A stretch of 64,000 nt of DNA from an uncultured Roseovarius sp. (GTDB lineage: Bacteria; Pseudomonadota; Alphaproteobacteria; Rhodobacterales; Rhodobacteraceae), in NCBI RefSeq assembly GCF_947489715.1, contig NZ_CANLER010000002.1, forward strand, positions 391,597 through 455,596. Reading direction: 5' to 3'. The notes under the pieces are model-generated. The model did no database searches. It saw nothing but the letters and a program-made list of their open reading frames with translations, and had not been told where the DNA came from. The translations under genes and the position numbers were made by a program. This document shows, piece by piece, positions 1-64,000 of this stretch (position 1 is its first letter; the number at the start of each line of letters is the position of its first letter).

Positions 1-658
1 TCATCAGCAAGGCAGTTCTGGGGCCAATCGCAGCCTCAAAATCGGCGTCATGTGTACGATTGGTGGTGCCAACTTCCACCAGCTTGCAGCCTGCACGGGC
101 CATGATGTCTGGCATGCGGAAGGCTCCGCCGATCTCGATCAGCTCACCCCGTGACACCGGCACCTCTTTGCGCTGCGCCAGGCTGTTGAGCGTCAGCAAC
201 ACAGCTGCTGCATTGTTGTTAACAACAAGCGCGCCTTCTGCCCCGGTTAACTGGCACAGCAGAGCTTCGGCATGCCTATGCCGATCACCGCGTTTGCCAG
301 TGTCCAAGTCAAATTCCACGTTGCTGGCACCACGCGCAACCTCGACCATCGCCTGTATCGCGGATTGGGGCAGCGACGCGCGTCCAAGATTGGTGTGCAG
401 CACTGTGCCTGTCAGATTGTAGACTGGCCGGAGCGACGGACGTAAAACGCGGTCTGTCTCGTCAGAGAGCGATTGGACCAGCGCCGACATATCCGTAGAC
501 TCGCCTGCCAGCAAGCTCTGGCGTGCCTGTTCCAAGATGCCCTGCGCACAGCGTATGACCAGGGCCGCGCCATGATCACGTACCAAGTCCTGTACAGCTG
601 GCGTGTTCACAAGGCGATCCACTGACGGTAGGTGTTTTGGCGCATCGATGCGCGTCAT
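1..658 (-). CDS. selA: L-seryl-tRNA(Sec) selenium transferase, C-terminus outside window
   Basis: PLP enzyme that converts seryl-tRNA(Sec) to selenocysteinyl-tRNA(Sec) with selenophosphate. The translation starts MTRIDAPKHLPSVDRLV and carries SelA-type blocks such as PVYNLTGTVLHTNLGRA, the VNNNAAAVLL segment, and RGELIEIGGAFRMPDIM, at the N-terminal half of the family. About 219 residues are present; the rest lies beyond position 1. The ATG at 658 follows AAAGGAGC, a good ribosome site. It lies 36 nt downstream of gcvH on the same strand, so the two are probably cotranscribed. Its presence implies a selenoprotein (often formate dehydrogenase) elsewhere; none is visible in this window. Confidence 0.9.
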   Translation of the reverse strand, partial: MTRIDAPKHLPSVDRLVNTPAVQDLVRDHGAALVIRCAQGILEQARQSLLAGESTDMSALVQSLSDETDRVLRPSLRPVYNLTGTVLHTNLGRASLPQSAIQAMVEVARGASNVEFDLDTGKRGDRHRHAEALLCQLTGAEGALVVNNNAAAVLLTLNSLAQRKEVPVSRGELIEIGGAFRMPDIMARAGCKLVEVGTTNRTHDADFEAAIGPRTALLM

Positions 659-694
659 CTCAGCTCCTTTGGCGTTGCTGCGATCCGAAGTGGT

Positions 695-1054
695 TCAGGC
701 GATCATATCCTTATAGGCCACCTCGTCCATCAGGCCGTCCAGAACCGCCATGTCAGCCAGTTTGATCTTGAAAAACCATGCGGCACCGGTGGGGTCTTCG
801 TTCACCAGATTGGGCGCATCCACCAGCGCATCATTCACCGCGACAACCTCACCGTCATACATGGCCGAAACCCCACTTGCCGCTTTGACGCTTTCGATGA
901 CGACGACCTCATCGCCGTGACTGACTTGCGTGCCGGGTTCAGGCAGTTCCACAAAAACAACATCCCCCAACTGTTCCGCTGCATAATCTGTGATCCCGAC
1001 AATGACGACTTCGCCGTCGACCCTGAGCCAGTCATGTTCTTCGGTATATTTCAT
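695..1054 (-). CDS. gcvH: Glycine cleavage system H-like lipoyl carrier protein
   Basis: A 119-residue lipoyl-domain protein beginning [12 protein letters not shown], the standard GcvH start. The lipoylation motif is [11 protein letters not shown], with the modified lysine near residue 63. It carries the aminomethyl group between the P, T and L proteins of glycine cleavage. The ATG at 1054 was preferred over an upstream in-frame extension because it gives the family's normal N-terminus and length. Classical gcvT and gcvP are not adjacent; the next gene is selA. The GcvT-like genes in this window are of the DmdA/YgfZ-like branch and need not use it. It may be a second H-protein copy with a special partner. 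Confidence 0.9.
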
Positions 1055-1223
1055 CAGCTTATTTTCCCGTTGGGCGCACTTGCGTTGCACAGGTCTTGGC
1101 AACCTGCCCAGCATCTCAAGGGCACGAAATTCATGTATCGAAAGTCAAGGTTGACCCGGCCTTCAACATTTAGGCAAGCAAAACTTGTTGACAGGTAGAT
1201 TAAGTAATGCTGAAGATGACAAC

Positions 1224-2111
1224 ATGAATGCTCCTTTGATCCCCGGCTCGATGCGATTTGAGATTGACGTGTTGAAGACGTTCATCGCGGTGGCTGATAC
1301 CGGTTCGGTCAAGCTCGCATCTGAACGTGTTGCGCGGTCGTCTGCGGCTGTGTCTATGCAGATGAAAAAGCTGGAGAATCTGGTTGGCGCACCTGTGTTT
1401 CAACGTGCCGAGGGTGCCATGCGCCTGTCTGCGATTGGCGAACGTCTGATGCCCCATGCGCACCGCATTGTGCAGGCAAACGATACCGCCATTGCCGAAA
1501 TGCAATGCCCGGATATCGAGGGGGTGGTCCGCGTCGGCATCTGTCTGGAAAATTCCGAAACCCGCATGCCCGAAATTCTGGCCGGATTTTCACAAGCACA
1601 TTCCAGCGTCACCGTTGAGATTGTCTCCGGCGACGCTCAGGATTTGGCTGCGATGCTGACCAAAGACGAGCTGGATATTGCAATTCTGACGGTCGGCGGC
1701 GGCGCACCACCCGAAGAAGGAGACCGGCTGCTGCATGAACAACCTTTGGTTTGGGCCAACCATAGAAACGGACATCGAGACAAGGAACGACCCTTGCGTC
1801 TGGCGGTCGCATCTGTGGGTTGCCCATGGCGCCTTGCCGCGCTCGATGCTTTGAAACGCGCAGGCATTCCCTATCGGATCGCCTATCTTTCAAACGTATC
1901 GGAATCGCAGCTTGCAGCGGTTCGGGCGGATCTTGCGGTGGCGGCATTACCGCTGAGCCGTATAACCAACTGCAACCAACCCATCTGCGTGAACGAGGAC
2001 CTGCCCAAGCTTCCCTACACGCAAATCATTCTGCGAACCTCCATCAACCCGGGCGAAAACGCCAAAGCACTGGCGGCACAAGTACTCTCGGCCTTTAACC
2101 GGCCACCTTAG
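1224..2111 (+). CDS. LysR-family transcriptional regulator
   Basis: A 295-residue LysR-type regulator with an N-terminal winged helix-turn-helix (about residues 12-70; LKTFIAVADTGSVKLASERVARSSAAVSMQMKKLE region) followed by a periplasmic-binding-protein-like effector domain. The ATG at 1224 is chosen over the TTG at 1185 because it sits just before the conserved domain; ATG 1251 is also possible. It is divergent from gcvH-selA with a 169-bp spacer, the usual arrangement for a LysR regulator and its target. It converges on the GST gene, with stops 10 nt apart. The effector cannot be read from sequence. Confidence 0.85.
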   Translation: MNAPLIPGSMRFEIDVLKTFIAVADTGSVKLASERVARSSAAVSMQMKKLENLVGAPVFQRAEGAMRLSAIGERLMPHAHRIVQANDTAIAEMQCPDIEGVVRVGICLENSETRMPEILAGFSQAHSSVTVEIVSGDAQDLAAMLTKDELDIAILTVGGGAPPEEGDRLLHEQPLVWANHRNGHRDKERPLRLAVASVGCPWRLAALDALKRAGIPYRIAYLSNVSESQLAAVRADLAVAALPLSRITNCNQPICVNEDLPKLPYTQIILRTSINPGENAKALAAQVLSAFNRPP

Positions 2112-2121
2112 GGCAAACTAT

Positions 2122-2760
2122 TCAATATTGCGGATTTGCGATCCAGGGTTTGTAAACACGCTGCACGCTTGGCCGTTGCAGCACTTTGTCAGCGATACGT
2201 TTAGCATTAGGAAATTCGGACATGCTCGGGTGCCCTTTAGACGTGCGCAGCCACGTCGTGAGCATGAAAAGATAAATGTCGGCCGCGCTGAATTGAGTGC
2301 CAAGCACCCATTCTTTGTCACCGATTTGATCGTCGATCACCGTCCAGGTTTCCCTGAGCCGTCGGTTGCCCCGCCGCTGCGCGCTTGCTTCATCGCAGGA
2401 CGCGTCAACAAAACGGTCCGGGTAATAAGTCAGCTGAAAAGCGTTCTGAACCGAGTTGGAGAAATAGACCAGCGTTTGCAGATACGTCGCCCGCGCCGGA
2501 ACATCAATGGCCGGGGCCAACCCTGCCTCGGGATGCCGGTCACACAGAAACATCGTGATCGCGGCGCATTCATACATCGCGCCATCTTCCCACAACAGGA
2601 CCGGGACCCAGCCATTGGGATTGACCGCCAGCTGCTCTAGCGGGCGCGGCTCGTCCATCTTGACCGATGTCTCAATAAGCTCATAAGGCGCGCCGATTTC
2701 TTCCAGCAAAACACGGACGCCCATGGAGGCGCTCTTGAGTGCGTAAAACAGTTTATACAT
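2122..2760 (-). CDS. Glutathione S-transferase family protein
   Basis: A 212-residue cytosolic GST: N-terminal thioredoxin-like domain (MYKLFYALKSASMG, then NPNGWVPVLLWEDG and YECAAITMFL, which form the glutathione site) and an all-helical C-terminal domain ending near LQRPSVQRVYKPW. The likely catalytic residue is Ser in the SASMG stretch. AGGGGA lies 8 nt before the ATG. It is the last gene of the long minus-strand unit that starts at proX, 12 nt after the SDR stop. A role in conjugating or isomerising a reactive intermediate of that pathway is an inference. Confidence 0.85.
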   Translation of the reverse strand: MYKLFYALKSASMGVRVLLEEIGAPYELIETSVKMDEPRPLEQLAVNPNGWVPVLLWEDGAMYECAAITMFLCDRHPEAGLAPAIDVPARATYLQTLVYFSNSVQNAFQLTYYPDRFVDASCDEASAQRRGNRRLRETWTVIDDQIGDKEWVLGTQFSAADIYLFMLTTWLRTSKGHPSMSEFPNAKRIADKVLQRPSVQRVYKPWIANPQY

Positions 2761-2772
2761 CCGTGTGGTCCC

Positions 2773-3549
2773 CTAGTAGGTCCATGTTTCGGTATGCGGC
2801 CTGATTTCGACTTCGTTGCTCCAGGCCCCTTTGGGCTGTTGAAGTGTCAGCCAATAGGTTTCAGCGACATCATTGGGGTCCGCCAAAGCCGCCTTATCGC
2901 GGGCCGTGCCATAGATCCCTTGCATGATCGGCACGTCAAGATCGCAATCGAGCCTCACATGCACGATATGAACCCCGTCTTTGGCATAGGCTTTTGTCAG
3001 GCTCTGCGATAACGCCCGAAGGCCAAATTTCCCAATCGCATAAGCCGGATGCGTGGCCGAACCCCGGAACGCCGCTGTCGCACTTGAGAAAAAGAACGTT
3101 CCATGCCCACGCGCACGCATCTCAGGCAACAAGGCCTTCGCGGCAGCAAAGGCCCCCACTACCTCAAGGCGGAAGGTATCTTCCATCCTGTCATAGGTCA
3201 TGTCCAGCGGGTCACATTTCGTGAATTCGCCCCTGACATTATAGATCAGCACATCAATCGGGCCTATGTCCGCCGACAGCGAGGATAGTGTCCGTTCGAG
3301 GGATGCAGGCTGAGTTGCGTCAGCGCTGCGGTGCCATACTCGAGTGGTCGGCCGTCCTGCCCGTACTGCGTTGCGTGCCGCTGCGCAGCTTTCTTCGGAT
3401 CGAGAGATCAACGCGATGTCATATCCACCGCGGGCAAACCTTTCCGCCAATGCCGCGCCAAGCCCTTCACCAGCGCCAACAATGGCGCAGATGCCTTGAC
3501 GTTCAGTAGCCTCAGGCAAGGCAGAGCCCGGTGTGCAATCGTGGCCCAT
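2773..3549 (-). CDS. Short-chain dehydrogenase/reductase
   Basis: A 258-residue SDR with a Rossmann fold. The nucleotide-binding glycine motif is GAGEGLG (about residues 26-32), and the catalytic YxxxK is present as YAIGK (about residue 170) after an SSATAAF strand. The usual NNAG motif is changed to YNVRG, seen in atypical SDRs. The ATG at 3549 is preceded by AGGA and lies 3 nt after the lyase stop codon, so translation is probably coupled. Substrate unknown; context suggests an oxidised intermediate of the operon's pathway. Confidence 0.85.
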   Translation of the reverse strand: MGHDCTPGSALPEATERQGICAIVGAGEGLGAALAERFARGGYDIALISRSEESCAAARNAVRAGRPTTRVWHRSADATQPASLERTLSSLSADIGPIDVLIYNVRGEFTKCDPLDMTYDRMEDTFRLEVVGAFAAAKALLPEMRARGHGTFFFSSATAAFRGSATHPAYAIGKFGLRALSQSLTKAYAKDGVHIVHVRLDCDLDVPIMQGIYGTARDKAALADPNDVAETYWLTLQQPKGAWSNEVEIRPHTETWTY

Positions 3550-3552
3550 TCC

Positions 3553-4416
3553 TCATCTTCCCATCCTGTCCGCGATGGCGACAATGCGGTACATGTCGCG
3601 CAGAACCGGTTTTTCGATCAGCTTGCCGTCGATTACGACAAGCCCGGTATTTGCCGCCTCGAACTCGGCAATGATGCGGCGGGCGCGGGTGATCTGCGCC
3701 TCGGTTGGCGTAAAAACTTCGTTGAGCGCGGCGATCTGTTTTGGGTGGACCGAGCCTTTGCCCGCAAAGCCCAGATCGCGCACTTTCTCGGCTTCAACGC
3801 GCATCCCGACCGGATCGTCGAGATCAAGAAACGGCACATCTATTACATCGAGACCGGCTGCGGCCGAGGCATGGACCACGCGAGAACGTGCATAGATCAT
3901 CGACTCGAACGTGTTATGGCAACGCAGTTCGGCCGCCATATCCACCCCGCCAAAGAACATCGCATCGATCCGGTCTGAACACTTGGCAATTTCGAACGCC
4001 GCCTCCAGCCCCTCATTCGTTTCAATGATCACATGCAGCCGCGTCGTATGCCCCGCCTCGGTCAGCAGCTGATCGAGCATCACTACCTCATCTGACGTAC
4101 GCACTTTCGGCATCATCAACGCGGGTGGCGGGGTATCCGTAGCCAGTATGGCCTGTACGTCCTCAATCCCGAACCGTTCACGCATCGAATTGATCCGCAC
4201 GATACGTTCCACACCGTCATCGGGCTGCGGCTGTTCGAACAGGGCAAGAGCCTTTTGGCGGGCCTCGGCCTTGTCCTTGGGCGCAATCCCGTCTTCCAGC
4301 TCGACACAGACGATATCCGAACCAGACGCCAACGCCTTGGGAAACATATCAGGCCGCAGCCCCGGCGTGAAAATAAAACTCCGGCGGGGGCGCGGGATGC
4401 GTGCAGTCATTGTCAT
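3553..4416 (-). CDS. HpcH/HpaI (CitE-like) CoA ester lyase
   Basis: A 287-residue TIM-barrel lyase of the CitE/HpcH/malyl-CoA lyase superfamily. Typical features are RSFIFTPGLRPDMFPKA near the N-terminus (CoA and phosphate contact), VELEDGIAP, the metal-binding glutamate in HVIIETNEGL, FGGVDMAAEL, and GKGSVHPKQI. Family members cleave or condense 3-hydroxyacyl-CoA esters. The ATG at 4416 lies behind an AGGAAGGA ribosome site; a GTG three bases upstream is possible. It is fifth from the end of the transporter operon, 27 nt after the aldehyde dehydrogenase. It could cleave a hydroxylated acyl chain of the imported compound (inference). Confidence 0.85.
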   Translation of the reverse strand: MTMTARIPRPRRSFIFTPGLRPDMFPKALASGSDIVCVELEDGIAPKDKAEARQKALALFEQPQPDDGVERIVRINSMRERFGIEDVQAILATDTPPPALMMPKVRTSDEVVMLDQLLTEAGHTTRLHVIIETNEGLEAAFEIAKCSDRIDAMFFGGVDMAAELRCHNTFESMIYARSRVVHASAAAGLDVIDVPFLDLDDPVGMRVEAEKVRDLGFAGKGSVHPKQIAALNEVFTPTEAQITRARRIIAEFEAANTGLVVIDGKLIEKPVLRDMYRIVAIADRMGR

Positions 4417-4443
4417 CACTTCCTTCCTGTCAGCCAGTTCCGG

Positions 4444-5892
4444 TCAGGCGATCCCATGTAGGGTTTTTGTTTCAAGATAGTCTTCCAATCCCATCAAACC
4501 GCCTTCGCGGCCATTGCCGGACTGTTTGTAGCCACCAAAGGGCGAGCCATAGTTGAATCCCCCGCCGTTGATGTGAATAGCACCGGCGCGGAGGTGGGAA
4601 GAGACGCGCTCCGCGCGGGCCGAGCTGCCGGTCTGAACATAGGCGGCAAGCCCGTATGGCGTGTCATTGGCCATTGTGATGGCATCGTCCTCATCTTCGA
4701 ACGGGATGATCACCAATACCGGGCCAAAGATTTCTTCCTGCGCGATCCTCATCTCGTTGCGGACATCGGCAAAGAGGGTGGGCTGGACGAACCAGCCGGT
4801 TTCAAACCCGTCAGGTTTACCCAGGCCCCCCGACAGAAGGGTGGCGCCTTCGTCGATCCCGACCTGGATCATGGCCTGAACGCGGTCGTACTGAATGCGG
4901 TCAAACAGCGGGCCGATGTGATCGCCTTCTTCGGCGGGGTCGGCGACTGCGATAGACTCTGCCGCATGTTTTGCGATTTTCAGCGCCTCGTCATAACAGG
5001 ATCGCTCCACCAAAAGCCGCGTAGGGGCATCGCAGGATTGGCCGGTGTTGAACATGCACTCCAGCACGGATGCGCTCACGCGTTCTTCCAGATCGCAATC
5101 CGCAAAAACAAGGTTGGGGGATTTACCACCCAGTTCCAGCGTCACCCGCTTGACCGTCTCAGCGGCATCACGCGTCACCGCTGTACCCGCACGGGTTGAC
5201 CCAGTGAAGGACATCATCTGCACATCCGCGTGACGGGACAAGACAGAGCCAACGTTGCCCCCGTCGCCATGCACCACATTAAAAACACCTGCTGGATAGC
5301 CCGCCTCGTGAATAATCTCGGCATAGACCATGGCCGAGACCGGCGTGTGTTCCGAGGGTTTCAGAACGCAGGTGCACCCCGTTGCAAGCGCCGGAATGAC
5401 CTTGAGCGCGATCTGGTTCATCGGCCAGTTCCACGGCGTGATCAGGCCACACACACCGATTGGTTCGCGAAGCAGAATATCGCCATTGGCAAGTGTCGTG
5501 CGCTCATCAAGCATCTCCAGCGCATCAATAAAGCCCTGGAGGTGGCCAATAGCGGCATCAGCCTGCGCATCGCGGGCCATAGAGATTGGCGCGCCCATTT
5601 CCATGCGCATGGCCTGGGCGAGATCCTCGATACGGTCTTCGGTGACCGCCTTCAGTCGCTGTAATAGCGCCAAGCGTTCCTCTTTGCTGGTTTGAGAGAA
5701 GCTGTCAAATGCGGATTTCGCCGCGGCAACGGCCCTGTCTACATCCTCGGCATTGCCCATGGCCACGGTGCCGATCTGTTCTTCGGTGGCCGGGTTCATG
5801 ACCGGCATCGTTGCGTCCGAGGCCGGTGCAACCCATTGCCCGCCAATATAGAATTTCAGAAGATTATCCATTGATACCATGTCCCTATTCAT
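4444..5892 (-). CDS. NAD(P)-dependent aldehyde dehydrogenase
   Basis: A 482-residue ALDH-superfamily enzyme oxidising an aldehyde to the acid. The catalytic cysteine is in NTGQSCDAPTR, the general-base glutamate in TLELGGKSPNL, the asparagine motif in ITPWNWPMNQ, and the C-terminal block is GGYKQSGNGREGG. The ATG at 5892 overlaps the stop of the upstream dehydrogenase as ATGA, which favours coupling; ATGs at 5880 and 5871 (the latter giving MDNLLKFYIGGQW) are alternatives. It follows the Fe-alcohol dehydrogenase, so the pair probably turns an alcohol into an acid. The betaine-type transporter context suggests an onium alcohol such as choline or a homologue, but this is not shown. Confidence 0.9.
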   Translation of the reverse strand: MNRDMVSMDNLLKFYIGGQWVAPASDATMPVMNPATEEQIGTVAMGNAEDVDRAVAAAKSAFDSFSQTSKEERLALLQRLKAVTEDRIEDLAQAMRMEMGAPISMARDAQADAAIGHLQGFIDALEMLDERTTLANGDILLREPIGVCGLITPWNWPMNQIALKVIPALATGCTCVLKPSEHTPVSAMVYAEIIHEAGYPAGVFNVVHGDGGNVGSVLSRHADVQMMSFTGSTRAGTAVTRDAAETVKRVTLELGGKSPNLVFADCDLEERVSASVLECMFNTGQSCDAPTRLLVERSCYDEALKIAKHAAESIAVADPAEEGDHIGPLFDRIQYDRVQAMIQVGIDEGATLLSGGLGKPDGFETGWFVQPTLFADVRNEMRIAQEEIFGPVLVIIPFEDEDDAITMANDTPYGLAAYVQTGSSARAERVSSHLRAGAIHINGGGFNYGSPFGGYKQSGNGREGGLMGLEDYLETKTLHGIA

Positions 5893-7064
5893 CGTGCCTT
5901 GGCGATGGCTGTTTCGACAAGTGTGCGCATCTCGGAGATGCTGGCGGTGCGGGGGTTGGTGCCTGCCGCGCTGTCCTGCAAGGCCTTTTCGGCAATTCGA
6001 GCTGCGCAATCGGAAGGGACGCCGATCCCGCTGAGAGCGTGGGGAATGTTGATGTCGTCCAGCATCCGTTCAATCTCGGCAATGAAGGCGTCAACCGAGG
6101 CGTCCTGCAGGCCCATCGCATCGGCCATGCGTTTCACTTTGTCCTCCATGCCCGGCAGGTTGAACCGCAAGACCACGGGCAGGATAATCGCATTGGTCAG
6201 CCCGTGCTGCGTATTGAATTCGGCCCCCACCATATGCGAGATCGCATGCACATGCCCAAGGCCTTTGAGGAAGGCAATCCCTGCCAGACAGGACCCGGCC
6301 AGCATGCCGCCACGTGCTGCCATGTTTTCAGGCTCGCGCACGGCCACGGGCAACCACTTCGCAACCAGCGCCAGACCTTCCAACGCCAGACCATCGCAAA
6401 GCGGGTGAAAGCCCGGGACGCAATAGGCCTCGATCGCGTGCACCATGGCATCAGCCCCGGTCCATGCGGTCAGGTTGGCGGGCAGGCCAACCGTCAGCTC
6501 CGGGTCCAGCAGCGCCAGAGACGGCTGCAATTGCGGATGGCAGATGCAGAACTTCATCCCCTTGCCAGTATGGGTGACCATCGCCGTGCTTTCGGTCTCG
6601 GCCCCAGTGCCTGAAGTGGTGGGAATGGTGATCAAGGTTGGAAAAGCCTGATCAGGACCGATCTCCGCCGGTGGCTTCTCCCATTCAAAATCCCAAAGAT
6701 CTATGTCGTTTCTAGCGGTCAGGCAGATGGCTTTGCCGCCATCCATGGCACTCCCGCCCCCAATGGCGATAATCGCGTCATGTCCGCCCGAACGAAAGGC
6801 CCTCCGCCCTGCACCGATCTCATCGTCACGCGGATTTGGCGAGATATCCGAGAATAGGCCTGACCCAAGCCCGGCCTCGGAAATAAACCCCTGCAATGGT
6901 TGGATAAAGGGTAGGTCACGGCTGCCTTTATCGGTCACGATCAACGGGTTGGACAGCCCAATAGCGGCGCAACGTTGCCCGATTTCGGACAGTCGGCCCG
7001 GCCCATAGGCAATGGGGATTGGGAACGTCCAATCCTGCGGTTCCAGAATGTCTGTGTCAGTCAT
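5889..7064 (-). CDS. Iron-containing alcohol dehydrogenase
   Basis: A 391-residue group III (Fe-type) alcohol dehydrogenase. It has the NAD-binding GGGSAMDGGKA motif (about residues 100-110), the TIPTTSGTGAE motif, and metal-ligand region AWTGADAMVHAIEAY with the conserved histidines continuing in LGHVHAISHMVGAEFNTQHG. It oxidises an alcohol to an aldehyde for the overlapping downstream aldehyde dehydrogenase. It lies 21 nt after the GcvT-like gene in the same operon. Substrate unknown. Confidence 0.9.
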   Translation of the reverse strand: MTDTDILEPQDWTFPIPIAYGPGRLSEIGQRCAAIGLSNPLIVTDKGSRDLPFIQPLQGFISEAGLGSGLFSDISPNPRDDEIGAGRRAFRSGGHDAIIAIGGGSAMDGGKAICLTARNDIDLWDFEWEKPPAEIGPDQAFPTLITIPTTSGTGAETESTAMVTHTGKGMKFCICHPQLQPSLALLDPELTVGLPANLTAWTGADAMVHAIEAYCVPGFHPLCDGLALEGLALVAKWLPVAVREPENMAARGGMLAGSCLAGIAFLKGLGHVHAISHMVGAEFNTQHGLTNAIILPVVLRFNLPGMEDKVKRMADAMGLQDASVDAFIAEIERMLDDINIPHALSGIGVPSDCAARIAEKALQDSAAGTNPRTASISEMRTLVETAIAKAR

Positions 7065-7085
7065 GATATGTATTGCTTCGCTTGG

Positions 7086-8267
7086 TCAGATTGCAGGGCG
7101 TTCGGGGATGCTGCGGTCTACACCGCGCACAATGTTCTTTTCTTGGTCAAAGAACGGTGGCTGGACGATGTCGCCACTGTGCAGGCTGCCGTCCGGCAGG
7201 CGCATAGAAAGGGTGCGACCGACCCAATCGCCGGGTGCATTGAAATGCACATAGCCCACCCCAACGCCCAGAGTGGGTGACGGAATGCCGGCGGTGATCC
7301 GGCCGACCACGGTGTCACCCTCCATAACCACGCTGCCCGCAGCAGGGGTTTGAGTGGCGCATGTCAGACCAAACAGGCAGGACCGCGTATCCTTGCCCAC
7401 CAGGGCATCGCGCCCGACGAAATCGCCCTTTTCCATATTGATAAAAGGGGCCAGTCCCGCCTCGTACGGTGTCATGTCCGGCGTCATGTCTGTCAGGTTG
7501 CCAAGGATGCCCCCTTCGATCCGGCGGATAGTCAGCGCACGGGTCGATGAGAATTCCATGCCATGTGGTTCCCCACAGGCCATCAAATGATCCCAGAGTG
7601 CCAGGTGATCGGTTTTGGCCCCGTCAGAGTAGACTTCGAATCCAAGCTCATTGGTGAACCCGGTGCGCGAGACATAAAGGGTCTGACCACCCAGATCAAA
7701 ATAACCCGAACGGAAATACTTCAGGGTCTCGTCAATCGCCCCTCCGGACGCCGCTTTCATGATCTCAATCGACGTCGGCCCCTGAATTTGCAGCACTCGG
7801 CTGTGCGGGTCGGAAATGCTCACGTCAAAGCCTCCGGAATGCGCCATCAGCCATGCCTCGAACGGGCCATCGGCCTGAACGTACCAGAACCGATTTTCGC
7901 CGAGTTTGAACATGACACCGTCCATGAAAACACCGCCCTGAGGCGTGCAGGCGATGGCATAGTATCCGCGCCCTTCAGCCATGGTGGCGACCTTGCGGGC
8001 AAGTACTTTTTCAAGGAAGGGCACAGCGTCCGGCCCCGAGATTTCAATGGGCTTTTCGGGCACGTCAAAGATCAGCGCCTTCTGGCGCAGGCACCAGTAT
8101 TTTTCGAGATAGTCTTCGCCGGTGAAGATCGGGAAGTAGCGCCCGGCATAGACGCCGCGGATCATTTCCGGGCAATCGGTGCGTTCGATAAAGGGGGATT
8201 CCTCAAAGCGGCGGGCGCTGATGGAAACGTTGTTTTGCAGGTCGGAGGCTTCCTGGAGGTTGCTCAT
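7086..8267 (-). CDS. GcvT-family (DmdA-like) folate-dependent demethylase/aminomethyltransferase
   Basis: A 393-residue protein of the GcvT/YgfZ/DmdA superfamily: folate-binding N-terminal domain, with blocks VFMDGVMFKLG, HSRVLQIQGPTS, SRTGFTNELGFEVY and RRIEGGILGN, and a C-terminal GcvT barrel ending GYVHFNAPGDWVGR. Relatives move a methyl or methylene from an N- or S-methyl donor to tetrahydrofolate. The IxDD stretch of classical GcvT reads FMDG here, so it is not an ordinary glycine-cleavage T protein. Its ATG overlaps the stop of the molybdoenzyme gene (ATGA). A second copy lies at 18924-20093. Demethylation of a betaine-, sarcosine- or DMSP-like compound is the best guess. Confidence 0.8.
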   Translation of the reverse strand: MSNLQEASDLQNNVSISARRFEESPFIERTDCPEMIRGVYAGRYFPIFTGEDYLEKYWCLRQKALIFDVPEKPIEISGPDAVPFLEKVLARKVATMAEGRGYYAIACTPQGGVFMDGVMFKLGENRFWYVQADGPFEAWLMAHSGGFDVSISDPHSRVLQIQGPTSIEIMKAASGGAIDETLKYFRSGYFDLGGQTLYVSRTGFTNELGFEVYSDGAKTDHLALWDHLMACGEPHGMEFSSTRALTIRRIEGGILGNLTDMTPDMTPYEAGLAPFINMEKGDFVGRDALVGKDTRSCLFGLTCATQTPAAGSVVMEGDTVVGRITAGIPSPTLGVGVGYVHFNAPGDWVGRTLSMRLPDGSLHSGDIVQPPFFDQEKNIVRGVDRSIPERPAI

Positions 8268-10594
8268 GTCTTAATCTCTGGATCGTTAAGTGTGTTGGGT
8301 CGAATGATGGAAGGAGGCTCATGGGCGGTGACCTTGGGCGGCGCTTCGGTGAAAAGTTCAACCTCTATCAGGCAGGAATGCGCGCTCGGGCCCTGGCCTA
8401 GTTTCGAGGTGCCCTTGTCGCGAGTCAGGACATTGGGATTACCGTGTTTGCACAGGCCGTTTTCATCCGGATCATACCAGGCGCCGGTGCTCATCTGCAC
8501 CACGCCGGTGCGTATGCCCGGGTCAATCACAACCCCGCCCAGACAGGCACCCCTGTCATTGAACAAGCGCACGATATCGCCATCCTTCAATCCGCGCATC
8601 GCGGCATCATAAGGGTGGATGTGTAGCGGTTCTCGCCCCGCAATTTTTTTGGCTTTGCTCACACCGCCATGATCAAGTTGCGAATGCAGCTTGTCGCGGG
8701 GTTGGTTGGAGATCAGGTGCAGAGGGTACGCATCCACAGCGCCAAGCCATTCATAAGGCGCGCGCCAAACCGGATGCCCGGGGCAATCCTCATACCCGAA
8801 ATCGGCGACACTCTGACAGAAAATCTCGATCTTGCCGCTGGGGGTGGCCAGAGGATTGGCAACAGGATCAGCGCGGAAACCCTCCAGCATGATCATGGGC
8901 TTGGCCGGATCATCCAGCTTGAACCAGCGCTGCTTGATGAACTGATCATAGGGGGGGATTTCAATGCCCTGATCAGCACAGTTCTGCTGTGTCTGATCGT
9001 AAATCCAGCGTTGCCAGTCGGCTTTGCTGCGCCTTTCGGTAAAGGCATCTGCGACACCCATCGTACGGGCAATATCTGTGAAAATGTCATAGTCGTCGCG
9101 TGCCTGCCCATTGGGCTCGGTCAGCTTGGACATAGACACCACGTATGGATCGCGCGGGGTCATTGCCATGTCGTCGCGCTCCAGTGGCGTGGTGCAGGGC
9201 AGCACAATATCGGCATGTTTGGCCAGTGGGTTCCAGCACCATTCGTTGACAATAATCGTGTCGGGTTTCTGCCACGCCTGCCTCATCAGGTTCAGATCCT
9301 GATGGTGGTGAAACGGATTGCCCCCCGCCCACCAGACCAGCCGCGTGTCAGGGTATTCATAGCGTACGCCGTCAAAATCAAACGGCTCTCCGGGCTGCAT
9401 CAGCAAATCCGTGATGCGCGCCACCGGGATAAAATCCTTAACCGGGTTCTGCCCCTGAGGAAAGGATGCCCCAGGGATAATCGTATGATTGCCCCCGATG
9501 AAGTTCATCGCGCTGTAACCAAAGCCAAAGCCCCCGCCGGGCAGCCCAATCTGACCCAACATTGCCGCCAGCGTGATTGCCATCCAAAATGGCTGTTCGC
9601 CATGATCTTGCCGGGTCAGGGACCAGCTGACCGAGATCATCGTCCGCTCGGCCGCCATGCGCCTCGCCAGCGCGCGGATTGTGTCCGCGGGAATTTCACA
9701 GATATCCGCAGCCCAATCCGCCGTCTTTGGTGTGCCGTCGGTGTCGCCCATCAGATAAGGCAGGAAGGCGTCAAACCCTTCTGCGTAGCGTTGAAGGAAG
9801 GATCGGTCAGTCAAACCGTCCATCTCGATCGTATGAGCCAGCCCCAGCATCAACGCCACATCCGTATTCGGACGCAAGGCCAGCCAATCGCCGCCCACAT
9901 CATCCAGCACGTCGGATTTTAGCGGGCTGATGTTGACGAAATCAATGCCGGCCTTTCCGGCCGCAAGCAGGCCGTCGCGCTGGACATGACAGCCGGTACC
10001 GCCCTGGCTGATCTGACCGTTCTTCAGAGGCACCCCCCCGAAACACACAAAAAGCTGCGTGTGATCGCGGATCACATCCCAACTGGTGCAGGTATCCAGA
10101 TAATCGCGGAAACTTCCAAGGATATGCGGCACCATCGCCTCGGCCGCGGCAAAACTATAGGTGTATTTTGAGCTGGTAAAGCCGCCGATGCAGTTCAGAA
10201 ACCGCTTGAGCTGACTTTGGGCGTGATGGAACCGCCCGGCACTGGCCCAGCCATAAGACCCGCCAAAGATGGCCTGATTGCCATACGTCTTGCGCACCCG
10301 GTTCAGTTCCTGTGCGACCAGCGTGTTGGCTTTGTCCCAGCTCACTTCGACAAAAGGATCGGTACCGCGCTGGTCCGTCCGGGTTCCCGGCCCGCCCGTC
10401 AGCCAGCTTTCCCGCACCATCGGCGCATCCACCCGCGTGGGGCCGTGCTGTACATCCAGTATGCCGGGACCAATGGGCGAAGGATCGCGATCATATTCAA
10501 AGGCCTGCAATTCCTGCACCCGACCATTACCCACCCGCGCGCGATAGGTGCCCCAATGCGAGCTCGTCAATGGCAGATCGTCTTGCCGGGTCAT
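8264..10594 (-). CDS. Molybdopterin oxidoreductase, DMSO/TMAO/biotin-sulfoxide reductase type
   Basis: A 776-residue bis-MGD molybdoenzyme of the BisC/TorA/DorA subgroup. It lacks the N-terminal Fe-S cysteine motif and has the active-site block GGSYGWASAGRFHHAQ, where Ser118 is the expected molybdenum ligand. Other family blocks are GGTGCHVQRDGL, WWAGGNPFHHHQD, and the C-terminal molydopterin-dinucleotide domain (LISNQPRDKLHSQLDHG). No Tat signal is present, so it should act in the cytoplasm, like BisC. Its start overlaps the permease stop (ATGA) and its end overlaps the GcvT-like start (ATGA). It probably reduces an S- or N-oxide form of the imported compound, or hydroxylates it in reverse; the substrate is open. 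Confidence 0.85.
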   Translation of the reverse strand: MTRQDDLPLTSSHWGTYRARVGNGRVQELQAFEYDRDPSPIGPGILDVQHGPTRVDAPMVRESWLTGGPGTRTDQRGTDPFVEVSWDKANTLVAQELNRVRKTYGNQAIFGGSYGWASAGRFHHAQSQLKRFLNCIGGFTSSKYTYSFAAAEAMVPHILGSFRDYLDTCTSWDVIRDHTQLFVCFGGVPLKNGQISQGGTGCHVQRDGLLAAGKAGIDFVNISPLKSDVLDDVGGDWLALRPNTDVALMLGLAHTIEMDGLTDRSFLQRYAEGFDAFLPYLMGDTDGTPKTADWAADICEIPADTIRALARRMAAERTMISVSWSLTRQDHGEQPFWMAITLAAMLGQIGLPGGGFGFGYSAMNFIGGNHTIIPGASFPQGQNPVKDFIPVARITDLLMQPGEPFDFDGVRYEYPDTRLVWWAGGNPFHHHQDLNLMRQAWQKPDTIIVNEWCWNPLAKHADIVLPCTTPLERDDMAMTPRDPYVVSMSKLTEPNGQARDDYDIFTDIARTMGVADAFTERRSKADWQRWIYDQTQQNCADQGIEIPPYDQFIKQRWFKLDDPAKPMIMLEGFRADPVANPLATPSGKIEIFCQSVADFGYEDCPGHPVWRAPYEWLGAVDAYPLHLISNQPRDKLHSQLDHGGVSKAKKIAGREPLHIHPYDAAMRGLKDGDIVRLFNDRGACLGGVVIDPGIRTGVVQMSTGAWYDPDENGLCKHGNPNVLTRDKGTSKLGQGPSAHSCLIEVELFTEAPPKVTAHEPPSIIRPNTLNDPEIKT

Positions 10595-12666
10595 TCGACA
10601 CTCAATCCCAGTTCTTCCTGACGCTTGCGGCTCCAGGCGTGGGTCATGCGGTCGGTGATGATGGCGATGATCGCCATGCCGATCCCGGCGATGATACCGA
10701 CCCCGAAATCGCCGTCACTGAGGCCGATATAGACGATCTGTTCAAGGCCATTGGTACCAACAAGAGCAGCAATCACCAGCATCGCAATGCCGTACATGAT
10801 GGTCTGGTTCAGCCCCAGCATCATCACCGGCAAAGCAAGCGGGACCTTAACCTGCCACAGCATCTGACGGTTTGTGGCCCCGATCATGGTGGCGGCTTCG
10901 ATAACGGTCGCAGGCAGGCTGCGCAGCCCGTGTTCGGCATAGCGGATGGCAGGGACAATCGCATACGCGATGATAGCCAGAAGGGCAGTGAATTCGCCGA
11001 TCTTGAACACCATCACAAAGGGGATCAGCAGCACAAACAGCGGCATCGTCTGTAACGTGTCATTGAACGGGCGCACGATGGCTGAAACCGTATCGTTATG
11101 TGCGGCCCAGATCCCAATGGCTGTACCTGCGAGGAAAGAGATGAGCACGGCGATACCACAGAGGTAGATCGACAACATCGCCTCGGGCCAGATGCCGGTG
11201 ACGACGATGAAGCCAAGCCCCAATGCAGTCCCAAGGCCCAGAGCGCGCCCACCGATTTTCCAGCCCGCCACGGCACAGATCAGCAAAAGCGCAGGCCAGG
11301 GCATTCCTGTGAGACCGAAATAGATCACGATGGCAAAGATCAGGATCGCAATACCGGCATTGACCTTGCCGCGGTAACCGGCCCATCCGGCCAGACCAGT
11401 CATGACAAGCGCATAGCCGATCTTGTGCGCAAGCGTCAGTTCAAATCCCCAGGTGAAGGGGCTGACAGCGCCCTGAAGGCCGATCTTGGCGGGGAGCATG
11501 ACAAAGAAGAAGGCCAGTTTCTTGACGGCTTCGATCTCATCACGGAAATTGACCACCATATAGGTCAACCCGTCATTCATCCCCTTGGCGGGGCTGACTT
11601 CCCATGCGCGCGGCCATTCGTTCAGGTCACCAATGATCTGCGCCAGAACGAAAAACAGGGCAGCACCAAGCGCCGCGACAATCCAGATACGGTACTTTTG
11701 GGCAAAGCTTTTGGCGTCGGGGTCGTAATCCCCGGACCGGGCCGCAAGGCCGACAGTGATCCGGTCAATCACCATGGCCATCAGCGCAATCACCATGCCA
11801 GCCAGCAGGCTTTCGCCGAACTGGGCCTTGCGGATGGTCGACAGAACCTCCCAGCCGATATCGGCGGTACCGCCGATTATGGATGCGATGATCACCATGG
11901 AAAGCGAGGCCATCGTCGCCTGATTGACACCCAGAAGAAGCTGTCTGAGCGATGAGGGCACGCGCACCTGCCAGAAAAGCTGACTGGGCTTGGCCCCTGA
12001 CATCAACCCGCTTTCGATCACCTCGGGCGACACGCCCCGCAGGCCCACGATGGTGTTGCGCACCATCGGTGGAAAGGAATAGAGCACGCTGGCAATCAGC
12101 CCGACCACCGTGCCAAAGCCGAAAAGCATCAGGATCGGCAGCAGATAGGCAAAGGATGGCACCGTCTGAAGCACGTCCAGCATGGGCATGATCGCGCGCT
12201 CGGCGCGGTTCGAAAAGAACCCCCAGACCCCAAAGGCAAAGCCCACGAGAATGGCCAGCGGCACCGAGATGGCCACCAGTGACAAGGTGTTCATGCTTTC
12301 GGCCCAGTAGCCGATAACCAGCATGTAGAGAATCGAGAACAGCGTGAACGCCGCCAGCTTCCACCCCGACGCCGCCCAGGCGATAGTACAAAACAGGAAA
12401 GCCGTCACCGACCAGGGCAACGCGTTAAGCACAAAACGCACCGCCTTGATCGGCCATTCCAGCGCCCAGGAGATACCGAGGAAGAACCAGCCAAGATAGG
12501 CGACGATCCAATCCATGATGGCGTTGAGCCAGTCGGCAATCGGCAGGATCAGATCCTTGGGATACTTGGCCAGCCAGGTCCATTCACCCTGAAGGGCAAG
12601 ACACAATAGCGTCACGCCAATCACACCCAGCCAGTGCAAATCGCCACGGGTGAATTTGAACGGCAT
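10591..12666 (-). CDS. Fused double permease of a glycine-betaine/proline-type ABC transporter
   Basis: A 691-residue inner-membrane protein with two tandem ProW-like permease domains (about 80-320 and 470-680). Each has its own cytoplasmic EAA loop contacting the ATPase: VIESGLMSGAKPSQLFWQV and VIEAATMIGATNRQMLWQV. Many hydrophobic segments flank each loop. ProW proteins are normally about 350 residues and homodimerise; here one chain supplies both halves. It lies 3 nt after the ATPase gene stop and overlaps the molybdoenzyme. Expected cargo is a betaine, choline or sulfonium compound. Confidence 0.9.
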   Translation of the reverse strand: MPFKFTRGDLHWLGVIGVTLLCLALQGEWTWLAKYPKDLILPIADWLNAIMDWIVAYLGWFFLGISWALEWPIKAVRFVLNALPWSVTAFLFCTIAWAASGWKLAAFTLFSILYMLVIGYWAESMNTLSLVAISVPLAILVGFAFGVWGFFSNRAERAIMPMLDVLQTVPSFAYLLPILMLFGFGTVVGLIASVLYSFPPMVRNTIVGLRGVSPEVIESGLMSGAKPSQLFWQVRVPSSLRQLLLGVNQATMASLSMVIIASIIGGTADIGWEVLSTIRKAQFGESLLAGMVIALMAMVIDRITVGLAARSGDYDPDAKSFAQKYRIWIVAALGAALFFVLAQIIGDLNEWPRAWEVSPAKGMNDGLTYMVVNFRDEIEAVKKLAFFFVMLPAKIGLQGAVSPFTWGFELTLAHKIGYALVMTGLAGWAGYRGKVNAGIAILIFAIVIYFGLTGMPWPALLLICAVAGWKIGGRALGLGTALGLGFIVVTGIWPEAMLSIYLCGIAVLISFLAGTAIGIWAAHNDTVSAIVRPFNDTLQTMPLFVLLIPFVMVFKIGEFTALLAIIAYAIVPAIRYAEHGLRSLPATVIEAATMIGATNRQMLWQVKVPLALPVMMLGLNQTIMYGIAMLVIAALVGTNGLEQIVYIGLSDGDFGVGIIAGIGMAIIAIITDRMTHAWSRKRQEELGLSVE

Positions 12667-12669
12667 GCC

Positions 12670-13746
12670 CTATGCCTCCTCGGGTGCCGGAATACAGCCA
12701 GCGGCCAGTGCCGCCGTAAGACCGCGCGCCGTTGCAACACCAAGGACAGAGCCGTCTTCCCCTTCTACGACAACACCGCTGTTATTAGCGGCCAGTCTGG
12801 GCAGCAGTGTTTCCACCAACGTCCCCCTAGCGACACGTTTCAGCTCGGCGGTTTCTGAGGCCGTATCATCAAGTATATCTTCGGCGCGCAAAATACGTTC
12901 CCACGGGACGTCCTGTGTGAACTCGCGGACGTAACCGTCAGCTGGGTTCAGGATCAGGTCAATCGGGCGCCCGATCTGCACCACCGCCCCGTCGCGCATG
13001 ATCGCCATGCGGTCGGCGATGCGCAGGGCTTCTTGGAAATCGTGGGTAATAAAAACAATGGATTTATGCAGCTTTTCCTGAATGCGAAGGAATTCGTCCT
13101 GCATCTGTTTGCGGATCAGCGGGTCAAGCGCTGAAAAGGGTTCGTCCAGGAACCAGACATCCGGCTCAACCGCCAACGAACGTGCGATGCCCACGCGCTG
13201 TTGCTGGCCGCCGCTCAGCTCTTTGGGGAAGTTGTTTTCACGGCCTTCCAATCCGACCAGTTCGATCACACGTTCGGCCTGTGCATAGCGCTCAGTCTCG
13301 GTGACCCCCTGCAGTTTCAGCGGAAAGGCAATGTTATCGATGACATTGAGATGCGGCATCAGACCAAAGCTTTGGAACACCATGCCCATCTTGTGACGAC
13401 GAATGTCGATCAGCTCGGCATCGGATTTCTTCAGCAGGTCTTCGCCATCCAGCAAAATTTCCCCTGCCGTTGGTTCAACCAGCCGGGAAAGACAGCGCAC
13501 GATGGTTGATTTGCCGGATCCAGAAAGCCCCATGATTACAAAAATTTCACCGGCGTGAACGTCAAAACTGACATCTGCATTTGCGACGATATGGTCCGCA
13601 TCGCGAATGGCATCTGAATGTTGGACGGCGTCAGTTACACGCCCCTGCGTACCCTCGAAGAACTGTTCGGGTTGCCTGCCATAGACCTTCCAGACGTTCC
13701 GGCATGACAGTTTTATGTCACTATGGTCATTGGTCGGGGTCTTCAT
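12670..13746 (-). CDS. Glycine-betaine/proline-type ABC transporter ATPase
   Basis: A 358-residue ProV/OpuAA-type ATPase. The Walker A is GLSGSGKST, the signature LSGGQQQRV, the Walker B WFLDEPFSALD, and the H-loop histidine is in VFITHDFQEAL. The N-terminal extension (KLSCRNVWKVYG) is typical of ProV. The C-terminal 70 residues look like a single CBS-type segment (NNSGVVVEGEDGSVLGVATARG), shorter than in osmoregulated ProV. It sits between the binding-protein and fused-permease genes. Confidence 0.92.
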   Translation of the reverse strand: MKTPTNDHSDIKLSCRNVWKVYGRQPEQFFEGTQGRVTDAVQHSDAIRDADHIVANADVSFDVHAGEIFVIMGLSGSGKSTIVRCLSRLVEPTAGEILLDGEDLLKKSDAELIDIRRHKMGMVFQSFGLMPHLNVIDNIAFPLKLQGVTETERYAQAERVIELVGLEGRENNFPKELSGGQQQRVGIARSLAVEPDVWFLDEPFSALDPLIRKQMQDEFLRIQEKLHKSIVFITHDFQEALRIADRMAIMRDGAVVQIGRPIDLILNPADGYVREFTQDVPWERILRAEDILDDTASETAELKRVARGTLVETLLPRLAANNSGVVVEGEDGSVLGVATARGLTAALAAGCIPAPEEA

Positions 13747-13912
13747 CTGATGCTCCGGATCGAAGGGCTGTATTGCGTCTCAATTGTATGGATCATGTCA
13801 CGCGTGATGAAACCGTTGCCGGTTTGGTCAGATGTGGCAAACGAAATCTGTTTGGTGATCGGGGCGGCCAGTCAATAAATCCGCCCCGATCCAAAGCAAT
13901 GCATCAATAGGG

Positions 13913-14863
13913 TTACTGCATTGCCTCGTCGATCCAACCCTGCCACTTGGCCTCGTTTTCGGCCAGCCATTCAGCAACGACCTCGTCGAGATCGCGGCCC
14001 TGATTGTCCACGGCCAGGATTGCGGCATTTTGTTCTTCATTGGTCTGAGAATAGAGCGACAGCATTTTGTAAGCGGCGGGCCACTTCTCCTCGAAACCAC
14101 CCCAGACGACCTTTTCGACGCTAGCCTGTTCAAACCCGCAGGCAGTCTCGCGATCCTGATTTTCTTCGATGCAGGCCTCGTCTGTCGGGTTCCACTCAAC
14201 CCAGTTGAGATCCAGGTCGGCGAAAATCCAATGGGGCTGCCAGATCATCATCAGGATCGGGTCACCCGCAGCATAGGCTGATTGCAGTTCGGCCATCATC
14301 GCGCCTTCGCTGCCACCCGCGACCGGATTGAATGGCAATTCGATCCCGGCCACAACATCGCGTGACCGCGTACCCCAGTCAGCCGGGTAAGTGATCAGAC
14401 GGCCGTTCGGGAATGTTTCAGCCGAGGCAAAGGCCTGGGCGCAATCATAAAGCGCCTGATAGCTTGGCAGGCCAGGACATTTTTCTTCCATGTAAGGCGG
14501 ATAGATCCAGCCTTCACGCGGTTCCAGCCCCAGATCGCCCAGCACAACGATATCCCCTGCCTCAACAGCCTTGGGGTACAGATCACCAATATTGTTGGTC
14601 CAGACCTCTGCCTGGAAATGCAGATTGCCCTGCGCCAGCCCCGCATGCTGTGGCAGCGCGCCCGCACTGACATATTCAATGTTGTAACCCATCTTCTTGA
14701 GCAACTCGCCAGCAATTTTTGTCGATACATGCTGGCCGGTCCAGTCATTCATAATGACCTTGATGACGTCATCGTTTTCCGGAACGTCAGCCGCAATGGC
14801 CGCGCCTCCGGATACAAGCAGAGCGAGGGCAGCGCCTCGCGCGGCGTTCAGAATACTTTCCAT
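13913..14863 (-). CDS. Glycine-betaine-type ABC transporter substrate-binding protein
   Basis: A 316-residue periplasmic OpuAC/ProX-like protein. The signal peptide is about residues 1-24, with cleavage near AIAADVPEN. The mature part contains tryptophans fitting the aromatic onium cage of this family: NDWTGQH, AEVWTNN, GWIYPPY, and IWQPHWIF. It is the first gene of the ten-gene minus-strand unit and its promoter region holds copy 1 of the 21-bp operator. Binding of a quaternary ammonium or sulfonium zwitterion is expected from the family; which one is unknown. Confidence 0.88.
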   Translation of the reverse strand: MESILNAARGAALALLVSGGAAIAADVPENDDVIKVIMNDWTGQHVSTKIAGELLKKMGYNIEYVSAGALPQHAGLAQGNLHFQAEVWTNNIGDLYPKAVEAGDIVVLGDLGLEPREGWIYPPYMEEKCPGLPSYQALYDCAQAFASAETFPNGRLITYPADWGTRSRDVVAGIELPFNPVAGGSEGAMMAELQSAYAAGDPILMMIWQPHWIFADLDLNWVEWNPTDEACIEENQDRETACGFEQASVEKVVWGGFEEKWPAAYKMLSLYSQTNEEQNAAILAVDNQGRDLDEVVAEWLAENEAKWQGWIDEAMQ

Positions 14864-14938
14864 GTTTCCTCCCGGTTTTCAGATGTGATGCACGATTTTG
14901 TTTTCAGCGCACATTCATCCTTGGTCTTATTGTTCCAA

Positions 14939-14969
14939 AAACTTACCATTAGAAAGTTTTTCGTGTCAA
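14939..14969 (-). promoter_or_regulatory. Promoter with operator copy 1 (proX operon / betI-like gene)
   Basis: The palindrome spans 14939-14959 with left arm AAACTTACC, centre ATT and right arm AGAAAGTTT (two mismatches to the consensus GGTAAGTTT). On the minus strand a perfect TTGACA (-35) lies at 14964-14969, 4 nt from the operator, so the operator covers the -35 to -10 spacer of the proX promoter. The BetI-like gene starts on the other side. Repression by occlusion is inferred. Confidence 0.7.
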
Positions 14970-15042
14970 TGGTTGAATCTTTTGGGTTTTGCCGCCACAA
15001 TCAGATGTGAGATGCAGTTTAGTTTAATGAGGTTTTCATCAG

Positions 15043-15726
15043 ATGCGATCCAGTTCCATTCGAGCGATCAGACGCGCCGAGCTATCACGCGCAGCCTTTG
15101 AGGCAGTGATTCGATATGGATTACGCAAGACAACACTGGACAAGGTGGGCGACATTGCAGGTGTGTCGAAAGGCGTTGTTCTGCACCATTTCAAAGACAA
15201 AAGCGCGTTGCTTGAGGCGGTGTTTCGCAGATCAAACTCGTTGCTCAGCGAATCCGTCGTCGAGCTTTATCGCTATGCAGAAACCCCTTACGAGCGGCTC
15301 TGGGCAATTATTGTTGCCAATTTCTTTGAAACGATCTTCAATCGCAGGGTCTGTCAGGCATGGGTCTCTCTGATCTCGGAAGTGCCGCATAACCAGGAAT
15401 GCCAACGCGTCCAGATCGCCAATAACGAACGCATCAGAAGCAACCTGATGCACGAACTGAAACATTTCTTGCCAGAAGATGAAGTCGCACAGGTAGCGCG
15501 CCACTTGGGTGTTCATATCGATGGCATTTGGGTGCGCGCCGGCCTGTTGCCCGACCCTATCGAAACCAGTGCAGCCGTCTCCGAGATGGAATATGCCGTT
15601 TCAAAACTGCTGCCCTTTGACGAAATCAGCGCCGCAAAACACAAAGAAGCCCGCAAGAAGATCGAAACGATTGCGCAAATTGCGCTGGGCTCCAAGGCGT
15701 TCCAAGAAAAATCCTTGCGGGTCTAA
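15043..15726 (+). CDS. BetI-like TetR-family regulator
   Basis: A 227-residue TetR-family protein. The helix-turn-helix is about residues 28-47 (DKVGDIAGVSKGVVLHHFKDK), and the ligand domain has the BetI-like HIDGIWVRAGL block. Spacing and several motifs follow E. coli BetI, the choline-responsive repressor, but it is longer at the C-terminus. It is divergent from proX with operator copy 1 between, and it ends convergently with the EamA gene (stops overlap by 3-4 nt). It is the best candidate for binding the 21-bp palindrome found in three nearby intergenic regions. The inducer is presumably the onium compound or a metabolite. Confidence 0.85.
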   Translation: MRSSSIRAIRRAELSRAAFEAVIRYGLRKTTLDKVGDIAGVSKGVVLHHFKDKSALLEAVFRRSNSLLSESVVELYRYAETPYERLWAIIVANFFETIFNRRVCQAWVSLISEVPHNQECQRVQIANNERIRSNLMHELKHFLPEDEVAQVARHLGVHIDGIWVRAGLLPDPIETSAAVSEMEYAVSKLLPFDEISAAKHKEARKKIETIAQIALGSKAFQEKSLRV

Positions 15727-16628
15727 CGGGCTGTCAAATGCGCCTTGCGCGCGGAACGCAGTGACAAAAGCGGGTCCAGCATGCTCGCCCCTGTGATCAG
15801 GATTACGCCAGTCAACTCGCGCATGCCAAATGGCTCTCCGGCCAACAGGGCCACGGAAACTGCCCCGACAACGACTTCGGTCATGAACAAAAGGCCGACC
15901 AGGCCAGGACTGAGGAATTTCGGCCCCCAAAGGGACGCATAGGTTCCGGGCAAGATCAGCAGGACCATGAAAACCAGCAGCGTCGGCAACGCGGGCAGGG
16001 TCTGGGCGACACTTGGGACATGGTGAGAGGCCAGCAAGACCGCGGCACCAACCGAAAACACCAATGACCACTGAAAGAACCCAACTGTCAAATCGATGGC
16101 CGAATGATCGCTTTTCATGCGAATGCGTACCGCCGCGACTGCCCACAGGATGCCGGCGCACACTCCGAGCCAGTCGCCGATATTTTGTGGAACCGGGAAC
16201 CGCACACCCAGTCCGAATATGGTCAACATGCCGGCAATCGCCAGTGCCATGGCGATGATGCGGGTCGGTGTAATCTCATCGCCCAAAACAACTCGCGCCA
16301 GGATCGTCGCCCAAACCGGTGTGAGGTAAAACAGCAATATAGCGCGCACAACCTCGGTGTAGACGATGGAGGTTGAATACAGCAGCAATGCCCCACCCGA
16401 GAGTATTGCCGTTATCTGCAATTGAACCCCACCCTGACGAACATGCTGCCATCGCCACAGGGTGACAGGTAAAAGGCATATCGTCGGGACAAGAAAATAG
16501 ACAACCGTGATCCACAGCCCATGCAAGCCGGCGTCTTCGAGTATCCTGAGAGGGATCCAGAACAATCCCCAAACCGCCCCGGCATAAAGACAGGCAAGTT
16601 TGGCTTTGAATTCAACAGGCGCGCTCAC
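15723..16628 (-). CDS. EamA/DMT-family membrane transporter
   Basis: A 301-residue integral membrane protein with about ten hydrophobic helices in two EamA halves; the first half includes YTEVVRAILLFYLTPVWATILARVVLGDEIT, the second the repeated FMTEVVVGAVSVALLAGEPF. The family exports amino acids and other metabolites by drug/metabolite exchange. It is divergent from the GMC oxidoreductase gene, and on its strand operator copy 2 follows a TTGACA, the same layout as the proX promoter. A role in exporting a pathway product or an excess amino compound is a guess. Confidence 0.85.
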   Translation of the reverse strand: MSAPVEFKAKLACLYAGAVWGLFWIPLRILEDAGLHGLWITVVYFLVPTICLLPVTLWRWQHVRQGGVQLQITAILSGGALLLYSTSIVYTEVVRAILLFYLTPVWATILARVVLGDEITPTRIIAMALAIAGMLTIFGLGVRFPVPQNIGDWLGVCAGILWAVAAVRIRMKSDHSAIDLTVGFFQWSLVFSVGAAVLLASHHVPSVAQTLPALPTLLVFMVLLILPGTYASLWGPKFLSPGLVGLLFMTEVVVGAVSVALLAGEPFGMRELTGVILITGASMLDPLLSLRSARKAHLTAR

Positions 16629-16704
16629 GGAGCGGCCCCTGCCGTTGCAGGGCGGGCGTTAAAAAATAGCTGCACAGGAAACCTTCAGCGGACGGTGATT
16701 TCTC

Positions 16705-16755
16705 TAACTAACCATTGGTAAGTTTATTGTCAAAAGGTAAGTTATTCTTTATAAA
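16705..16755 (+). promoter_or_regulatory. Promoter with operator copy 2 (GMC operon / EamA gene)
   Basis: The palindrome is at 16705-16725 (TAACTAACC, ATT, GGTAAGTTT). A plus-strand sigma70 promoter follows: TTGTCA at 16727-16732, a 17-nt spacer, and TATAAA at 16750-16755. The half-site GGTAAGTT recurs inside the spacer at 16736-16743. On the minus strand TTGACA (16728-16733) stands 2 nt from the operator and points at the EamA gene. Confidence 0.75.
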
Positions 16756-16840
16756 AGGTAGTCAGGGGATGCGCAAAGCAACCGTTCATGGACCACAGGA
16801 TTCGCTGCTGGGTTCGTCACCACGCCAAGGGAAGACCGAC

Positions 16841-18496
16841 ATGGAATTTGATTACATCATTGTGGGCGCGGGATCAGCGGGCTGTGTCCTCGCCAATCGC
16901 CTGACCAGTGATGCAAAAAACCGGATTTTATTGCTAGAAGCAGGCCCGGACAATACCGCGCTTTCCCTGAAAATGCCCGCCGCCGTCTTGTCGAACCTGA
17001 ACAGCACCAAACACAATTGGGCCTTTCAGGGCGAACCCGAGCCAGAGTTGAACGGACGCCGTATTCAGCATGACCGAGGCAAGGCCATAGGCGGATCTTC
17101 GTCGATCAACGGAATGGTTTTCATCCGCGGACACGCATTGGATTACGAAGGCTGGCGTCAGGCTGGCTGCAAGGGCTGGGGCTATGCCGATGTACTGCCC
17201 TACTTTAAGCGCATGGAAACCTATGGCGGTGGCGCAGATGCATATCGGGGGGGCACAGGCCCGCTCTACGTGCACCGTGCTGATCCCCAAGACCCGCTAA
17301 CACTGGCGTTTCTCAAAGCCGGGCAAGAGGCTGGATACCCCGCCACCGACGATGTCAGCGGTTTTCGCCAAGAAGGCTTCGGCGTCTCCGACCGCACCGT
17401 TTTCAAAGGCGAGCGGTGGAGCACAGCGCGCGCCTATCTTGACCCCGTGCGAAAGCGATCGAACCTGACAATCAAGACGCAGGCGCAGGTTCAAAACCTG
17501 ATCTTTGACGGGACCAAGGCCGTGGGGGTCGCTTATACCGACAACACCGGGACTGCGCAGACCGTGCATGTGCGAAAAGAAATCATCCTCAGCGCAGGCG
17601 CAGTTGGGTCACCCCATATCTTGATGCTGTCTGGGGTTGGCCCAGCTGAGCATCTTCAGGATATGGGCGTTGACGTGCTACACGACCTGCCCGGCGTGGG
17701 GCAGAATCTGAATGACCACCCCGATTTCGTGCTGAAGTATAAATGCAAGCAACCCGTTTCTTTTTGGCCCAAGACAAAGCCGCTGGCCAAGCTTGCGGCT
17801 GGGATTCAATGGATCACGACACGCAGTGGCATCGTGGCATCCAATCTGTTTGAAGGGTTGGGCTGCATCCGGTCCGGGCCGGGTGTGGAATATCCCGATT
17901 TGCAGATCATTATTTCACCAATCGCGGTTGATGACGCAACTTGGGAACCGCTTCAGGAACACGCCTTTCAAATCCATGTTGGCCTGATGCGCGCACACAG
18001 CCGGGGCAAAATCGAACTGCGCTCGTCTGATCCCAGTGATCCTCCGAGCATCTTGGTGAATTATCTGAAGGACGCTCGGGACCGCGAGTTGATGCGCAAA
18101 GGCATCCGGTTGGTCCGAGACCTTGTTGATCAACCTGCGTTTTCTAACCTCAGAGGGGATGAGATTTTTCCGGGCCACGATGCCCAATCGGACGAAGATC
18201 TTGATCAGGCTCTGAATGCGCACGCAACGACACAATGGCACCTGTCCTGCACGGCCCGGATGGGTGCCGCGACCGACAAGGGCGCTGTAGTTGATGCCAG
18301 TGGACGGGTGCACGGTCTGTCTGGACTGCGGGTGGTCGATGCGTCGATCATGCCGTTTGTCACCAACGGCAACACCAATGCCCCCACCATCATGCTGGCC
18401 GAAAAACTGAGCGATGACATACTGGGCCGCGCGCCGTTGCCCCGGATAGAAACTGACGTCTGGCGCAACACGGAATATGCAACCTGCCAGCGATGA
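16841..18496 (+). CDS. GMC-family FAD oxidoreductase (choline/alcohol dehydrogenase-like)
   Basis: A 551-residue GMC flavoprotein. The FAD dinucleotide motif is IIVGAGSAGCVLANRL at residues 5-20, the GMC signature 1 is GKAIGGSSSINGMVFIRG, and the C-terminal catalytic block is QWHLSCTARMG, with TNGNTNAPTIMLAE near the end. BetA (choline) and DddA (3-hydroxypropionate) dehydrogenases belong to this family. The ATG at 16841 has AAGGGAAG 6 nt upstream and starts right at the FAD motif; a 42-codon in-frame extension upstream is rejected because it would run into the promoter. First gene of an operon with VOC and GcvT-like genes. Confidence 0.88.
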   Translation: MEFDYIIVGAGSAGCVLANRLTSDAKNRILLLEAGPDNTALSLKMPAAVLSNLNSTKHNWAFQGEPEPELNGRRIQHDRGKAIGGSSSINGMVFIRGHALDYEGWRQAGCKGWGYADVLPYFKRMETYGGGADAYRGGTGPLYVHRADPQDPLTLAFLKAGQEAGYPATDDVSGFRQEGFGVSDRTVFKGERWSTARAYLDPVRKRSNLTIKTQAQVQNLIFDGTKAVGVAYTDNTGTAQTVHVRKEIILSAGAVGSPHILMLSGVGPAEHLQDMGVDVLHDLPGVGQNLNDHPDFVLKYKCKQPVSFWPKTKPLAKLAAGIQWITTRSGIVASNLFEGLGCIRSGPGVEYPDLQIIISPIAVDDATWEPLQEHAFQIHVGLMRAHSRGKIELRSSDPSDPPSILVNYLKDARDRELMRKGIRLVRDLVDQPAFSNLRGDEIFPGHDAQSDEDLDQALNAHATTQWHLSCTARMGAATDKGAVVDASGRVHGLSGLRVVDASIMPFVTNGNTNAPTIMLAEKLSDDILGRAPLPRIETDVWRNTEYATCQR

Positions 18497-18526
18497 CTGG
18501 CTTTCATCCCACAATGGAGTGACCTT

Positions 18527-18916
18527 ATGATCGGTTATGTAATGGTAGGAACCAATGATCTGGACCGAGCTGCTGCGTTTTACGATTCTATCCTTGCCCC
18601 GTTGGGTTTGATGCAAGTCGAACGCGTGGAAACCTTCTCCGCCTACGCCCCCGTGGCCGCGAAAGACGCAATTGAATTCTACGTCACCACGCCATTCGAT
18701 CAGCGCCCAGCGACGCCCGGTAACGGTATGATGATCGCGCTTGCCGCCCCGTCCATTCAGGCCCTTGAACAATTTCACACAGTTGGTTTGCAAAACGGTG
18801 GTACCGATGAAGGCGCCCCCGGCCCGCGCGAAGAAGACAGCGACATATGCTACGCCTATGTCCGCGATCCGGACGGCAACAAGATCTGTGCCTTTTGCTT
18901 GGATCCGCAGGATTAG
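18527..18916 (+). CDS. VOC-family (glyoxalase-like) protein
   Basis: A 129-residue single-domain vicinal-oxygen-chelate protein: beta-alpha-beta-beta-beta units with MIGYVMVGTNDLDRAAAFYDSIL at the start and YVRDPDGNKICAF at the end. Family members bind a divalent metal and act as lyases, isomerases or dioxygenases, or as binding proteins. GGAGTGACC precedes the ATG. It lies between the GMC and GcvT-like genes with short gaps (30 and 7 nt), so it shares their transcript. Specific function unknown. Confidence 0.8.
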   Translation: MIGYVMVGTNDLDRAAAFYDSILAPLGLMQVERVETFSAYAPVAAKDAIEFYVTTPFDQRPATPGNGMMIALAAPSIQALEQFHTVGLQNGGTDEGAPGPREEDSDICYAYVRDPDGNKICAFCLDPQD

Positions 18917-18923
18917 GCAACCG

Positions 18924-20093
18924 ATGAACGACCTTCCCGCCCTCGACCCAGCCCGCATTTTCCCGACCTATGTCGGCAGCAACGAACTGTCGCCCTTTTA
19001 TCCCTGCTATGCCAACGACCAGACCGTGTTGCGGCTGGCGGCTGGCCGCTTCTTTGCCCATTACAACGGCGATGATCCGGTTGCGGGCTACTGGGCCTTA
19101 CGCAAACACGCGGCCCTTTATGACGTGCCCGAACGCCCGGTCGCGATTTCTGGGCCCGATGCCGTGCTTTTCCTTGAACGCATCCTTGCGCGCCGCATCG
19201 CCAATATGAAACTGGACAGAGGGCGTTATGCCGTTGCCTGCACGCATCAAGGCGGGGTGTTCATGGATGGCATCCTGTTCCGACTGGCCGAGGACCGGTT
19301 CTGGTTCGTGCATCCCGATGGCGATCTGGACACGTGGCTTTTGGCCCATAACGACGGCTTCGATGTCACCGTCAGCGATCCGCATTCCCGCGTGTTGCAG
19401 ATCCAGGGACCAAAGTCCTATCAGATCATGCAGGGCGCGTCGTCGGGCGCCATTACAGAAGACCTTAAGTATTTCCACGCCGGCTTTTTCGATCTGGGCG
19501 GTCAGCAGGTCTATGTCTCGCGCACCGGCTGGACCGGCGAGTTGGGCTATGAAATCTACACGCTTGGAGAAGCGACGGATTGCCCCCGGCTGTGGGATCA
19601 TCTGATAGCACATGGCGCGCCCCACGGCATGGTCTTCAGTTCCATGCAATCCATGAACACCCGCCGTATCGAGGCCGGCATTCTGGACAGCGGTAGCGAT
19701 TTTGACAGTACCATGAACCCGTTCGAGGCGGGGCTGGAGCGGTTTGTCGATCTGGACAAGGAGGGCTTCATTGGTCGCGACGCAGTGCAGGCCGCCTCCC
19801 CCGGCACCCGGCTCTATGGTCTGCGCTGCGATGGTGTCATCCCAAGTGGCGGCGATGTGATACTGGACGGCAACGCGGCTGTCGGAAAGGTCACGACCGG
19901 CGCGCAGTCACCTTATCTGGGCTGCGGGATCGGATATGTCAGGTTTGATGAGCCCGGCGATTGGCACGGACGACAATTGACCCTGCGACCCGCCCGGTAC
20001 GGTGAGGCCAGCTGCGACATCGTGGAGCTGCCGTTTTACGATCCGGACAAACGCTTGCCGCGTGGATTGCCCCTGGAAGAGCCCCCCGGCTAG
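18924..20093 (+). CDS. Second GcvT-family (DmdA-like) folate-dependent demethylase
   Basis: A 389-residue paralogue of the protein at 7086-8267. They share long blocks, including QGGVFMDG, HSRVLQIQGP, the SRTG...ELG motif, RRIE.GIL, and GYVRFDEPGDWHGR, but differ in the N-terminal 45 residues and in several loop segments. The ATG at 18924 (MNDLPALDPARIF) starts the family-like N-terminus 7 nt after the VOC stop. It probably transfers a methyl from a methylated N or S substrate to tetrahydrofolate. Two copies in one regulon suggest two successive demethylations or two related substrates. It converges on the amidohydrolase gene, with 18 nt between stops. Confidence 0.8.
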   Translation: MNDLPALDPARIFPTYVGSNELSPFYPCYANDQTVLRLAAGRFFAHYNGDDPVAGYWALRKHAALYDVPERPVAISGPDAVLFLERILARRIANMKLDRGRYAVACTHQGGVFMDGILFRLAEDRFWFVHPDGDLDTWLLAHNDGFDVTVSDPHSRVLQIQGPKSYQIMQGASSGAITEDLKYFHAGFFDLGGQQVYVSRTGWTGELGYEIYTLGEATDCPRLWDHLIAHGAPHGMVFSSMQSMNTRRIEAGILDSGSDFDSTMNPFEAGLERFVDLDKEGFIGRDAVQAASPGTRLYGLRCDGVIPSGGDVILDGNAAVGKVTTGAQSPYLGCGIGYVRFDEPGDWHGRQLTLRPARYGEASCDIVELPFYDPDKRLPRGLPLEEPPG

Positions 20094-20111
20094 ACGTCAG
20101 CCACCTGCACA

Positions 20112-21737
20112 TCACTCGGAGCGATAGACACATGTTCCCCGGCGAATGGTCCGGGCGACGCGCGTCTGGCTCAGCAGCTCGGGCCGTGCCACCGGATTGT
20201 GCGTCAGAATGGCAAAGTCAGCCAGTTTGCCGGGCTCGATAGACCCGCGCTCGCCTTCCTGAAATACCTGCCAGGCAGCTGTGATTGTCTGGGCCTTGAA
20301 CGTCGAAAGCACCGAAATCCGCTCATCTTCGCCCAGCACCCGCCCCGTTGCCGTGCGCCGGTTCACCGCGCAATGGGCCAGATGCAGGGGCCGCGTGGGC
20401 GTGACCGAGGCATCATTGTGGATTGTAAAGGGAACCCCCATTTTCTCTGCTGATGCCGCCGGAGAGATGCGCTCTGCGCGTGATGGCCCCAGAAAGGTAT
20501 CGAAATGGCGGTCCCCCCAAAAATGGATATGCGCCGAAAAGAAGCTAATCGTGACGCCCATGTTGGCCATTCTGTGCAGTTGATCGTCTCGCAGGACCTG
20601 CCCATGGATCACGGTATGACGGTGGTCATCCCGAGGATTCGTTGCCAATGCGTCGGATATCGCATCCAGAAACATATCTGTTCCAGCGTCTCCATTGCAG
20701 TGACAATGGATCTGTAACCCCATGCCATGCAACTTCGTGACGTTCTCGGCGAACTCTTCTTCGTCGCAATAGGGCATGCCAGACGGCGCCGTTGGGTTCG
20801 AGGGACGGTGGTAGGGCGTTGTCAGATAAGCGGTCTGCAATTGAAACGCCCCATCGGTGAACAGCTTGCGCGGACCCAGTGAAAAGTAAGGTGTGTCAGG
20901 CCAGTCCAGATCAATCTTTCCCTGCGACAGGCCGGGTTCCAGCGCCGCTTCGGGTAAAAGAACGAGATCAATACCCGGGTCATGACCCTCGGGCAGCCCG
21001 GCGAAGTGTTCCAGAAGACGTTTGGAGGCCCATGCATTCTGGGCAAAGGTCACGCCCTGTGCCAGATAGTTATCGCGACAAGCATCGAACCCCTGCCAGA
21101 ACCGTGCGCCATCAATCAGAAAGTCTGTCGCGCCCAGATCGCCCATCGCCGAGATACCTTCGATCAGGCCTGTCAGCGCGCCGGTCTGGGGATCGCGCCC
21201 AAAGCGCCCTCCAACCGGATCGGGCGTGTCCGCAGTCAGGCCTTGTGTTTCCAGCGCCAGTGAGTTGGCAACGCCGTTATGTCCCGACGCGTGGATCACC
21301 CAAATCGGATGATCGGTTGAAACTCTGTTAAGCTCGGCCAGCGTAGGCATGCGGTTTTCTGCGATTGCAGTATTGTCGAACAAAACCCCCATAACCCACT
21401 CGCCCCCGGGTGTTTGCGCGGCTTTTGTAGAGAGACGATCAAGCGCCTCGGCCATTGTGGAACAGTCCCCTCTTGGTGGTGCTGCCAGGTCCACCCGAAA
21501 CAGCGCGATAAACCCGGGATCAGGGAAATGCCCATGCGGGTCGATGAATGCGGGGATCAGACATCGCCCCCGCAGATCGACCTCTTCTACAATCCGGTCC
21601 GGCCCGGCACGCAACTCGGCCTCGTCGCCGATCGCCAAGATTCGGTCACCACCGGTCAAGACCGCCTGCACCTTAGGCTGGTCGTCGTCCATCGTCAGAA
21701 TGTCACCGTTAAAGTAAAGGGTAGTGGATCGAGACAT
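20112..21737 (-). CDS. YtcJ-like amidohydrolase family protein
   Basis: A 541-residue metal-dependent hydrolase of the amidohydrolase superfamily, YtcJ/AepA-like. It has the N-terminal cap strand (LYFNGDILTMDDDQPKVQAV), the metal-binding IDPHGHFPD (HxH), QIHCHCNGDAGTDMF, TVIHGQVL, the lysine region GPRKLFTDGAFQ, and a terminal block GSIEPGKLADFAIL. It hydrolyses an amide or formyl-type C-N bond. It lies 79 nt downstream of the binding-protein gene, but a strong terminator sits in that gap, so its expression should be lower. Substrate unknown. Confidence 0.85.
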   Translation of the reverse strand: MSRSTTLYFNGDILTMDDDQPKVQAVLTGGDRILAIGDEAELRAGPDRIVEEVDLRGRCLIPAFIDPHGHFPDPGFIALFRVDLAAPPRGDCSTMAEALDRLSTKAAQTPGGEWVMGVLFDNTAIAENRMPTLAELNRVSTDHPIWVIHASGHNGVANSLALETQGLTADTPDPVGGRFGRDPQTGALTGLIEGISAMGDLGATDFLIDGARFWQGFDACRDNYLAQGVTFAQNAWASKRLLEHFAGLPEGHDPGIDLVLLPEAALEPGLSQGKIDLDWPDTPYFSLGPRKLFTDGAFQLQTAYLTTPYHRPSNPTAPSGMPYCDEEEFAENVTKLHGMGLQIHCHCNGDAGTDMFLDAISDALATNPRDDHRHTVIHGQVLRDDQLHRMANMGVTISFFSAHIHFWGDRHFDTFLGPSRAERISPAASAEKMGVPFTIHNDASVTPTRPLHLAHCAVNRRTATGRVLGEDERISVLSTFKAQTITAAWQVFQEGERGSIEPGKLADFAILTHNPVARPELLSQTRVARTIRRGTCVYRSE

Positions 21738-21764
21738 GGGTCAGGGGTGCTCCGGGCCGGAAAC

Positions 21765-21797
21765 AAAAAATTCCGCGCCAAGGAATGGCGCGGAATT
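21765..21797 (-). terminator. Intrinsic terminator/attenuator between binding protein and amidohydrolase
   Basis: A perfect 10-bp inverted repeat (TTCCGCGCCA 21771-21780, loop AGGAA, TGGCGCGGAA 21786-21795). On the minus strand it is followed by a run of T (plus-strand A at 21765-21770). It lies right after the binding-protein stop at 21817 and before the amidohydrolase start. Confidence 0.85.
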
Positions 21798-21816
21798 AAG
21801 TTTTACAAGTCTAATA

Positions 21817-23412
21817 TCAGACCATCCACCAACGTTCCATGATCCGCCGGCCATCAAAACCGCGCACCCAAGACACATCGCCATGGGCGATCTTGTCGTT
21901 GCGGGCATGAACCGAGTTGCCGAACATCGGGATGATGCTGCCACCGTCATCACGCAGCAGTTCTTGCATCTCGCGATACATCTCGCCTCGCAATTCTTCG
22001 TTCAGCTCGGCCCGGGCCGATTTCAACAATTCATTGAACCGCGGGTTATCCCATTGCGACTCGTTCCACGCCGCGCCCGGTGCAAAGGCTGTGGACAGCA
22101 TCGCGTCCTCGGTCGTGTACCCACCCCAATAGCTGGCGCTCCAGGGCTTTTTCATCCACACATCGGACCAATAGCCATCGTTGGGTTCACGCACGACATT
22201 GATGTTGATCCCTGCCTTTTTGGCCGAGGCCTGGAACAGCACGGCCGCATCCAGCGCCCCACCAAAGGCGGCATCCGACGCGCTTAGGTCGACAGTGATG
22301 TCACCTAGCCCGGACTTCTGCCAGTGATGTTTGGCCTTGTCGGGATCATAGCTGTTCTGTTCGATATCGCCCGCGTGGTAACGATACGACGGTCCGATCG
22401 GGTGGTCATTGCCGACAACACCGTGACCGAACAGAATCTTATCGACAATCTCCTGCCGGTCGATGGCGAACTTCAAAGCCTTGCGCAGATCGGGATTGTC
22501 GAACGGTGCGATCTCACTCATCATCGGGAAAGTATAGTGCAGTGGGCCAGCGCCTTCTTCGATGATCACGTCAGAGCGTTTTTCAAGCATGGATAGCGTT
22601 TTCAACTCCACGCTGCCGATGCAATCGACCTCGCCGGTAATCAGCGCATTCGTCCGTGCCGATGAATCCACGATCGACATCAGGTCGATCGTGTCTGCAT
22701 GCGCGGCCCCTTCCTTCCAGTAGTTTGGGTTCCGCTCGAACTGATAGATCTGCCCGGGTTGTTCATTCTTCAGAATGTATGGGCCCGAACCACCACCGGT
22801 CCAATCGATCCCGCCATCCTTCGATGGGTAGATGGTGAACAATGCCTCGTTGAAGTTGTACGGGAAGTCCGCGTTGCCCTCGGACATCGTAATGACCAGC
22901 GTATCAGAGCCATCGGCCTTGATCTCGGTGACAGTCTCCAAAAGCGGTTTGCCGACCGATGTAGTATCTTCACCTCGGTGATAGTTGAGCGATGCGATCA
23001 CATCGTCGATGGTCATCGTCTTGCCGTTGTGAAATTCCACATCCGTGCGCAGTTTGAACGTCCAGACCGTCGCATCAGGTGATGACGACCATTCCGTGGC
23101 CAGCGACGGCACCAGATTGCCAGAGGCATCCACCTCGGTCAGGGTGTTGGCGACGCCGTAAACGGCCGTCCACTGGATGCCGTTGGTGATCGTTGCCGGA
23201 TCAAGCGTGTCGGAGGTCGAGCCGTGCGCCATGGCCAATCGCATATGGCCACCTCTCTTGGGGGTCGAAGCATGCGCCTTGCTGAAAAGGCTCGAACTTG
23301 CACTCAACGCCATCCCAAGAGCTGCGGTTCGACCCATGAATTCGCGCCGCGACATGCGGCCCTTTTCGATCTGGCCAACCAGCCATTGCGCGTGTTTGTC
23401 GCGATCGTTCAT
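21817..23412 (-). CDS. ABC transporter substrate-binding protein, family 5 (peptide type)
   Basis: A 531-residue periplasmic binding protein of the DppA/OppA class. The Tat-type leader is residues 9-50 (SRREFMGRTAALG..., ending KAHA). Family blocks include TWTFKLRTDVEFHNGKTMTIDDVIASLNY and LRKALKFAIDRQEIVDKILFG. No permease or ATPase genes are next to it, so it either borrows a transporter encoded elsewhere or serves as a scavenging receptor. It is the first gene after operator copy 3 on the minus strand, ahead of the terminator and the amidohydrolase. Confidence 0.88.
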   Translation of the reverse strand: MNDRDKHAQWLVGQIEKGRMSRREFMGRTAALGMALSASSSLFSKAHASTPKRGGHMRLAMAHGSTSDTLDPATITNGIQWTAVYGVANTLTEVDASGNLVPSLATEWSSSPDATVWTFKLRTDVEFHNGKTMTIDDVIASLNYHRGEDTTSVGKPLLETVTEIKADGSDTLVITMSEGNADFPYNFNEALFTIYPSKDGGIDWTGGGSGPYILKNEQPGQIYQFERNPNYWKEGAAHADTIDLMSIVDSSARTNALITGEVDCIGSVELKTLSMLEKRSDVIIEEGAGPLHYTFPMMSEIAPFDNPDLRKALKFAIDRQEIVDKILFGHGVVGNDHPIGPSYRYHAGDIEQNSYDPDKAKHHWQKSGLGDITVDLSASDAAFGGALDAAVLFQASAKKAGININVVREPNDGYWSDVWMKKPWSASYWGGYTTEDAMLSTAFAPGAAWNESQWDNPRFNELLKSARAELNEELRGEMYREMQELLRDDGGSIIPMFGNSVHARNDKIAHGDVSWVRGFDGRRIMERWWMV

Positions 23413-23487
23413 TTTTTACTTCCTCCCATGTTGTGACGCGCGTTTGCAGTTCACGCGCGGCAGGGGACAAGCAGCCCCATTGCCAAA

Positions 23488-23518
23488 AAACCTACCATTG
23501 GTCAGTTTTGTAAGTCAA
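23488..23518 (-). promoter_or_regulatory. Promoter with operator copy 3 (binding protein / esterase-mcd-matB)
   Basis: The palindrome is at 23488-23508: AAACCTACC, ATT, GGTCAGTTT. On the minus strand TTGACT at 23513-23518 is 4 nt from the operator, the same geometry as copy 1. The region is the 190-bp gap between the divergent binding-protein and esterase genes, so both directions may be controlled. Confidence 0.75.
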
Positions 23519-23602
23519 TGTTAATTTTATAGACGATAAGTTCGTTTTTACTGGTTTCGGCGACAACCAACAATTAGATTGCGCTCAAAGAAGGAGCAGC
23601 AA

Positions 23603-24511
23603 TTGACAGTGCCAGGGCATCTCAGCACGGAAGCTCGGCGTATTCTGAGCGAAGAACAGAATGCGCCGTCCAATCGCTCGGCAGAAAACCTGCCGGCGTT
23701 GCGAGCAAAGACAAAATCTTTCATCGCACCCGCCGTCGAGCGGATTTTGGAAGCTAACAGTGTGATGACAAAAGGCATCATCATCAACGGCGTGCCTTGC
23801 TTGGAAGTGAGACCACCTGAGCTCACGGCGCCTTGGCCCATTCTTTACGGTTTCGGCGGTGGATTCGTTCAGGGCAGCCCATTTGAGGATTTGACAATCG
23901 CCGCACCACTCTGTGCGATGACAGGCGCAAAGTTGGTTATACCAAACTATCGTCTGGCGCCGGAGCACCCTTGGCCAACTGCAATCGACGACGGTTTTGC
24001 CGTTTACCAGGCACTTTGCAAAAAACCATTCGCGATTGTCGGGGAATCTGCGGGTGGCAACCTTGCCCTCGCACTGATGCTGCGCGCCCAAAAGGCGGGC
24101 CTGCCTTTGCCCGGTGCAGTTGCGCTAATTTCTCCATGGTGCGATCTTGACACTTCCAGCGATAGCCAGGCGTTCAATGATGGGCGGGATCCGTCCCTTA
24201 CCACGCAATGCTCCGAGGCCGCGGCAAGGCATTATGCCGGGGATAACGATATCACAAACCCGGACATTTCCCCGATCTACGGAGACTATAACTGCAGTTT
24301 TCCGCCATGCCTCATCACGACAGGCACGCGCGATCTGTTGCTTAGCCTGTCAGTTCGACTGGCAACGGTCCTTCGAGAGAGTGGCATCAATGTAGATTTG
24401 CAGGTCTGGGAAGGCCTGTGGCATGCCTTTGAATGGGATGACCGCATTCCAGAGTCAAATAAGTCCCTAAGTAACATCGCAACATTTCTGGCAAGGCATT
24501 TTATTCAATGA
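23603..24511 (+). CDS. Alpha/beta hydrolase (acetyl-esterase/HSL family)
   Basis: A 302-residue esterase-type hydrolase. The nucleophile elbow is GESAGG (about residue 151), the oxyanion-hole segment YGFGGGFVQG stands in for the usual HGGGF, and the terminal histidine is in GLWHAFEW. A TTG start at 23603 is chosen because AAGGAG lies 6 nt upstream; another TTG at 23579 has no ribosome site. Its stop overlaps the malonyl-CoA decarboxylase start (ATGA). It may release an acid or alcohol that feeds the malonate genes behind it; not demonstrated. Confidence 0.82.
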   Translation: MTVPGHLSTEARRILSEEQNAPSNRSAENLPALRAKTKSFIAPAVERILEANSVMTKGIIINGVPCLEVRPPELTAPWPILYGFGGGFVQGSPFEDLTIAAPLCAMTGAKLVIPNYRLAPEHPWPTAIDDGFAVYQALCKKPFAIVGESAGGNLALALMLRAQKAGLPLPGAVALISPWCDLDTSSDSQAFNDGRDPSLTTQCSEAAARHYAGDNDITNPDISPIYGDYNCSFPPCLITTGTRDLLLSLSVRLATVLRESGINVDLQVWEGLWHAFEWDDRIPESNKSLSNIATFLARHFIQ

Positions 24512-25773
24512 CTCTGACTGATCTTCTCTCAACGGTGTTCGAACGGCGATATCGCCGTAAGATACATGGGGCAATTGATGGCCGTCCCATTGCCGAATTG
24601 GCAGATGCATTGGTCGGATCCACTGGGGAAGTCTCTGGTCTGGCGCTTGCAGAGGAAATCTTGTTGCGGTTCGAGGCGATGGACGACGACACGAAGCTCG
24701 GGTTTTTTCGCTACCTTGCCACTGCAATGAACATTGATCCGGAAACCGTTCGGGCCACCCTGCACGAATATGAAGAAGGCCCATCAAAAGCATCCTACCG
24801 CGCCTTTGCTGCAGCGGCGGAACCAGCCCGACAGGAAATGGTTCGACGCTTGAATCGAGTTCCAGGTGCCACGGGTGCGCTGGTACGTATGCGTGCCGAT
24901 CTCCTCCGGCTCGGGCGGGGAGAGCCTGACCTTGAGGCATTGGATCTGGATTTCCGGCATCTATTTGCCAGTTGGTTCAATCGCGGTTTTCTGGTGTTGC
25001 GCCCGATTAACTGGGAAAGTCCGGCGCATATTTTGGAGAAGATTATTGCCTATGAGGCGGTGCATGCCATCGATAGCTGGGATGATCTGCGTCGCAGGCT
25101 GGAACCAACAGACCGGCGTTGTTTCGCCTTCTTTCATCCCGCGATGCCCGACGAACCGCTGATCTTTGTAGAGGTTGCTCTGACCAAGGGCATTCCGGTA
25201 TCAGTACAGACCCTGTTGGCGCAGGATCGTGAGGCCATGCCCGAAGAGGAGGCTGATACGGCGGTTTTTTATTCGATCTCCAACTGCCAGCCCGGGTTGG
25301 CCAGCATTTCGTTCGGGAATTCACTGATCAAGCAAGTGGCATCGGATCTGGCGTCGGAACTCCCGGAGCTCACGACGTTCGTCACTTTGTCCCCCATCCC
25401 CGGCCTGACCAGATGGCTGGAGAAGGAAAACAACGAATGGGACGACGATCAACCGCAACGGATGAAGGCGCTGGCCGCCCATTATCTGCTTAATGCCAAG
25501 GGACAGGACGGCCTTCCGTTCGACCCAGTCGCGCGCTTTCACCTTGGAAATGGGGCGTTTGTCCATGCGGTGCATGCGGATGCTGACACTTCGGATAAAG
25601 GCCGAACGCAGTCTGGTGGAACCATGGTGAATTATCTCTATGACCTATCCAAGGTTTCTCGGAACCACGAAAATTTTGTGACAACCAAAGAGGTAGTGGC
25701 AACCGCGGAAGTAAAAACTCTTGCCGGTACCGCCACTTACTCACAGACGCAGGGAAGAATTTCCAATGGTTAA
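24508..25773 (+). CDS. Malonyl-CoA decarboxylase
   Basis: A 421-residue malonyl-CoA decarboxylase (MatA/MCD): N-terminal helical domain (EVSGLALAEEILLRFEAM...) and a C-terminal GNAT-like catalytic domain with CFAFFHPAMPDEPLIFVEVAL, FYSISNCQPGLASISFGN, the LSPIPGLTRWL block and the VARFHLGNGA...YLYDL end. It converts malonyl-CoA to acetyl-CoA and CO2. It overlaps both neighbours, 4 nt with the esterase and 8 nt with matB, so the three form one translationally coupled operon. Length is normal for bacterial MCD. Confidence 0.93.
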   Translation: MTLTDLLSTVFERRYRRKIHGAIDGRPIAELADALVGSTGEVSGLALAEEILLRFEAMDDDTKLGFFRYLATAMNIDPETVRATLHEYEEGPSKASYRAFAAAAEPARQEMVRRLNRVPGATGALVRMRADLLRLGRGEPDLEALDLDFRHLFASWFNRGFLVLRPINWESPAHILEKIIAYEAVHAIDSWDDLRRRLEPTDRRCFAFFHPAMPDEPLIFVEVALTKGIPVSVQTLLAQDREAMPEEEADTAVFYSISNCQPGLASISFGNSLIKQVASDLASELPELTTFVTLSPIPGLTRWLEKENNEWDDDQPQRMKALAAHYLLNAKGQDGLPFDPVARFHLGNGAFVHAVHADADTSDKGRTQSGGTMVNYLYDLSKVSRNHENFVTTKEVVATAEVKTLAGTATYSQTQGRISNG

Positions 25774-27295
25774 CCCTCTTTATGATGGCCTATTCGGACG
25801 ACACGCAGGGAAGACGACGCCATTCCTGCATCTTCTGGACGAGTCAATCATCACGCATCAGGACTTTCTCGGCCGCGCCGCCCAGATAGCCAATGTGATG
25901 CAACAACTTGGCTTGAAACCCGGTGATCGTGTCGCCGCTCAGATCCAAAAGTCACCGGAAGCCCTGGCACTGTATGCGGCCTGCGTACAAGCGGGTCTCG
26001 TATTCCTGCCACTGAATACCGCCTATACAGTCAATGAACTCACCTACTTCATCGAAAATAGCGGCGCCTCTCTGATTGTCTGTGACGGCCGGAATAAAGC
26101 GCAGCTTGCACCAGTGGTAAGCAAGCTGTGCGCAAAGGTTGAAACCCTGAATGCGGACGGAAGCGGCTCGCTTAAAGCCAAGGCGCAAGAGATGCCCACC
26201 ACGTTTGCAACGGTTGACCGCTCCGAAAACGACATTGCCGCATTTCTCTATACATCAGGAACCACAGGGCGATCGAAAGGTGCTATGCTGACGCAGCAAA
26301 ATCTTCTATCGAACGCGCTGGCGCTGGTTGAGGCTTGGAAGTTTACCGCAGACGACGTCTTGCTTCACGCCCTTCCAATCTTCCATACTCACGGTCTGTT
26401 CGTGGCAACCAACGTCACTCTGGTAGCCGGTGGCAGCATCATCTTTATGCCGAAATTTGATCTCGATGTGATGGTCGAACGTATGCCCGAGGCGACAACC
26501 CTGATGGGTGTTCCAACATTTTACACGCGCTTGCTGGAAGACGAGCGTTTCAACCTGGCATCGACCGCGCATATGCGGCTGTTCGTGTCTGGTTCCGCGC
26601 CACTGCTGGCGGAAACTCACGTTCAGTTTGAAGAACGTACGGGGCACCGCATCCTCGAACGATACGGTATGACCGAAACCAACATGAACACCTCCAACCC
26701 CTATGACGGGCATCGACGTGCAGGAACGGTGGGCCTGCCGTTGCCAGGGGTCGAGGTCAGAATCTGTGATGCCGATGGCAATGAATTGCCTCAAGGCGAC
26801 ATTGGCGAGATCGAAGTGCGCGGCCCAAATGTCTTCAAAGGTTACTGGCAGATGCCTGAGAAAACCGCCGCCGAACTACGCGAGACAGGGTTTTTCATCA
26901 CCGGTGATCTGGGGCAAATTGACGAAGATGGCTATCTCCATATTGTTGGGCGCAACAAAGATCTGATCATTTCCGGTGGATACAATATCTACCCCAATGA
27001 AATCGAGCTGGTGCTGGATGATCAACCCGGCGTTCTGGAAAGCGCGGTTGTTGGTGTGCCCCATCCCGATTTTGGCGAAACCGTCATTGGCGTGGTGATC
27101 GCCGAGCCGAGCCAATCACCTGATCTTGACGCAATGATGGATGCCGTACGTGTATCACTTGCCCGCTTTAAACATCCGCGCAAACTAATCCTGCTGGATG
27201 AATTACCGCGGAATACGATGGGTAAAGTTCAGAAGAACATTCTGCGAGATCATTATAAAGTCATGTTCGCGCCCGCCTGCCCCGAGATTCGCTGA
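25766..27295 (+). CDS. matB: Malonyl-CoA synthetase (malonate-CoA ligase)
   Basis: A 509-residue ANL-superfamily acyl-CoA synthetase. The AMP-binding P-loop is LYTSGTTGRSKGAM (about 152-165), the A5 motif ERYGMTETNMNTSNPYDGHRRAGTVG, the hinge GRNKDLIISGGYNIYPNEIE and the catalytic lysine is in PRNTMGKVQK. The arginine-rich DGHRRAGTVG stretch is typical of MatB, and the malonyl-CoA decarboxylase next door fixes the assignment. The ATG at 25766 has AGGGAAG upstream. It activates free malonate, so the operon takes malonate to acetyl-CoA. Confidence 0.9.
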   Translation: MVNPLYDGLFGRHAGKTTPFLHLLDESIITHQDFLGRAAQIANVMQQLGLKPGDRVAAQIQKSPEALALYAACVQAGLVFLPLNTAYTVNELTYFIENSGASLIVCDGRNKAQLAPVVSKLCAKVETLNADGSGSLKAKAQEMPTTFATVDRSENDIAAFLYTSGTTGRSKGAMLTQQNLLSNALALVEAWKFTADDVLLHALPIFHTHGLFVATNVTLVAGGSIIFMPKFDLDVMVERMPEATTLMGVPTFYTRLLEDERFNLASTAHMRLFVSGSAPLLAETHVQFEERTGHRILERYGMTETNMNTSNPYDGHRRAGTVGLPLPGVEVRICDADGNELPQGDIGEIEVRGPNVFKGYWQMPEKTAAELRETGFFITGDLGQIDEDGYLHIVGRNKDLIISGGYNIYPNEIELVLDDQPGVLESAVVGVPHPDFGETVIGVVIAEPSQSPDLDAMMDAVRVSLARFKHPRKLILLDELPRNTMGKVQKNILRDHYKVMFAPACPEIR

Positions 27296-28024
27296 CCCGT
27301 GCGGCGAAAGGTCAGTTTGGAATCCCGCAACAATGACCGATTTGAACGACTGCTTCGCTGACAAATGCTGCAGAGCCAAGCGCGCACCGCTGCATTTGCG
27401 AACAAATGCTGCGTCAGCAATAGCTGCAACGGCATCAGACCGGTTTGTCCGCATTGCCGGCATCCGGGACTCTTATTGGTCTATCGGTGGTATCCGCAAA
27501 AAACGAGCGCCTATAAGCCGCTCTTCTAGCTTCCTCGCCTGTAAGCAGTCGCTGCTGTTTCGGTAAATTTGGATCGGGTTTGAGCAGGTTCGACCGCGAT
27601 TGTCTTTCATGACAAAGGAAACACCTCGCTTCGACGGTAAAAACTCAGGCTGATACGCAGGATGCAGGTTTTTAAGCTTCCTTATCAGCGCGGTTCTGAA
27701 TTGAGGTGACGAGACAGGCAGTTGAGAAGACATGTTTCAGCATAAGCGCCTACACAAGAACAAGACAACTGCAGCTTGGTCTGCTTTTCAGCAACTCGTG
27801 ACCGTACGACCTATTAAGCCTGCCGGATACCGAAAATCGCACCGACGTAATACCGACAAAATACCGACGTTATACCGACATGGGTTTTTCAGCGTTTTCA
27901 GTGAATTAACCCGATTCTCCCACAGCAGGCTCAGAAACTGAGTATTTCGACGGTCGAGAATATCCCGCAGAACGAACAGACCGCCAATATCTGATGTTGG
28001 GCTTTAGCCCACCACCAACCGCTC
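27296..28024. other. Gene-poor region with lower G+C
   Basis: No convincing gene in 729 bp. A minus-strand reading frame at 27473-27733 (86 residues, starting MSSQLPVSSPQFRTALIRK) has no ribosome site or recognisable domain and is left uncalled. The composition is less G+C-rich than flanking genes. The right part carries phased ACCGA repeats (see separate entry). The region separates the malonate operon from the tmm block and may be a remnant of an inserted element. Confidence 0.5.
27828..27877. repeat. Five phased ACCGA repeats (iteron-like)
   Basis: ACCGA starts at 27828, 27840, 27851, 27862 and 27873, spacings 12, 11, 11 and 11 bp, about one helical turn. The last four share the longer form ACCGAC and three have a TA before it. 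Phasing implies binding of a protein on one face of the helix; no adjacent gene identifies it. Confidence 0.7.
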
Positions 28025-29326
28025 TCAGCTCTCCACCGTCCGCGCGCTCAGCTCCGGGCCCGCATCCGTGCGATTCAGCCGTTGCTGCCACATCTGTCCC
28101 AGGTCCAGCATCTCGGCTTTCAGCAGATCGCTATGCCGCGCCAGCCAGTCGGGGATCGCGCCGAATTCGACGATCCGCGCCTTGCCCTTCTGCACCGTCA
28201 CCACCGGCCAGTCACCGATCAGCGCGTTGTTGATACCAAAGATATCCCGCCCCCACCATTCCGCATGGCCAAAGGCATGGGTCACGTGGCCCAGCTGTTT
28301 CATCGCCGCCAGCACCGAGACCGGATTGACCGTGCCTGCCTTTTCGACAGCCGCATGCCAGATGTCCAGAATGGCGGCATATTCCCAGCTCACCGCGCTC
28401 CAGCTGCCGGGAAAGCGGTTATTGTATTCCTCGTAGAACACATTGGGTTGATTGAAGAAAAACGCCTTTTCCCTAAGCGCCGGATCATCGAAATCCGGGA
28501 ATTGAAACACCACACCTTCCATGAATTCGCGGCTGGTTTTCTCAACCAGCGCCTCGTAATGGTCCAGCGTGCAGGACAGAATCTGCCCCTGATAACCTTG
28601 GCGATAAGCATATTCCGTCATCGCATGCACCATCGGTGTATAGCTGGTGCACCAGCATAAAATATCCGGATTTTGGTCCAGCATCGGCTGCACGATCGCG
28701 GCGGCATCGCCGCCCTCAGCGGGGTATTTCACCTCGTGGACAATTCCGATCCCCGCCGCCTTGAACGCCGCGCGATAGGTAGCCAGCGACGGCAATCCCA
28801 TACCGTCGGTCTGTGTGCACATTGCCACGGTCTTCAACCCGGGTCGCGTGCGCGCCAGCCACTCCACCCCGGTGACCACATAGATCGGATGTACCTCGCT
28901 GGGGGCAATCAGATAGGGCGTGTCGGGGGAAAGGTCGCTGGGCAAAAGGGTCGACGTCAGGATACGCCGATCCCCCAGGAAATCGGCCACAGCGGCAAAG
29001 CTGTCCCCGCCCAGCATCATCATCAGCTTGATCTCATGTTCCTGCACCAATTGCATCGCACCATCGCGCGCCTCAACCGGGTCATCGCCGCAATCATACG
29101 CATGAATTCGGATCGGATACCGCCGCCCACCAATCAGCAGGCCACCGGCATTGTTCAGCCAGCTTTCCCAGATTCGGCAGCCATGTAATCCCGGCAATCC
29201 CCAGGATTCGACCTGCCCCGACAAGGGCGCCAGAAAACCGATGTCGACGGTTTTCGCCATTCCAACGGACAATCTGGGCAAGGCCCCCGATATCGCCAAA
29301 CGCTGCGCAAAGCTCGAAGATTCCAT
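28025..29326 (-). CDS. Amide/urea-type ABC substrate-binding-like protein without signal peptide
   Basis: A 433-residue Peripla_BP_6 (AmiC/FmdD/UrtA-like) protein: two lobes beginning VDIGFLAPLSGQVESWG, with MMMLGGDSFAAVADFL, the ligand-site region NPDILCWCTSYTPMVHAMTE and LSCTLDHYEALVEKTSREFMEG. No hydrophobic export signal is seen from the start at 29326 or from an internal ATG at 29260 (MAKTVDIGF), so it may be cytoplasmic, like the amide sensor AmiC. There are no permease genes beside it. It is divergent from tmm with a 156-bp spacer full of TTGGT/ACCAA elements. Confidence 0.8.
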   Translation of the reverse strand: MESSSFAQRLAISGALPRLSVGMAKTVDIGFLAPLSGQVESWGLPGLHGCRIWESWLNNAGGLLIGGRRYPIRIHAYDCGDDPVEARDGAMQLVQEHEIKLMMMLGGDSFAAVADFLGDRRILTSTLLPSDLSPDTPYLIAPSEVHPIYVVTGVEWLARTRPGLKTVAMCTQTDGMGLPSLATYRAAFKAAGIGIVHEVKYPAEGGDAAAIVQPMLDQNPDILCWCTSYTPMVHAMTEYAYRQGYQGQILSCTLDHYEALVEKTSREFMEGVVFQFPDFDDPALREKAFFFNQPNVFYEEYNNRFPGSWSAVSWEYAAILDIWHAAVEKAGTVNPVSVLAAMKQLGHVTHAFGHAEWWGRDIFGINNALIGDWPVVTVQKGKARIVEFGAIPDWLARHSDLLKAEMLDLGQMWQQRLNRTDAGPELSARTVES

Positions 29327-29388
29327 GATTTCTTCTACACCCTTCTGTTATCTCACCCAATCAATTTGCCACCGCATCCCGATTATTG

Positions 29389-29463
29389 TTGACATATTGG
29401 TACAGTATTTGGCTTACTAAAAGGAACCAAAAGTACCAAATAATAAAATTTGGTTCATACCAA
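29389..29463 (+). promoter_or_regulatory. tmm promoter region with TTGGT/ACCAA inverted repeats
   Basis: TTGACA lies at 29389-29394; no good -10 is seen, but the region after it is AT-rich. TTGGTAC (29397-29403) and GTACCAA (29433-29439) are inverted copies. A second palindrome, TTGGT-TCAT-ACCAA, is at 29450-29463, about 20 nt before the tmm ATG. These look like operator elements between the divergent binding-protein and tmm genes. Confidence 0.55.
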
Positions 29464-29482
29464 TCGCAGGGAGAACATCTGA

Positions 29483-30847
29483 ATGGCCAAGAAACGCGTT
29501 GCAATCATCGGGGCCGGTCCGTCCGGTCTGGCTCAGCTTCGGGCATTCCAGTCCGCCGCCAAGAAGGGCGAAGATATCCCGGACATCGTCTGCTATGAAA
29601 AGCAGTCCGACTGGGGCGGCCTGTGGAATTACACTTGGCGCACTGGTGTCGATGAGGATGGTGAGCCATGCCATTGCTCGATGTATCGCTATCTTTGGTC
29701 GAACGGCCCGAAGGAGGGTCTGGAATTTGCCGACTACACGTTCGACGAACATTTCGGCAAGGAGATCGCCAGCTACCCGCCGCGCGCGGTCCTCTTCGAT
29801 TATATCAAGGGCCGGGTCGAAAAAGCTGGCGTGCGCGATTGGATTCGCTTCAACAACGTCGTGCGCGATGTACGCTTTGATGACGCCAGCGGTAAATTTA
29901 CCGTCCGCGCCCGCGACAGTAAGGCCGACAGTGAAACCGAGGAAGAATTCGATCACGTGATCGTTGCCTCGGGTCATTTCTCAACGCCGAACGTGCCCTA
30001 TTACCCAGGCTTCGAATCCTTCAACGGACGGGTGCTGCACGCGCATGATTTCCGCGATGCCCGTGAATTCAAGGACAAGGATCTGCTGATCCTCGGCACT
30101 TCCTACTCAGCCGAAGATATCGGCTCGCAATGCTGGAAATATGGCTGCAAATCCATCACCGTTGCTCACCGTACCGCTCCGATGGGGTATAATTGGCCCG
30201 AAAACTGGCAAGAGGTGCCCGCTCTGGTCAAGGTCGAAGGTCGCACCGCGTATTTCAAGGATGGTACCAGCAAAGAGGTGGATGCGATCATCCTGTGCAC
30301 GGGTTACCGTCATCACTTCAATTTCTTGCCGGACGACTTGCGCCTCAAGACCGCGAACCGTCTGGCGGCGGCAGACCTTTATAAAGGCGTCGTCTGGAAC
30401 AAGAACCCCGCAATGTTCTATCTTGGCATGCAGGACCAGTGGTTCACCTTCAACATGTTTGACGCCCAAGCCTGGTGGGTGCGTGATCAGATCATGGGCA
30501 AAATCGCCCTGCCCGACGCCGCGACCATGGCGGCAGATCCGAAAGCCCGCGAAGCTGCCGAAGACGCGCTTGAGGATGATTATGCCTGCATCCGCTATCA
30601 GGGTGACTATGTACAGGAGCTCATCGACGAGACTGATTACCCCAGCTTCGATGTCGAAGCGGCCAATCAGGCCTTCTTTGCCTGGAAGAAGCACAAGAAG
30701 AAAGGAATTATGGAATTCCGCAACCACGGCTACACATCGCCAATGACCGGCAAGCAGGCACCGCCGCATCATACGCCTTGGAAAGATGCGCTGGATGACA
30801 GTCTCGAAGCCTATCTGCAAACAGAAAAGCAGGCGGAAAACGCCTGA
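29483..30847 (+). CDS. tmm: Trimethylamine monooxygenase
   Basis: A 454-residue flavin monooxygenase that oxidises trimethylamine to trimethylamine N-oxide with NADPH and O2. The FAD motif is GAGPSG (residues 10-15), the NADPH motif [10 protein letters not shown], and the FMO-type linker [20 protein letters not shown]. Long stretches such as [28 protein letters not shown] and [25 protein letters not shown] match the Roseobacter Tmm pattern closely. AGGGAG precedes the ATG. The usual partners tmoXVW and tdm are not in the window. TMA could come from cleavage of betaine-like compounds handled by the 2-27 kb regulon. Confidence 0.95.
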
Positions 30848-30907
30848 CTTGCCGCCACTCCGGTCGCTATCTCCCCTAGGGCCGGGGTGGCACCCTTCCT
30901 GGACTTA

Positions 30908-30943
30908 CGCCCCGGTTGCACCTTCTGCACCGGGGCGTTTTTT
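30908..30943 (+). terminator. Intrinsic terminator of tmm
   Basis: Stem CGCCCCGG (30908-30915) / CCGGGGCG (30930-30937) followed by TTTTTT. An inner TGCA/TGCA pair extends the hairpin. It lies 60 nt after the tmm stop. Confidence 0.9.
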
Positions 30944-30969
30944 ATCTGACAGCTAGTGGTCCATTCGCC

Positions 30970-31053
30970 TCAGATCAGTGCGACAAATGCTGCCGGAAGC
31001 GCCAGCATACCCGAAACAATAAGCGCGACCGAAATTCCAAGACCTTTGAACAT
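30970..31053 (-). CDS. 27-residue single-helix membrane peptide
   Basis: A short frame on the minus strand with an excellent ribosome site (ATGGAGGAATAGG just before the ATG at 31053). The peptide starts MFKGLGISVALIVSGM and ends LALPAAFVALI, one hydrophobic helix of about 22 residues after a single Lys. It ends at a TGA (30970-30972). It lies between the tmm terminator and the queC leader, on the opposite strand to both. It may be a small membrane protein; no family is known to me. Confidence 0.55.
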   Translation of the reverse strand: MFKGLGISVALIVSGMLALPAAFVALI

Positions 31054-31404
31054 CCTATTCCTCCATGAGATGAGTTTAATAACCTTCGAGGAACTAGCCC
31101 GGATACGCCCGGTAAGGATGTGGCAGCCCGTCGCATCAAACCGGTTCCAGAAAATAACCACCATCAGGGTGCACCCGACTTGGAAATAATTGCCGCTGCC
31201 GGCAGCGGAACAGGATCAGGCCGAAAATCACTCAAAACCCGCTGTCGACGCCACGCGACACAAAGAGCGACGGTCGAAATTTCCTCGCCGAAATATATCA
31301 CTATATTTCCGGCGGTTATCCAAAACCACATCCATCCGTGAAAACGTCATTTGCCAAACGCGAGCTTATTGTCTAAATGCCCCCCTTGTTCACACCCCGT
31401 GAGC
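31054..31404. other. Intergenic region before the queC riboswitch
   Basis: About 350 bp without a supported gene. It must hold the promoters of the small-peptide gene (minus) and queC (plus), but no clear -35/-10 pair stood out. Confidence 0.5.
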
Positions 31405-31439
31405 GCCGGTCGCAGCCTACCCGGCTTATAAAACAAGGA
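31405..31439 (+). ncRNA. preQ1-I riboswitch upstream of queC
   Basis: Stem GCCGG (31405-31409) / CCGGC (31421-31425) encloses the loop TCGCAGCCTAC, followed by the tail TTATAAAACAAGGA. This matches the preQ1 class I aptamer (GGGUCGCAG loop and AAAACAAGG tail, as in the Thermoanaerobacter example). The tail's AAGGA is the ribosome site of queC, 7 nt before its ATG, so ligand binding should block translation of the queuosine operon. Confidence 0.9.
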
Positions 31440-31446
31440 CCTGACG

Positions 31447-32139
31447 ATGAAGACACTTGTCATCTGCTCCGGCGGATTGGACTCGGTTTCGCTTGCTCAC
31501 AAGGTGGCGGCGGAAGCTGAGCTTATTGGCCTGATCTCGTTCGATTATGGCCAGCGCCACCGCAAGGAGGTCGACTTTGCCGCCCGCGCCGCAAATCGGC
31601 TGGGCGTGCCGCATGACCTGATCGACATGCGCCATATCGGCAAGCACCTGGGCGGGTCGGCCTTGACCGACGATCTGGACGTGCCCGATGGACATTATGC
31701 CGAGGACAACATGAAGGTCACCGTGGTGCCCAACCGCAACGCGATCATGCTGGCGATTGCCTTTGGCATGGCGGCGGCGAAGGGGGCCGATGCGGTGGCC
31801 GCGGCGGTGCATGGCGGCGATCATTTCATCTATCCCGATTGCCGCCCCGATTTCATCGACGCCTTTCAGGCGATGCAGGACAGGGCGCTGGACGGCTACG
31901 CCAGGGTCACGCTTTACACGCCGTTCGTGCATATCCCGAAATCCGCCATCGTGACCGAGGGCGCGAAACATACCACGCCGTTTGCCGATACATGGTCCTG
32001 CTACAAGGGCGGTGACCGGCATTGCGGGCGCTGCGGCACCTGCGTCGAGCGGCGCGAGGCGTTTGACATCGCGGGCGTGGCCGACCCCACTCACTATGCC
32101 GATCCGGATTTCTGGAAATCGGCGGTAGGGGCGCATTGA
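31447..32139 (+). CDS. queC: 7-cyano-7-deazaguanine synthase
   Basis: A 230-residue ATP-dependent enzyme turning 7-carboxy-7-deazaguanine into preQ0. The PP-loop is SGGLDSVSLAH at residues 8-18, the conserved VPNRNAIMLAIA follows, and the C-terminal zinc site is the CYKGGDRHCGRCGTC cysteine cluster. It is the first gene of a tight queCDEF operon and lies behind the preQ1 riboswitch. Its TGA shares one base with the queD ATG. Confidence 0.95.
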   Translation: MKTLVICSGGLDSVSLAHKVAAEAELIGLISFDYGQRHRKEVDFAARAANRLGVPHDLIDMRHIGKHLGGSALTDDLDVPDGHYAEDNMKVTVVPNRNAIMLAIAFGMAAAKGADAVAAAVHGGDHFIYPDCRPDFIDAFQAMQDRALDGYARVTLYTPFVHIPKSAIVTEGAKHTTPFADTWSCYKGGDRHCGRCGTCVERREAFDIAGVADPTHYADPDFWKSAVGAH

Positions 32140-32495
32140 TGTACCGGATCACCAAGGAATTTCACTTCTCGGCCAGCCACCAACTTTGCGCCCTGCCCGA
32201 CGATCACCCCTGCGCCCGGATGCATGGCCATAATTATATCGTCGAGGTCGAAATCAGCGCCGACACCCTCGATGAAAACGGTTTCGTTCTGGATTACCGA
32301 GAACTTGGTCCTTTGAAACGCTATATCGACGAGGAACTCGATCACCGACACCTCAATGACGTCTTCGGGCATGACATGGTCACCTCGGAACGGCTGGCGC
32401 GGGATATCTATGACTGGTGCCACACGCGGTGGGACCAGGTCAGTGCCGTGCGGGTGTCGGAAACCCCGAAGACTTGGGCGGAATACCGGCCATGA
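32139..32495 (+). CDS. queD: 6-carboxy-5,6,7,8-tetrahydropterin synthase
   Basis: A 118-residue QueD/PTPS-like enzyme that makes 6-carboxytetrahydropterin from dihydroneopterin triphosphate. Zinc histidines are in HFSASHQL and MHGHNY; the catalytic Cys is in [14 protein letters not shown], and DHRHLND follows. The ATG at 32139 overlaps the queC stop; a TTG one codon earlier is not needed. Confidence 0.95.
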
Positions 32496-33205
32496 CCCGG
32501 CTGCGGATCGCCGAAATCTTTGGCCCGACCATCCAGGGTGAAGGATCGGTCATCGGCGTGCCGACCGTGTTCGTGCGCGCTGGTGGCTGCGACTACCGGT
32601 GCAGTTGGTGCGACAGCCTGCACGCGGTCGACGGTGAGCACCGCCACGAGTGGGCCCGAATGACAACCGAGGAAATCTGGACAGAGATAAAGAAGCTTTC
32701 CGACAGCACGCCCCTGACGGTTTCACTTTCGGGCGGAAACCCGGCCATTCAGGACTTTGGCCCACTGATCCAATTGGGCAAATCCCACGGCTACAGCTTT
32801 GCGATGGAAACCCAAGGCTCGGTCGCGCGGGCGTGGTTCAACGAACTCGCGCCACTGATCCTCAGCCCTAAACCCCCATCATCGGGGGAAGAGGTGGATT
32901 GGAGTGACTTTGATGCTTGTATCAACGCTGCAGGTGTGGCCGAGATCACCCTAAAAATCGTTGTCTTCGATGACGAAGATTACCTCTGGGCCCGCGATGT
33001 CGCCGCGCGCTACCCCTCGCTGCCGCTTTACCTGCAACCTTGCAACCACACGCCGCCTGATGCCGACAGCGACGCGATTGACATGGCCGGTATCATGGAC
33101 CGCTATGAGTGGCTGATCGAGCGCACATTGGCTGATCGCTGGTTTGCCCCCCGTATCCTGCCGCAGCTGCATGTGCTGGTCTGGGGCAACAAACGCGGCG
33201 TCTGA
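32492..33205 (+). CDS. queE: 7-carboxy-7-deazaguanine synthase (radical SAM)
   Basis: A 237-residue radical SAM enzyme. The iron-sulfur motif is CDYRCSWC (CxxxCxxC, near residue 30) after the [19 protein letters not shown] segment; LSGGNPAI is the SAM-contacting glycine motif. It contracts the pterin ring to CDG. The ATG at 32492 overlaps the queD stop (ATGA) and gives the family start; a 25-codon upstream extension inside queD is rejected. Confidence 0.95.
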
Positions 33206-33219
33206 AACAGGAGTTTCCC

Positions 33220-33687
33220 ATGTCAAACCAGAATATCTACCAAAACCTCACACAGCTGGGCGGCAAGACCGAAATGCCCAACTCTCCGGAAGAGGCGGTG
33301 ATGGAAAAGGTGCCAAACCCGCAGGCGGGCACGGATTACGCGGTGCGTTTCACCGCGCCGGAATTCACCTCGCTCTGTCCGATGACGGGCCAACCTGATT
33401 TCGCTCATATCGTGTTGGATTACGTGCCTGGCGACTGGCTGGTCGAAAGCAAATCGCTGAAACTGTTCCTCGGCTCCTTCCGCAACCACGGCGCCTTTCA
33501 CGAGGATTGCACCGTCACCATCGGCAAACGCTTGGTTGAACTGCTGGAGCCGAAATGGCTGCGGGTCGGCGGCTACTGGTATCCGCGCGGCGGCATCCCG
33601 ATCGACATCTTCTACCAGACCGGCGAACAACCGGCAGGCGTCTGGATTCCCGATCAGGGCGTTCCCACCTATCGCGGTCGGGGGTGA
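33220..33687 (+). CDS. queF: preQ0 reductase (NADPH-dependent 7-cyano-7-deazaguanine reductase)
   Basis: A 155-residue type I (YkvM-like) QueF that reduces preQ0 to preQ1. The nucleophilic cysteine is Cys53 in [13 protein letters not shown] and the QueF motif is [16 protein letters not shown]. It is the last gene of the operon, 14 nt after queE, with ribosome site AACAGGAG. preQ1 is the ligand of the riboswitch upstream, giving feedback control. Confidence 0.95.
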
Positions 33688-33789
33688 GGCCGGTAGCTGA
33701 ACGTAAATTCAGCCTGCATAACAGGAAAAAATGCTGAAATTACAGCGAACAACCACAGTGCTTGCGCTGACTGTGGCAGGGTGGGCCTC

Positions 33790-33815
33790 CAAACAAAGTG
33801 GCAACCAGTTGCCAC
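33790..33815 (-). terminator. Probable terminator of dnaN
   Basis: GTGGCAA (33798-33804), loop CCAG, TTGCCAC (33809-33815). Plus-strand CAAACAAA before it gives TTTGTTT after the hairpin on the minus strand. It lies 68 nt beyond the dnaN stop; the T-run is weak. Confidence 0.55.
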
Positions 33816-33882
33816 GCATTTGGGCCTTTATTCAGAAACAGTCCTGCTTCTTTTGTTTTGTCTAAGTCCCGAATAGCTCGGC

Positions 33883-35001
33883 TCAAACCCGCATAGGCAT
33901 GACGACATAGACCGCCGACGTATCGTTGCCTTCTCGCATCAGGGTTGGGTCTCCGGCGGAGTTGAAGAGGAATACGGCGTTTTCGCGGTCAACCTGGCTG
34001 GCGATTTCCAGAAGGTATTTGGCGTTGAAGCCGATTTCCAGACGCTCATCCCCATAGGCCACGGCCAGTTCTTCTTCGGCAGCGCCGCTATCAGGCGCGT
34101 TTACCGACAGGATCAGGCGATCCTCGTCCAGCGCCAGTTTCACCGCACGAGACCGTTCCGAGCTAACGGTGGCAACGCGGTCGACAGCCTGCGCAAACTC
34201 GGCGGCGTCCACCTCCATCTTGCGAGTGTTCCCTTGCGGAATGACGCGAGTGTAATCGGGGAAGGTGCCGTCAATTACTTTGGAAGTGAGTGTGATGTCG
34301 GGGGTGGCGAAACGGACCTTGGTCTCGGACACCGACACGACAATTTTCATGTCATCATCTTCCAGTAGCTTGCGCAGCTCTCCCACGGTTTTGCGCGGAA
34401 CAATGACACCGGGCATGTCGGCGGCACCTTCGGGCAGATCTGCGTCGATGCGCGCCAGACGGTGGCCATCGGTGGCAACACAGCGCAGCTGTTTGCCGCC
34501 TTCGGCCTCGGCCACATGCATGTAGACGCCATTCAGGTAATATCTTGTTTCCTCGGTGGAAATCGCGAATTTCGACTTATCAAACAACCGCCGCAGATCT
34601 GGTGCCTTGGCCGAGAAGTTGCAGGCATATTCCGAACTTGCCATGACCGGAAAATCTTCTTTCGGCAACGTCGCCAGATTGAAGTTCGACCGGCCAGCCT
34701 CGACCGTCAGGCGCCCAGACGTACCATCATCGGCCAACGTCACCAGCGCGCCATCGGGCAGCTTACGCACGATCTCGTGGAGCGTGACCGCGGAAACGGT
34801 GGTGGCTCCGGCACGTTCGACCTGGGCGGGGGCCTTGTCGACCACCTCGATATCCAGATCGGTGGCGCGGAAATTCACATCGCTACCTTCGGCCTCGATC
34901 AGGACATTGGCGAGGATTGGAATGGTGTTGCGGCGTTCGACCACGGATTGTGCCTGGGATACTGCTTTGAGCAGCGTGCCACGTTCGATGCTGAGTTTCA
35001 T
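33883..35001 (-). CDS. dnaN: DNA polymerase III beta subunit (sliding clamp)
   Basis: A 372-residue processivity clamp with the standard start MKLSIERGTLLKAVSQAQSVVERRNTIPILANV and end VVMPMRV; three clamp domains by length. The ATG at 35001 has AAGGGT just upstream; a 15-codon extension to 35046 is not needed. It follows dnaA by 165 bp on the same strand. recF, often next, is not here: queF lies convergently instead. Confidence 0.96.
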   Translation of the reverse strand: MKLSIERGTLLKAVSQAQSVVERRNTIPILANVLIEAEGSDVNFRATDLDIEVVDKAPAQVERAGATTVSAVTLHEIVRKLPDGALVTLADDGTSGRLTVEAGRSNFNLATLPKEDFPVMASSEYACNFSAKAPDLRRLFDKSKFAISTEETRYYLNGVYMHVAEAEGGKQLRCVATDGHRLARIDADLPEGAADMPGVIVPRKTVGELRKLLEDDDMKIVVSVSETKVRFATPDITLTSKVIDGTFPDYTRVIPQGNTRKMEVDAAEFAQAVDRVATVSSERSRAVKLALDEDRLILSVNAPDSGAAEEELAVAYGDERLEIGFNAKYLLEIASQVDRENAVFLFNSAGDPTLMREGNDTSAVYVVMPMRV

Positions 35002-35166
35002 ACCCTTGCTCCCTGTCGAGGTGCCGATCTGATGCCGGAAGGGCAAGGTAGCAACTTACGTCTTCGGCTCAAGCCCTTAATTCTCGTTTTCCGCTCAAAT
35101 GGTCAGAGGGTCAAGGGCACCCCGCCCAAAGACGTGTCCGGGCGGGGGAAGCGTGGTGAAAAGGAC

Positions 35167-36522
35167 TCAGCTTTCCAGGGTGCGGCGCAGAAGTTCGAGG
35201 TCTTCGGCGATCTGGCCGTCCTGTGCACGCAGTTCGTCGATGCGTTTGACACCGTGCATGACGGTGGTGTGATCACGCCCACCAAAACAACGGCCGATTT
35301 CCGGCAAGGAGCGACTGGTCATCTGTTTGCACAGATACATCGCCACCTGACGCGGGCGGGCAAAGTTACGCACGCGCTTGGGGCCGATCATGTCCGAAAG
35401 GCGGATGTTGAAATGATCCGAAACCTTTCGCTGGATTTCCTCGATCGAGATCTTGCGCTCGGACGCGCGGAGCACATCAGCCAGGCAATCCTGGGTCAAC
35501 TCCAGCGTTATCGGTTGCTTGACCAGCGAGGCAAAGGCATAGAGCCGGGTCATCGCGCCCTCAAGCACGCGGACATTGGTACTAATCCGGTGGGCCAGGA
35601 ATTCCAGTACGCCCTGATCCATATGCAGGTCGGGGTATTGCGCGCCGAACTGTTCGACCTTGGATTGCAGGATGCCAAGGCGCAATTCGTAATCCGTGGG
35701 ATGCAGATCCACCACCAAACCGCATTGCAGGCGCGACTTGATCCGGTTTTCAAGATTTTCAATCTCACCCGGGGCGCGATCCGCCGAGATGATGATTTGT
35801 TTGTTCTGATCGACCAGAGCATTGAAAGTGTGGAAGAACTCTTCTTGGGTGCTATCCTTGCCGGCGATGAATTGTACATCATCGACCATCAACACATCGA
35901 CCGAGCGGAAGACCTGCTTGAAGTCCATCATCTTGCGGTCGCGCAAGGCCTGAACAAAGCGATACATGAACTGTTCGGCCGACAGGTAGACGACATTCAG
36001 GTCAGGCCGACGGGCCTGAAGCTCCCAGGAGATGGCGTGCATCAGGTGGGTTTTACCAAGGCCAACGCCACCATATAGAAAAAGCGGATTGAACGTGACA
36101 GGTCCGCCTTCGGCGACACGTTTGGCGGCGGCATGGGCCAGTTCGTTCGGCTTGCCGACCACGAACGTGTCAAAGGTAAAGCGATCATCCAGTGGGGCGG
36201 CGGGCATCAGGCTGTCATTGCCGTTGCTGACAACGGACTGCAGGGCGGGCTTGGCTAGCGCGGCCGGTTTGATGCTTGAGTTGGCTGCGACCTGAAACTT
36301 GATACGGCGGATATCGGTCGACACCGTATTCATCTGATAGAGGATCAGATCCCCGAAATTATGCGATACGTAATTACCCAGAAAACTTGTAGGTACACTG
36401 AACGTCGCCACACCATCGGCAACATTTTCCAGTTCAAGCGGTTCGATCCAGTTCTTATAATTATTCGATCCAACCGTTTTCAGGAGTTCCTTTTTAAGTT
36501 CGCCCCATTGTTCCTGTGTCAT
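35167..36522 (-). CDS. dnaA: Chromosomal replication initiator protein DnaA
   Basis: A 451-residue initiator. Domain I starts MTQEQWGELKKELLKTVGSNNYKNWIEPLE; domain III has Walker A GGVGLGKTH and Walker B VLMVDDVQFIAGK; domain IV ends with the DNA-binding signature GGRDHTTVMHGVKRI. The ATG at 36522 has GGGGAAG upstream and the family N-terminus. Longer in-frame starts up to 36792 would add about 90 residues unlike DnaA and are rejected. Confidence 0.97.
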   Translation of the reverse strand: MTQEQWGELKKELLKTVGSNNYKNWIEPLELENVADGVATFSVPTSFLGNYVSHNFGDLILYQMNTVSTDIRRIKFQVAANSSIKPAALAKPALQSVVSNGNDSLMPAAPLDDRFTFDTFVVGKPNELAHAAAKRVAEGGPVTFNPLFLYGGVGLGKTHLMHAISWELQARRPDLNVVYLSAEQFMYRFVQALRDRKMMDFKQVFRSVDVLMVDDVQFIAGKDSTQEEFFHTFNALVDQNKQIIISADRAPGEIENLENRIKSRLQCGLVVDLHPTDYELRLGILQSKVEQFGAQYPDLHMDQGVLEFLAHRISTNVRVLEGAMTRLYAFASLVKQPITLELTQDCLADVLRASERKISIEEIQRKVSDHFNIRLSDMIGPKRVRNFARPRQVAMYLCKQMTSRSLPEIGRCFGGRDHTTVMHGVKRIDELRAQDGQIAEDLELLRRTLES

Positions 36523-36563
36523 ACTTCCCCGTCTCATACACTTTAACCTGCCCGTCCCCGGCA

Positions 36564-36608
36564 CAGGTACTCCCCGACATTTTTGCGCAGGTACTCCCCG
36601 ACCTGCGC
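36564..36608 (-). repeat. Direct repeats and hairpin in the dnaA leader
   Basis: CAGGTACTCCCCGAC occurs twice, at 36564-36578 and 36588-36602. The second copy is inside a perfect inverted repeat, GCGCAGGT (36585-36592) / ACCTGCGC (36601-36608), with an 8-nt loop. On the dnaA strand the loops show CGGGGAGT. It lies 42-86 nt upstream of the dnaA ATG, so it may act in the mRNA leader or as a DNA-binding site. Confidence 0.6.
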
Positions 36609-36990
36609 CGCTCTGCGATCCAGCTGAGACAACCGGAACAAACCTCTCCTGCCCGGTTACAATCAGTAACCGACGAAAAGACCTTTGATCGGACCTGTCA
36701 TACCGCAGCAACATGACGAAAATCAGGCACCGCACCCAAGAGGCGCAGGGGCTTTTATCTGTCATGTGTTGCGGTACAAACCTGTAAGACATGGCCGGGG
36801 TTTCCCCCGAGCGAACCCACCAATCTTATCCCCATAAGACGGTCTGGATTCGTTAGCAGCCTGTCCCCCCAAGCATGAATCGCAAGATGAAACTAACAAG
36901 TCAGAGAGGGCTCGGGCAACTACTCTTCTTTCTTGACAAGCGCTTTGGGCAAAAAGAATCTGTTGCGCTGTGTCAAAGGTGAGACATTAA

Positions 36991-37019
36991 AAAAGGCGCC
37001 GGACAAAGCGGCGCCTTTT
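36991..37019 (-). terminator. Intrinsic terminator of rpsT
   Basis: AAAAGGCGCCG (36991-37001), loop GACAAAG, CGGCGCCTTTT (37009-37019), with a T-run on the minus strand. It begins 27 nt after the rpsT stop. Confidence 0.92.
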
Positions 37020-37045
37020 GCGATCAATACCTTAGACAGGCTTCT

Positions 37046-37309
37046 TCAGCCGATTGCCTTTACCCGGGCTGCGAGGCGCGAAATTTTGCGTGCAGCAGTG
37101 TTCTTGTGGAAGACGCCTTTGGTGACACCGCGCATCAGCTCTGGTTGAGCGGTACGCAGCGCAGCAGTTGCGGCATCTTTGTCACCCGAGGCGATCGCCT
37201 CTTCGACTTTGCGCAGGTGGGTGCGAATGCGCGAACGACGCGCCTTGTTAACGGCAAAACGCTTTTCGTTCTGACGTGCCCGTTTCTTTGACTGTGCCGA
37301 GTTGGCCAT
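37046..37309 (-). CDS. rpsT: Small ribosomal subunit protein S20 (bS20)
   Basis: An 87-residue basic protein starting [26 protein letters not shown] and containing [19 protein letters not shown], both standard for bS20. It binds 16S rRNA early in 30S assembly. It has its own promoter (37433-37461) and terminator, so it is monocistronic, upstream of dnaA as in other alphaproteobacteria. Confidence 0.96.
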
Positions 37310-37432
37310 TTGAATCTAACCCTTGATCTGGTTCAGTGACTATTGCGGTGCGCGTGCATATCCCGAACCGGGCCCCAATCTCTCGGGAGTGATTCTTGCC
37401 TGAGCGGGCATCACGCGCATGTATGGTGGCGC

Positions 37433-37461
37433 TCTATAGGGAAGTTTATCAGTGTTGCCAA
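37433..37461 (-). promoter_or_regulatory. rpsT sigma70 promoter
   Basis: Minus strand: TTGGCA (37456-37461), 17-nt spacer, TATAGA (37433-37438). Transcription would start near 37426, giving a leader of about 117 nt. Confidence 0.75.
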
Positions 37462-37877
37462 CCCAAAACAGCCCGGCACAGGTCAAGCGGGATGCCTGCC
37501 ACGTCAATGAGTTTTTCCTCATCTCCGGCAAGCCCCTCCGGGCATCTGATTTCCCAAGACAACACACCCTTTCTATAAGAAATGCCTCAATGGGATATTG
37601 TATAGTTGAAAGTCCGGCGGATCATTGGAATTGATCGGAGCAAAATCCGCAGATCCATTTCTGATTACAGTCAGGAGATCCAACGTCGCCGCGACGCCAG
37701 CCAGAAATCTTTGAGTGTCCGAAGTCGTCAAATTCGCTACCTTGTTCTGATCCGACCGAGCTTGCCTCTGCTTGAGTCCTTGGCAACGCAGCTCTTGCGA
37801 TCATCTTGTGCAATGCCTGCCGCGGCACCCGCCAATGTCGCTTTTCAATATCGCATTGCTGGTGCAGTCTTGCAGGA
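37462..37877. other. Intergenic region upstream of the L,D-transpeptidase gene
   Basis: About 415 bp in which no gene could be supported on either strand; short frames present lack ribosome sites and recognisable sequence. Confidence 0.5.
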
Positions 37878-38375
37878 ATGACACCGGATGATCTTGTACT
37901 GACGCCTACGGGCCTGCGTTTCCAAGGGCAGCGATTTCCCTGTTCCATCGGGCGTGGGGGTATCCGGTCTGACAAGCAAGAGGGGGATGGAGCGACACCG
38001 GTAGGGACGCATCGGATTGTTGCTACGCTGTATCGCCCGGACCGGATGGCGCCTCCCGCGACCTGGGCTATACCGATCCGGCCCGGCGATCTGTGGTCAG
38101 ATGATGTGGCGGATGCGGCATATAATCTGAAAGTGCGCGCGCCCTATGCTCACAGCCATGAAGTTCTGCGCCGGGCCGATCCACTATACGATCTGATTTT
38201 GGTGACAGATTGGAACTGGCCCCACGCAGAAAAAGGGCGTGGATCGTGCATCTTTATCCACCAATGGCGAAGACCCGGTTTTCCCACGGAAGGCTGTGTC
38301 GCCTTTCGCCGGGACCATCTGCACCGGATCGCCCGGACGATCTCACCCGGCACGCGTTTGATTGTGAGACCCTAG
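37878..38375 (+). CDS. L,D-transpeptidase (YkuD-domain) family protein
   Basis: A 165-residue YkuD-type protein with the active-site block IFIHQWRRPGFPTEGCVAF: His, then the catalytic Cys in EGC. RPGDLWSDDVADAAYNL also fits the family of short L,D-transpeptidases. No signal peptide is visible from the ATG at 37878 (ribosome site GCAGGA), unlike secreted peptidoglycan cross-linkers, so export is uncertain. It modifies peptidoglycan peptides if exported. Monocistronic. Confidence 0.82.
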   Translation: MTPDDLVLTPTGLRFQGQRFPCSIGRGGIRSDKQEGDGATPVGTHRIVATLYRPDRMAPPATWAIPIRPGDLWSDDVADAAYNLKVRAPYAHSHEVLRRADPLYDLILVTDWNWPHAEKGRGSCIFIHQWRRPGFPTEGCVAFRRDHLHRIARTISPGTRLIVRP

Positions 38376-38455
38376 TGGCAACGCGCTGGTTTCGCCCATC
38401 CTACGGTTTTGACCGCAACAAGTTCGAAACGCATTACTGGGTTTGATCCATACCT

Positions 38456-39112
38456 CTATGCACCGTAATCGCGCGCACCGAAAATTGCGCTGCCGACACG
38501 GATATGGGTAGCGCCGAGCGCAATTGCACTCTCAAAATCGCTGCTCATCCCCATCGACAAGCCAGTCAGCCCGTTGCGCTCGGCGATCTTGGCCAGAAGC
38601 GCGAAATGCAGGCTTGGTTCTTCGTCAACGGGTGGGATGCACATCAAGCCCCTGACCGGCAGATCAAGGCCGCGGCATTCGGCCACGAAAGCATCCGCCT
38701 GCGCTGGCATCACCCCTGCCTTCTGATCTTCCTCACCGGTATTGACCTGCAAAAACACGTCCGGGCAATGGCCGGTCTCATCCGCCAGACGGGCAATGGT
38801 TCCGGCCAATTTCGGGCGATCGACTGAATGTATGGTCTGGAACAGCTCAAATGCCTGACGCGCCTTGTTGGTTTGCAATGGGCCGATCAGGTGCAGATCA
38901 ATGCCCTCATAGGATTTGCGGAAATCCGGCCATTTGCCTGCGGCCTCCTGCACCCGGTTTTCACCGAAGATACGGTGGCCCTCGTCCAGCACGGCCTGCA
39001 CGCGGTCATTGGGTTGCACCTTCGATACGGCGATCAGGGTCACGCTGCCCGGATCGCGGCCAGCGTCGGTTTCGGCTTTGCGGATACGGGCGGTGATGTC
39101 AGAGAGGCTCAA
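38456..39112 (-). CDS. YggS-family PLP homeostasis protein
   Basis: A 218-residue PLP-binding single-domain TIM barrel (YggS/PROSC). The PLP lysine is in LIAVSKVQP; other blocks are GENRVQEAAGKWP, HLIGPLQTNKARQAFELF, FLQVNTGEEDQKAG and the phosphate site GMSSDFESAIALGATHIRVGSAIFG. The start codon is TTG at 39112 with GGAG upstream. It buffers cellular pyridoxal phosphate. Divergent from the lipoprotein gene. Confidence 0.93.
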   Translation of the reverse strand: MSLSDITARIRKAETDAGRDPGSVTLIAVSKVQPNDRVQAVLDEGHRIFGENRVQEAAGKWPDFRKSYEGIDLHLIGPLQTNKARQAFELFQTIHSVDRPKLAGTIARLADETGHCPDVFLQVNTGEEDQKAGVMPAQADAFVAECRGLDLPVRGLMCIPPVDEEPSLHFALLAKIAERNGLTGLSMGMSSDFESAIALGATHIRVGSAIFGARDYGA

Positions 39113-39307
39113 CTTTCAGGTCTCCGGTCAGGGATCGAACAGCCGGTCAATCGGCGCAGAACAGGGATAGACCGAGTGGGCACGGGGATGCAAACTGTCT
39201 TTGACGTCGGCGGTCCGACCGCCGTTCCCGCATGAGCGTCAGCAAACACCTTGCCCCACTGTCCCGCGTTGGATAGTAGGGTTAAGGAAACAGTTCCGGA
39301 TGGTAAG

Positions 39308-39823
39308 ATGATCCACTTGCGTTTGAAGAAAATCGGCCTGGCGCTGGCATGTGTACTGATGGTTGCGTCCTGTGGAAGCATTCGAGACAGGTTCTCGGGC
39401 GGCAGCAGCAGCGCGGATGATACGGGCGAAGAAGCCGCGCCGGTCAATCGTGTTGGCGGACCGCCCCGGAAGCGCCAAGTTGGAACCGGCTCCAGCTTGC
39501 TCGATGCGTTCAAAGACAGCGAAGCAAACGTCAAGGTCAACCGTTTCTTGTGGACCGCGTCGCTGGACGTTCTGAGCTTTCTGCCAATTCAAACCGCTGA
39601 TCCGTTTACCGGCGTGATTTCAACAGGTTATGGCCGCCCACCCGGCGGTGGACAGGCTTATCGGGCCACTGTTCTGATAAGTGATCCGGCGCTGGATGCA
39701 CGGTCGCTTAAAGTGGCACTTCAAACGCAGCGCGGGCCGGTCAGCAATGCAACGCAGCGCGCGGTCGAGGATGCGATTCTAGCGCGGGCGCGGCAGCTAA
39801 GGATTAACGCGGGCCGCTTCTAA
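39308..39823 (+). CDS. DUF3576 family lipoprotein
   Basis: A 171-residue lipoprotein. The leader MIHLRLKKIGLALACVLMVASC ends in a lipobox (VASC; lipidated Cys about 22). The mature part has NRFLWTASLDVLSFLPIQTADPFTGVISTGYG, characteristic of the alphaproteobacterial DUF3576 family. The ATG at 39308 gives the signal peptide at the N-terminus; an upstream in-frame ATG would bury it. Function unknown; relatives often lie by leuS and lptE, absent here. Confidence 0.88.
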   Translation: MIHLRLKKIGLALACVLMVASCGSIRDRFSGGSSSADDTGEEAAPVNRVGGPPRKRQVGTGSSLLDAFKDSEANVKVNRFLWTASLDVLSFLPIQTADPFTGVISTGYGRPPGGGQAYRATVLISDPALDARSLKVALQTQRGPVSNATQRAVEDAILARARQLRINAGRF

Positions 39824-39838
39824 AGCCCGCGTCTTTTC
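39808..39838 (+). terminator. Terminator overlapping the DUF3576 gene end
   Basis: CGCGGGC (39808-39814) / GCCCGCG (39825-39831) followed by TCTTTTCT. The loop contains the stop codon. Confidence 0.7.
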
Positions 39839-39861
39839 TGAAAAGCAAATCTCTACATCAG

Positions 39862-40518
39862 TCAGACTGGCACGAATGACTTTGTCGTGTTGCTGTACTG
39901 TTCGATTCCGCCTTCGCCGATGTCATGCCACAGCCCGTGCAATGTCAGGTGGCCACTGTCGACGGAGGCTTTGACAAAGGGGAAGGTCATCAGGTTTTCC
40001 AGCGATACCAAAACCGCCTCTTTTTCCAGCGCGGCGGTGCGCTTTACCGGGTCCTTGATGTTCTTCACACGCTCATAACCCGGGCGTAGGATATCCATCC
40101 AGCGACCCACGAAAGATGATTTTTCTTCCAGCTCGGGGGCGTTGCCGGAACACATGTCGTGGCAACCCTGAACCCCGCCACATCCCGAATGTCCCAGCAC
40201 AATCACATGGGCTACCTTTAGAGCGGTCACAGCATATTCGACCGCAGCCGACGTACCGTGCTGTGCACCATCGGTGACGTAGGGCGGTACCAGATTCGCG
40301 ATATTTCGGTGCAGGAAGAACTCGCCTTGATCTGCGCCAAAGACCGAAGTGACATGCACGCGGCTGTCGCAACACGAGATCACCATCGCACGCGGATGCT
40401 GACCGGATTCGGCCAGGCGGCGATACCAGGCCTGATTTTCGGCATAGGAGGTCGCTTTCCAACCGTGAAAACGTTGGATCAGATAATTTGGCAGTGGCAT
40501 GGCATGTTTCATCGTCAT
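39862..40518 (-). CDS. Beta-class carbonic anhydrase
   Basis: A 218-residue zinc enzyme interconverting CO2 and bicarbonate. Zinc ligands: Cys in ISCCDSRVH (CxDxR) and His/Cys in LGHSGCGGV. HRNIANLVPPY is also conserved. Two ATGs (40518, 40512) are near; GGAA before the first leaves the choice open. It is convergent with the DUF3576 gene. Cytoplasmic. Confidence 0.93.
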   Translation of the reverse strand: MTMKHAMPLPNYLIQRFHGWKATSYAENQAWYRRLAESGQHPRAMVISCCDSRVHVTSVFGADQGEFFLHRNIANLVPPYVTDGAQHGTSAAVEYAVTALKVAHVIVLGHSGCGGVQGCHDMCSGNAPELEEKSSFVGRWMDILRPGYERVKNIKDPVKRTAALEKEAVLVSLENLMTFPFVKASVDSGHLTLHGLWHDIGEGGIEQYSNTTKSFVPV

Positions 40519-40664
40519 TCCCGCTATCGCTGAACGTTTCGCTCGTAGTTATTAGAAATTCGAGAAGAATTCGAGAGAGAATTTTCCCGGCACGAAACGA
40601 TTTGGGAACTGCTTTCATCGATAGTCATCTCAGCTATGGGGGCGGTGAAGCAAAAGGTGAGAAT

Positions 40665-41045
40665 GTGGAACAGGTGACTTTGCTGAGACAAGATGAAACG
40701 GTTCGGGTAAATCCCGACCGGCTGGAGGAATTGTATCACCAGCTGGGCGAGGCCGGAGCTGAAGATGTCGTGTGCCGTGCCCTTGAAGAACTGGCAGCGC
40801 GTTTGTCGCACACCGAACGGTGTTACCGTGAAATGCGTCATGGTGACATGCGCAAGAGCGCACGTTCACTGGTGGCGATTGCCGAACAGATTGGCATGTC
40901 CCTGCTGGCGCAGGTCGCGCTGGATGTCACCATCTGCATCGACGCAGGCGACAAGATTGCCCTTTCAGCCACCATGGCGCGTATGCTGCGCATCGGTGAG
41001 CGTTCCTTGACCGAAATCTGGGATTTGCAGGACCTTTCCATTTGA
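40665..41045 (+). CDS. Conserved helical protein of unknown function
   Basis: A 126-residue, mostly helical protein beginning at a GTG (40665) after AAAAGGTGAG. Residues 25-110 form amphipathic helices (VCRALEELAARLSHTERCYREM, KSARSLVAIAEQIGMSLLAQVALDV, LSATMARMLRIGERSLTEIWDL). The arrangement recalls a histidine-phosphotransfer (Hpt) bundle, but the phospho-accepting histidine expected in SLVAIAEQIG is absent. It lies 67 nt before pepA and may be cotranscribed. No firm family recognised. Confidence 0.6.
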   Translation: MEQVTLLRQDETVRVNPDRLEELYHQLGEAGAEDVVCRALEELAARLSHTERCYREMRHGDMRKSARSLVAIAEQIGMSLLAQVALDVTICIDAGDKIALSATMARMLRIGERSLTEIWDLQDLSI

Positions 41046-41112
41046 TGACTTGAAGGTCGCGCACAGACCGATAGGCTGGGTCAGGAAATGACCCGGCAAA
41101 AAGGCTTGCGCG

Positions 41113-42492
41113 ATGCCCCTTACTTTTGCTTCTGACAAAACGGATGCCCGGCCCCTGCATGTAATTGCGACAGACAGCCTTGAAGGCTGGCTGGAAACCC
41201 AGTCGGATTTGGTTTCTGCCTGGGTGAAGAATGCTGGCTTTTCGGGGGCATTGGGCAGCACTTTGCTGATCCCGGATGAGGACGGCGCTGTGAACATGGC
41301 GCTGGCCGGATATGGCACGACATCGGCACGAGCGCGCGGGCGGTTTCATCTTGCCGCTGTGGCGGCGAATTTGCCCGAGGGCGCCTACAGGTTGCAAGGT
41401 CTTGACCCCGAACGCGCCGCCGAAGAGGCGTTGGGCTGGCTGCTGGCCGGTTATGCCTTTGACCGCTACAAGGATCAGAAATCGGCCAAGGCCCGACTAA
41501 TTGCGCCTGCGGGCGTCGATGCTGACCGGTTGGAGATCATCGCCGCGGGTGAGGTGCTGACGCGCAATCTGATCAACACGCCTGCGGCGGATATGGGGCC
41601 GGATCAGCTTGAGGCAGCATGCCACGATCTGGCCGCGCAGCACGGTGCCGAGATCAGCGTGATCCGCGGAGACGCGCTGCTGGAACAGAATTTCCCCATG
41701 ATCCACACGGTGGGACGTGCCGCTGAACAAGCGCCCCGACTGATCGACATCAGTTGGGGCGATACCGGACCCGCGCTGACGCTGATTGGCAAGGGCGTGT
41801 GTTTTGACACGGGTGGGCTGAACCTGAAGCCCGGTGGCAGCATGGGGTTGATGAAAAAAGATATGGGCGGGGCCGCGACAGTGTTGGGGCTGGCGCATAT
41901 GATTATGGCACTGGGGTTGAAGCTGCGATTGCGGGTGTTGATTCCGGCGGTTGAAAACGCGGTCAGCGGCAATGCCTTTCGACCCGGCGATATCCTGACC
42001 GCCCGCAACGGCCTGACGGTCGAGATCAACAATACGGATGCCGAAGGTCGCCTGGTGTTGGCCGATGCGCTGGCTCTGGGGGCCGAGGATGCGCCAGACC
42101 AGATGATCTCGATGGCGACACTGACCGGCGCGGCGCGTGTGGCAGTGGGGCCTGACCTGGCACCTTATTATACCGATGATTCCGCAATGGTGGCAGCGCT
42201 GGAAATGGCAGCCGACCGCGTGGCTGACCCGGTTTGGCGGATGCCGTTTCATATGCCCTACGAGGCGATGATCGAGCCGGGGATCGCCGATTTGGACAAT
42301 GCGCCCAAAGGCGGTTTTGCCGGATCCATTACCGCCGCGCTGTTTCTGCGCCGCTTTGCCGGTGAGGGATCATATACGCATTTTGATATCTATGCCTGGA
42401 ACCCGAACGCTACCCCGGGCCGTCCCAAGGGCGGCGTGGGCATGGGCGCGCGCGCATTACTAGAGGCATTGCCAGAGGTTATGGGACTATGA
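41113..42492 (+). CDS. M17 leucyl aminopeptidase family protein
   Basis: A 459-residue M17 cytosolic aminopeptidase. The metal site lies in LIGKGVCFDTGGLNLKPGGSMGLMKKDMGGAA and the NTDAEGRLVLADAL signature. It removes N-terminal residues from peptides. It overlaps the NlpC/P60 gene (ATGA). Other members are pepA or PepB-type; it resembles the shorter PepB-like branch. Confidence 0.92.
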   Translation: MPLTFASDKTDARPLHVIATDSLEGWLETQSDLVSAWVKNAGFSGALGSTLLIPDEDGAVNMALAGYGTTSARARGRFHLAAVAANLPEGAYRLQGLDPERAAEEALGWLLAGYAFDRYKDQKSAKARLIAPAGVDADRLEIIAAGEVLTRNLINTPAADMGPDQLEAACHDLAAQHGAEISVIRGDALLEQNFPMIHTVGRAAEQAPRLIDISWGDTGPALTLIGKGVCFDTGGLNLKPGGSMGLMKKDMGGAATVLGLAHMIMALGLKLRLRVLIPAVENAVSGNAFRPGDILTARNGLTVEINNTDAEGRLVLADALALGAEDAPDQMISMATLTGAARVAVGPDLAPYYTDDSAMVAALEMAADRVADPVWRMPFHMPYEAMIEPGIADLDNAPKGGFAGSITAALFLRRFAGEGSYTHFDIYAWNPNATPGRPKGGVGMGARALLEALPEVMGL

Positions 42493-43325
42493 GCGACCGT
42501 CGGCTGACACCCGCCAACGAACGTGTCGCGGCAGAAACCTTACGCGGTTCGGTCAAGGCCGCAACCTATGCCAAGGGGGTAGCGCGTCAGGTATCAGTAC
42601 CGGTGGCAGACCTGCTGCGCGCGCCGCACGGCAGACGGGAGCGTCAGGCGGTGAGCGGAGAAAATCTGACAGTATATGAGGATCGCGAGGGATGGTCTTT
42701 TGTCCAACTCAGCCGGGACGGCTATGTCGGGTATGTATTAAGCGAACAACTGTGTGCGCCCAAGAAGATGACCCATCGGGTCCGCACGCGCATGACACAT
42801 CTATATCCCGAACCGGATCTAAAGTCGCATGAAATAGCGGCATTAAGCCATATGAGCCAGGTAAAAACACTTGGGGAAGAGGGGCGGTTTGCCAAGGTCA
42901 GCGGCGGCTATGTGCCGCGCGCGCACCTGTCGGCGCTAAACGATTTGGCGGATGATCCCGTATCCGTGGCCGAAACCTATCTGGGCACGCCTTACCTTTG
43001 GGGCGGAAACTCGGGTTTTGGCATTGATTGTTCCGGTCTGGTGCAGGCGGCGTGCCTGTCATGTGGTCTTCCCTGCGCGGGTGACAGCGACTTGCAGGCC
43101 GATAGCTTGGGCGATCCCCTGTCCGAGAATGCCCCACTAAAGCGTGGTGATCTGCTCTTTTGGAAGGGTCACGTGGCCTGGGTTTCAGACCCCGAGACAT
43201 TGCTGCATGCAAACGCATTTCACATGGCAGTCGCATATGAGCCGTTGCATGATGCGATCAATCGAATCGAGGCGCAGGGCGAGGGCCCGGTGACTGCGCG
43301 AAAACGTCTGGGAGGACAATCATGA
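42489..43325 (+). CDS. NlpC/P60 family cysteine peptidase with SH3-like domains
   Basis: A 278-residue endopeptidase. The N-terminal 130 residues are SH3b-like strands (VSVPVADLLRAP, GYVGYVLSEQL); the C-terminal NlpC/P60 domain has catalytic Cys in FGIDCSGLVQ, His in GHVAWV and the polar third residue in LLHANAFH. The family cleaves D-Glu-mDAP bonds in muropeptides. No signal peptide is seen, so it probably recycles peptides in the cytoplasm with the aminopeptidase it overlaps. Its stop overlaps the ureohydrolase start. Confidence 0.9.
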   Translation: MSDRRLTPANERVAAETLRGSVKAATYAKGVARQVSVPVADLLRAPHGRRERQAVSGENLTVYEDREGWSFVQLSRDGYVGYVLSEQLCAPKKMTHRVRTRMTHLYPEPDLKSHEIAALSHMSQVKTLGEEGRFAKVSGGYVPRAHLSALNDLADDPVSVAETYLGTPYLWGGNSGFGIDCSGLVQAACLSCGLPCAGDSDLQADSLGDPLSENAPLKRGDLLFWKGHVAWVSDPETLLHANAFHMAVAYEPLHDAINRIEAQGEGPVTARKRLGGQS

Positions 43326-44287
43326 GCGATCCGTTTTTTCACCCTGTTTCGGGATTTGATCTGCCACGATTTGCCGGAGTGCCGACCTTTATGCGGCTGC
43401 CCTATGTGCCAAACGGGCACGAGCGGTTCGGCGATGTGCAGATTGGTCTGATCGGGGTGCCGTGGGATAGCGGTACAACCAATCGACCCGGACCACGGCA
43501 TGGACCCCGGCAATTGCGCGATGCGTCAACCATGATTCGTGCTCAGCATGCGATCAGCGGCGCACGACCGTTCGAAGCTGCCAACTGCGCCGATCTGGGC
43601 GATGTCGGACCGAACCCGGCGGACATCATCGACAGCATGGAACGGATCACAGCGTTTTACGATGCAGCGCTGGCTGCTGGGATAACGCCATTGACAGCAG
43701 GCGGGGATCACCTGACATCATTGCCGGTATTGCGATCGCTGGCCAAGGTGCACGGACCGATGGGCATGGTGCATTTCGACAGCCATACCGACCTGATGAA
43801 TTCGTATTTCGGCGGCACGATCTATACCCACGGCACGCCGTTCCGCCGCGCTGTGGAAGAGGGGCTGCTGGATCCGAAACGTGTTGTCCAAATCGGCATT
43901 CGCGGCACGATGTATGACACCGAGGATCGCGATTTCGCTGCCGCGAATGGCATCCGCCTGATCCTGATCGAAGAGTTTCATGCCCGCGGTGTCGAAGATG
44001 TAATGGCCGAGGCGCGCGCAATCGCCGGCAGCGGCAAGACCTATGTCAGCTATGACATTGATTTCGTCGACCCGACATTTGCACCCGGTACCGGCACGCC
44101 CGAGGTGGGCGGCCCAAACAGCTATCAGGCTATCCAGGTTTGCCGCGAGCTGGCCGGGCTGAACATCATCGGGGCCGATATGGTCGAGGTGTCACCACCC
44201 TTTGACGCGTCGGGCGGGACCGCGTTTCTGGGCGCCTCGATCCTTTTTGAATTGCTCTGTGTGATGACTGGACAGTCTGGCGATTGA
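43322..44287 (+). CDS. Agmatinase/ureohydrolase family protein
   Basis: A 321-residue manganese ureohydrolase. Metal motifs: GGDHLTSL, MVHFDSHTDL, and YDIDFVDPTFAPGTGTPE. Members release urea from agmatine, guanidinobutyrate or arginine-like compounds. GGGAGG lies ahead of the ATG, which overlaps the NlpC stop. A second, more divergent ureohydrolase lies at 59729-60694. Substrate not clear from sequence. Confidence 0.88.
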   Translation: MSDPFFHPVSGFDLPRFAGVPTFMRLPYVPNGHERFGDVQIGLIGVPWDSGTTNRPGPRHGPRQLRDASTMIRAQHAISGARPFEAANCADLGDVGPNPADIIDSMERITAFYDAALAAGITPLTAGGDHLTSLPVLRSLAKVHGPMGMVHFDSHTDLMNSYFGGTIYTHGTPFRRAVEEGLLDPKRVVQIGIRGTMYDTEDRDFAAANGIRLILIEEFHARGVEDVMAEARAIAGSGKTYVSYDIDFVDPTFAPGTGTPEVGGPNSYQAIQVCRELAGLNIIGADMVEVSPPFDASGGTAFLGASILFELLCVMTGQSGD

Positions 44288-44291
44288 CCGA

Positions 44292-45131
44292 ATGGCCGTG
44301 AATACGGACGAGCCAGAATACTGGCGATCGGCCCAGCAATGGGTCGATTATCAGGATTTGTTGGATTTGCTGTTGCAGCCAGTGTTGGACCGATTGCTGG
44401 TTGAGGCCGAATTGCAACCAGGTCAGCGGGTACTGGATATCGGTTGCGGCACTGGTGCCAGCACGATGGCTGCAGCGCGGCAGGTTGGCGAGACAGGCCA
44501 TGTGACGGGCGCGGACATTTCCGGCCTCATGCTGGACCATGCCCGCAAGCGGACGGCGCAAGCAGGACTCGACAGGATCAATTATATCGAAGGGGATGCG
44601 CAAACCCACGGCTTTGCCGAGGCGGGTTATGACCATGTAATCTCGCGTTTTGGCGTGATGTTTTTCGCCGATCCCGTTGCGGCGTTTCGCAACATCTTGA
44701 AGCCGTTGAAGCCGGGCGGCCAGATGGTGTTTCTGGCCTGGTCCGGTCCCGCGCAAAACCCCTGGTTTGCGATCCCCGCCCAAGCGGCGATGGACGTGCT
44801 GGGCAAACCCGAACCCTCTGATCCGCGTGCGCCGGGGCCAATGGCCTTTCAGGAGCGCGATTATGTCGACAGCATCCTGAACAATGCCGGGTGGCACGCT
44901 GTCGAAATATCAGAGATCGCGCTGGAACTGACACCTAAAGGGTCGGTTGCCGATATTGCCGCTTTTGCGACTCGGCTGGGACCGGCTTCGCGCATCATCA
45001 AGGATAAGGGTGGCACCGAAGCGGATACAAAGCGGATCGAAGAAACGGTGGCAGAAAATATGGCGGCCTTTGATACCGAAAAGGGCGTACGGGTACCGGC
45101 CATGCTCAATCTGGTGCGGGCGCGGCGCTGA
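44292..45131 (+). CDS. Class I SAM-dependent methyltransferase
   Basis: A 279-residue methyltransferase. SAM motif I is VLDIGCGTGASTMAAA (about 49-64); motif II TGADISGLMLDHA; acidic motif YDHVISRFGVMFFADPV; and LKPGGQMVFLAW. C-terminal helices probably form the substrate cap. Four nt separate it from the ureohydrolase, so it is the last gene of the pepA operon. Substrate unknown. Confidence 0.85.
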   Translation: MAVNTDEPEYWRSAQQWVDYQDLLDLLLQPVLDRLLVEAELQPGQRVLDIGCGTGASTMAAARQVGETGHVTGADISGLMLDHARKRTAQAGLDRINYIEGDAQTHGFAEAGYDHVISRFGVMFFADPVAAFRNILKPLKPGGQMVFLAWSGPAQNPWFAIPAQAAMDVLGKPEPSDPRAPGPMAFQERDYVDSILNNAGWHAVEISEIALELTPKGSVADIAAFATRLGPASRIIKDKGGTEADTKRIEETVAENMAAFDTEKGVRVPAMLNLVRARR

Positions 45132-45563
45132 TTATTTGACGTCCAGACGCAGAAAGGTAAGGGTCTGTTCAAGCTCAGCCTTGTCCTTGAGCGAGGTCGA
45201 GATCACCACTTTACCCCGCTGATAGCGGCGCAACTCGTAACTGTCAGGATGGTTCACATCGGTATCTTCTGGCAGGGATTTGACGCCACGAACACAGACC
45301 GGAATGAGGCGGTTCAGGACATCGAATACCGCTGCGGCACCCGGCGCGCGATAATGGAATTTCCAAGTGCAAAGATAGGTTTGCATCCCGGTTTCGTCGC
45401 GCGAAAGATCACAGCTTTCGACCTCTCTGAGCAGATCATCGGGTTTGCCATCGGCAAAGTCTGATTGCGCCAGCCCGACAAGCGTTTTCAGTGCGGCGCA
45501 ATTATCGGCAAAGGCCGGTCCGGGGATGAGCAGGAGGCATATCAATCCCGCACGCAGTTTCAT
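45132..45563 (-). CDS. Exported protein of unknown function
   Basis: A 143-residue protein with a Sec signal peptide (MKLRAGLICLLLIPGPAFA, cleavage before DNCAAL). The mature part has four Cys, probably disulfide-bonded in the periplasm, and ends FLRLDVK. It overlaps the upstream DUF2794 gene by ATGA and stops 1 nt from the convergent methyltransferase stop. Confidence 0.75.
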   Translation of the reverse strand: MKLRAGLICLLLIPGPAFADNCAALKTLVGLAQSDFADGKPDDLLREVESCDLSRDETGMQTYLCTWKFHYRAPGAAAVFDVLNRLIPVCVRGVKSLPEDTDVNHPDSYELRRYQRGKVVISTSLKDKAELEQTLTFLRLDVK

Positions 45564-45904
45564 TTGACGGCGCGGATCAGTTTGCGTTCCAGCACGCGCA
45601 GCACAGTCCCAAGATTCGAGCCACGTTTGAGCACTTGCCCTTCGGGACCGATCACTGCGTATTCACCTTGTCGCAGACGCAGTTTCGGGCGTTTTTCAAT
45701 GCGATAGAGTGGCGTTTCTGCGGTGCGCCTGAAAATTGAAAAAACCGCCACATCGCGCAGGCAGGAGATACCATAATCGCGCCATTCACCAGCCGCGACC
45801 ATGCGGCCATAAAGCGAGAGGATGACGGAAAGCTCGGTTCGGTGAAAGGCAACTTGTGGGGTGCCCTGCGGCCCCGGAAACGGGGTTAAAGACTGAAAAC
45901 TCAT
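45560..45904 (-). CDS. DUF2794 family protein
   Basis: A 114-residue protein of the alphaproteobacterial DUF2794 family: HRTELSVILSLYGRMVAAGEWRDYGI, VAVFSIFRRTAETPLYRIEKRPKL and KRGSNLGTVLRVLERK are characteristic. Role unknown. First gene of a two-gene unit with the exported protein. Confidence 0.85.
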   Translation of the reverse strand: MSFQSLTPFPGPQGTPQVAFHRTELSVILSLYGRMVAAGEWRDYGISCLRDVAVFSIFRRTAETPLYRIEKRPKLRLRQGEYAVIGPEGQVLKRGSNLGTVLRVLERKLIRAVK

Positions 45905-46033
45905 GAGCTAAGTTTGCGCCAAATGGCGGTTTAATCAAGGGTTTTTACGAGAGGCGGTTAAAACAATCTGGTGATTGGCGATAGTCACCAGCTAGTATGA
46001 TGGCCGCGTGACACCTGCCATTCGGAGCCAGAG

Positions 46034-46405
46034 ATGATCGAATACAGACCAGGAGATGACGTGGGGCCGTTGCAAGATTGGCCCTTTGATAATCCCGCCA
46101 GCAATTACGTTATCCGCGAAGGGGAACCACGGGCGTCGGGGCGCATTGATGCGGGTGGGCCGGGATATACAAGCAGGGCGGGCATCTGGCGCTGCACCAA
46201 GGGTGTTTTCGACTGTACCGAACAAGGTGATGAGCTGATGACAATATTGTCAGGGCGATGCCGGGTGATTGATCTCGATAGCGGGTCTATCGCCGAGCTT
46301 GTGCCCGGCGATAGCCTTTTCGTGCGCGATGAAAGTCGGGTCACATGGGATGTCATCGAGGATGTCGTGAAGGTGTTTTACGGACAAAAAACAGACGGCT
46401 ACTGA
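46034..46405 (+). CDS. Cupin-domain protein
   Basis: A 123-residue small cupin (Cupin_3 / ureidoglycine-aminohydrolase-like): IWRCTKGVFDCTEQGDELMTILSGRCRV and LVPGDSLFVRDE hold the two cupin motifs, with few metal-binding His, so metal use is doubtful. GGAGCC precedes the ATG. Single gene; function unknown. Confidence 0.8.
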   Translation: MIEYRPGDDVGPLQDWPFDNPASNYVIREGEPRASGRIDAGGPGYTSRAGIWRCTKGVFDCTEQGDELMTILSGRCRVIDLDSGSIAELVPGDSLFVRDESRVTWDVIEDVVKVFYGQKTDGY

Positions 46406-46463
46406 TTACGCCTTCACAGCGGAGGTTCACCTGACGCGTCCATGACCAAACCATCGCGCCCGA

Positions 46464-46622
46464 TCACTTGTCGACCGATATCCGTTCCATCGTGACGCTA
46501 TCGCCCTCGGAGGTATCCTTGGGGAAGGTCAAGGTGGGGGTCAGGCTGTTCATGCTGAAATTCTGCGCGAAAGCGGCGGTGCCGGTCAGCGACAAGGTTA
46601 GAAACAAGGTCAGAGTTTTCAT
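46464..46622 (-). CDS. Small exported protein, 52 residues
   Basis: Minus-strand gene with AGGAG 8 nt before the ATG at 46622. Signal peptide MKTLTLFLTLSLTGTAAFA, then a 33-residue mature peptide starting QNFSMNSLTPTLTFPKD and ending ERISVDK. A second in-frame ATG two codons upstream (46628) is less well spaced. No family known to me; convergent with the cupin gene. Confidence 0.65.
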   Translation of the reverse strand: MKTLTLFLTLSLTGTAAFAQNFSMNSLTPTLTFPKDTSEGDSVTMERISVDK

Positions 46623-46628
46623 TGTCAT

Positions 46629-47055
46629 GTCTCCTGAGAGTGGTGTTAATTTTCTGGATGGAGACAGATATGCCGCAACGTTGTTTCAATATGACGTCGT
46701 CAGGGGCCAATAATTGTTTCAAATCATTCAGTCTGGTACGCGTCCGACAAACCCGTCATGACCGATAAAGACGCGTGACACTCCATCTTCTTCACGACGT
46801 TCCTCAGCTACGCCGGACAAGATTTCCTTTATCTGGAACTGGGCGCACTTGACCGGACCGACGTGTATATGGCGACGCGACCACGACCATCGCCAAAAGG
46901 GATTGCTGCTGACCGTTCACAACATAAACGGTCGTTCTCCACCTAGTGGAAAACTGTGGATCAGGGTTCAGGCTGGGTTACTGATTTTGCGCCAACAAGG
47001 CGGGCGGCCGGGATCACGCATTGCGTGCTTTGTTGATCGTTGAAGCAGCTAAAGA
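46629..47055. other. Intergenic region between the small exported protein and rpsO
   Basis: About 425 bp without a supported gene, RNA or repeat; the promoter of the small exported protein gene must lie in its left part. Confidence 0.5.
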
Positions 47056-47091
47056 AAAACCGCGCCCCGATCAGCACAAGGGACGCGGTTT
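47056..47091 (-). terminator. Intrinsic terminator of rpsO
   Basis: AAACCGCGCCC (47057-47067) pairs with GGGACGCGGTTT (47080-47091), one bulge; the minus strand continues with TTTTCTTT. Confidence 0.8.
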
Positions 47092-47112
47092 GAATTCTAC
47101 GCTCTGGCTGGC

Positions 47113-47382
47113 TTAGCGGCGGATGCCGAGGCGTTGGATCAGGTCACGGTAACGCGCCTCTTCCTTGCCTTTCAGGTAGTCCAGAAGTTTACGACGCTGG
47201 GCGACCATTTTCAGCAGACCACGACGACCGTGGTTGTCTTTCTTGTGGGTCTTGAAATGTTCGGTCAGCGTGGTGATCCGCGAGGTCAGGATGGCAACCT
47301 GTACTTCGGGCGAACCGGTGTCACCGTCCTTGGTTGCGAAATCTTTCATCACGCGGGCTTTTTCTTCGACTGTGATCGACAT
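47113..47382 (-). CDS. rpsO: Small ribosomal subunit protein S15 (uS15)
   Basis: An 89-residue S15: [50 protein letters not shown] is the family core. It binds 16S rRNA helices 20-22. AAAAGGAG precedes the ATG. Monocistronic here; pnp is not adjacent. Confidence 0.97.
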
Positions 47383-47541
47383 CGGGGTCTCCTTTTAGTC
47401 AAGGGTTGAGGGCGCAAGCCGGGATGTCGTCCAGCAGGGTCCTATGGAGAAATCCCTCCGAAAGTCCGAAGAGATGCGAGCGTATAGGAGATATTTCACG
47501 GAAAGAAAAGCAGAAACCACCGGGCCGGTGGCGGGCGGTGA

Positions 47542-48036
47542 TCAAGCTGCGGCAGGGATTTCAACACTGCTTTGCGCGACAAGCGCGATGTGGTCAAGTG
47601 TCAGCCCCTCGGCCTCGTCCACCGCAGCAATACGAATGCCGTTCAACGTGACATGCGCACGGGAAAGATCGCGCTCGTCTACTTCCAGCCCAACTTCGGG
47701 ATCTGGATCGAAGTGGTCATTGAAGACGATTACCAGCCGGTCGTCTTCAGCGGAGAAGCTGCTAATGTCCGCAGCGTCGGTTCGCGTGGCGAAGACGTTA
47801 TCTTCCACTTCTGCCGCATCACTCTCAGCCTCGATCAAGTCCTCACTGTCAGTAGCACTAATATCAGACGGTTCAGCACCATCTTCCAGACTATCGTTTT
47901 TCGGATCTTCCTTGGGATCGTAGGCAAGGTCCAGCCATACCAGAGCGGTCGCCCCGACAGCCAACATTCCCATTAAACCAGCAAGCAACAGCATCACGCG
48001 ATTCCGAACATAATAAACCGTCGCAAAGTGGGCCAT
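47542..48036 (-). CDS. Membrane-anchored acidic protein with an RTX-tail-like C-terminus
   Basis: A 164-residue protein: a single N-terminal transmembrane helix (MLLLAGLMGMLAVGATALVWLDL), a very acidic linker (about 40-90), and a C-terminal block of about 65 residues (ISSFSAEDDRLVIVFND, VTLNGIRIAAVDEAEGLTLDHIALV) that resembles the segment closing RTX/haemolysin-type calcium proteins in Rhodobacterales. The nonapeptide repeats themselves are missing. Start uncertain: 48036 or an ATG at about 47994. Function unknown. Confidence 0.65.
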   Translation of the reverse strand: MAHFATVYYVRNRVMLLLAGLMGMLAVGATALVWLDLAYDPKEDPKNDSLEDGAEPSDISATDSEDLIEAESDAAEVEDNVFATRTDAADISSFSAEDDRLVIVFNDHFDPDPEVGLEVDERDLSRAHVTLNGIRIAAVDEAEGLTLDHIALVAQSSVEIPAAA

Positions 48037-48085
48037 AACTTGGGCTTCAAATCAATTGAAACTCATATTCGTGGTAAAAAAACCC

Positions 48086-48397
48086 TTAATAATCAGGGCG
48101 TCTGGGGTCAATCTCACGCGCAAGCTCACCCAGCCAATCGCCCACGAGAGGGAGCCATTCGAATTGCGCCAGCCAGTAGACCAAGACCGACAAAAGCACC
48201 GTTGCCCCCATGACCGAACCCAGCCCAAAAGCCAGCCCGCGCAGAAACTGAAAGCTGACAAGACGCCAGACGGAATTGTGCATCCGGATAAAGCGGTGTT
48301 TGTTCAGGACATGCAGCTCGGTTGTCAGTTTCGCCAGCATCGCCGCCTGATTATGGCTGAGCATTTCGCTGTCCTGGCCGTTCTTTTTGAATTTCAT
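48086..48397 (-). CDS. DUF5665 family membrane protein
   Basis: A 103-residue protein with one or two hydrophobic segments (FLRGLAFGLGSVMGATVLLSVLVYWLAQ) after LTTELHVLNKHRFIRMHNSVWRL, the DUF5665 pattern. The ATG at 48397 (MKFKKNGQDSEML) has AGGAG upstream; longer frames lack support. Function unknown. Confidence 0.8.
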   Translation of the reverse strand: MKFKKNGQDSEMLSHNQAAMLAKLTTELHVLNKHRFIRMHNSVWRLVSFQFLRGLAFGLGSVMGATVLLSVLVYWLAQFEWLPLVGDWLGELAREIDPRRPDY

Positions 48398-48631
48398 TTG
48401 CGGCTCCTGAGATGCGCTTTGCCGGGCGATTTCGATTAGTCTACAAGCAGTTGGCGCATTCAACCAGTTTCCTGCACAGATTTTCATATCTTCATGGATC
48501 ACGGGGCTGCTGTGCAGGGCCTGAGGATTGGATGAACCAAACCTTAAAAATTCTGACATAGGAAAGGGCAAATCCACGGCCTATAACTCGGCTGAGCGGA
48601 ATCGTTTTTCTTTGCAATTTCGCATTAATTA

Positions 48632-48649
48632 TTTTACCAAACGGTAAAA
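48632..48649 (+). promoter_or_regulatory. Perfect palindromic operator before the BMP/codA operon
   Basis: TTTTACC - AAAC - GGTAAAA, 7-bp perfect arms, 27 nt upstream of the operon's first ATG. The centre resembles the RutR (pyrimidine regulator) site TTGACCANNTGGTCAA at most positions, but the match is imperfect, so the binding protein is unassigned. Confidence 0.7.
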
Positions 48650-48676
48650 GAAAAAACAAAACTGGGAGGAAATCAT

Positions 48677-49702
48677 ATGAAACGGACTGATCTGCCAACG
48701 CGCGGCGCGCTGTCACGACGGGCATTTTTGGGCACCACGGCGGGGGCCACGCTGGTGGCAAGTGCACCGGTCAAACTGCTGGCGGCAGACCCTATAAAGA
48801 CGGCGGGCATCTACACGGTGCCGGTCGAACAGCAATGGGTCAGCCGCATTCACAAGGCTGCCGTGACCGCGCAGGAGCGCGGCGATATCAGCTACACCTA
48901 CTCGGAAAATGTCAGCAACACCGACTATACCCGCGTGATGCGCGAATATGCCGAACAGGGCCACAAGCTGATCATCGGCGAGGTGTTCGGCGCCGAGCAG
49001 GAAGCCCGCGAAGTGGCGGCGGAATACCCAGATATCGCGTTCCTGATGGGATCGAGCTTCAAGGAAGACCCGAGCCTGCCGAATTTCTCGGTATTCGACA
49101 ATTACATTCAAGACGCGTCCTACCTGTCTGGGATCATCGCGGGGTCGATGACCACGACCGGCAATATCGGCATGGTCGGCGGCTTCCCCATCCCGGAAGT
49201 GAACAGGCTGATGCATGCCTTCATGGCGGGCGCGCATGAGATGAACCCGGACATCAAGTTCCAAGTCAGCTTCATCGGCTCGTGGTTCGATCCGCCCAAG
49301 GCCAAGGAAACCGCCTTTGCGATGATCGAAAACGGGGCGGACGTACTTTATGCCGAACGCTTCGGGGTTTCGGACGCCGCACAGGAAAAGGGCATTCTGG
49401 CCATCGGCAACGTGATCGACACGCAAGCGGATTATCCCGAAACCGTCGTCGCCTCGGCAATTTGGCATTTCGAACCGACACTGGATGCGGCGATTGCGCA
49501 GGTTCAGGCGGGCACGTTCGCCGCCGCCGATTACGGTGTCTATTCCTTCATGAAGGAAGGCGGCTCATCACTGGCACCGCTTGGCACGTTCGAAGGCAAA
49601 GTACCGCAAGAAGCGATGGATATGGTTAACAAACGCACTGAAGAGATCAAATCCGGTGCCTTCAGCGTCGAGATCAACGACGAAGAGCCGAAGTCGTCGT
49701 AA
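48677..49702 (+). CDS. BMP-family ABC transporter substrate-binding protein
   Basis: A 341-residue binding protein of the BMP/PnrA lipoprotein class for nucleosides or bases. The leader is Tat-like (SRRAFLGTTAGATL). Core blocks: AGIYTVPVEQQWVSRIHKAA, GSSFKEDPSLPNFSVFDNYIQDASYLSGIIAGSM, GFPIPEVNRLMHAFMAGA, and SVEINDEEP. A strong site (GGGAGGAAATC) precedes the ATG. First of five genes ending in codA. Confidence 0.92.
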   Translation: MKRTDLPTRGALSRRAFLGTTAGATLVASAPVKLLAADPIKTAGIYTVPVEQQWVSRIHKAAVTAQERGDISYTYSENVSNTDYTRVMREYAEQGHKLIIGEVFGAEQEAREVAAEYPDIAFLMGSSFKEDPSLPNFSVFDNYIQDASYLSGIIAGSMTTTGNIGMVGGFPIPEVNRLMHAFMAGAHEMNPDIKFQVSFIGSWFDPPKAKETAFAMIENGADVLYAERFGVSDAAQEKGILAIGNVIDTQADYPETVVASAIWHFEPTLDAAIAQVQAGTFAAADYGVYSFMKEGGSSLAPLGTFEGKVPQEAMDMVNKRTEEIKSGAFSVEINDEEPKSS

Positions 49703-51262
49703 ATGGCAAAGCAGGACGACGTGCAAAAACGCGCGCAGGTCGTCCTGCGCCTGGACAGGATCACCAAGACCTTTGGCGCGCTGGTCGCAAATGATGCGGT
49801 CAGCCTATCACTGCACCGGGGTGAGGTGATCGCACTGCTGGGCGAAAACGGCGCGGGCAAGACCACGCTGATGAACATCCTCTTTGGCCAGTACACCGCC
49901 GACAGCGGCACGGTCGAAGTCTTCACCCAGACCATTCCGCCGGGAAATCCGCGCGCCGCCCTGGATGCGGGCGTGGGCATGGTGCACCAGCATTTCACGC
50001 TGGCCGATCACATGACCGTGCTGGAAAATGTCACACTGGGCACGCATTCGCTGTGGAAGACCAATCTGGACAGCGTGGCGACACGGGCCAAGATCGTACG
50101 CCTGGCCGAAGAATTCCGCCTGCAGGTCGATCCCGATGCCATCGTCGGCACGCTGACCGTGGGCGAGCGGCAACGGGTCGAAATCCTCAAGGCGCTCTAC
50201 CGCGATGCGCGAATCCTGATCCTTGACGAGCCCACTGCCGTGCTGACGCCGCAGGAAACCGACGATCTTTTCGAGACCCTGCGCGAGGCGGTCGATCTGG
50301 GCCTGTCGATCATCTTCATTTCGCACAAGCTGCACGAGGTGATGGCGATCTCGGATCGGGTGCTGATCCTGCGGCATGGCAAGATGGTGGCCGAGGAGCG
50401 CACCAGCGACACCGATAAACACAAGCTGGCGGCGCTGATGGTCGGCAGCGAGGTCCATGCGCCCGAAGTGGCCCCGGCCACCCCCGGCCCCGCGCTGATG
50501 AGCCTGGCAGACGTCTGCACCCCCGACAAGGGCAATGCGCCCGGCCTGAAACAGGTGACGCTGGATCTGCGCGCCGGGCAGATCACCGGGCTGGCGGGCG
50601 TGTCGGGCAACGGACAGGCGGCGCTGGCCGATCTGATCGGCGGGCTGATCCAGCCGGAAAGCGGCACGCTGACGCTGGAGGATGGCGCGCATCCCAACTG
50701 GACCGCCCGCGAGGCGGTGCATAGCGGCGTGGGCCGCATCCCCGAGGACCGGCACAAAACCGGCACCATCGCCGAGTTCGATCTGACCGAAAACGCCATT
50801 CTGGAAAGTTACAAGGACGCGCCTTTCAGTCGCCGGGGCTGGATGAACTGGGGCCGCGCCGAAGCGTTCACCCGCGAGGTGATCGACACGTATGACGTGC
50901 GCTGCCCCGGGCCCGGCACGCGCATCCGGCTGCTGTCCGGCGGTAACATGCAAAAACTGATTCTGGGCCGGGTGCTGGAATCCGAGCCGCGCATCATCCT
51001 GGCCAATCAGCCGGTGCGAGGGCTGGATATCGGCGCGGTCAACTACGTGCATTCGCGTCTGCTGGAGGCGCGGGACAAGGGGGCGGCGGTGCTGCTGATC
51101 TCAGAAGACCTGGATGAGATTATGGCCCTCTCGGACGTGATCCACGTAATTTCCGAAGGCCAGCTTTCCCCCGAATTCGCCCGCGGCACCATGAGCCCGG
51201 CCGAGCTGGGCGTGTGGATGGCGGGCCATGGATTTGAAGCGGAGCCTGCGCATGCGTCTTGA
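49703..51262 (+). CDS. BMP-type ABC transporter ATPase (tandem domains)
   Basis: A 519-residue protein with two ABC domains. Domain 1: Walker A GENGAGKTT, signature LTVGERQRVEI, Walker B ILDEPTAVL. Domain 2 has a degenerate P-loop (GVSGNGQAA) and signature LLSGGNMQKL, as usual for this (RbsA/YufO-like) class. Its ATG follows the binding-protein stop directly. It overlaps the first permease by 11 nt. Confidence 0.93.
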   Translation: MAKQDDVQKRAQVVLRLDRITKTFGALVANDAVSLSLHRGEVIALLGENGAGKTTLMNILFGQYTADSGTVEVFTQTIPPGNPRAALDAGVGMVHQHFTLADHMTVLENVTLGTHSLWKTNLDSVATRAKIVRLAEEFRLQVDPDAIVGTLTVGERQRVEILKALYRDARILILDEPTAVLTPQETDDLFETLREAVDLGLSIIFISHKLHEVMAISDRVLILRHGKMVAEERTSDTDKHKLAALMVGSEVHAPEVAPATPGPALMSLADVCTPDKGNAPGLKQVTLDLRAGQITGLAGVSGNGQAALADLIGGLIQPESGTLTLEDGAHPNWTAREAVHSGVGRIPEDRHKTGTIAEFDLTENAILESYKDAPFSRRGWMNWGRAEAFTREVIDTYDVRCPGPGTRIRLLSGGNMQKLILGRVLESEPRIILANQPVRGLDIGAVNYVHSRLLEARDKGAAVLLISEDLDEIMALSDVIHVISEGQLSPEFARGTMSPAELGVWMAGHGFEAEPAHAS

Positions 51263-52301
51263 ACCGATCGCCAACCCGGGCGTGGCCCGCTCGACCCTGC
51301 TGCCGTTCGCCGCGATCAGTTCGACCGTGGTGATCGCGTCACTGCTGGCGATGATCGCGGGGGCCAATCCGTTTCTGGTGCTGGGCGAGATTCTGAAAGG
51401 CGCGGCGGGGTCGAAATTTGCCCTGCTGGAGACCCTGAACCGGGCAACACCCCTAATCTTTACCGGTCTGGCGGTCGCTGTCGCCTTTCGCGCCAAGCTG
51501 TGGAACATCGGCGCCGAGGCGCAGCTATATGCCGGGGCGCTGATCACAGTCGTGCTGGGCACGGGCATGCTGAACTGGCCCGCCGGGCTGCTGCTGCCGG
51601 CGATTGCGGTCGTCGCTATGCTTGCGGGCGCGGTGGTGCTGCTGATCCCTGCCCTGCTGAAAGTCCGGTTCGGCGTGGACGAGGTGGTGACGACGCTTCT
51701 GTTCAATTTCATCTTCCTGCTGTTCATTTCGATGCTGCTGGAGGGGCCGCTGAAGGACCCGATGGGCATGGGCTGGCCGAAATCGGCGCGGCTGATCCCC
51801 GAGGCGCGGCTGCCGCGTATCTTTGACGGGCTGCGCCTGCATTGGGGCTTTGCGCTGGCGCTGATCGCGGCCGGTGTCGTCTGGGTGATCGAACGCCGCA
51901 CGACGCTGGGATACGAGATGCGCGCCGTGGGCCTGAACCGTGAAGCGGCGCAATTCGCGGGCATCCCGGTCAATACGGTGCTGATCAAGACGGCGCTGCT
52001 GTCCGGCGGACTGGCGGCGCTGGCCGGCTTTTCCGAGGCATCGGGGCTGAAAGGCAACCTGACCTTGGATCTGAGCCCCGGCTTTGGTTACACCGGCATC
52101 ATCGTGGCGATGCTGGCGCTGCTCAATCCGCTGGCGGTGGTGGCGGCGGCGCTGTTCGTCGCGGGCATTTTCGTGGGCGCGGACAGCATGAGCCGCGCAG
52201 TGGGCGTGCCGACCTACCTGGCCGATATCATGTTGGCGACGGCGCTGCTGCTGATGGTGCTGGCGATCATGCTGACGCGGTTCCGGATCGTGAGGGAGTA
52301 G
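51252..52301 (+). CDS. BMP-type ABC transporter permease 1
   Basis: A 349-residue permease (YufP-like, BPD_transp_2 class) with about eight membrane helices; family blocks ATPLIFTGLAVAVAFRAKLWNIGAEAQLYAGAL and LPRIFDG. The ATG at 51252 (MRLEPIANPG) has GGAG 8 nt upstream; ATG 51228 is less likely. It pairs with the next permease. Confidence 0.92.
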   Translation: MRLEPIANPGVARSTLLPFAAISSTVVIASLLAMIAGANPFLVLGEILKGAAGSKFALLETLNRATPLIFTGLAVAVAFRAKLWNIGAEAQLYAGALITVVLGTGMLNWPAGLLLPAIAVVAMLAGAVVLLIPALLKVRFGVDEVVTTLLFNFIFLLFISMLLEGPLKDPMGMGWPKSARLIPEARLPRIFDGLRLHWGFALALIAAGVVWVIERRTTLGYEMRAVGLNREAAQFAGIPVNTVLIKTALLSGGLAALAGFSEASGLKGNLTLDLSPGFGYTGIIVAMLALLNPLAVVAAALFVAGIFVGADSMSRAVGVPTYLADIMLATALLLMVLAIMLTRFRIVRE

Positions 52302-52305
52302 GGAT

Positions 52306-53250
52306 ATGGACCTGATAGACATCCTGCTGTCCGCCAGTTTCTGGACCGCCGCGATCCGCATCGCCAGCCCGCTGATCTTTGCCACCCTGGGCGAGCTGAT
52401 CTGCGAACGCGCAGGCGTTCTGAACCTCGGTATCGAGGGGATCATGGTGGCGGGCGCCTTTGCCGGCTGGATGGGCGCCTATTCAGGCCTCGGCCTGTGG
52501 GGCGGTGTCTGTGTGGCGATGGCGGTGGGGATGATGTTTGGCCTCATCCATTCGCTGCTGACGGTGCCCTTTGGCCTGTCGCAGCACGTGGTCGGGCTGG
52601 GGGTGACGCTGTTGGCCACGTCAATGACCTATTACGCCTATCGCCTTGCCCTGCCCGAGGTGACATCACCACCCAAGATCGACGCCTTTCAGCCGTTTGA
52701 AATCCCGATCCTGTCGGACCTTCCGCTGATTGGCCCGGCACTGTTTTCGCAAACCCCGCTGACCTATCTGGCCTTTGTGCTGGTGGTCGTTGTCTGGGCG
52801 GTGCTCTATCGCACGCCCCTGGGGCTGGCGCTGCGGGCTGCGGGCGAAAACCCCGCCGCCGTGGCGGCACAGGGGCTGTCGGTCACCGGTATCCGCATGG
52901 GTGCGGTGATCGTGGGCAGCGGGCTGATGGCCGTGGGCGGGGCGTTCCTGACCATGTCGGCGTTTGACAGCTTCTTTTTCGAGATGGTCAACGGACGCGG
53001 CTGGATCTGCATCGCGCTGGTGGTCTTTGGCGCGTGGAAGCCGGGCAAGGCGCTTCTGGGCGCGATCCTCTTTGCCGCGTTTGACGCGCTACAAATCCGC
53101 ATTCAGCAGACACCCCTGGGGGCGGATATCCCCTATCAGGTGTTCCTGATGATGCCCTATTTCCTCAGCATCCTGGCGCTGATCGTCATGTCGCGCCGGG
53201 CCGAGGTGCCCGCCGCGCTGATGGTACCGTTCAACAAGGGGGAACGCTGA
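52306..53250 (+). CDS. BMP-type ABC transporter permease 2
   Basis: A 314-residue permease (YufQ-like). Family block ASPLIFATLGELICERAGVLNLGIEGIMVAGAFAG near the start, then LRAAGENPAAVAAQGLSVTGIRMGAVIVGSGLMAVGGAFL and FGAWKPGKALLGAILFA. About eight helices. GGGAG precedes the ATG; its stop shares a base with the codA ATG. Confidence 0.93.
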   Translation: MDLIDILLSASFWTAAIRIASPLIFATLGELICERAGVLNLGIEGIMVAGAFAGWMGAYSGLGLWGGVCVAMAVGMMFGLIHSLLTVPFGLSQHVVGLGVTLLATSMTYYAYRLALPEVTSPPKIDAFQPFEIPILSDLPLIGPALFSQTPLTYLAFVLVVVVWAVLYRTPLGLALRAAGENPAAVAAQGLSVTGIRMGAVIVGSGLMAVGGAFLTMSAFDSFFFEMVNGRGWICIALVVFGAWKPGKALLGAILFAAFDALQIRIQQTPLGADIPYQVFLMMPYFLSILALIVMSRRAEVPAALMVPFNKGER

Positions 53251-54527
53251 TGTTCGATCTGATAATCAAGGGCGGCACGCTGCCCGACGGGACGGTGGCG
53301 GATATAGGAATCACCGGCGACAGCATCGCCGAAATCGGTCGCATTGATGCCGATGCCGCGCAGGTGATCGACGCCAATGGCGATCTGGTCAGCCCGCCTT
53401 TCGTCGATCCGCATTTCCACCTGGATGCGACGCAATCCTACGGCATTCCGCGGATCAATGCCTCGGGCACATTGCTCGAAGGCATCGGCCTTTGGGGCAA
53501 GCTGAAAGAGGTCATGACCCAGGACGACGTCGTGACCCGCGCGCTGACCTATTGCGACTGGGCCGCCAGCATGGGGCTTTTGCACATCCGCAGCCATGTC
53601 GACACCTGCGATGACCGGCTGCTGGGGGTCGAGGCCCTGCTGGAGGTGCGCGAGAAGGTGAAGGGCTATATCGACCTGCAACTGGTCGCCTTCCCGCAGG
53701 ACGGGTTCTACCGCGATCCGACGGCGCGGGAAAACACCATTCGTGCGCTGGATATGGGCGTCGACGTGGTGGGGGGCATACCGCATTTCGAGCGCACGAT
53801 GGCGGATGGCGCGGCGTCGGTGCGTGAACTCTGCGAGATCGCCGCCGAGCGCGGGCTGATGGTCGACATGCATTGCGACGAGAGTGACGACCCGCATAGT
53901 CGTCATATCGAAGCGCTGGCCTATGAAACCCAGCGGCTGGGGTTGCAGGGTCGTGTGGCCGGATCGCACCTGACCTCGATGCATTCGATGGACAATTACT
54001 ATGTCTCGAAACTACTGCCGCTGATGGCCGAGGCCGAGGTGGCGGCGATCCCCAACCCGCTGATCAACATCATGTTGCAGGGCCGTCACGACACGTTCCC
54101 CAAGCGGCGCGGGTTGACCCGGGTCAGGGAAATGCTGGCAATGGGCATCCGCGTTGGTTTTGGCCAGGATTGCGTGCTGGATCCGTGGTATAGCCTCGGC
54201 ACCGGTGACATGCTGGACGTGGCCTTCATGGGGCTGCATGTGGCGCAGATGTCATCGCCGCAGGACATGCGCAAATGCTTTGACATGGTGACGACAGACA
54301 GCGCCGCGATCATGGGGCTAAGCGATTATGGCCTGAAAGTGGGCGCGCAGGCGTCGCTTGTGGTGCTGGATGCGGGCAACCCGATCGAAGCGGTGCGGTT
54401 GCGCGCCACACGGCTGCATGTGGTGGCCAAGGGCAAGCTGATCAGCTCCACCTCGCGCGGCGATGCGTCACTAAATCTGCCCGGGCGCGATGACACGGTG
54501 CGCAGGCGGCACAGCGCCCATAACTGA
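53250..54527 (+). CDS. codA: Cytosine deaminase-like amidohydrolase
   Basis: A 425-residue CodA-type enzyme. It follows E. coli CodA along its length: metal motif DPHFHLDATQSYG, INASGTLLEGIGLWG, SHVDTCDDRLLGVEALLEVRE, LQLVAFPQDGF, the MHCDESDDPHSR metal/substrate site, NPLINIMLQGRHDTFPKRRGLTRVREML, and GFGQDCVLDPWYSLG. It deaminates cytosine (or a related base such as isoguanine or creatinine) to uracil and ammonia. Last gene of the BMP transporter operon, so the imported substrate is probably a base or nucleoside. Confidence 0.88.
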   Translation: MFDLIIKGGTLPDGTVADIGITGDSIAEIGRIDADAAQVIDANGDLVSPPFVDPHFHLDATQSYGIPRINASGTLLEGIGLWGKLKEVMTQDDVVTRALTYCDWAASMGLLHIRSHVDTCDDRLLGVEALLEVREKVKGYIDLQLVAFPQDGFYRDPTARENTIRALDMGVDVVGGIPHFERTMADGAASVRELCEIAAERGLMVDMHCDESDDPHSRHIEALAYETQRLGLQGRVAGSHLTSMHSMDNYYVSKLLPLMAEAEVAAIPNPLINIMLQGRHDTFPKRRGLTRVREMLAMGIRVGFGQDCVLDPWYSLGTGDMLDVAFMGLHVAQMSSPQDMRKCFDMVTTDSAAIMGLSDYGLKVGAQASLVVLDAGNPIEAVRLRATRLHVVAKGKLISSTSRGDASLNLPGRDDTVRRRHSAHN

Positions 54528-54660
54528 CCCGCCGGCTGCACCGAGATATCGAAAATTCGCCATATATTAACCATATCGGCTGGTTCATATGCTGTGCGCT
54601 GCGAAATTTCGTGTTATGCGTGCGCCAACTTCCGTGTGACCCTGGCCAGGAGACTGTTTT

Positions 54661-56100
54661 TTGACCAAGATTACCCCTGTATTGCTTGCCGGTGGGTCCG
54701 GCACGCGTCTGTGGCCCCTGTCGCGCAAAAGCTATCCCAAGCAATTCACCAAACTGGTGGGCGACCAAAGCCTATTTCAGGCCTCGGCCAGTCGCCTGTC
54801 GGGGGCGGATTATGCTGCGCCGGTGGTGATCACAGGGTCAGATTTCCGGTTTATCGCTACCGAGCAACTGCGCGCCGAAGGGATCGAGAACGGCACCGTC
54901 CTGATCGAACCCGAAGGGCGCAATACCGCACCTGCGGTTCTTGCCGCAGCACTGTGGCTGGAGGCACGCGATCCGGACGGGCTCCTGCTGGTGGCGCCAT
55001 CGGATCATATCATCCCCAGCAGCGCCGATTTTGCCGCCGCTGTACAGATGGGCAAAGATGCCGCGATGGCGGGCAAGCTCGTCACTTTCGGCATCGCCCC
55101 CAACCGGCCCGAGACCGCTTATGGCTATCTTGAGCTGACTGCTGACCCCACGAATGCCAAAGGCCCGATCCCGCTGGCGCGGTTCGTGGAAAAACCCGAT
55201 CGCGCGACCGCGCAGATCATGCTGGATAGTGGCAATTACCTGTGGAACGGCGGCATTTTCCTGTTCTCGGTCAAGGGCATTCTGGACGCGTTCCATACCC
55301 ACGCGCCGCAGCTGGTGGATCAGGTCCGCGCGGCGGTCGAAAAAACCCAACCGGATCTGGATTTCTTTCGCATCGACCCCGCGGCGTGGAAGGCGGTCGA
55401 GGATATCTCGATCGACTACGCGGTCATGGAAAAGGCCGACAACCTCGTGGTGGTGCCCTACACCGGCGGCTGGTCCGACCTGGGGGATTGGGATTCCGTC
55501 AGCCGCCATATGGGCGCGGATGCCGAAGGCAATTCAGTGCATGGTTCAGCCACGGCGGTGGATTGCGAAAACAGCCTGCTTCGGGCCGAAGATGACGGGG
55601 TTGAACTTGTCGGGCTTGGGTTGCACGACGTGATGGTCGTGTCGACCCGCGACGCGGTGCTGGTGGCGGATAAATCCCGCGCGCAGGATGTCAAGAAAGT
55701 CGTCGATCAGCTGAAACAGAAAGACGCCAAGCAGGCGACCGAATTTCCCTGGGACCAGCGTCCCTGGGGCATGTTCGAAACGCTTGCACTTGGGGATCGG
55801 TTTCAGGTCAAGCGCATCGTCGTCAAACCCGGCGGTATCCTGAGCCTGCAAAGCCATCACCACCGGGCCGAGCACTGGATCGTTGTGGCGGGCACCGCCA
55901 AGGTCACGATCAATGACGAAGTCAGGCTGCTGTCGGAAAACGAAAGCGTTTATATCCCGCTGGGCGCCGTGCACCGGATGGAGAACCCCGGCAAGGTGCC
56001 GATGGTGCTGATCGAGGTACAGACCGGCAGCTATCTGGGCGAGGATGACATCGTACGCCTGGAAGACGTCTATGACCGGGGACAGGGCGCGAAGGGTTAA
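54661..56100 (+). CDS. manC: Mannose-1-phosphate guanylyltransferase/mannose-6-phosphate isomerase
   Basis: A 479-residue bifunctional enzyme making GDP-mannose. N-terminal nucleotidyltransferase: LLAGGSGTRLWPLSRKSYPKQF, LVAPSDHII, and FVEKPDRATAQIML. C-terminal type II isomerase cupin: GGILSLQSHHHRAEHWIVVAGTA. Start codon TTG at 54661 with AGGAG about 9 nt before. It supplies activated mannose for polysaccharide; no other sugar genes are adjacent. Confidence 0.94.
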   Translation: MTKITPVLLAGGSGTRLWPLSRKSYPKQFTKLVGDQSLFQASASRLSGADYAAPVVITGSDFRFIATEQLRAEGIENGTVLIEPEGRNTAPAVLAAALWLEARDPDGLLLVAPSDHIIPSSADFAAAVQMGKDAAMAGKLVTFGIAPNRPETAYGYLELTADPTNAKGPIPLARFVEKPDRATAQIMLDSGNYLWNGGIFLFSVKGILDAFHTHAPQLVDQVRAAVEKTQPDLDFFRIDPAAWKAVEDISIDYAVMEKADNLVVVPYTGGWSDLGDWDSVSRHMGADAEGNSVHGSATAVDCENSLLRAEDDGVELVGLGLHDVMVVSTRDAVLVADKSRAQDVKKVVDQLKQKDAKQATEFPWDQRPWGMFETLALGDRFQVKRIVVKPGGILSLQSHHHRAEHWIVVAGTAKVTINDEVRLLSENESVYIPLGAVHRMENPGKVPMVLIEVQTGSYLGEDDIVRLEDVYDRGQGAKG

Positions 56101-56160
56101 TCGCGTTTCCCCGGCGCCGCGTTGCGCCTGCAACCAAATAGAACCCGGTCTGCCCCTGAG

Positions 56161-56982
56161 TCAGAGAACCTCCGAGGCGCCCTGCTCTCGCATCATTCGC
56201 ATGATCTGGCGTTCCAGCGCACCATAACCGTCCATCGCGATCACCTCTTCCTTGTTGGTAAAGCGCTGGCCCTTCTTGAAATCCGGCACGATGATCTCGT
56301 GCACGCGACCCGGATGGCTTGAGAGGAACACGATCTTGTCCGCCAGGTAAATGGCCTCTTCGATATCATGCGTGACCATGACAACGGTCGTATTGGCGTT
56401 CTCGGCGATGTCGACAAGCAACTCCTGCATATGCCAGCGGGTTTCCGCGTCAAGCGCCCCGAAAGGCTCATCCATCAGCAGAAGCGCCGGATCATTGGCC
56501 AGCGTACGGGCAATGGCCACGCGCTGTTTCATCCCACCGGACAGTTGCGACGGGTAAACCTCGGAGAATTTACTGAGCTGCACAAGGTCGATATATTTCT
56601 GCGCCCGCGCCCGACGCTCGGCCACCGGAACGCCGTTGATCCGCATCCCGTATTCGACATTGCCGCGCACGCTCAGCCAGTCAAACGACGTGTAGGCCTG
56701 AAAGACCATGCCGCGCTCGCGGTCGGTGCCGGTGATTTCGTGATCGTCCAGCGAAAGCACACCCGCGGTCGGCGTCTCAAGCCCCGCAACCATGCGCAGG
56801 ACGGTGGATTTGCCGCAGCCCGACGGGCCAAGGATCACGCAGATCTCGTTTTCCTCGACGCCGAAACTCACGTCACGGATTGCCTCGATCTCCTTGTCAT
56901 CCGGCAGGGGAAACCGCTTTGACACCCGGTCGATCCTAAGCTTCGGACCAGCCTCGGCGGTAGTGGCGGATGGATGCGCCAT
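56161..56982 (-). CDS. ABC transporter ATPase (nitrate/sulfonate/taurine class)
   Basis: A 273-residue SsuB/TauB-like ATPase: Walker A GPSGCGKST, signature LSGGMKQRV, Walker B LLMDEPFGALDAETR, H-loop MVTHDIEEAIYLAD. The last gene of a three-gene transporter, starting 1 nt after the permease stop; GGGAG before the ATG. Confidence 0.93.
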   Translation of the reverse strand: MAHPSATTAEAGPKLRIDRVSKRFPLPDDKEIEAIRDVSFGVEENEICVILGPSGCGKSTVLRMVAGLETPTAGVLSLDDHEITGTDRERGMVFQAYTSFDWLSVRGNVEYGMRINGVPVAERRARAQKYIDLVQLSKFSEVYPSQLSGGMKQRVAIARTLANDPALLLMDEPFGALDAETRWHMQELLVDIAENANTTVVMVTHDIEEAIYLADKIVFLSSHPGRVHEIIVPDFKKGQRFTNKEEVIAMDGYGALERQIMRMMREQGASEVL

Positions 56983-56983
56983 C

Positions 56984-57802
56984 TCAGCTCTCCCTGCTGT
57001 AAAGATAGGGATAAAGCCACCTGTGCAGCTTGCGGAACAGGATGTCGAAGGTCAGCCCCAGGGCACCGATCACGATAATCCCGGCCATGATTTCATCGGT
57101 GTGCAGAAAACGGCGCGCCCGCATCATCATCGCCCCGATCCCGGTGGTCGATGCGACGATCTCGGCGATCACCAGATAGGTCCAGGTGACGGCCAGCATC
57201 TGCCGCATTGCGATCAGGACATTGGGCATCGCTGCGGGCAGAATGATCGTGCGCACGATGGTCCAGCGATTGCCACCCAAGGTCAGGCCGGTCTCAACCA
57301 ACTCGCTGCGCACCTGCTTTGTGTGATCCATGATCAGCGTGATCAGAAAGAAGATCACACCGATAATGAGAAGCACCAGTTTCGGTGTCTCACCAGTCCC
57401 GAACCACATCAGGAGGATGGGAATGAACGACGGCGCAGGCAGGTAACGCCAGGCTGAAACAAAAGGGTTTGCAACCGCCTCGATCGCGGGAAAGGCGCCC
57501 ATGGCGATGCCCAGCGGCACGGCGATGGCGCAGGCAATGCCAAAGCTCAGGACCACGCGCCAGACGCTGATCAGGATATCCGATACAAAGTCACGGTTGA
57601 TCAGCATATCGATCAGAGTGGCCACAATCGCATGGGGCGCGGGAACCAGAAGGTCGTTCACAAGCCCCGCCAGCGAAACGCCTTCCCAGACGGCAAAGAA
57701 CAACGCCCAGATGAAGATGGCCGACAGAAAGCCCTGCTTGCGCGAGACGGGTTTGCGCAGCTGCAACCACGGCTGCCGGTGAGCGCGGTCAGGTTCGATC
57801 AT
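56984..57802 (-). CDS. ABC transporter permease (nitrate/sulfonate/taurine class)
   Basis: A 272-residue permease with six hydrophobic helices and an EAA loop, LVETGLTLGGNRWTIVRTIILPAAMPNVL. SsuC/TauC/ThiX-like. It lies between the binding protein and ATPase genes. Confidence 0.92.
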   Translation of the reverse strand: MIEPDRAHRQPWLQLRKPVSRKQGFLSAIFIWALFFAVWEGVSLAGLVNDLLVPAPHAIVATLIDMLINRDFVSDILISVWRVVLSFGIACAIAVPLGIAMGAFPAIEAVANPFVSAWRYLPAPSFIPILLMWFGTGETPKLVLLIIGVIFFLITLIMDHTKQVRSELVETGLTLGGNRWTIVRTIILPAAMPNVLIAMRQMLAVTWTYLVIAEIVASTTGIGAMMMRARRFLHTDEIMAGIIVIGALGLTFDILFRKLHRWLYPYLYSRES

Positions 57803-57877
57803 CGGGGTCCCCTCATTTCACGGTGTGAAACGGGCCGGCGCGCATCGGAACACGCGCCGCCCCGGTTTCGGATCAGG

Positions 57878-58936
57878 CTATTCGCGCGCCGCGAAGGACT
57901 GACTGTAACCGCTGGCCATCAGATCGGACATGAGCGAACAATCAACACCCGCCTCGGGGTCGTGCGTTTCGGTCATGAGGCCCAGCCGGACCCACCAGTC
58001 GTTGATGCTGGCAACCACGTCCTTCATCGCACCGTTGCCAATGTCAAAAGGCGGCTCACCCTCCATGACGCCACAAACCTGCGCGGATTCGTTGAAGTCG
58101 TACATGTAAATGCCGCCATTCAGGAACTTGCCATTCGTCCCGATGACCGATTCGACATCCGCCAAAGGCCATTTCAGGAACTCGGACAGGATCTCGTTAC
58201 CTTCGGCGGTATTCTCATGCCACCACCCCAGGGCGTCGAAACGCGCCTTCAGCATGGCCTTCGCGGCATCGCGGCGTTCGGCCACGAAATCCCCGTTCAT
58301 ATAGACCACATCCATGAAAATCCCGGTCTTGAGCATCTCCGGATCGGCGGTGTTCACGGCCGAGGAAGAGCCCGGCAGGTTTTCCATCACCTTGGTGATC
58401 CAGGGCTCGTACAGATAGGCCGCGGCCAGATCGCCCGACAGCATCGGCCCGACGGCCTCATCCGCAAGCAGGTTCACCCACTCGACCTGCTCAAGCGAAA
58501 CGCCCTTGCTGTCCAGCCAGACCCCCATCAGCAACTGGCCGATATAGGCCTGCGGTGCGCCGATGCGCTGACCTTTCATGTCCGATACATCCACATCGGG
58601 CGCGAGGATCACGTGATCGACGCCATAGGACGGGTTGGTAAAGGCCACATTGACCACCCCTGATCCGCGCGCGATGGCCAGCGGTGTGTAATCGCCCGTG
58701 CATTCATAGACATCCAACTGCCCTGCCGCGAGGGCCGCGTGCCCGCCCAGAGGGTCATCGAAGATCACCATGTTGATGTCATAGTCATCCGCCAGACCCT
58801 TCTGACGCGCGATCTCATGCATCGCATAGCCGGGCCACGAGACGCAGACACCTATATTTATCTGTTCCTTGGCAACGGCGATTGCCGGCAATGTCAAAGC
58901 CAGGGTCGCTGCGGCGACCGAAAATTTGTTGATCAT
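57878..58936 (-). CDS. ABC transporter substrate-binding protein (NMT1/TauA-like)
   Basis: A 352-residue periplasmic protein. Signal peptide MINKFSVAAATLALTLPAIAVA, then EQINIGVCVSWPGYAMHEIARQKG, VYECTGDYTPLAIARGSG, and GVDHVILAPDVDVSDMKGQRIGAPQ, the NMT1/SsuA-type fold. Ligand unknown: the family includes taurine, sulfonate and pyrimidine thiamine-precursor binders. First gene of the transporter operon and divergent from the TetR gene; GGAGG before the ATG. Confidence 0.88.
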   Translation of the reverse strand: MINKFSVAAATLALTLPAIAVAKEQINIGVCVSWPGYAMHEIARQKGLADDYDINMVIFDDPLGGHAALAAGQLDVYECTGDYTPLAIARGSGVVNVAFTNPSYGVDHVILAPDVDVSDMKGQRIGAPQAYIGQLLMGVWLDSKGVSLEQVEWVNLLADEAVGPMLSGDLAAAYLYEPWITKVMENLPGSSSAVNTADPEMLKTGIFMDVVYMNGDFVAERRDAAKAMLKARFDALGWWHENTAEGNEILSEFLKWPLADVESVIGTNGKFLNGGIYMYDFNESAQVCGVMEGEPPFDIGNGAMKDVVASINDWWVRLGLMTETHDPEAGVDCSLMSDLMASGYSQSFAARE

Positions 58937-58977
58937 GACGAACCTCCCACGGGTTTCTAATTATTGTTTATTTTTAT

Positions 58978-58997
58978 TGACTAAGAAACTTTAGTCA
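58978..58997. promoter_or_regulatory. Palindromic operator between transporter and TetR operon
   Basis: TGACTAA (58978-58984), spacer GAAACT, TTAGTCA (58991-58997): perfect 7-bp arms in an AT-rich stretch. It lies about 41 nt upstream of the binding-protein start and 94 nt upstream of the TetR start. It is the likely site of the adjacent TetR protein. Confidence 0.75.
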
Positions 58998-59090
58998 CTA
59001 AAAATATAAGTTGTCTACAAAAATTTTATTGGATCGGCGTCGGATTTGACCTCTGGTGTCTGCGAAGATCAGGGAAATGGAGTTCACCAC

Positions 59091-59732
59091 ATGACGTCAG
59101 GCCTTCGCGAACGGCAGAAGATCGACCGGTCAAACAGGATTCTGGATGTGGCGCGGGACCGGTTTCAAAGCGAAGGGTATGACGCGGTCACCATCGAGAG
59201 CATTGCCGCCGATGCGAACGTGTCCGCGGTGACGGTCTATAATTACTATGGCACCAAGGCGAACCTGCTGCTGGCGCTGGTCAAGGAAAGCGATGAGCGG
59301 TTGATTGCGCAATTGCGCGCCCTGACCGAAAGCCTGCCCTTGGACATCCGTGAGGCCGTTGCAGAATTCGGCCAGATCATGCGCCGCCACGCCATGACCT
59401 ACCTGACCAAACGCACCTGGCGCGAGGTGATCGCCTCAAGCATCCTGCAGGGCGGGCGACAATTCGGCCAGACCTATCAGGCGCTTGATCGTGTGCTGAT
59501 CGGCATCATGGCCGACATCATGGTAATCTATCAGCAGCAAGGCTCCCTGACGCCCGAGATCGAGGCGGCGGGCTTTGCCGATACATTATTCGAGATGCAG
59601 AACATCCGGTTCTTCCAGTTCGTCTCGGATGACGATCAGGGCGAGGCCACGGCGGATCAGATTTTTCGCCGCGATGTATGGGCGATTTTCGCCACCAAAC
59701 AAGTTTATCACCATTCGGAGATCAGGACATGA
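59091..59732 (+). CDS. TetR-family transcriptional regulator
   Basis: A 213-residue TetR protein. Helix-turn-helix is about residues 26-60 (VTIESIAADANVSAVTVYNYYGTKANLLLAL). The ATG at 59091 (GGAG 8 nt upstream) is chosen over an upstream in-frame ATG at 59046. It overlaps the ureohydrolase start (ATGA), so the regulator is made with the enzymes. It probably acts on the TGACTAA palindrome. Confidence 0.88.
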   Translation: MTSGLRERQKIDRSNRILDVARDRFQSEGYDAVTIESIAADANVSAVTVYNYYGTKANLLLALVKESDERLIAQLRALTESLPLDIREAVAEFGQIMRRHAMTYLTKRTWREVIASSILQGGRQFGQTYQALDRVLIGIMADIMVIYQQQGSLTPEIEAAGFADTLFEMQNIRFFQFVSDDDQGEATADQIFRRDVWAIFATKQVYHHSEIRT

Positions 59733-60694
59733 GCGAACACGGGTATGAAGGCGGGCGGCTGAACCTGCCTTTTGTGGGCATCTCGACCTTCGGCAAATCG
59801 CCATATGTACAGGATTGGGATGCGATTGATGCCGATGTGGCGATCCTGGGCGCGCCCTTTGACTTCGGCACGCAGTTCCGGGCGGGCGCACGGTTTGGCC
59901 CCCGCTCGATCCGCGAGGCCTCGACCCTGTTCTCATTCGGTCACGGCGGCGCCTACGACCACGAGGACGACATCACCTATATGCCCGCGGGCGAGGTGAA
60001 GATCGTTGATATCGGGGACGCGGACATCGTGCACACGGACACGATGAAAAGCCATGCCAATATCGAACATGGCGTGCGGCAGATTTTGAAAGCAGGCGCC
60101 ATTCCGATCACCCTGGGCGGCGATCATTCGATCAACATCCCCTGCGTGAACGCGTTCGAAGGGCAGGAACCGATCCATATCGTCCAGATCGACGCGCATC
60201 TGGATTTCGTCGATGAACGCCACGGCGTGCGCTACGGCCACGGCAACCCGATGCGGCGCGCGGCTGAAAAACCCTATGTGACCGGCCTCAGCCAGATCGG
60301 TATCCGCAACGTCTCGTCCACCGCCAAGGAAGGGTACGAGGATGCCCGCAAAATGGGCTCGGATATCCTGTCGGTGCGCCAGTTCCGCAAGCTGGGTGTC
60401 GACAGCGTGCTGTCGCGCATCCCCACCGGCGTGCGCTATTACGTGACCATCGACATTGACGGGTTCGATCCATCGATCGCGCCGGGCACAGGCACGCCCA
60501 GCCATGGCGGGTTTCTCTATTACGAAGTGTTGGAGCTGTTGGACGGCCTGACCCGGCAGGGCAATATCGTGGGCCTTGATCTGGTCGAGGTCGCGCCGGA
60601 TTACGACCATACCGGCACAACCGCCATTCTGGCCGCGCAAATCCTGATGAACACTATCGGGCGCATGCTGCATAACCGGCAGGACGGAGGGTAG
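59729..60694 (+). CDS. Agmatinase/ureohydrolase family protein (second copy)
   Basis: A 321-residue manganese ureohydrolase: GGDHSINIPC, VQIDAHLDFVDERHG, IDIDGFDPSIAPGTGTPSHGG carry the metal ligands. It has typical SpeB features (AILGAPFDFGTQFRAGARFGPRSIREAS). The N-terminus MSEHGYEGGRLNLPFVGI is fixed by the ATGA overlap with the TetR stop. It cleaves a guanidino or amidine group from an unknown nitrogen compound. Confidence 0.9.
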   Translation: MSEHGYEGGRLNLPFVGISTFGKSPYVQDWDAIDADVAILGAPFDFGTQFRAGARFGPRSIREASTLFSFGHGGAYDHEDDITYMPAGEVKIVDIGDADIVHTDTMKSHANIEHGVRQILKAGAIPITLGGDHSINIPCVNAFEGQEPIHIVQIDAHLDFVDERHGVRYGHGNPMRRAAEKPYVTGLSQIGIRNVSSTAKEGYEDARKMGSDILSVRQFRKLGVDSVLSRIPTGVRYYVTIDIDGFDPSIAPGTGTPSHGGFLYYEVLELLDGLTRQGNIVGLDLVEVAPDYDHTGTTAILAAQILMNTIGRMLHNRQDGG

Positions 60695-60695
60695 G

Positions 60696-61478
60696 ATGGG
60701 CCGCGTCACCTATGATTTCAGCGGCAAATCCGTGCTGGTCACCGGGGCCAGCCGGGGCATCGGCTATGGGGTGGCGAAAGGCTTTGCACAGGCCGGGGCC
60801 GATGTCAGCATATTAGCCGATGACGACGGCGTCACCGACGCGGCCACACGGCTGGCGGATGAAACCGGCGGCAATGTTCGCGCCTTGCAATGCGATATCA
60901 CCGATGTCGATCAGCTGCGCGCGGTCATGTCCGAAATTTCGCGCATCGACGTGCTGATCAACAACGCCGGCCTTGAACGCATTACCCCGCTCGCGGACCC
61001 GGACAAAGCCGTCGAAGATACGTTTCGCCGCATCGTCGATATCAATGTGATCGGCACCTTTCTTGTAACCCGTCATGCCCTTGCCAGGATGCCCGACGGT
61101 GGCCGTATCATCCTGACAGCGTCGATCTGGGGGCGCACGGCGGTGGGTGAATTTTCCGCCTATTGCGCCACCAAACACGCCAATATCGGCTTCATGCGGT
61201 CAATCGCGCATGAACTGGCCCCCAGGCAGATCAACGTCAACGCGGTCTGCCCCGGATGGGTCAGGACCGACGCGGCGATGCTGTCGCTTGCCAACATGTC
61301 CAAACGATCCGGGCGCCCCGAATCCGATCTGCTGGACGAGATCATGTCCGCGCAGGTCATCGGCGGCCTTTTGGAGCCTGACGATATGGCACCGCTCTAC
61401 CTGTTTCTGGCCTCGGATGCCGCCCGTGACATCACCGGGCAGGCCTATGGGCTTGACCGGGGCGAGGTGATGGCATGA
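60696..61478 (+). CDS. Short-chain dehydrogenase/reductase A
   Basis: A 260-residue classical SDR: TGASRGIGYG (nucleotide binding), NNAG at LINNAGLERI, catalytic Ser in LTASIWG and YxxxK in YCATK. GGAGG lies before the ATG, 1 nt after the ureohydrolase stop. It overlaps the second SDR by 4 nt. NAD(P)-dependent oxidation or reduction; substrate unknown. Confidence 0.92.
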   Translation: MGRVTYDFSGKSVLVTGASRGIGYGVAKGFAQAGADVSILADDDGVTDAATRLADETGGNVRALQCDITDVDQLRAVMSEISRIDVLINNAGLERITPLADPDKAVEDTFRRIVDINVIGTFLVTRHALARMPDGGRIILTASIWGRTAVGEFSAYCATKHANIGFMRSIAHELAPRQINVNAVCPGWVRTDAAMLSLANMSKRSGRPESDLLDEIMSAQVIGGLLEPDDMAPLYLFLASDAARDITGQAYGLDRGEVMA

Positions 61479-62215
61479 CCGAAACACTGCAAAACAGAAC
61501 CGTTCTCGTGACCGGTGCGGCGCGCGGGATCGGTGCCGCCTGCGCCCACGCTTTCGCAGATGCAGGCGCGCGGGTGGCTTGCGCCGATCTGACTGATCCG
61601 GCCGAAACCGTTGCCATGATCCGCGCGGCAGGCGGGCAGGCCTCGGCCTTTCAATGCGATGTGTCCGACGAGGCCTCGATCCTGACACTCTTCGCGACGA
61701 TAGACGACCAATTGCCGCCCCTTGATGTGCTGGTCCATTGCGCCGGAATCATCCACGAGGCCCCGCTGCTGGAAACCTCGGCCGAGGAATTCGACAGTGT
61801 TGTCGCCGTCAACCTGCGCGGCAGCTTTCTGGTCGGGCGCGAGGCGATCCGGGCGCTGCAAGACAGACCGGGCCGCATCATCCTGACCGCCTCGGACCTG
61901 TCCTATTACGGGCGCGAGACGTTTTCACCCTATGTCGCCTCAAAGCATGGCGTTCTGGGGCTGGTCCGCTCCTGGGCCAGGGAATTTGCCCCCAGTATTC
62001 TGGTCAATGCGCTGTGCCCGGGGCCGATCGACACGGATATGCTGGCGGCAGAAAACATGACGCCGGAATGGCGGCAAAAGGAACTGGCAATTCCGCTGGC
62101 ACGCTTTGGCCAGCCTCAGGAGATTGCCCAGATGGCCCTGTTTCTTGCAGGTCCGAATGCAGCCTATATCACCGGTCAGGGGATCGGTGTGAATGGAGGG
62201 AGTGTAATGCCATGA
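61475..62215 (+). CDS. Short-chain dehydrogenase/reductase B
   Basis: A 246-residue classical SDR: TGAARGIGAA, HCAG in place of NNAG (LVHCAGIIHEAP), Ser in LTASDLSYYG, YxxxK in YVASK. It is clearly different from the preceding SDR, so the pair is not a recent duplication. It overlaps both neighbours by ATGA junctions. Confidence 0.92.
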   Translation: MTETLQNRTVLVTGAARGIGAACAHAFADAGARVACADLTDPAETVAMIRAAGGQASAFQCDVSDEASILTLFATIDDQLPPLDVLVHCAGIIHEAPLLETSAEEFDSVVAVNLRGSFLVGREAIRALQDRPGRIILTASDLSYYGRETFSPYVASKHGVLGLVRSWAREFAPSILVNALCPGPIDTDMLAAENMTPEWRQKELAIPLARFGQPQEIAQMALFLAGPNAAYITGQGIGVNGGSVMP

Positions 62216-63120
62216 TCGCGAACCCGGTACCCTGGCCCAACGGTGCAAAATGCGCCGCCTGCGTGACCTTCGACATGGATGCGGACAGCCTTGTGCATAT
62301 CGCCCATCCGCAGGACAGCCACAAAAAGGCGGCAACGACGTCGATGCTGCAATACGGCCCGGAAATCGCCATTCCGCGCATTGTCGAAACCTACAAACGG
62401 CTGGGTATCCGCCAGTCGTTCTTCATCCCCGCCTGGTGCGTCGAACGCTATCCGGCGGCGGTCGAAACCATCCTCGAAGGCGGCAATGAGATCGGCCATC
62501 ACGGCTATATCCATGAACACCCCAACGAACTTTCACCCGAGCAAGAGGCGCATTGGCTTGATGTCGGCATCGACATCCTCAAACGCGCCACCGGAAAGGC
62601 CCCGCGTGGCTGGCGCGCGCCGCTCTATAATGTATCCGACATCTCCTGCACCCTGCTGGCCGAGCGTGGTTTCCTTTATGACGCGTCGCTGATGGGCGAC
62701 GACGTGCCCTATATTCTCGATACGCCCAAGGGCAGCCTGTTCGAACTGCCAACGCATTGGGGCCTCGATGACTGGCCACAATTCGTCCAGTCCGAGGATC
62801 TCGGGTACATGGGTAATATCCACCCGCCAAAAACCGGGTTCGAACCTTATATCCAGGAATTCGAGGTCATGAAGAAATACGGCGGATTATGGGTGGCCGT
62901 GGTCCATCCCTTCGCCACCGGCAGGCTGGCCCGCTGGGACGTGGTCGCCAGCTTTCTGGAAACGGCGGTCGCCGCAGGCGATGTCTGGTTCGCACCGATG
63001 GAAGAGATTGCAACCCATGTGCGCAAGGTGACCGAAAGCGGCGAATACGTACCGCGCCGCGTCTCGATGCCAGCCTATGATCGCCCGGTCTTTGACGACG
63101 CGATCGCCAACCAGTCCTGA
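62212..63120 (+). CDS. Polysaccharide-deacetylase-like C-N hydrolase (PgdA/PuuE/imidase type)
   Basis: A 302-residue NodB-fold hydrolase of the HpPgdA/PuuE group. Metal and catalytic blocks: VTFDMDADS, GHHGYIHEHPNEL, GWRAPLYNVSDISCTLLAERGFLYDASLMGDD, ELPTHWGLDDWP and VVHPFATGR. In the literature the same group includes allantoinase PuuE and cyclic imidases, so a cyclic imide or ureide is as likely a target as peptidoglycan. No signal peptide is seen. The ATG at 62212 overlaps the SDR stop; longer frames inside the SDR are rejected. Last gene of the TetR operon. Confidence 0.85.
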   Translation: MIANPVPWPNGAKCAACVTFDMDADSLVHIAHPQDSHKKAATTSMLQYGPEIAIPRIVETYKRLGIRQSFFIPAWCVERYPAAVETILEGGNEIGHHGYIHEHPNELSPEQEAHWLDVGIDILKRATGKAPRGWRAPLYNVSDISCTLLAERGFLYDASLMGDDVPYILDTPKGSLFELPTHWGLDDWPQFVQSEDLGYMGNIHPPKTGFEPYIQEFEVMKKYGGLWVAVVHPFATGRLARWDVVASFLETAVAAGDVWFAPMEEIATHVRKVTESGEYVPRRVSMPAYDRPVFDDAIANQS

Positions 63121-63312
63121 CAGTCGCGGGGATTGCGGCGCGATACCCGCAAAACCCCGCCTTCCTACAAAGCAATCCCGCCTGCAAATTGCGCCTGCGC
63201 ATCTTGCCCTATGGCAAAATGACGCCCAGACCGGGCGCCAATGTCGCGGTGGCCGGACTTGCCCTTCGCGGCCTCGGGATGTAGGCAGGACGCGTCAAAA
63301 ACGGGGGCATCC

Positions 63313-64000
63313 ATGACACAAGATGATCCGAAAACTCTGGTTTCGACCGACTGGCTTGGCGCGCATCTGAAAGACCCGGATCTGCGATTGCTGGATGGTA
63401 CATGGTTCATGCCCGATGATGATCGCGACGCCAAGGCCGCTTACGAATCGGCGCATATCCCCGGCGCTCGGTTCTTTGACATCGACGATATCAGCGATCA
63501 CCGCTCGGACCTGCCGCATATGGTGCCGCCGGTCGAAAAATTCATGTCGCGCCTGCGCGCGATGGGTGTGGGTGACGGGCATCAGGTGGTGGTCTACGAT
63601 CAGCAGGGGGTGATGTCGGCACCGCGGGTCTGGTGGCTGTTTCGCCTGATGGGTCAGGAAAACATCGCCGTGCTGGATGGTGGCCTGCCCAAGTGGATGG
63701 CCGAGGACCGTGCCATCGAAGACCTGCCCCCCGTGGTCAGGGACCGGCACATGACGGTGCGGCGGCAAAACCAGATGGTCAAGGATGTGACACAGGTCTC
63801 GTCGGCCTCGAAACTCGGGGATTACGAGATTCTCGATGCACGCTCGACCGGACGTTTCCGGGGTGAGGCGCCCGAGCCGCGCGAAGGCCTGCGGTCGGGC
63901 CACATCCCCGGCTCGAAATCCATTCCCTATACCGAATTGCTGACCGGCAATGGCACGATGAAATCGCCCGATGACCTGCGCGCAGTCTTCGCCGCCGCCA
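63313..64000 (+). CDS. sseA: Sulfurtransferase (3-mercaptopyruvate/thiosulfate type), 3' end outside window
   Basis: About 229 residues of a two-rhodanese-domain protein starting MTQDDPKTLVSTDWLGAHLKDPDLRLLDGTWFMP. The first domain has YESAHIPGARFFDIDDISD and VVVYDQQGVMSAPRVWWLF; the second begins at EILDARSTGRFRGEAPEPREGLRSGHIPGS. The catalytic Cys lies beyond the window end. It transfers sulfur from 3-mercaptopyruvate to acceptors. Confidence 0.9.
   Translation, partial: MTQDDPKTLVSTDWLGAHLKDPDLRLLDGTWFMPDDDRDAKAAYESAHIPGARFFDIDDISDHRSDLPHMVPPVEKFMSRLRAMGVGDGHQVVVYDQQGVMSAPRVWWLFRLMGQENIAVLDGGLPKWMAEDRAIEDLPPVVRDRHMTVRRQNQMVKDVTQVSSASKLGDYEILDARSTGRFRGEAPEPREGLRSGHIPGSKSIPYTELLTGNGTMKSPDDLRAVFAAA

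Follow-up and report, generated by a model that had tools for sequence, protein, structure and literature searches.

The closest described relatives of the system reported here are BetI and BetI2. The betI box is reported as ATTGACG*CGTCAAT (PMC12442346). In Ruegeria pomeroyi DSS-3 the BetI-like TetR protein BetI2 (SPO1086) represses the divergent choline uptake and choline dehydrogenase genes, betTA, and with choline its own gene is repressed while the targets are induced; the BetI2 boxes are reported not to match the betI box, and to be two palindromes with a common flank (PMC12442346). In Roseobacters, methylated onium compounds or TMAO are imported by ABC systems of the ProX family, DmpXWV and TmoXWV (PMC10030565). 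The stretch that we analysed, 64,000 nucleotides from an uncultured Roseovarius sp. and here called the window, also holds a BetI-like TetR protein, together with three copies of an operator palindrome. The outer arm AAACTT is common to this operator and the BetI2 boxes, but the inner half differs, AAACTTACC in the window as compared to AAACTTGAAC in the flank given for BetI2 (PMC12442346), and the window sites thus do not have the BetI2 flank. With canonical BetI the window protein shares the domain make-up, the place in divergent promoters and the likely cationic ligand, but it falls below the equivalog cutoff, has another operator, and a separate canonical BetI is present in the genome.

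The regulator, encoded at 15043..15726 on the plus strand, is a predicted repressor of the TetR family (PF00440, TetR_N, 39.6 bits as compared to a cutoff of 24) with a C-terminal domain of the BetI type (PF13977, TetR_C_6, 69.6 as compared to 27). Its structure model is all-alpha with a pLDDT of 90.2, a high-confidence prediction of a TetR fold, and the Foldseek matches listed for it are TetR-type regulators. The looser BetI model NF001978 is passed (143.3 against 118), whereas the equivalog TIGR03384 is not (168.2 against 201.3). Canonical betI (232.0), betC (902.3) and betA (801.5) genes, all above cutoff, lie elsewhere in the genome (G000:C5). The recognition-helix stretch SKGVVLHHF is the same in 66 of 67 regulators, the sole exception being SEGVVLHHF in L086, and it is kept in a sister clade of 45–50% identity (L006-L009, L087-L091, L094, L095) which has the same operator as well. 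The alignment behind the structure model covered 30 of the 63 regulators from the operator-sharing loci and the window. The BetI2-like protein of genome G027, whose gene neighbours are betI, betC and a BCCT gene and which is presumably BetI2 on the grounds of this synteny, scores above the BetI cutoff (218.7, cutoff 201.3) and carries TAASISYYF in place of SKGVVLHHF. Judged by its sequence, the window protein is a BetI paralogue and not BetI, because of the TIGR03384 score, the other operator and recognition helix, and the betI-betC-betA genes elsewhere. The label BetI-like, used in the initial annotation, is therefore to be taken with a reservation: the operator is a different one, and the genes of the regulon are not those that turn choline into glycine betaine, a pathway that the genome has beside its canonical BetI.

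The operator consensus is AAACTTACC-ATT-GGTAAGTTT. As the initial annotation had pointed out, three copies are found: operator 1 at 14939-14959 (AAACTTACCATTAGAAAGTTT), between the genes for ProX (minus strand) and the TetR protein (plus), operator 2 at 16705-16725 (TAACTAACCATTGGTAAGTTT), between EamA (minus) and GMC (plus), and operator 3 at 23488-23508 (AAACCTACCATTGGTCAGTTT), between a binding protein (minus) and an esterase (plus). Each agrees with the consensus at 19 of 21 positions and is an imperfect palindrome, in which 16 of the 21 letters are unchanged on reverse complementation, and the next-best place in the window reaches 15 of 21. The arms quoted earlier are a composite of the copies, since the right arm of copy 1 is AGAAAGTTT and the left arm of copy 2 is TAACTAACC. 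A search of the 5.03 Mb genome with up to three mismatches returned the three known places only, and the reversed control none. A looser pattern added two places, as many as its control gave, both inside ORFs and with matrix scores of 18.1 and 13.9, as compared to 34.6, 29.1 and 28.2 for operators 1, 2 and 3. Many unrelated matches had been named as an outcome that would weaken the regulon, and for this genome the strict, loose and matrix-scored searches all came out in its favour. At 16724..16744 a second, degenerate operator is seen (score 11.8), of which one arm is good, GGTAAGTTA, and which starts 19 bp further downstream than operator 2. A half-site with the same offset, or one larger by 1 nt, is present in 18 of 23 sites upstream of GMC genes, and in the window the matrix scan showed no second half-site at operators 1 and 3.

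Dozens of other genome records, mostly of marine bacteria, have these sites together with this regulator. The motif is kept in orthologue loci down to 45% identity, with 93 sites of score at least 20 in 60 of 62 loci, although these counts are not independent, as the loci were chosen by similarity of the TetR protein, with several per genome and many close relatives. In the remaining two, L054 and L060, no score reaches 20, the best being 17.2 and 14.7. None of the 93 sites lies inside genes matched to 18 window proteins, and 20 column-permuted symmetric matrices gave 0–2 matches each. A search of 131,845 bases around other BetI-like regulators, in 29 loci of which some overlap, gave no site of score at least 20. 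A de novo motif search upstream of the TetR genes, without a control run, recovered the palindrome. A site lies directly upstream of the TetR gene for 53 of 66 regulators; the other 13, including those behind a peptide-type ABC cluster, have no score-20 site within 250 nt upstream, so autoregulation is not universal. In one survey of 150 genera the motif was found in 6 genomes and the orthologue in 6, with 5 shared, and when the window's own genome is left out the numbers are 5 and 5 of 149, with 4 in common (p = 1.3e-6). G095, the orthologue genome missed in this survey, does carry a site (score 27.9), and the motif-only genome, G130, scores 16.7.

The loose pattern gave 41 matches in 21 genomes as compared to 17 for its control, and none in four orthologue-bearing genomes (G016, G062, G069, G070). 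Of the 41, 21 are in clusters, and the 20 outside comprise one before an OpuAC-type binding-protein gene in G066 (27.9, about 24 kb from the other sites) and 19 strays, 15 in ORFs and four intergenic (24.1, 19.6, 18.1 and 13.6). Two strays score at least 20, one in an ORF of G065 (20.1) and one in G072 (24.1), between an unknown protein and a rhomboid gene. The latter is a second site in a genome of the sister clade, and the regulon does not explain it; in seven sister-clade loci of 11–21 kb a site of score at least 20 is seen only at the divergent betA-type gene. The tree has two operator-sharing clades (SH-aLRT 99 and 97), and only these are relied on, since it was made by a quick method from 95 of 97 regulators (L086 and L093 were dropped as fragments) and has very long branches (L010, L012, L112). 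The conservation in orthologue loci, the co-occurrence and the lack of sites at the other BetI-like regulators searched support the TetR protein as the predicted regulator, as initially proposed.

Operator 1 faces the ProX operon on the minus strand, with a ProX-type onium-binding protein (13913..14863, by similarity searches), a ProV-type ATPase (12670..13746; TIGR01186, 337.3 bits, cutoff 326.6), a ProW-type permease with two permease domains in one protein (10591..12666), and a molybdopterin S/N-oxide reductase, TorA/BisC-like according to Pfam (8264..10594; TIGR00509, 944.1, below the cutoff of 1017.55). The best PDB match of ProX is 4xz6 (154.6 bits), which we take to be the TMAO-binding TmoX, and the match to 7yle, presumably the DmpX-DMSP structure, is weak (45.2 bits). 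Then follow a GcvT/DmdA-like folate-type demethylase (7086..8267), with aminomethyltransferases and a TMAO demethylase as best solved matches, an iron-type alcohol dehydrogenase (5889..7064, all models below cutoff) and an aldehyde dehydrogenase (4444..5871; 432 bits against 668.6 for BADH), whose ORF is open to 6009 with the start probably at 5871. A CitE-like HpcH/HpaI lyase (3553..4419; family in 10 of 63 sources) is a probable member, and a short-chain dehydrogenase (2773..3549), 3 nt from the lyase, and a glutathione-S-transferase-like protein (2122..2760), where the operon may end, are possible ones. The distal end of the operon is next to a gene for a LysR regulator (1185-2111).

At operator 2 an EamA-type transporter (15723..16628, minus) faces a choline-dehydrogenase-like GMC oxidoreductase (16841..18496, plus; betA model 665.9, cutoff 732.1), a VOC/glyoxalase-fold protein (18527..18916, plus), whose family occurs in 16 loci and between GMC and GcvT in 15 of them, and a second GcvT/DmdA-like demethylase (18924..20093, plus, likely start 18924). 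The two demethylases reach only 163.2 and 160.9 bits with the DmdA model NF009133 (cutoff 410). Operator 3 separates a family-5 solute-binding protein (21817..23412, minus) from a hormone-sensitive-lipase-type esterase (23579..24511), a malonyl-CoA decarboxylase (MCD, 24508..25773) and a malonyl-CoA synthetase, MatB (25721..27295; 806 bits against 558), all on the plus strand. The membership of an amidohydrolase (20112..21737, minus), behind a terminator-like stem at 21769-21797, is uncertain. Depending on this gene and on the extent of the ProX operon we count 16 to 20 genes, a range that includes the earlier figure of about 17. A TMA monooxygenase at 29483-30847 was considered and rejected, as it has no site and nothing in 27301-64000 scores above 5.2 with the matrix. 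Across the loci, sites are found within 300 nt of the gene start of ProX (37 loci), GMC (28), MCD (7) and the first GcvT-like gene (7), and they track the ProX-type transporter, the molybdenum S/N-oxide reductase, the demethylases, GMC and the malonate genes even in loci with another gene order.

A TTGAC(A/T) on the minus strand, 2–4 nt from each operator, had been noted before and can be read at all three: TTGACA at 14964..14969 for the ProX operon (TGTCAA on the plus strand, 4 nt from operator 1), TTGACA at 16728..16733 towards EamA (TGTCAA, 2 nt from operator 2) and TTGACT at 23513..23518 towards the binding protein (AGTCAA, 4 nt from operator 3). For the GMC promoter, on the plus strand, the sequence offers a -35-like TTGTCA (16727..16732) and a -10-like TATAAA (16750..16755) with a 17-nt spacer, and a lenient pair of TTGTCA and a TA-type box 16–18 nt apart is seen at 18 of 23 GMC-upstream sites, counted without a control. 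Altogether 76 of the 96 sites have a -35-like box no more than 12 nt from the operator, as compared to 6 of 568 control segments. At these sites the box is always 2–4 nt off the operator edge, and the other 20 sites lack it. With the box just outside, the operator would therefore fill the spacer and the -10, which suggests repression by occlusion. The placement of the -10 is weak, because a generic sigma-70 scan left all three sites without a predicted promoter (3 matches elsewhere, 5.5 expected); the TATAAA of GMC was missed as well.

We consider it likely, with a probability of about 0.88, that the TetR protein is an autoregulated repressor of the three promoter regions, released by a ligand so that uptake and catabolic genes are turned on jointly. 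A dimer would bind AAACTTACC-N3-GGTAAGTTT in each region, its own promoter included, just inside the -35 hexamer and over the spacer and -10, and exclude RNA polymerase; at the GMC promoter the degenerate half-operator 19 bp further on would also cover the outgoing promoter. The sites, their rarity, conservation and co-occurrence with the regulator are observed, and from them we infer binding, repression and promoter positions. The inducer would be a small cationic ligand, a class that is guessed, most likely a choline-like methylated onium compound imported by the regulon's own transporters.

The sites are short and imperfect, and three AT-rich palindromes might look alike by chance, but this is practically inconceivable considering their rarity in the genome, the conservation in orthologue loci, the de novo recovery, the permuted matrices and the 150-genome survey; the earlier view that three copies are unlikely by chance is thereby borne out. 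That another transcription factor binds the palindrome, with the TetR gene nearby by coincidence, is very improbable. Direct binding of the TetR protein is our inference, and the LysR gene could be thought of, but motif and TetR protein co-occur across genera and a site precedes most of the TetR genes.

It is quite improbable that the protein is an activator or dual regulator. BetI2 of R. pomeroyi is reported to move between two overlapping boxes with choline (PMC12442346), and at the GMC promoter operator 2 overlaps a degenerate second one, but the operators lie between the -35-like box and the presumed -10, which is an occluding position. An ordinary BetI, with choline as effector and local choline/glycine-betaine uptake and oxidation as regulon, is unlikely. 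The C-terminal domain and NF001978 speak for it, and so does the sister clade, which has this operator too and whose neighbouring GMC gene scores above the betA cutoff in L094 (876, cutoff 732.1). Against it stand the equivalog score, the GMC and aldehyde dehydrogenase scores below the betA and BADH cutoffs, the canonical genes at another place and an operator unlike the betI box reported in PMC12442346, and choline leaves the S/N-oxide reductase, the demethylases and the malonate genes unaccounted for. We therefore do not accept a plain BetI regulon, and prefer the autoregulated repressor of an uptake and catabolic system.

The inducer of this repressor is probably a methylated onium compound. 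DMSP, DMSOP, TMAO, choline, homocholine and sulfocholine were weighed as substrate, and the gene content settles on none of them. In locus L078 a site precedes a near-DmdA demethylase (352.7 bits), an acyl-CoA ligase and an acyl-CoA dehydrogenase, which leans towards sulfonium chemistry in that lineage only. It is conceivable, but taken as a whole rather unlikely, that the regulon is a dedicated catabolic system for an oxidised methylated onium in seawater, for instance dimethylsulfoxonium propionate or a homocholine- or sulfocholine-type alcohol. ProXWV and the family-5 system would bring such a compound in, the molybdenum S/N-oxide reductase would reduce it, the two DmdA/GcvT-like enzymes would demethylate it onto folate, and the C2–C3 remainder would be oxidised and pass via malonate to acetyl-CoA. 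If so, the repressor would be a specific sensor of that compound.

No description of the regulon was found in the published literature searched, and 13–17-letter cores of the operator were absent among the matches listed. Regulator, operator and gene set travel together in records named as marine alphaproteobacteria (Roseobacter-type, SAR116, Planktomarina) and some gammaproteobacteria. As the sites show which genes belong together even when these are scattered, they offer a direct way into a pathway of uptake and breakdown that is as yet uncharacterised, and the repressor may be used as a screen for the inducing compound. The system also adds another operator type within the BetI-like proteins.

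The three 21-bp palindromes of the initial annotation were all found, at 14939-14959 (operator 1), 16705-16725 (operator 2) and 23488-23508 (operator 3). Each agrees at 19 of 21 positions with their joint consensus AAACTTACC-ATT-GGTAAGTTT, and no other place in the window exceeds 15/21. The palindromes are real, but the arms as quoted earlier combine features of different copies; the -35-like hexamers 2-4 nt from the operators are present in the window sequence as described. A search of the whole genome (5.03 Mb, up to three mismatches), proposed as a check, matched only these three places, and the reversed control none. With a looser pattern allowing two mismatches there were two extra places, both within ORFs and with lower matrix scores; the control likewise gave two.

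Operator 1 lies between the genes for ProX and the BetI-like TetR protein (15043-15726, plus strand), and the order on the ProX side is ProX-ProV-ProW, a molybdenum S/N-oxide reductase, a GcvT-like protein, an Fe-alcohol dehydrogenase and an aldehyde dehydrogenase. Operator 2 stands between EamA and the genes GMC (choline-dehydrogenase-like), VOC and a second GcvT-like one, and operator 3 between a family-5 binding protein and an esterase, malonyl-CoA decarboxylase (MCD) and MatB. The ProX operon may extend over three further genes, for a CitE-like lyase, a short-chain dehydrogenase and a GST-like protein, and the regulon, earlier put at about 17 genes, is therefore now counted as 16 to 20. 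No DNA-binding regulator other than the TetR protein was found among the tested proteins of 2122-27295; a LysR gene (1185-2111) lies outside. A terminator-like stem of 12 pairs on the minus strand (21769-21797) separates the family-5 binding protein from an amidohydrolase, whose expression may be much lower or separate. The VOC/glyoxalase-fold ORF (18527-18916) lies between GMC and GcvT2, which likely starts at 18924; of the 16 loci with this family, 15 have it between GMC and GcvT. A trimethylamine monooxygenase gene (29483-30847; 831 bits vs 675) adjoins the block, and no operator copy was found there.

One scan of a genome collection gave 62 loci encoding TetR orthologues (45-96% identity, some from the same genome), and 60 of these hold a consensus match of at least 16/21, 93 matches altogether. 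The reversed consensus matched 3 times in these loci and ten letter-shuffled palindromes 0-12 times each, the 12 belonging to AAACCTTCA-ATT-TGAAGGTTT, a shuffle itself near the real arm. When 62 upstream regions, from 61 loci plus the window, were searched by expectation maximisation without supplying the motif, shifted versions of the same palindrome were recovered. A scoring matrix derived from the TetR-upstream sites found 96 sites of score at least 20 in 61 of 63 sources, window included, and none of the 93 non-window sites falls where any of 18 window proteins matches. Since training used part of the same sites, the weight is borne by the permuted and foreign-locus controls: 20 column-permuted symmetric matrices gave 0-2 sites each, and the matrix found no site in 29 loci of other BetI-like regulators (some overlapping; 131,845 bases). 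Such a site occurs within 250 nt upstream of 53 of 66 TetR genes; the regulators preceded by a peptide-type ABC cluster are among the 13 lacking one.

The TetR protein combines a TetR HTH with a BetI-type C-terminal domain, and its structure model (pLDDT 90) matches TetR structures. Against the BetI model it scored 168.2 bits, below the cutoff of 201.3, and it passed a looser BetI model; a canonical betI-betC-betA set is found elsewhere in the same genome. Tree support is 99 for the clade that includes the window's protein (54 rows) and 97 for a sister clade adjoining betA-type genes (11 rows), and the operator is common to both. The recognition-helix stretch SKGVVLHHF is likewise common to both clades and present in 66 of 67 regulators, L086 having SEGVVLHHF, and is unlike the SSALAHHYF of canonical BetI and the TAASISYYF of a BetI2-like protein. 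Among published systems R. pomeroyi BetI2 (PMC12442346) comes closest; its boxes reportedly overlap and have the flank AAACTTGAAC in common. A more distant regulator (L116 of genome G013, 33% identity) adjoins Fe-ADH and OpuAC-type genes; the operator was not found in that locus, and the regulator may be a diverged form that uses a different site. It was also possible to observe a divergent family-5 binding protein alongside canonical betI-betC in two genomes (L114 1363-7081, on G000:C5 and with betA too, and L113), and such proteins may carry choline-type compounds.

Sites were assigned to genes starting within 300 nt, so that one site may be counted for two genes. They precede TetR in 48 loci, ProX in 37, GMC in 28, EamA in 18, MCD and GcvT1 in 7 each, the esterase, reductase and FeADH in 2 each and the family-5 binding protein in 1. 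In six loci (L067, L068, L071, L072, L085, L086) a separate peptide-type ABC cluster begins with MCD, MatB and the binding protein and has its own site before MCD. In Marivita cryptomonadis one contig carries clusters of both types together with two TetR paralogues (L041, L086). GcvT1 is detached, with its own site, in several loci including SAR116 ones, and G066 has a site (score 27.9) before an OpuAC-type gene about 24 kb from the other sites. That rearranged genes keep their own sites argues that these mark one functional set and not one inherited DNA stretch. In a Beijerinckiaceae MAG (L078 11757-16316) the operator precedes a near-DmdA demethylase (352.7 bits, cutoff 410), an acyl-CoA ligase and an acyl-CoA dehydrogenase, apparently a demethylation-type pathway under the same repressor. 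Eleven loci (L037 11595-12818 and relatives) have an enolase-superfamily (MR_MLE) gene next to that of the regulator or of GMC; the window's block lacks one.

Among 150 family members representing 150 genera, own genome counted, the motif (at most 2 mismatches) was found in 6, an orthologue (E at most 1e-40) in 6 and both in 5; with the own genome removed the figures are 5 and 5 in 149, 4 shared (p = 1.3e-6). The orthologue genome without a pattern match, G095, nevertheless holds a site of score 27.9, and the match without an orthologue, in G130, scores 16.7. In 21 genomes holding a member of the two clades, the loose pattern gave 41 matches in 17 genomes (control 17): 21 in clusters, 1 before the G066 OpuAC-type gene and 19 elsewhere. 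All 19 were inspected; 15 are in ORFs, and two score at least 20, one in an ORF (G065, 20.1) and one intergenic (G072, 24.1). The latter (L138 1103-1123), far from the regulator's cluster and flanked on one side by a rhomboid gene and on the other by the gene of a protein that matches no Pfam family, is left unexplained by the regulon.

Of the 96 operators, 76 have a -35-like box no more than 12 nt from their edge, as compared to 6 of 568 control segments; the distance is always 2-4 nt, and the box switches side when the regulated gene is opposite. TTGACA precedes the operator at 6 of 7 MCD sites (five labelled as MCD, and L067, where the alignment places MCD). A 17-18-nt spacer would put the -10 in the far arm, TAAGTT, which we infer rather than observe because a generic promoter scan returned nothing at the sites. 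The putative GMC promoter, TTGTCA-17-TATAAA, is on the downstream side of operator 2, and its spacer is overlain by a second half-site that recurs at 18 of 23 GMC-upstream sites. This arrangement fits a predicted repression by occlusion in both directions.

Apart from the malonate genes and the esterase, which an onium reading leaves unexplained, the gene content suggests what the repressor may sense. Judging by the kinship to BetI, the ProX-type transporter and the choline-dehydrogenase-like enzyme, the putative ligand would be a methylated onium compound; the reductase and GcvT/DmdA-like genes suggest an oxidised form of this compound, or a methylated one.
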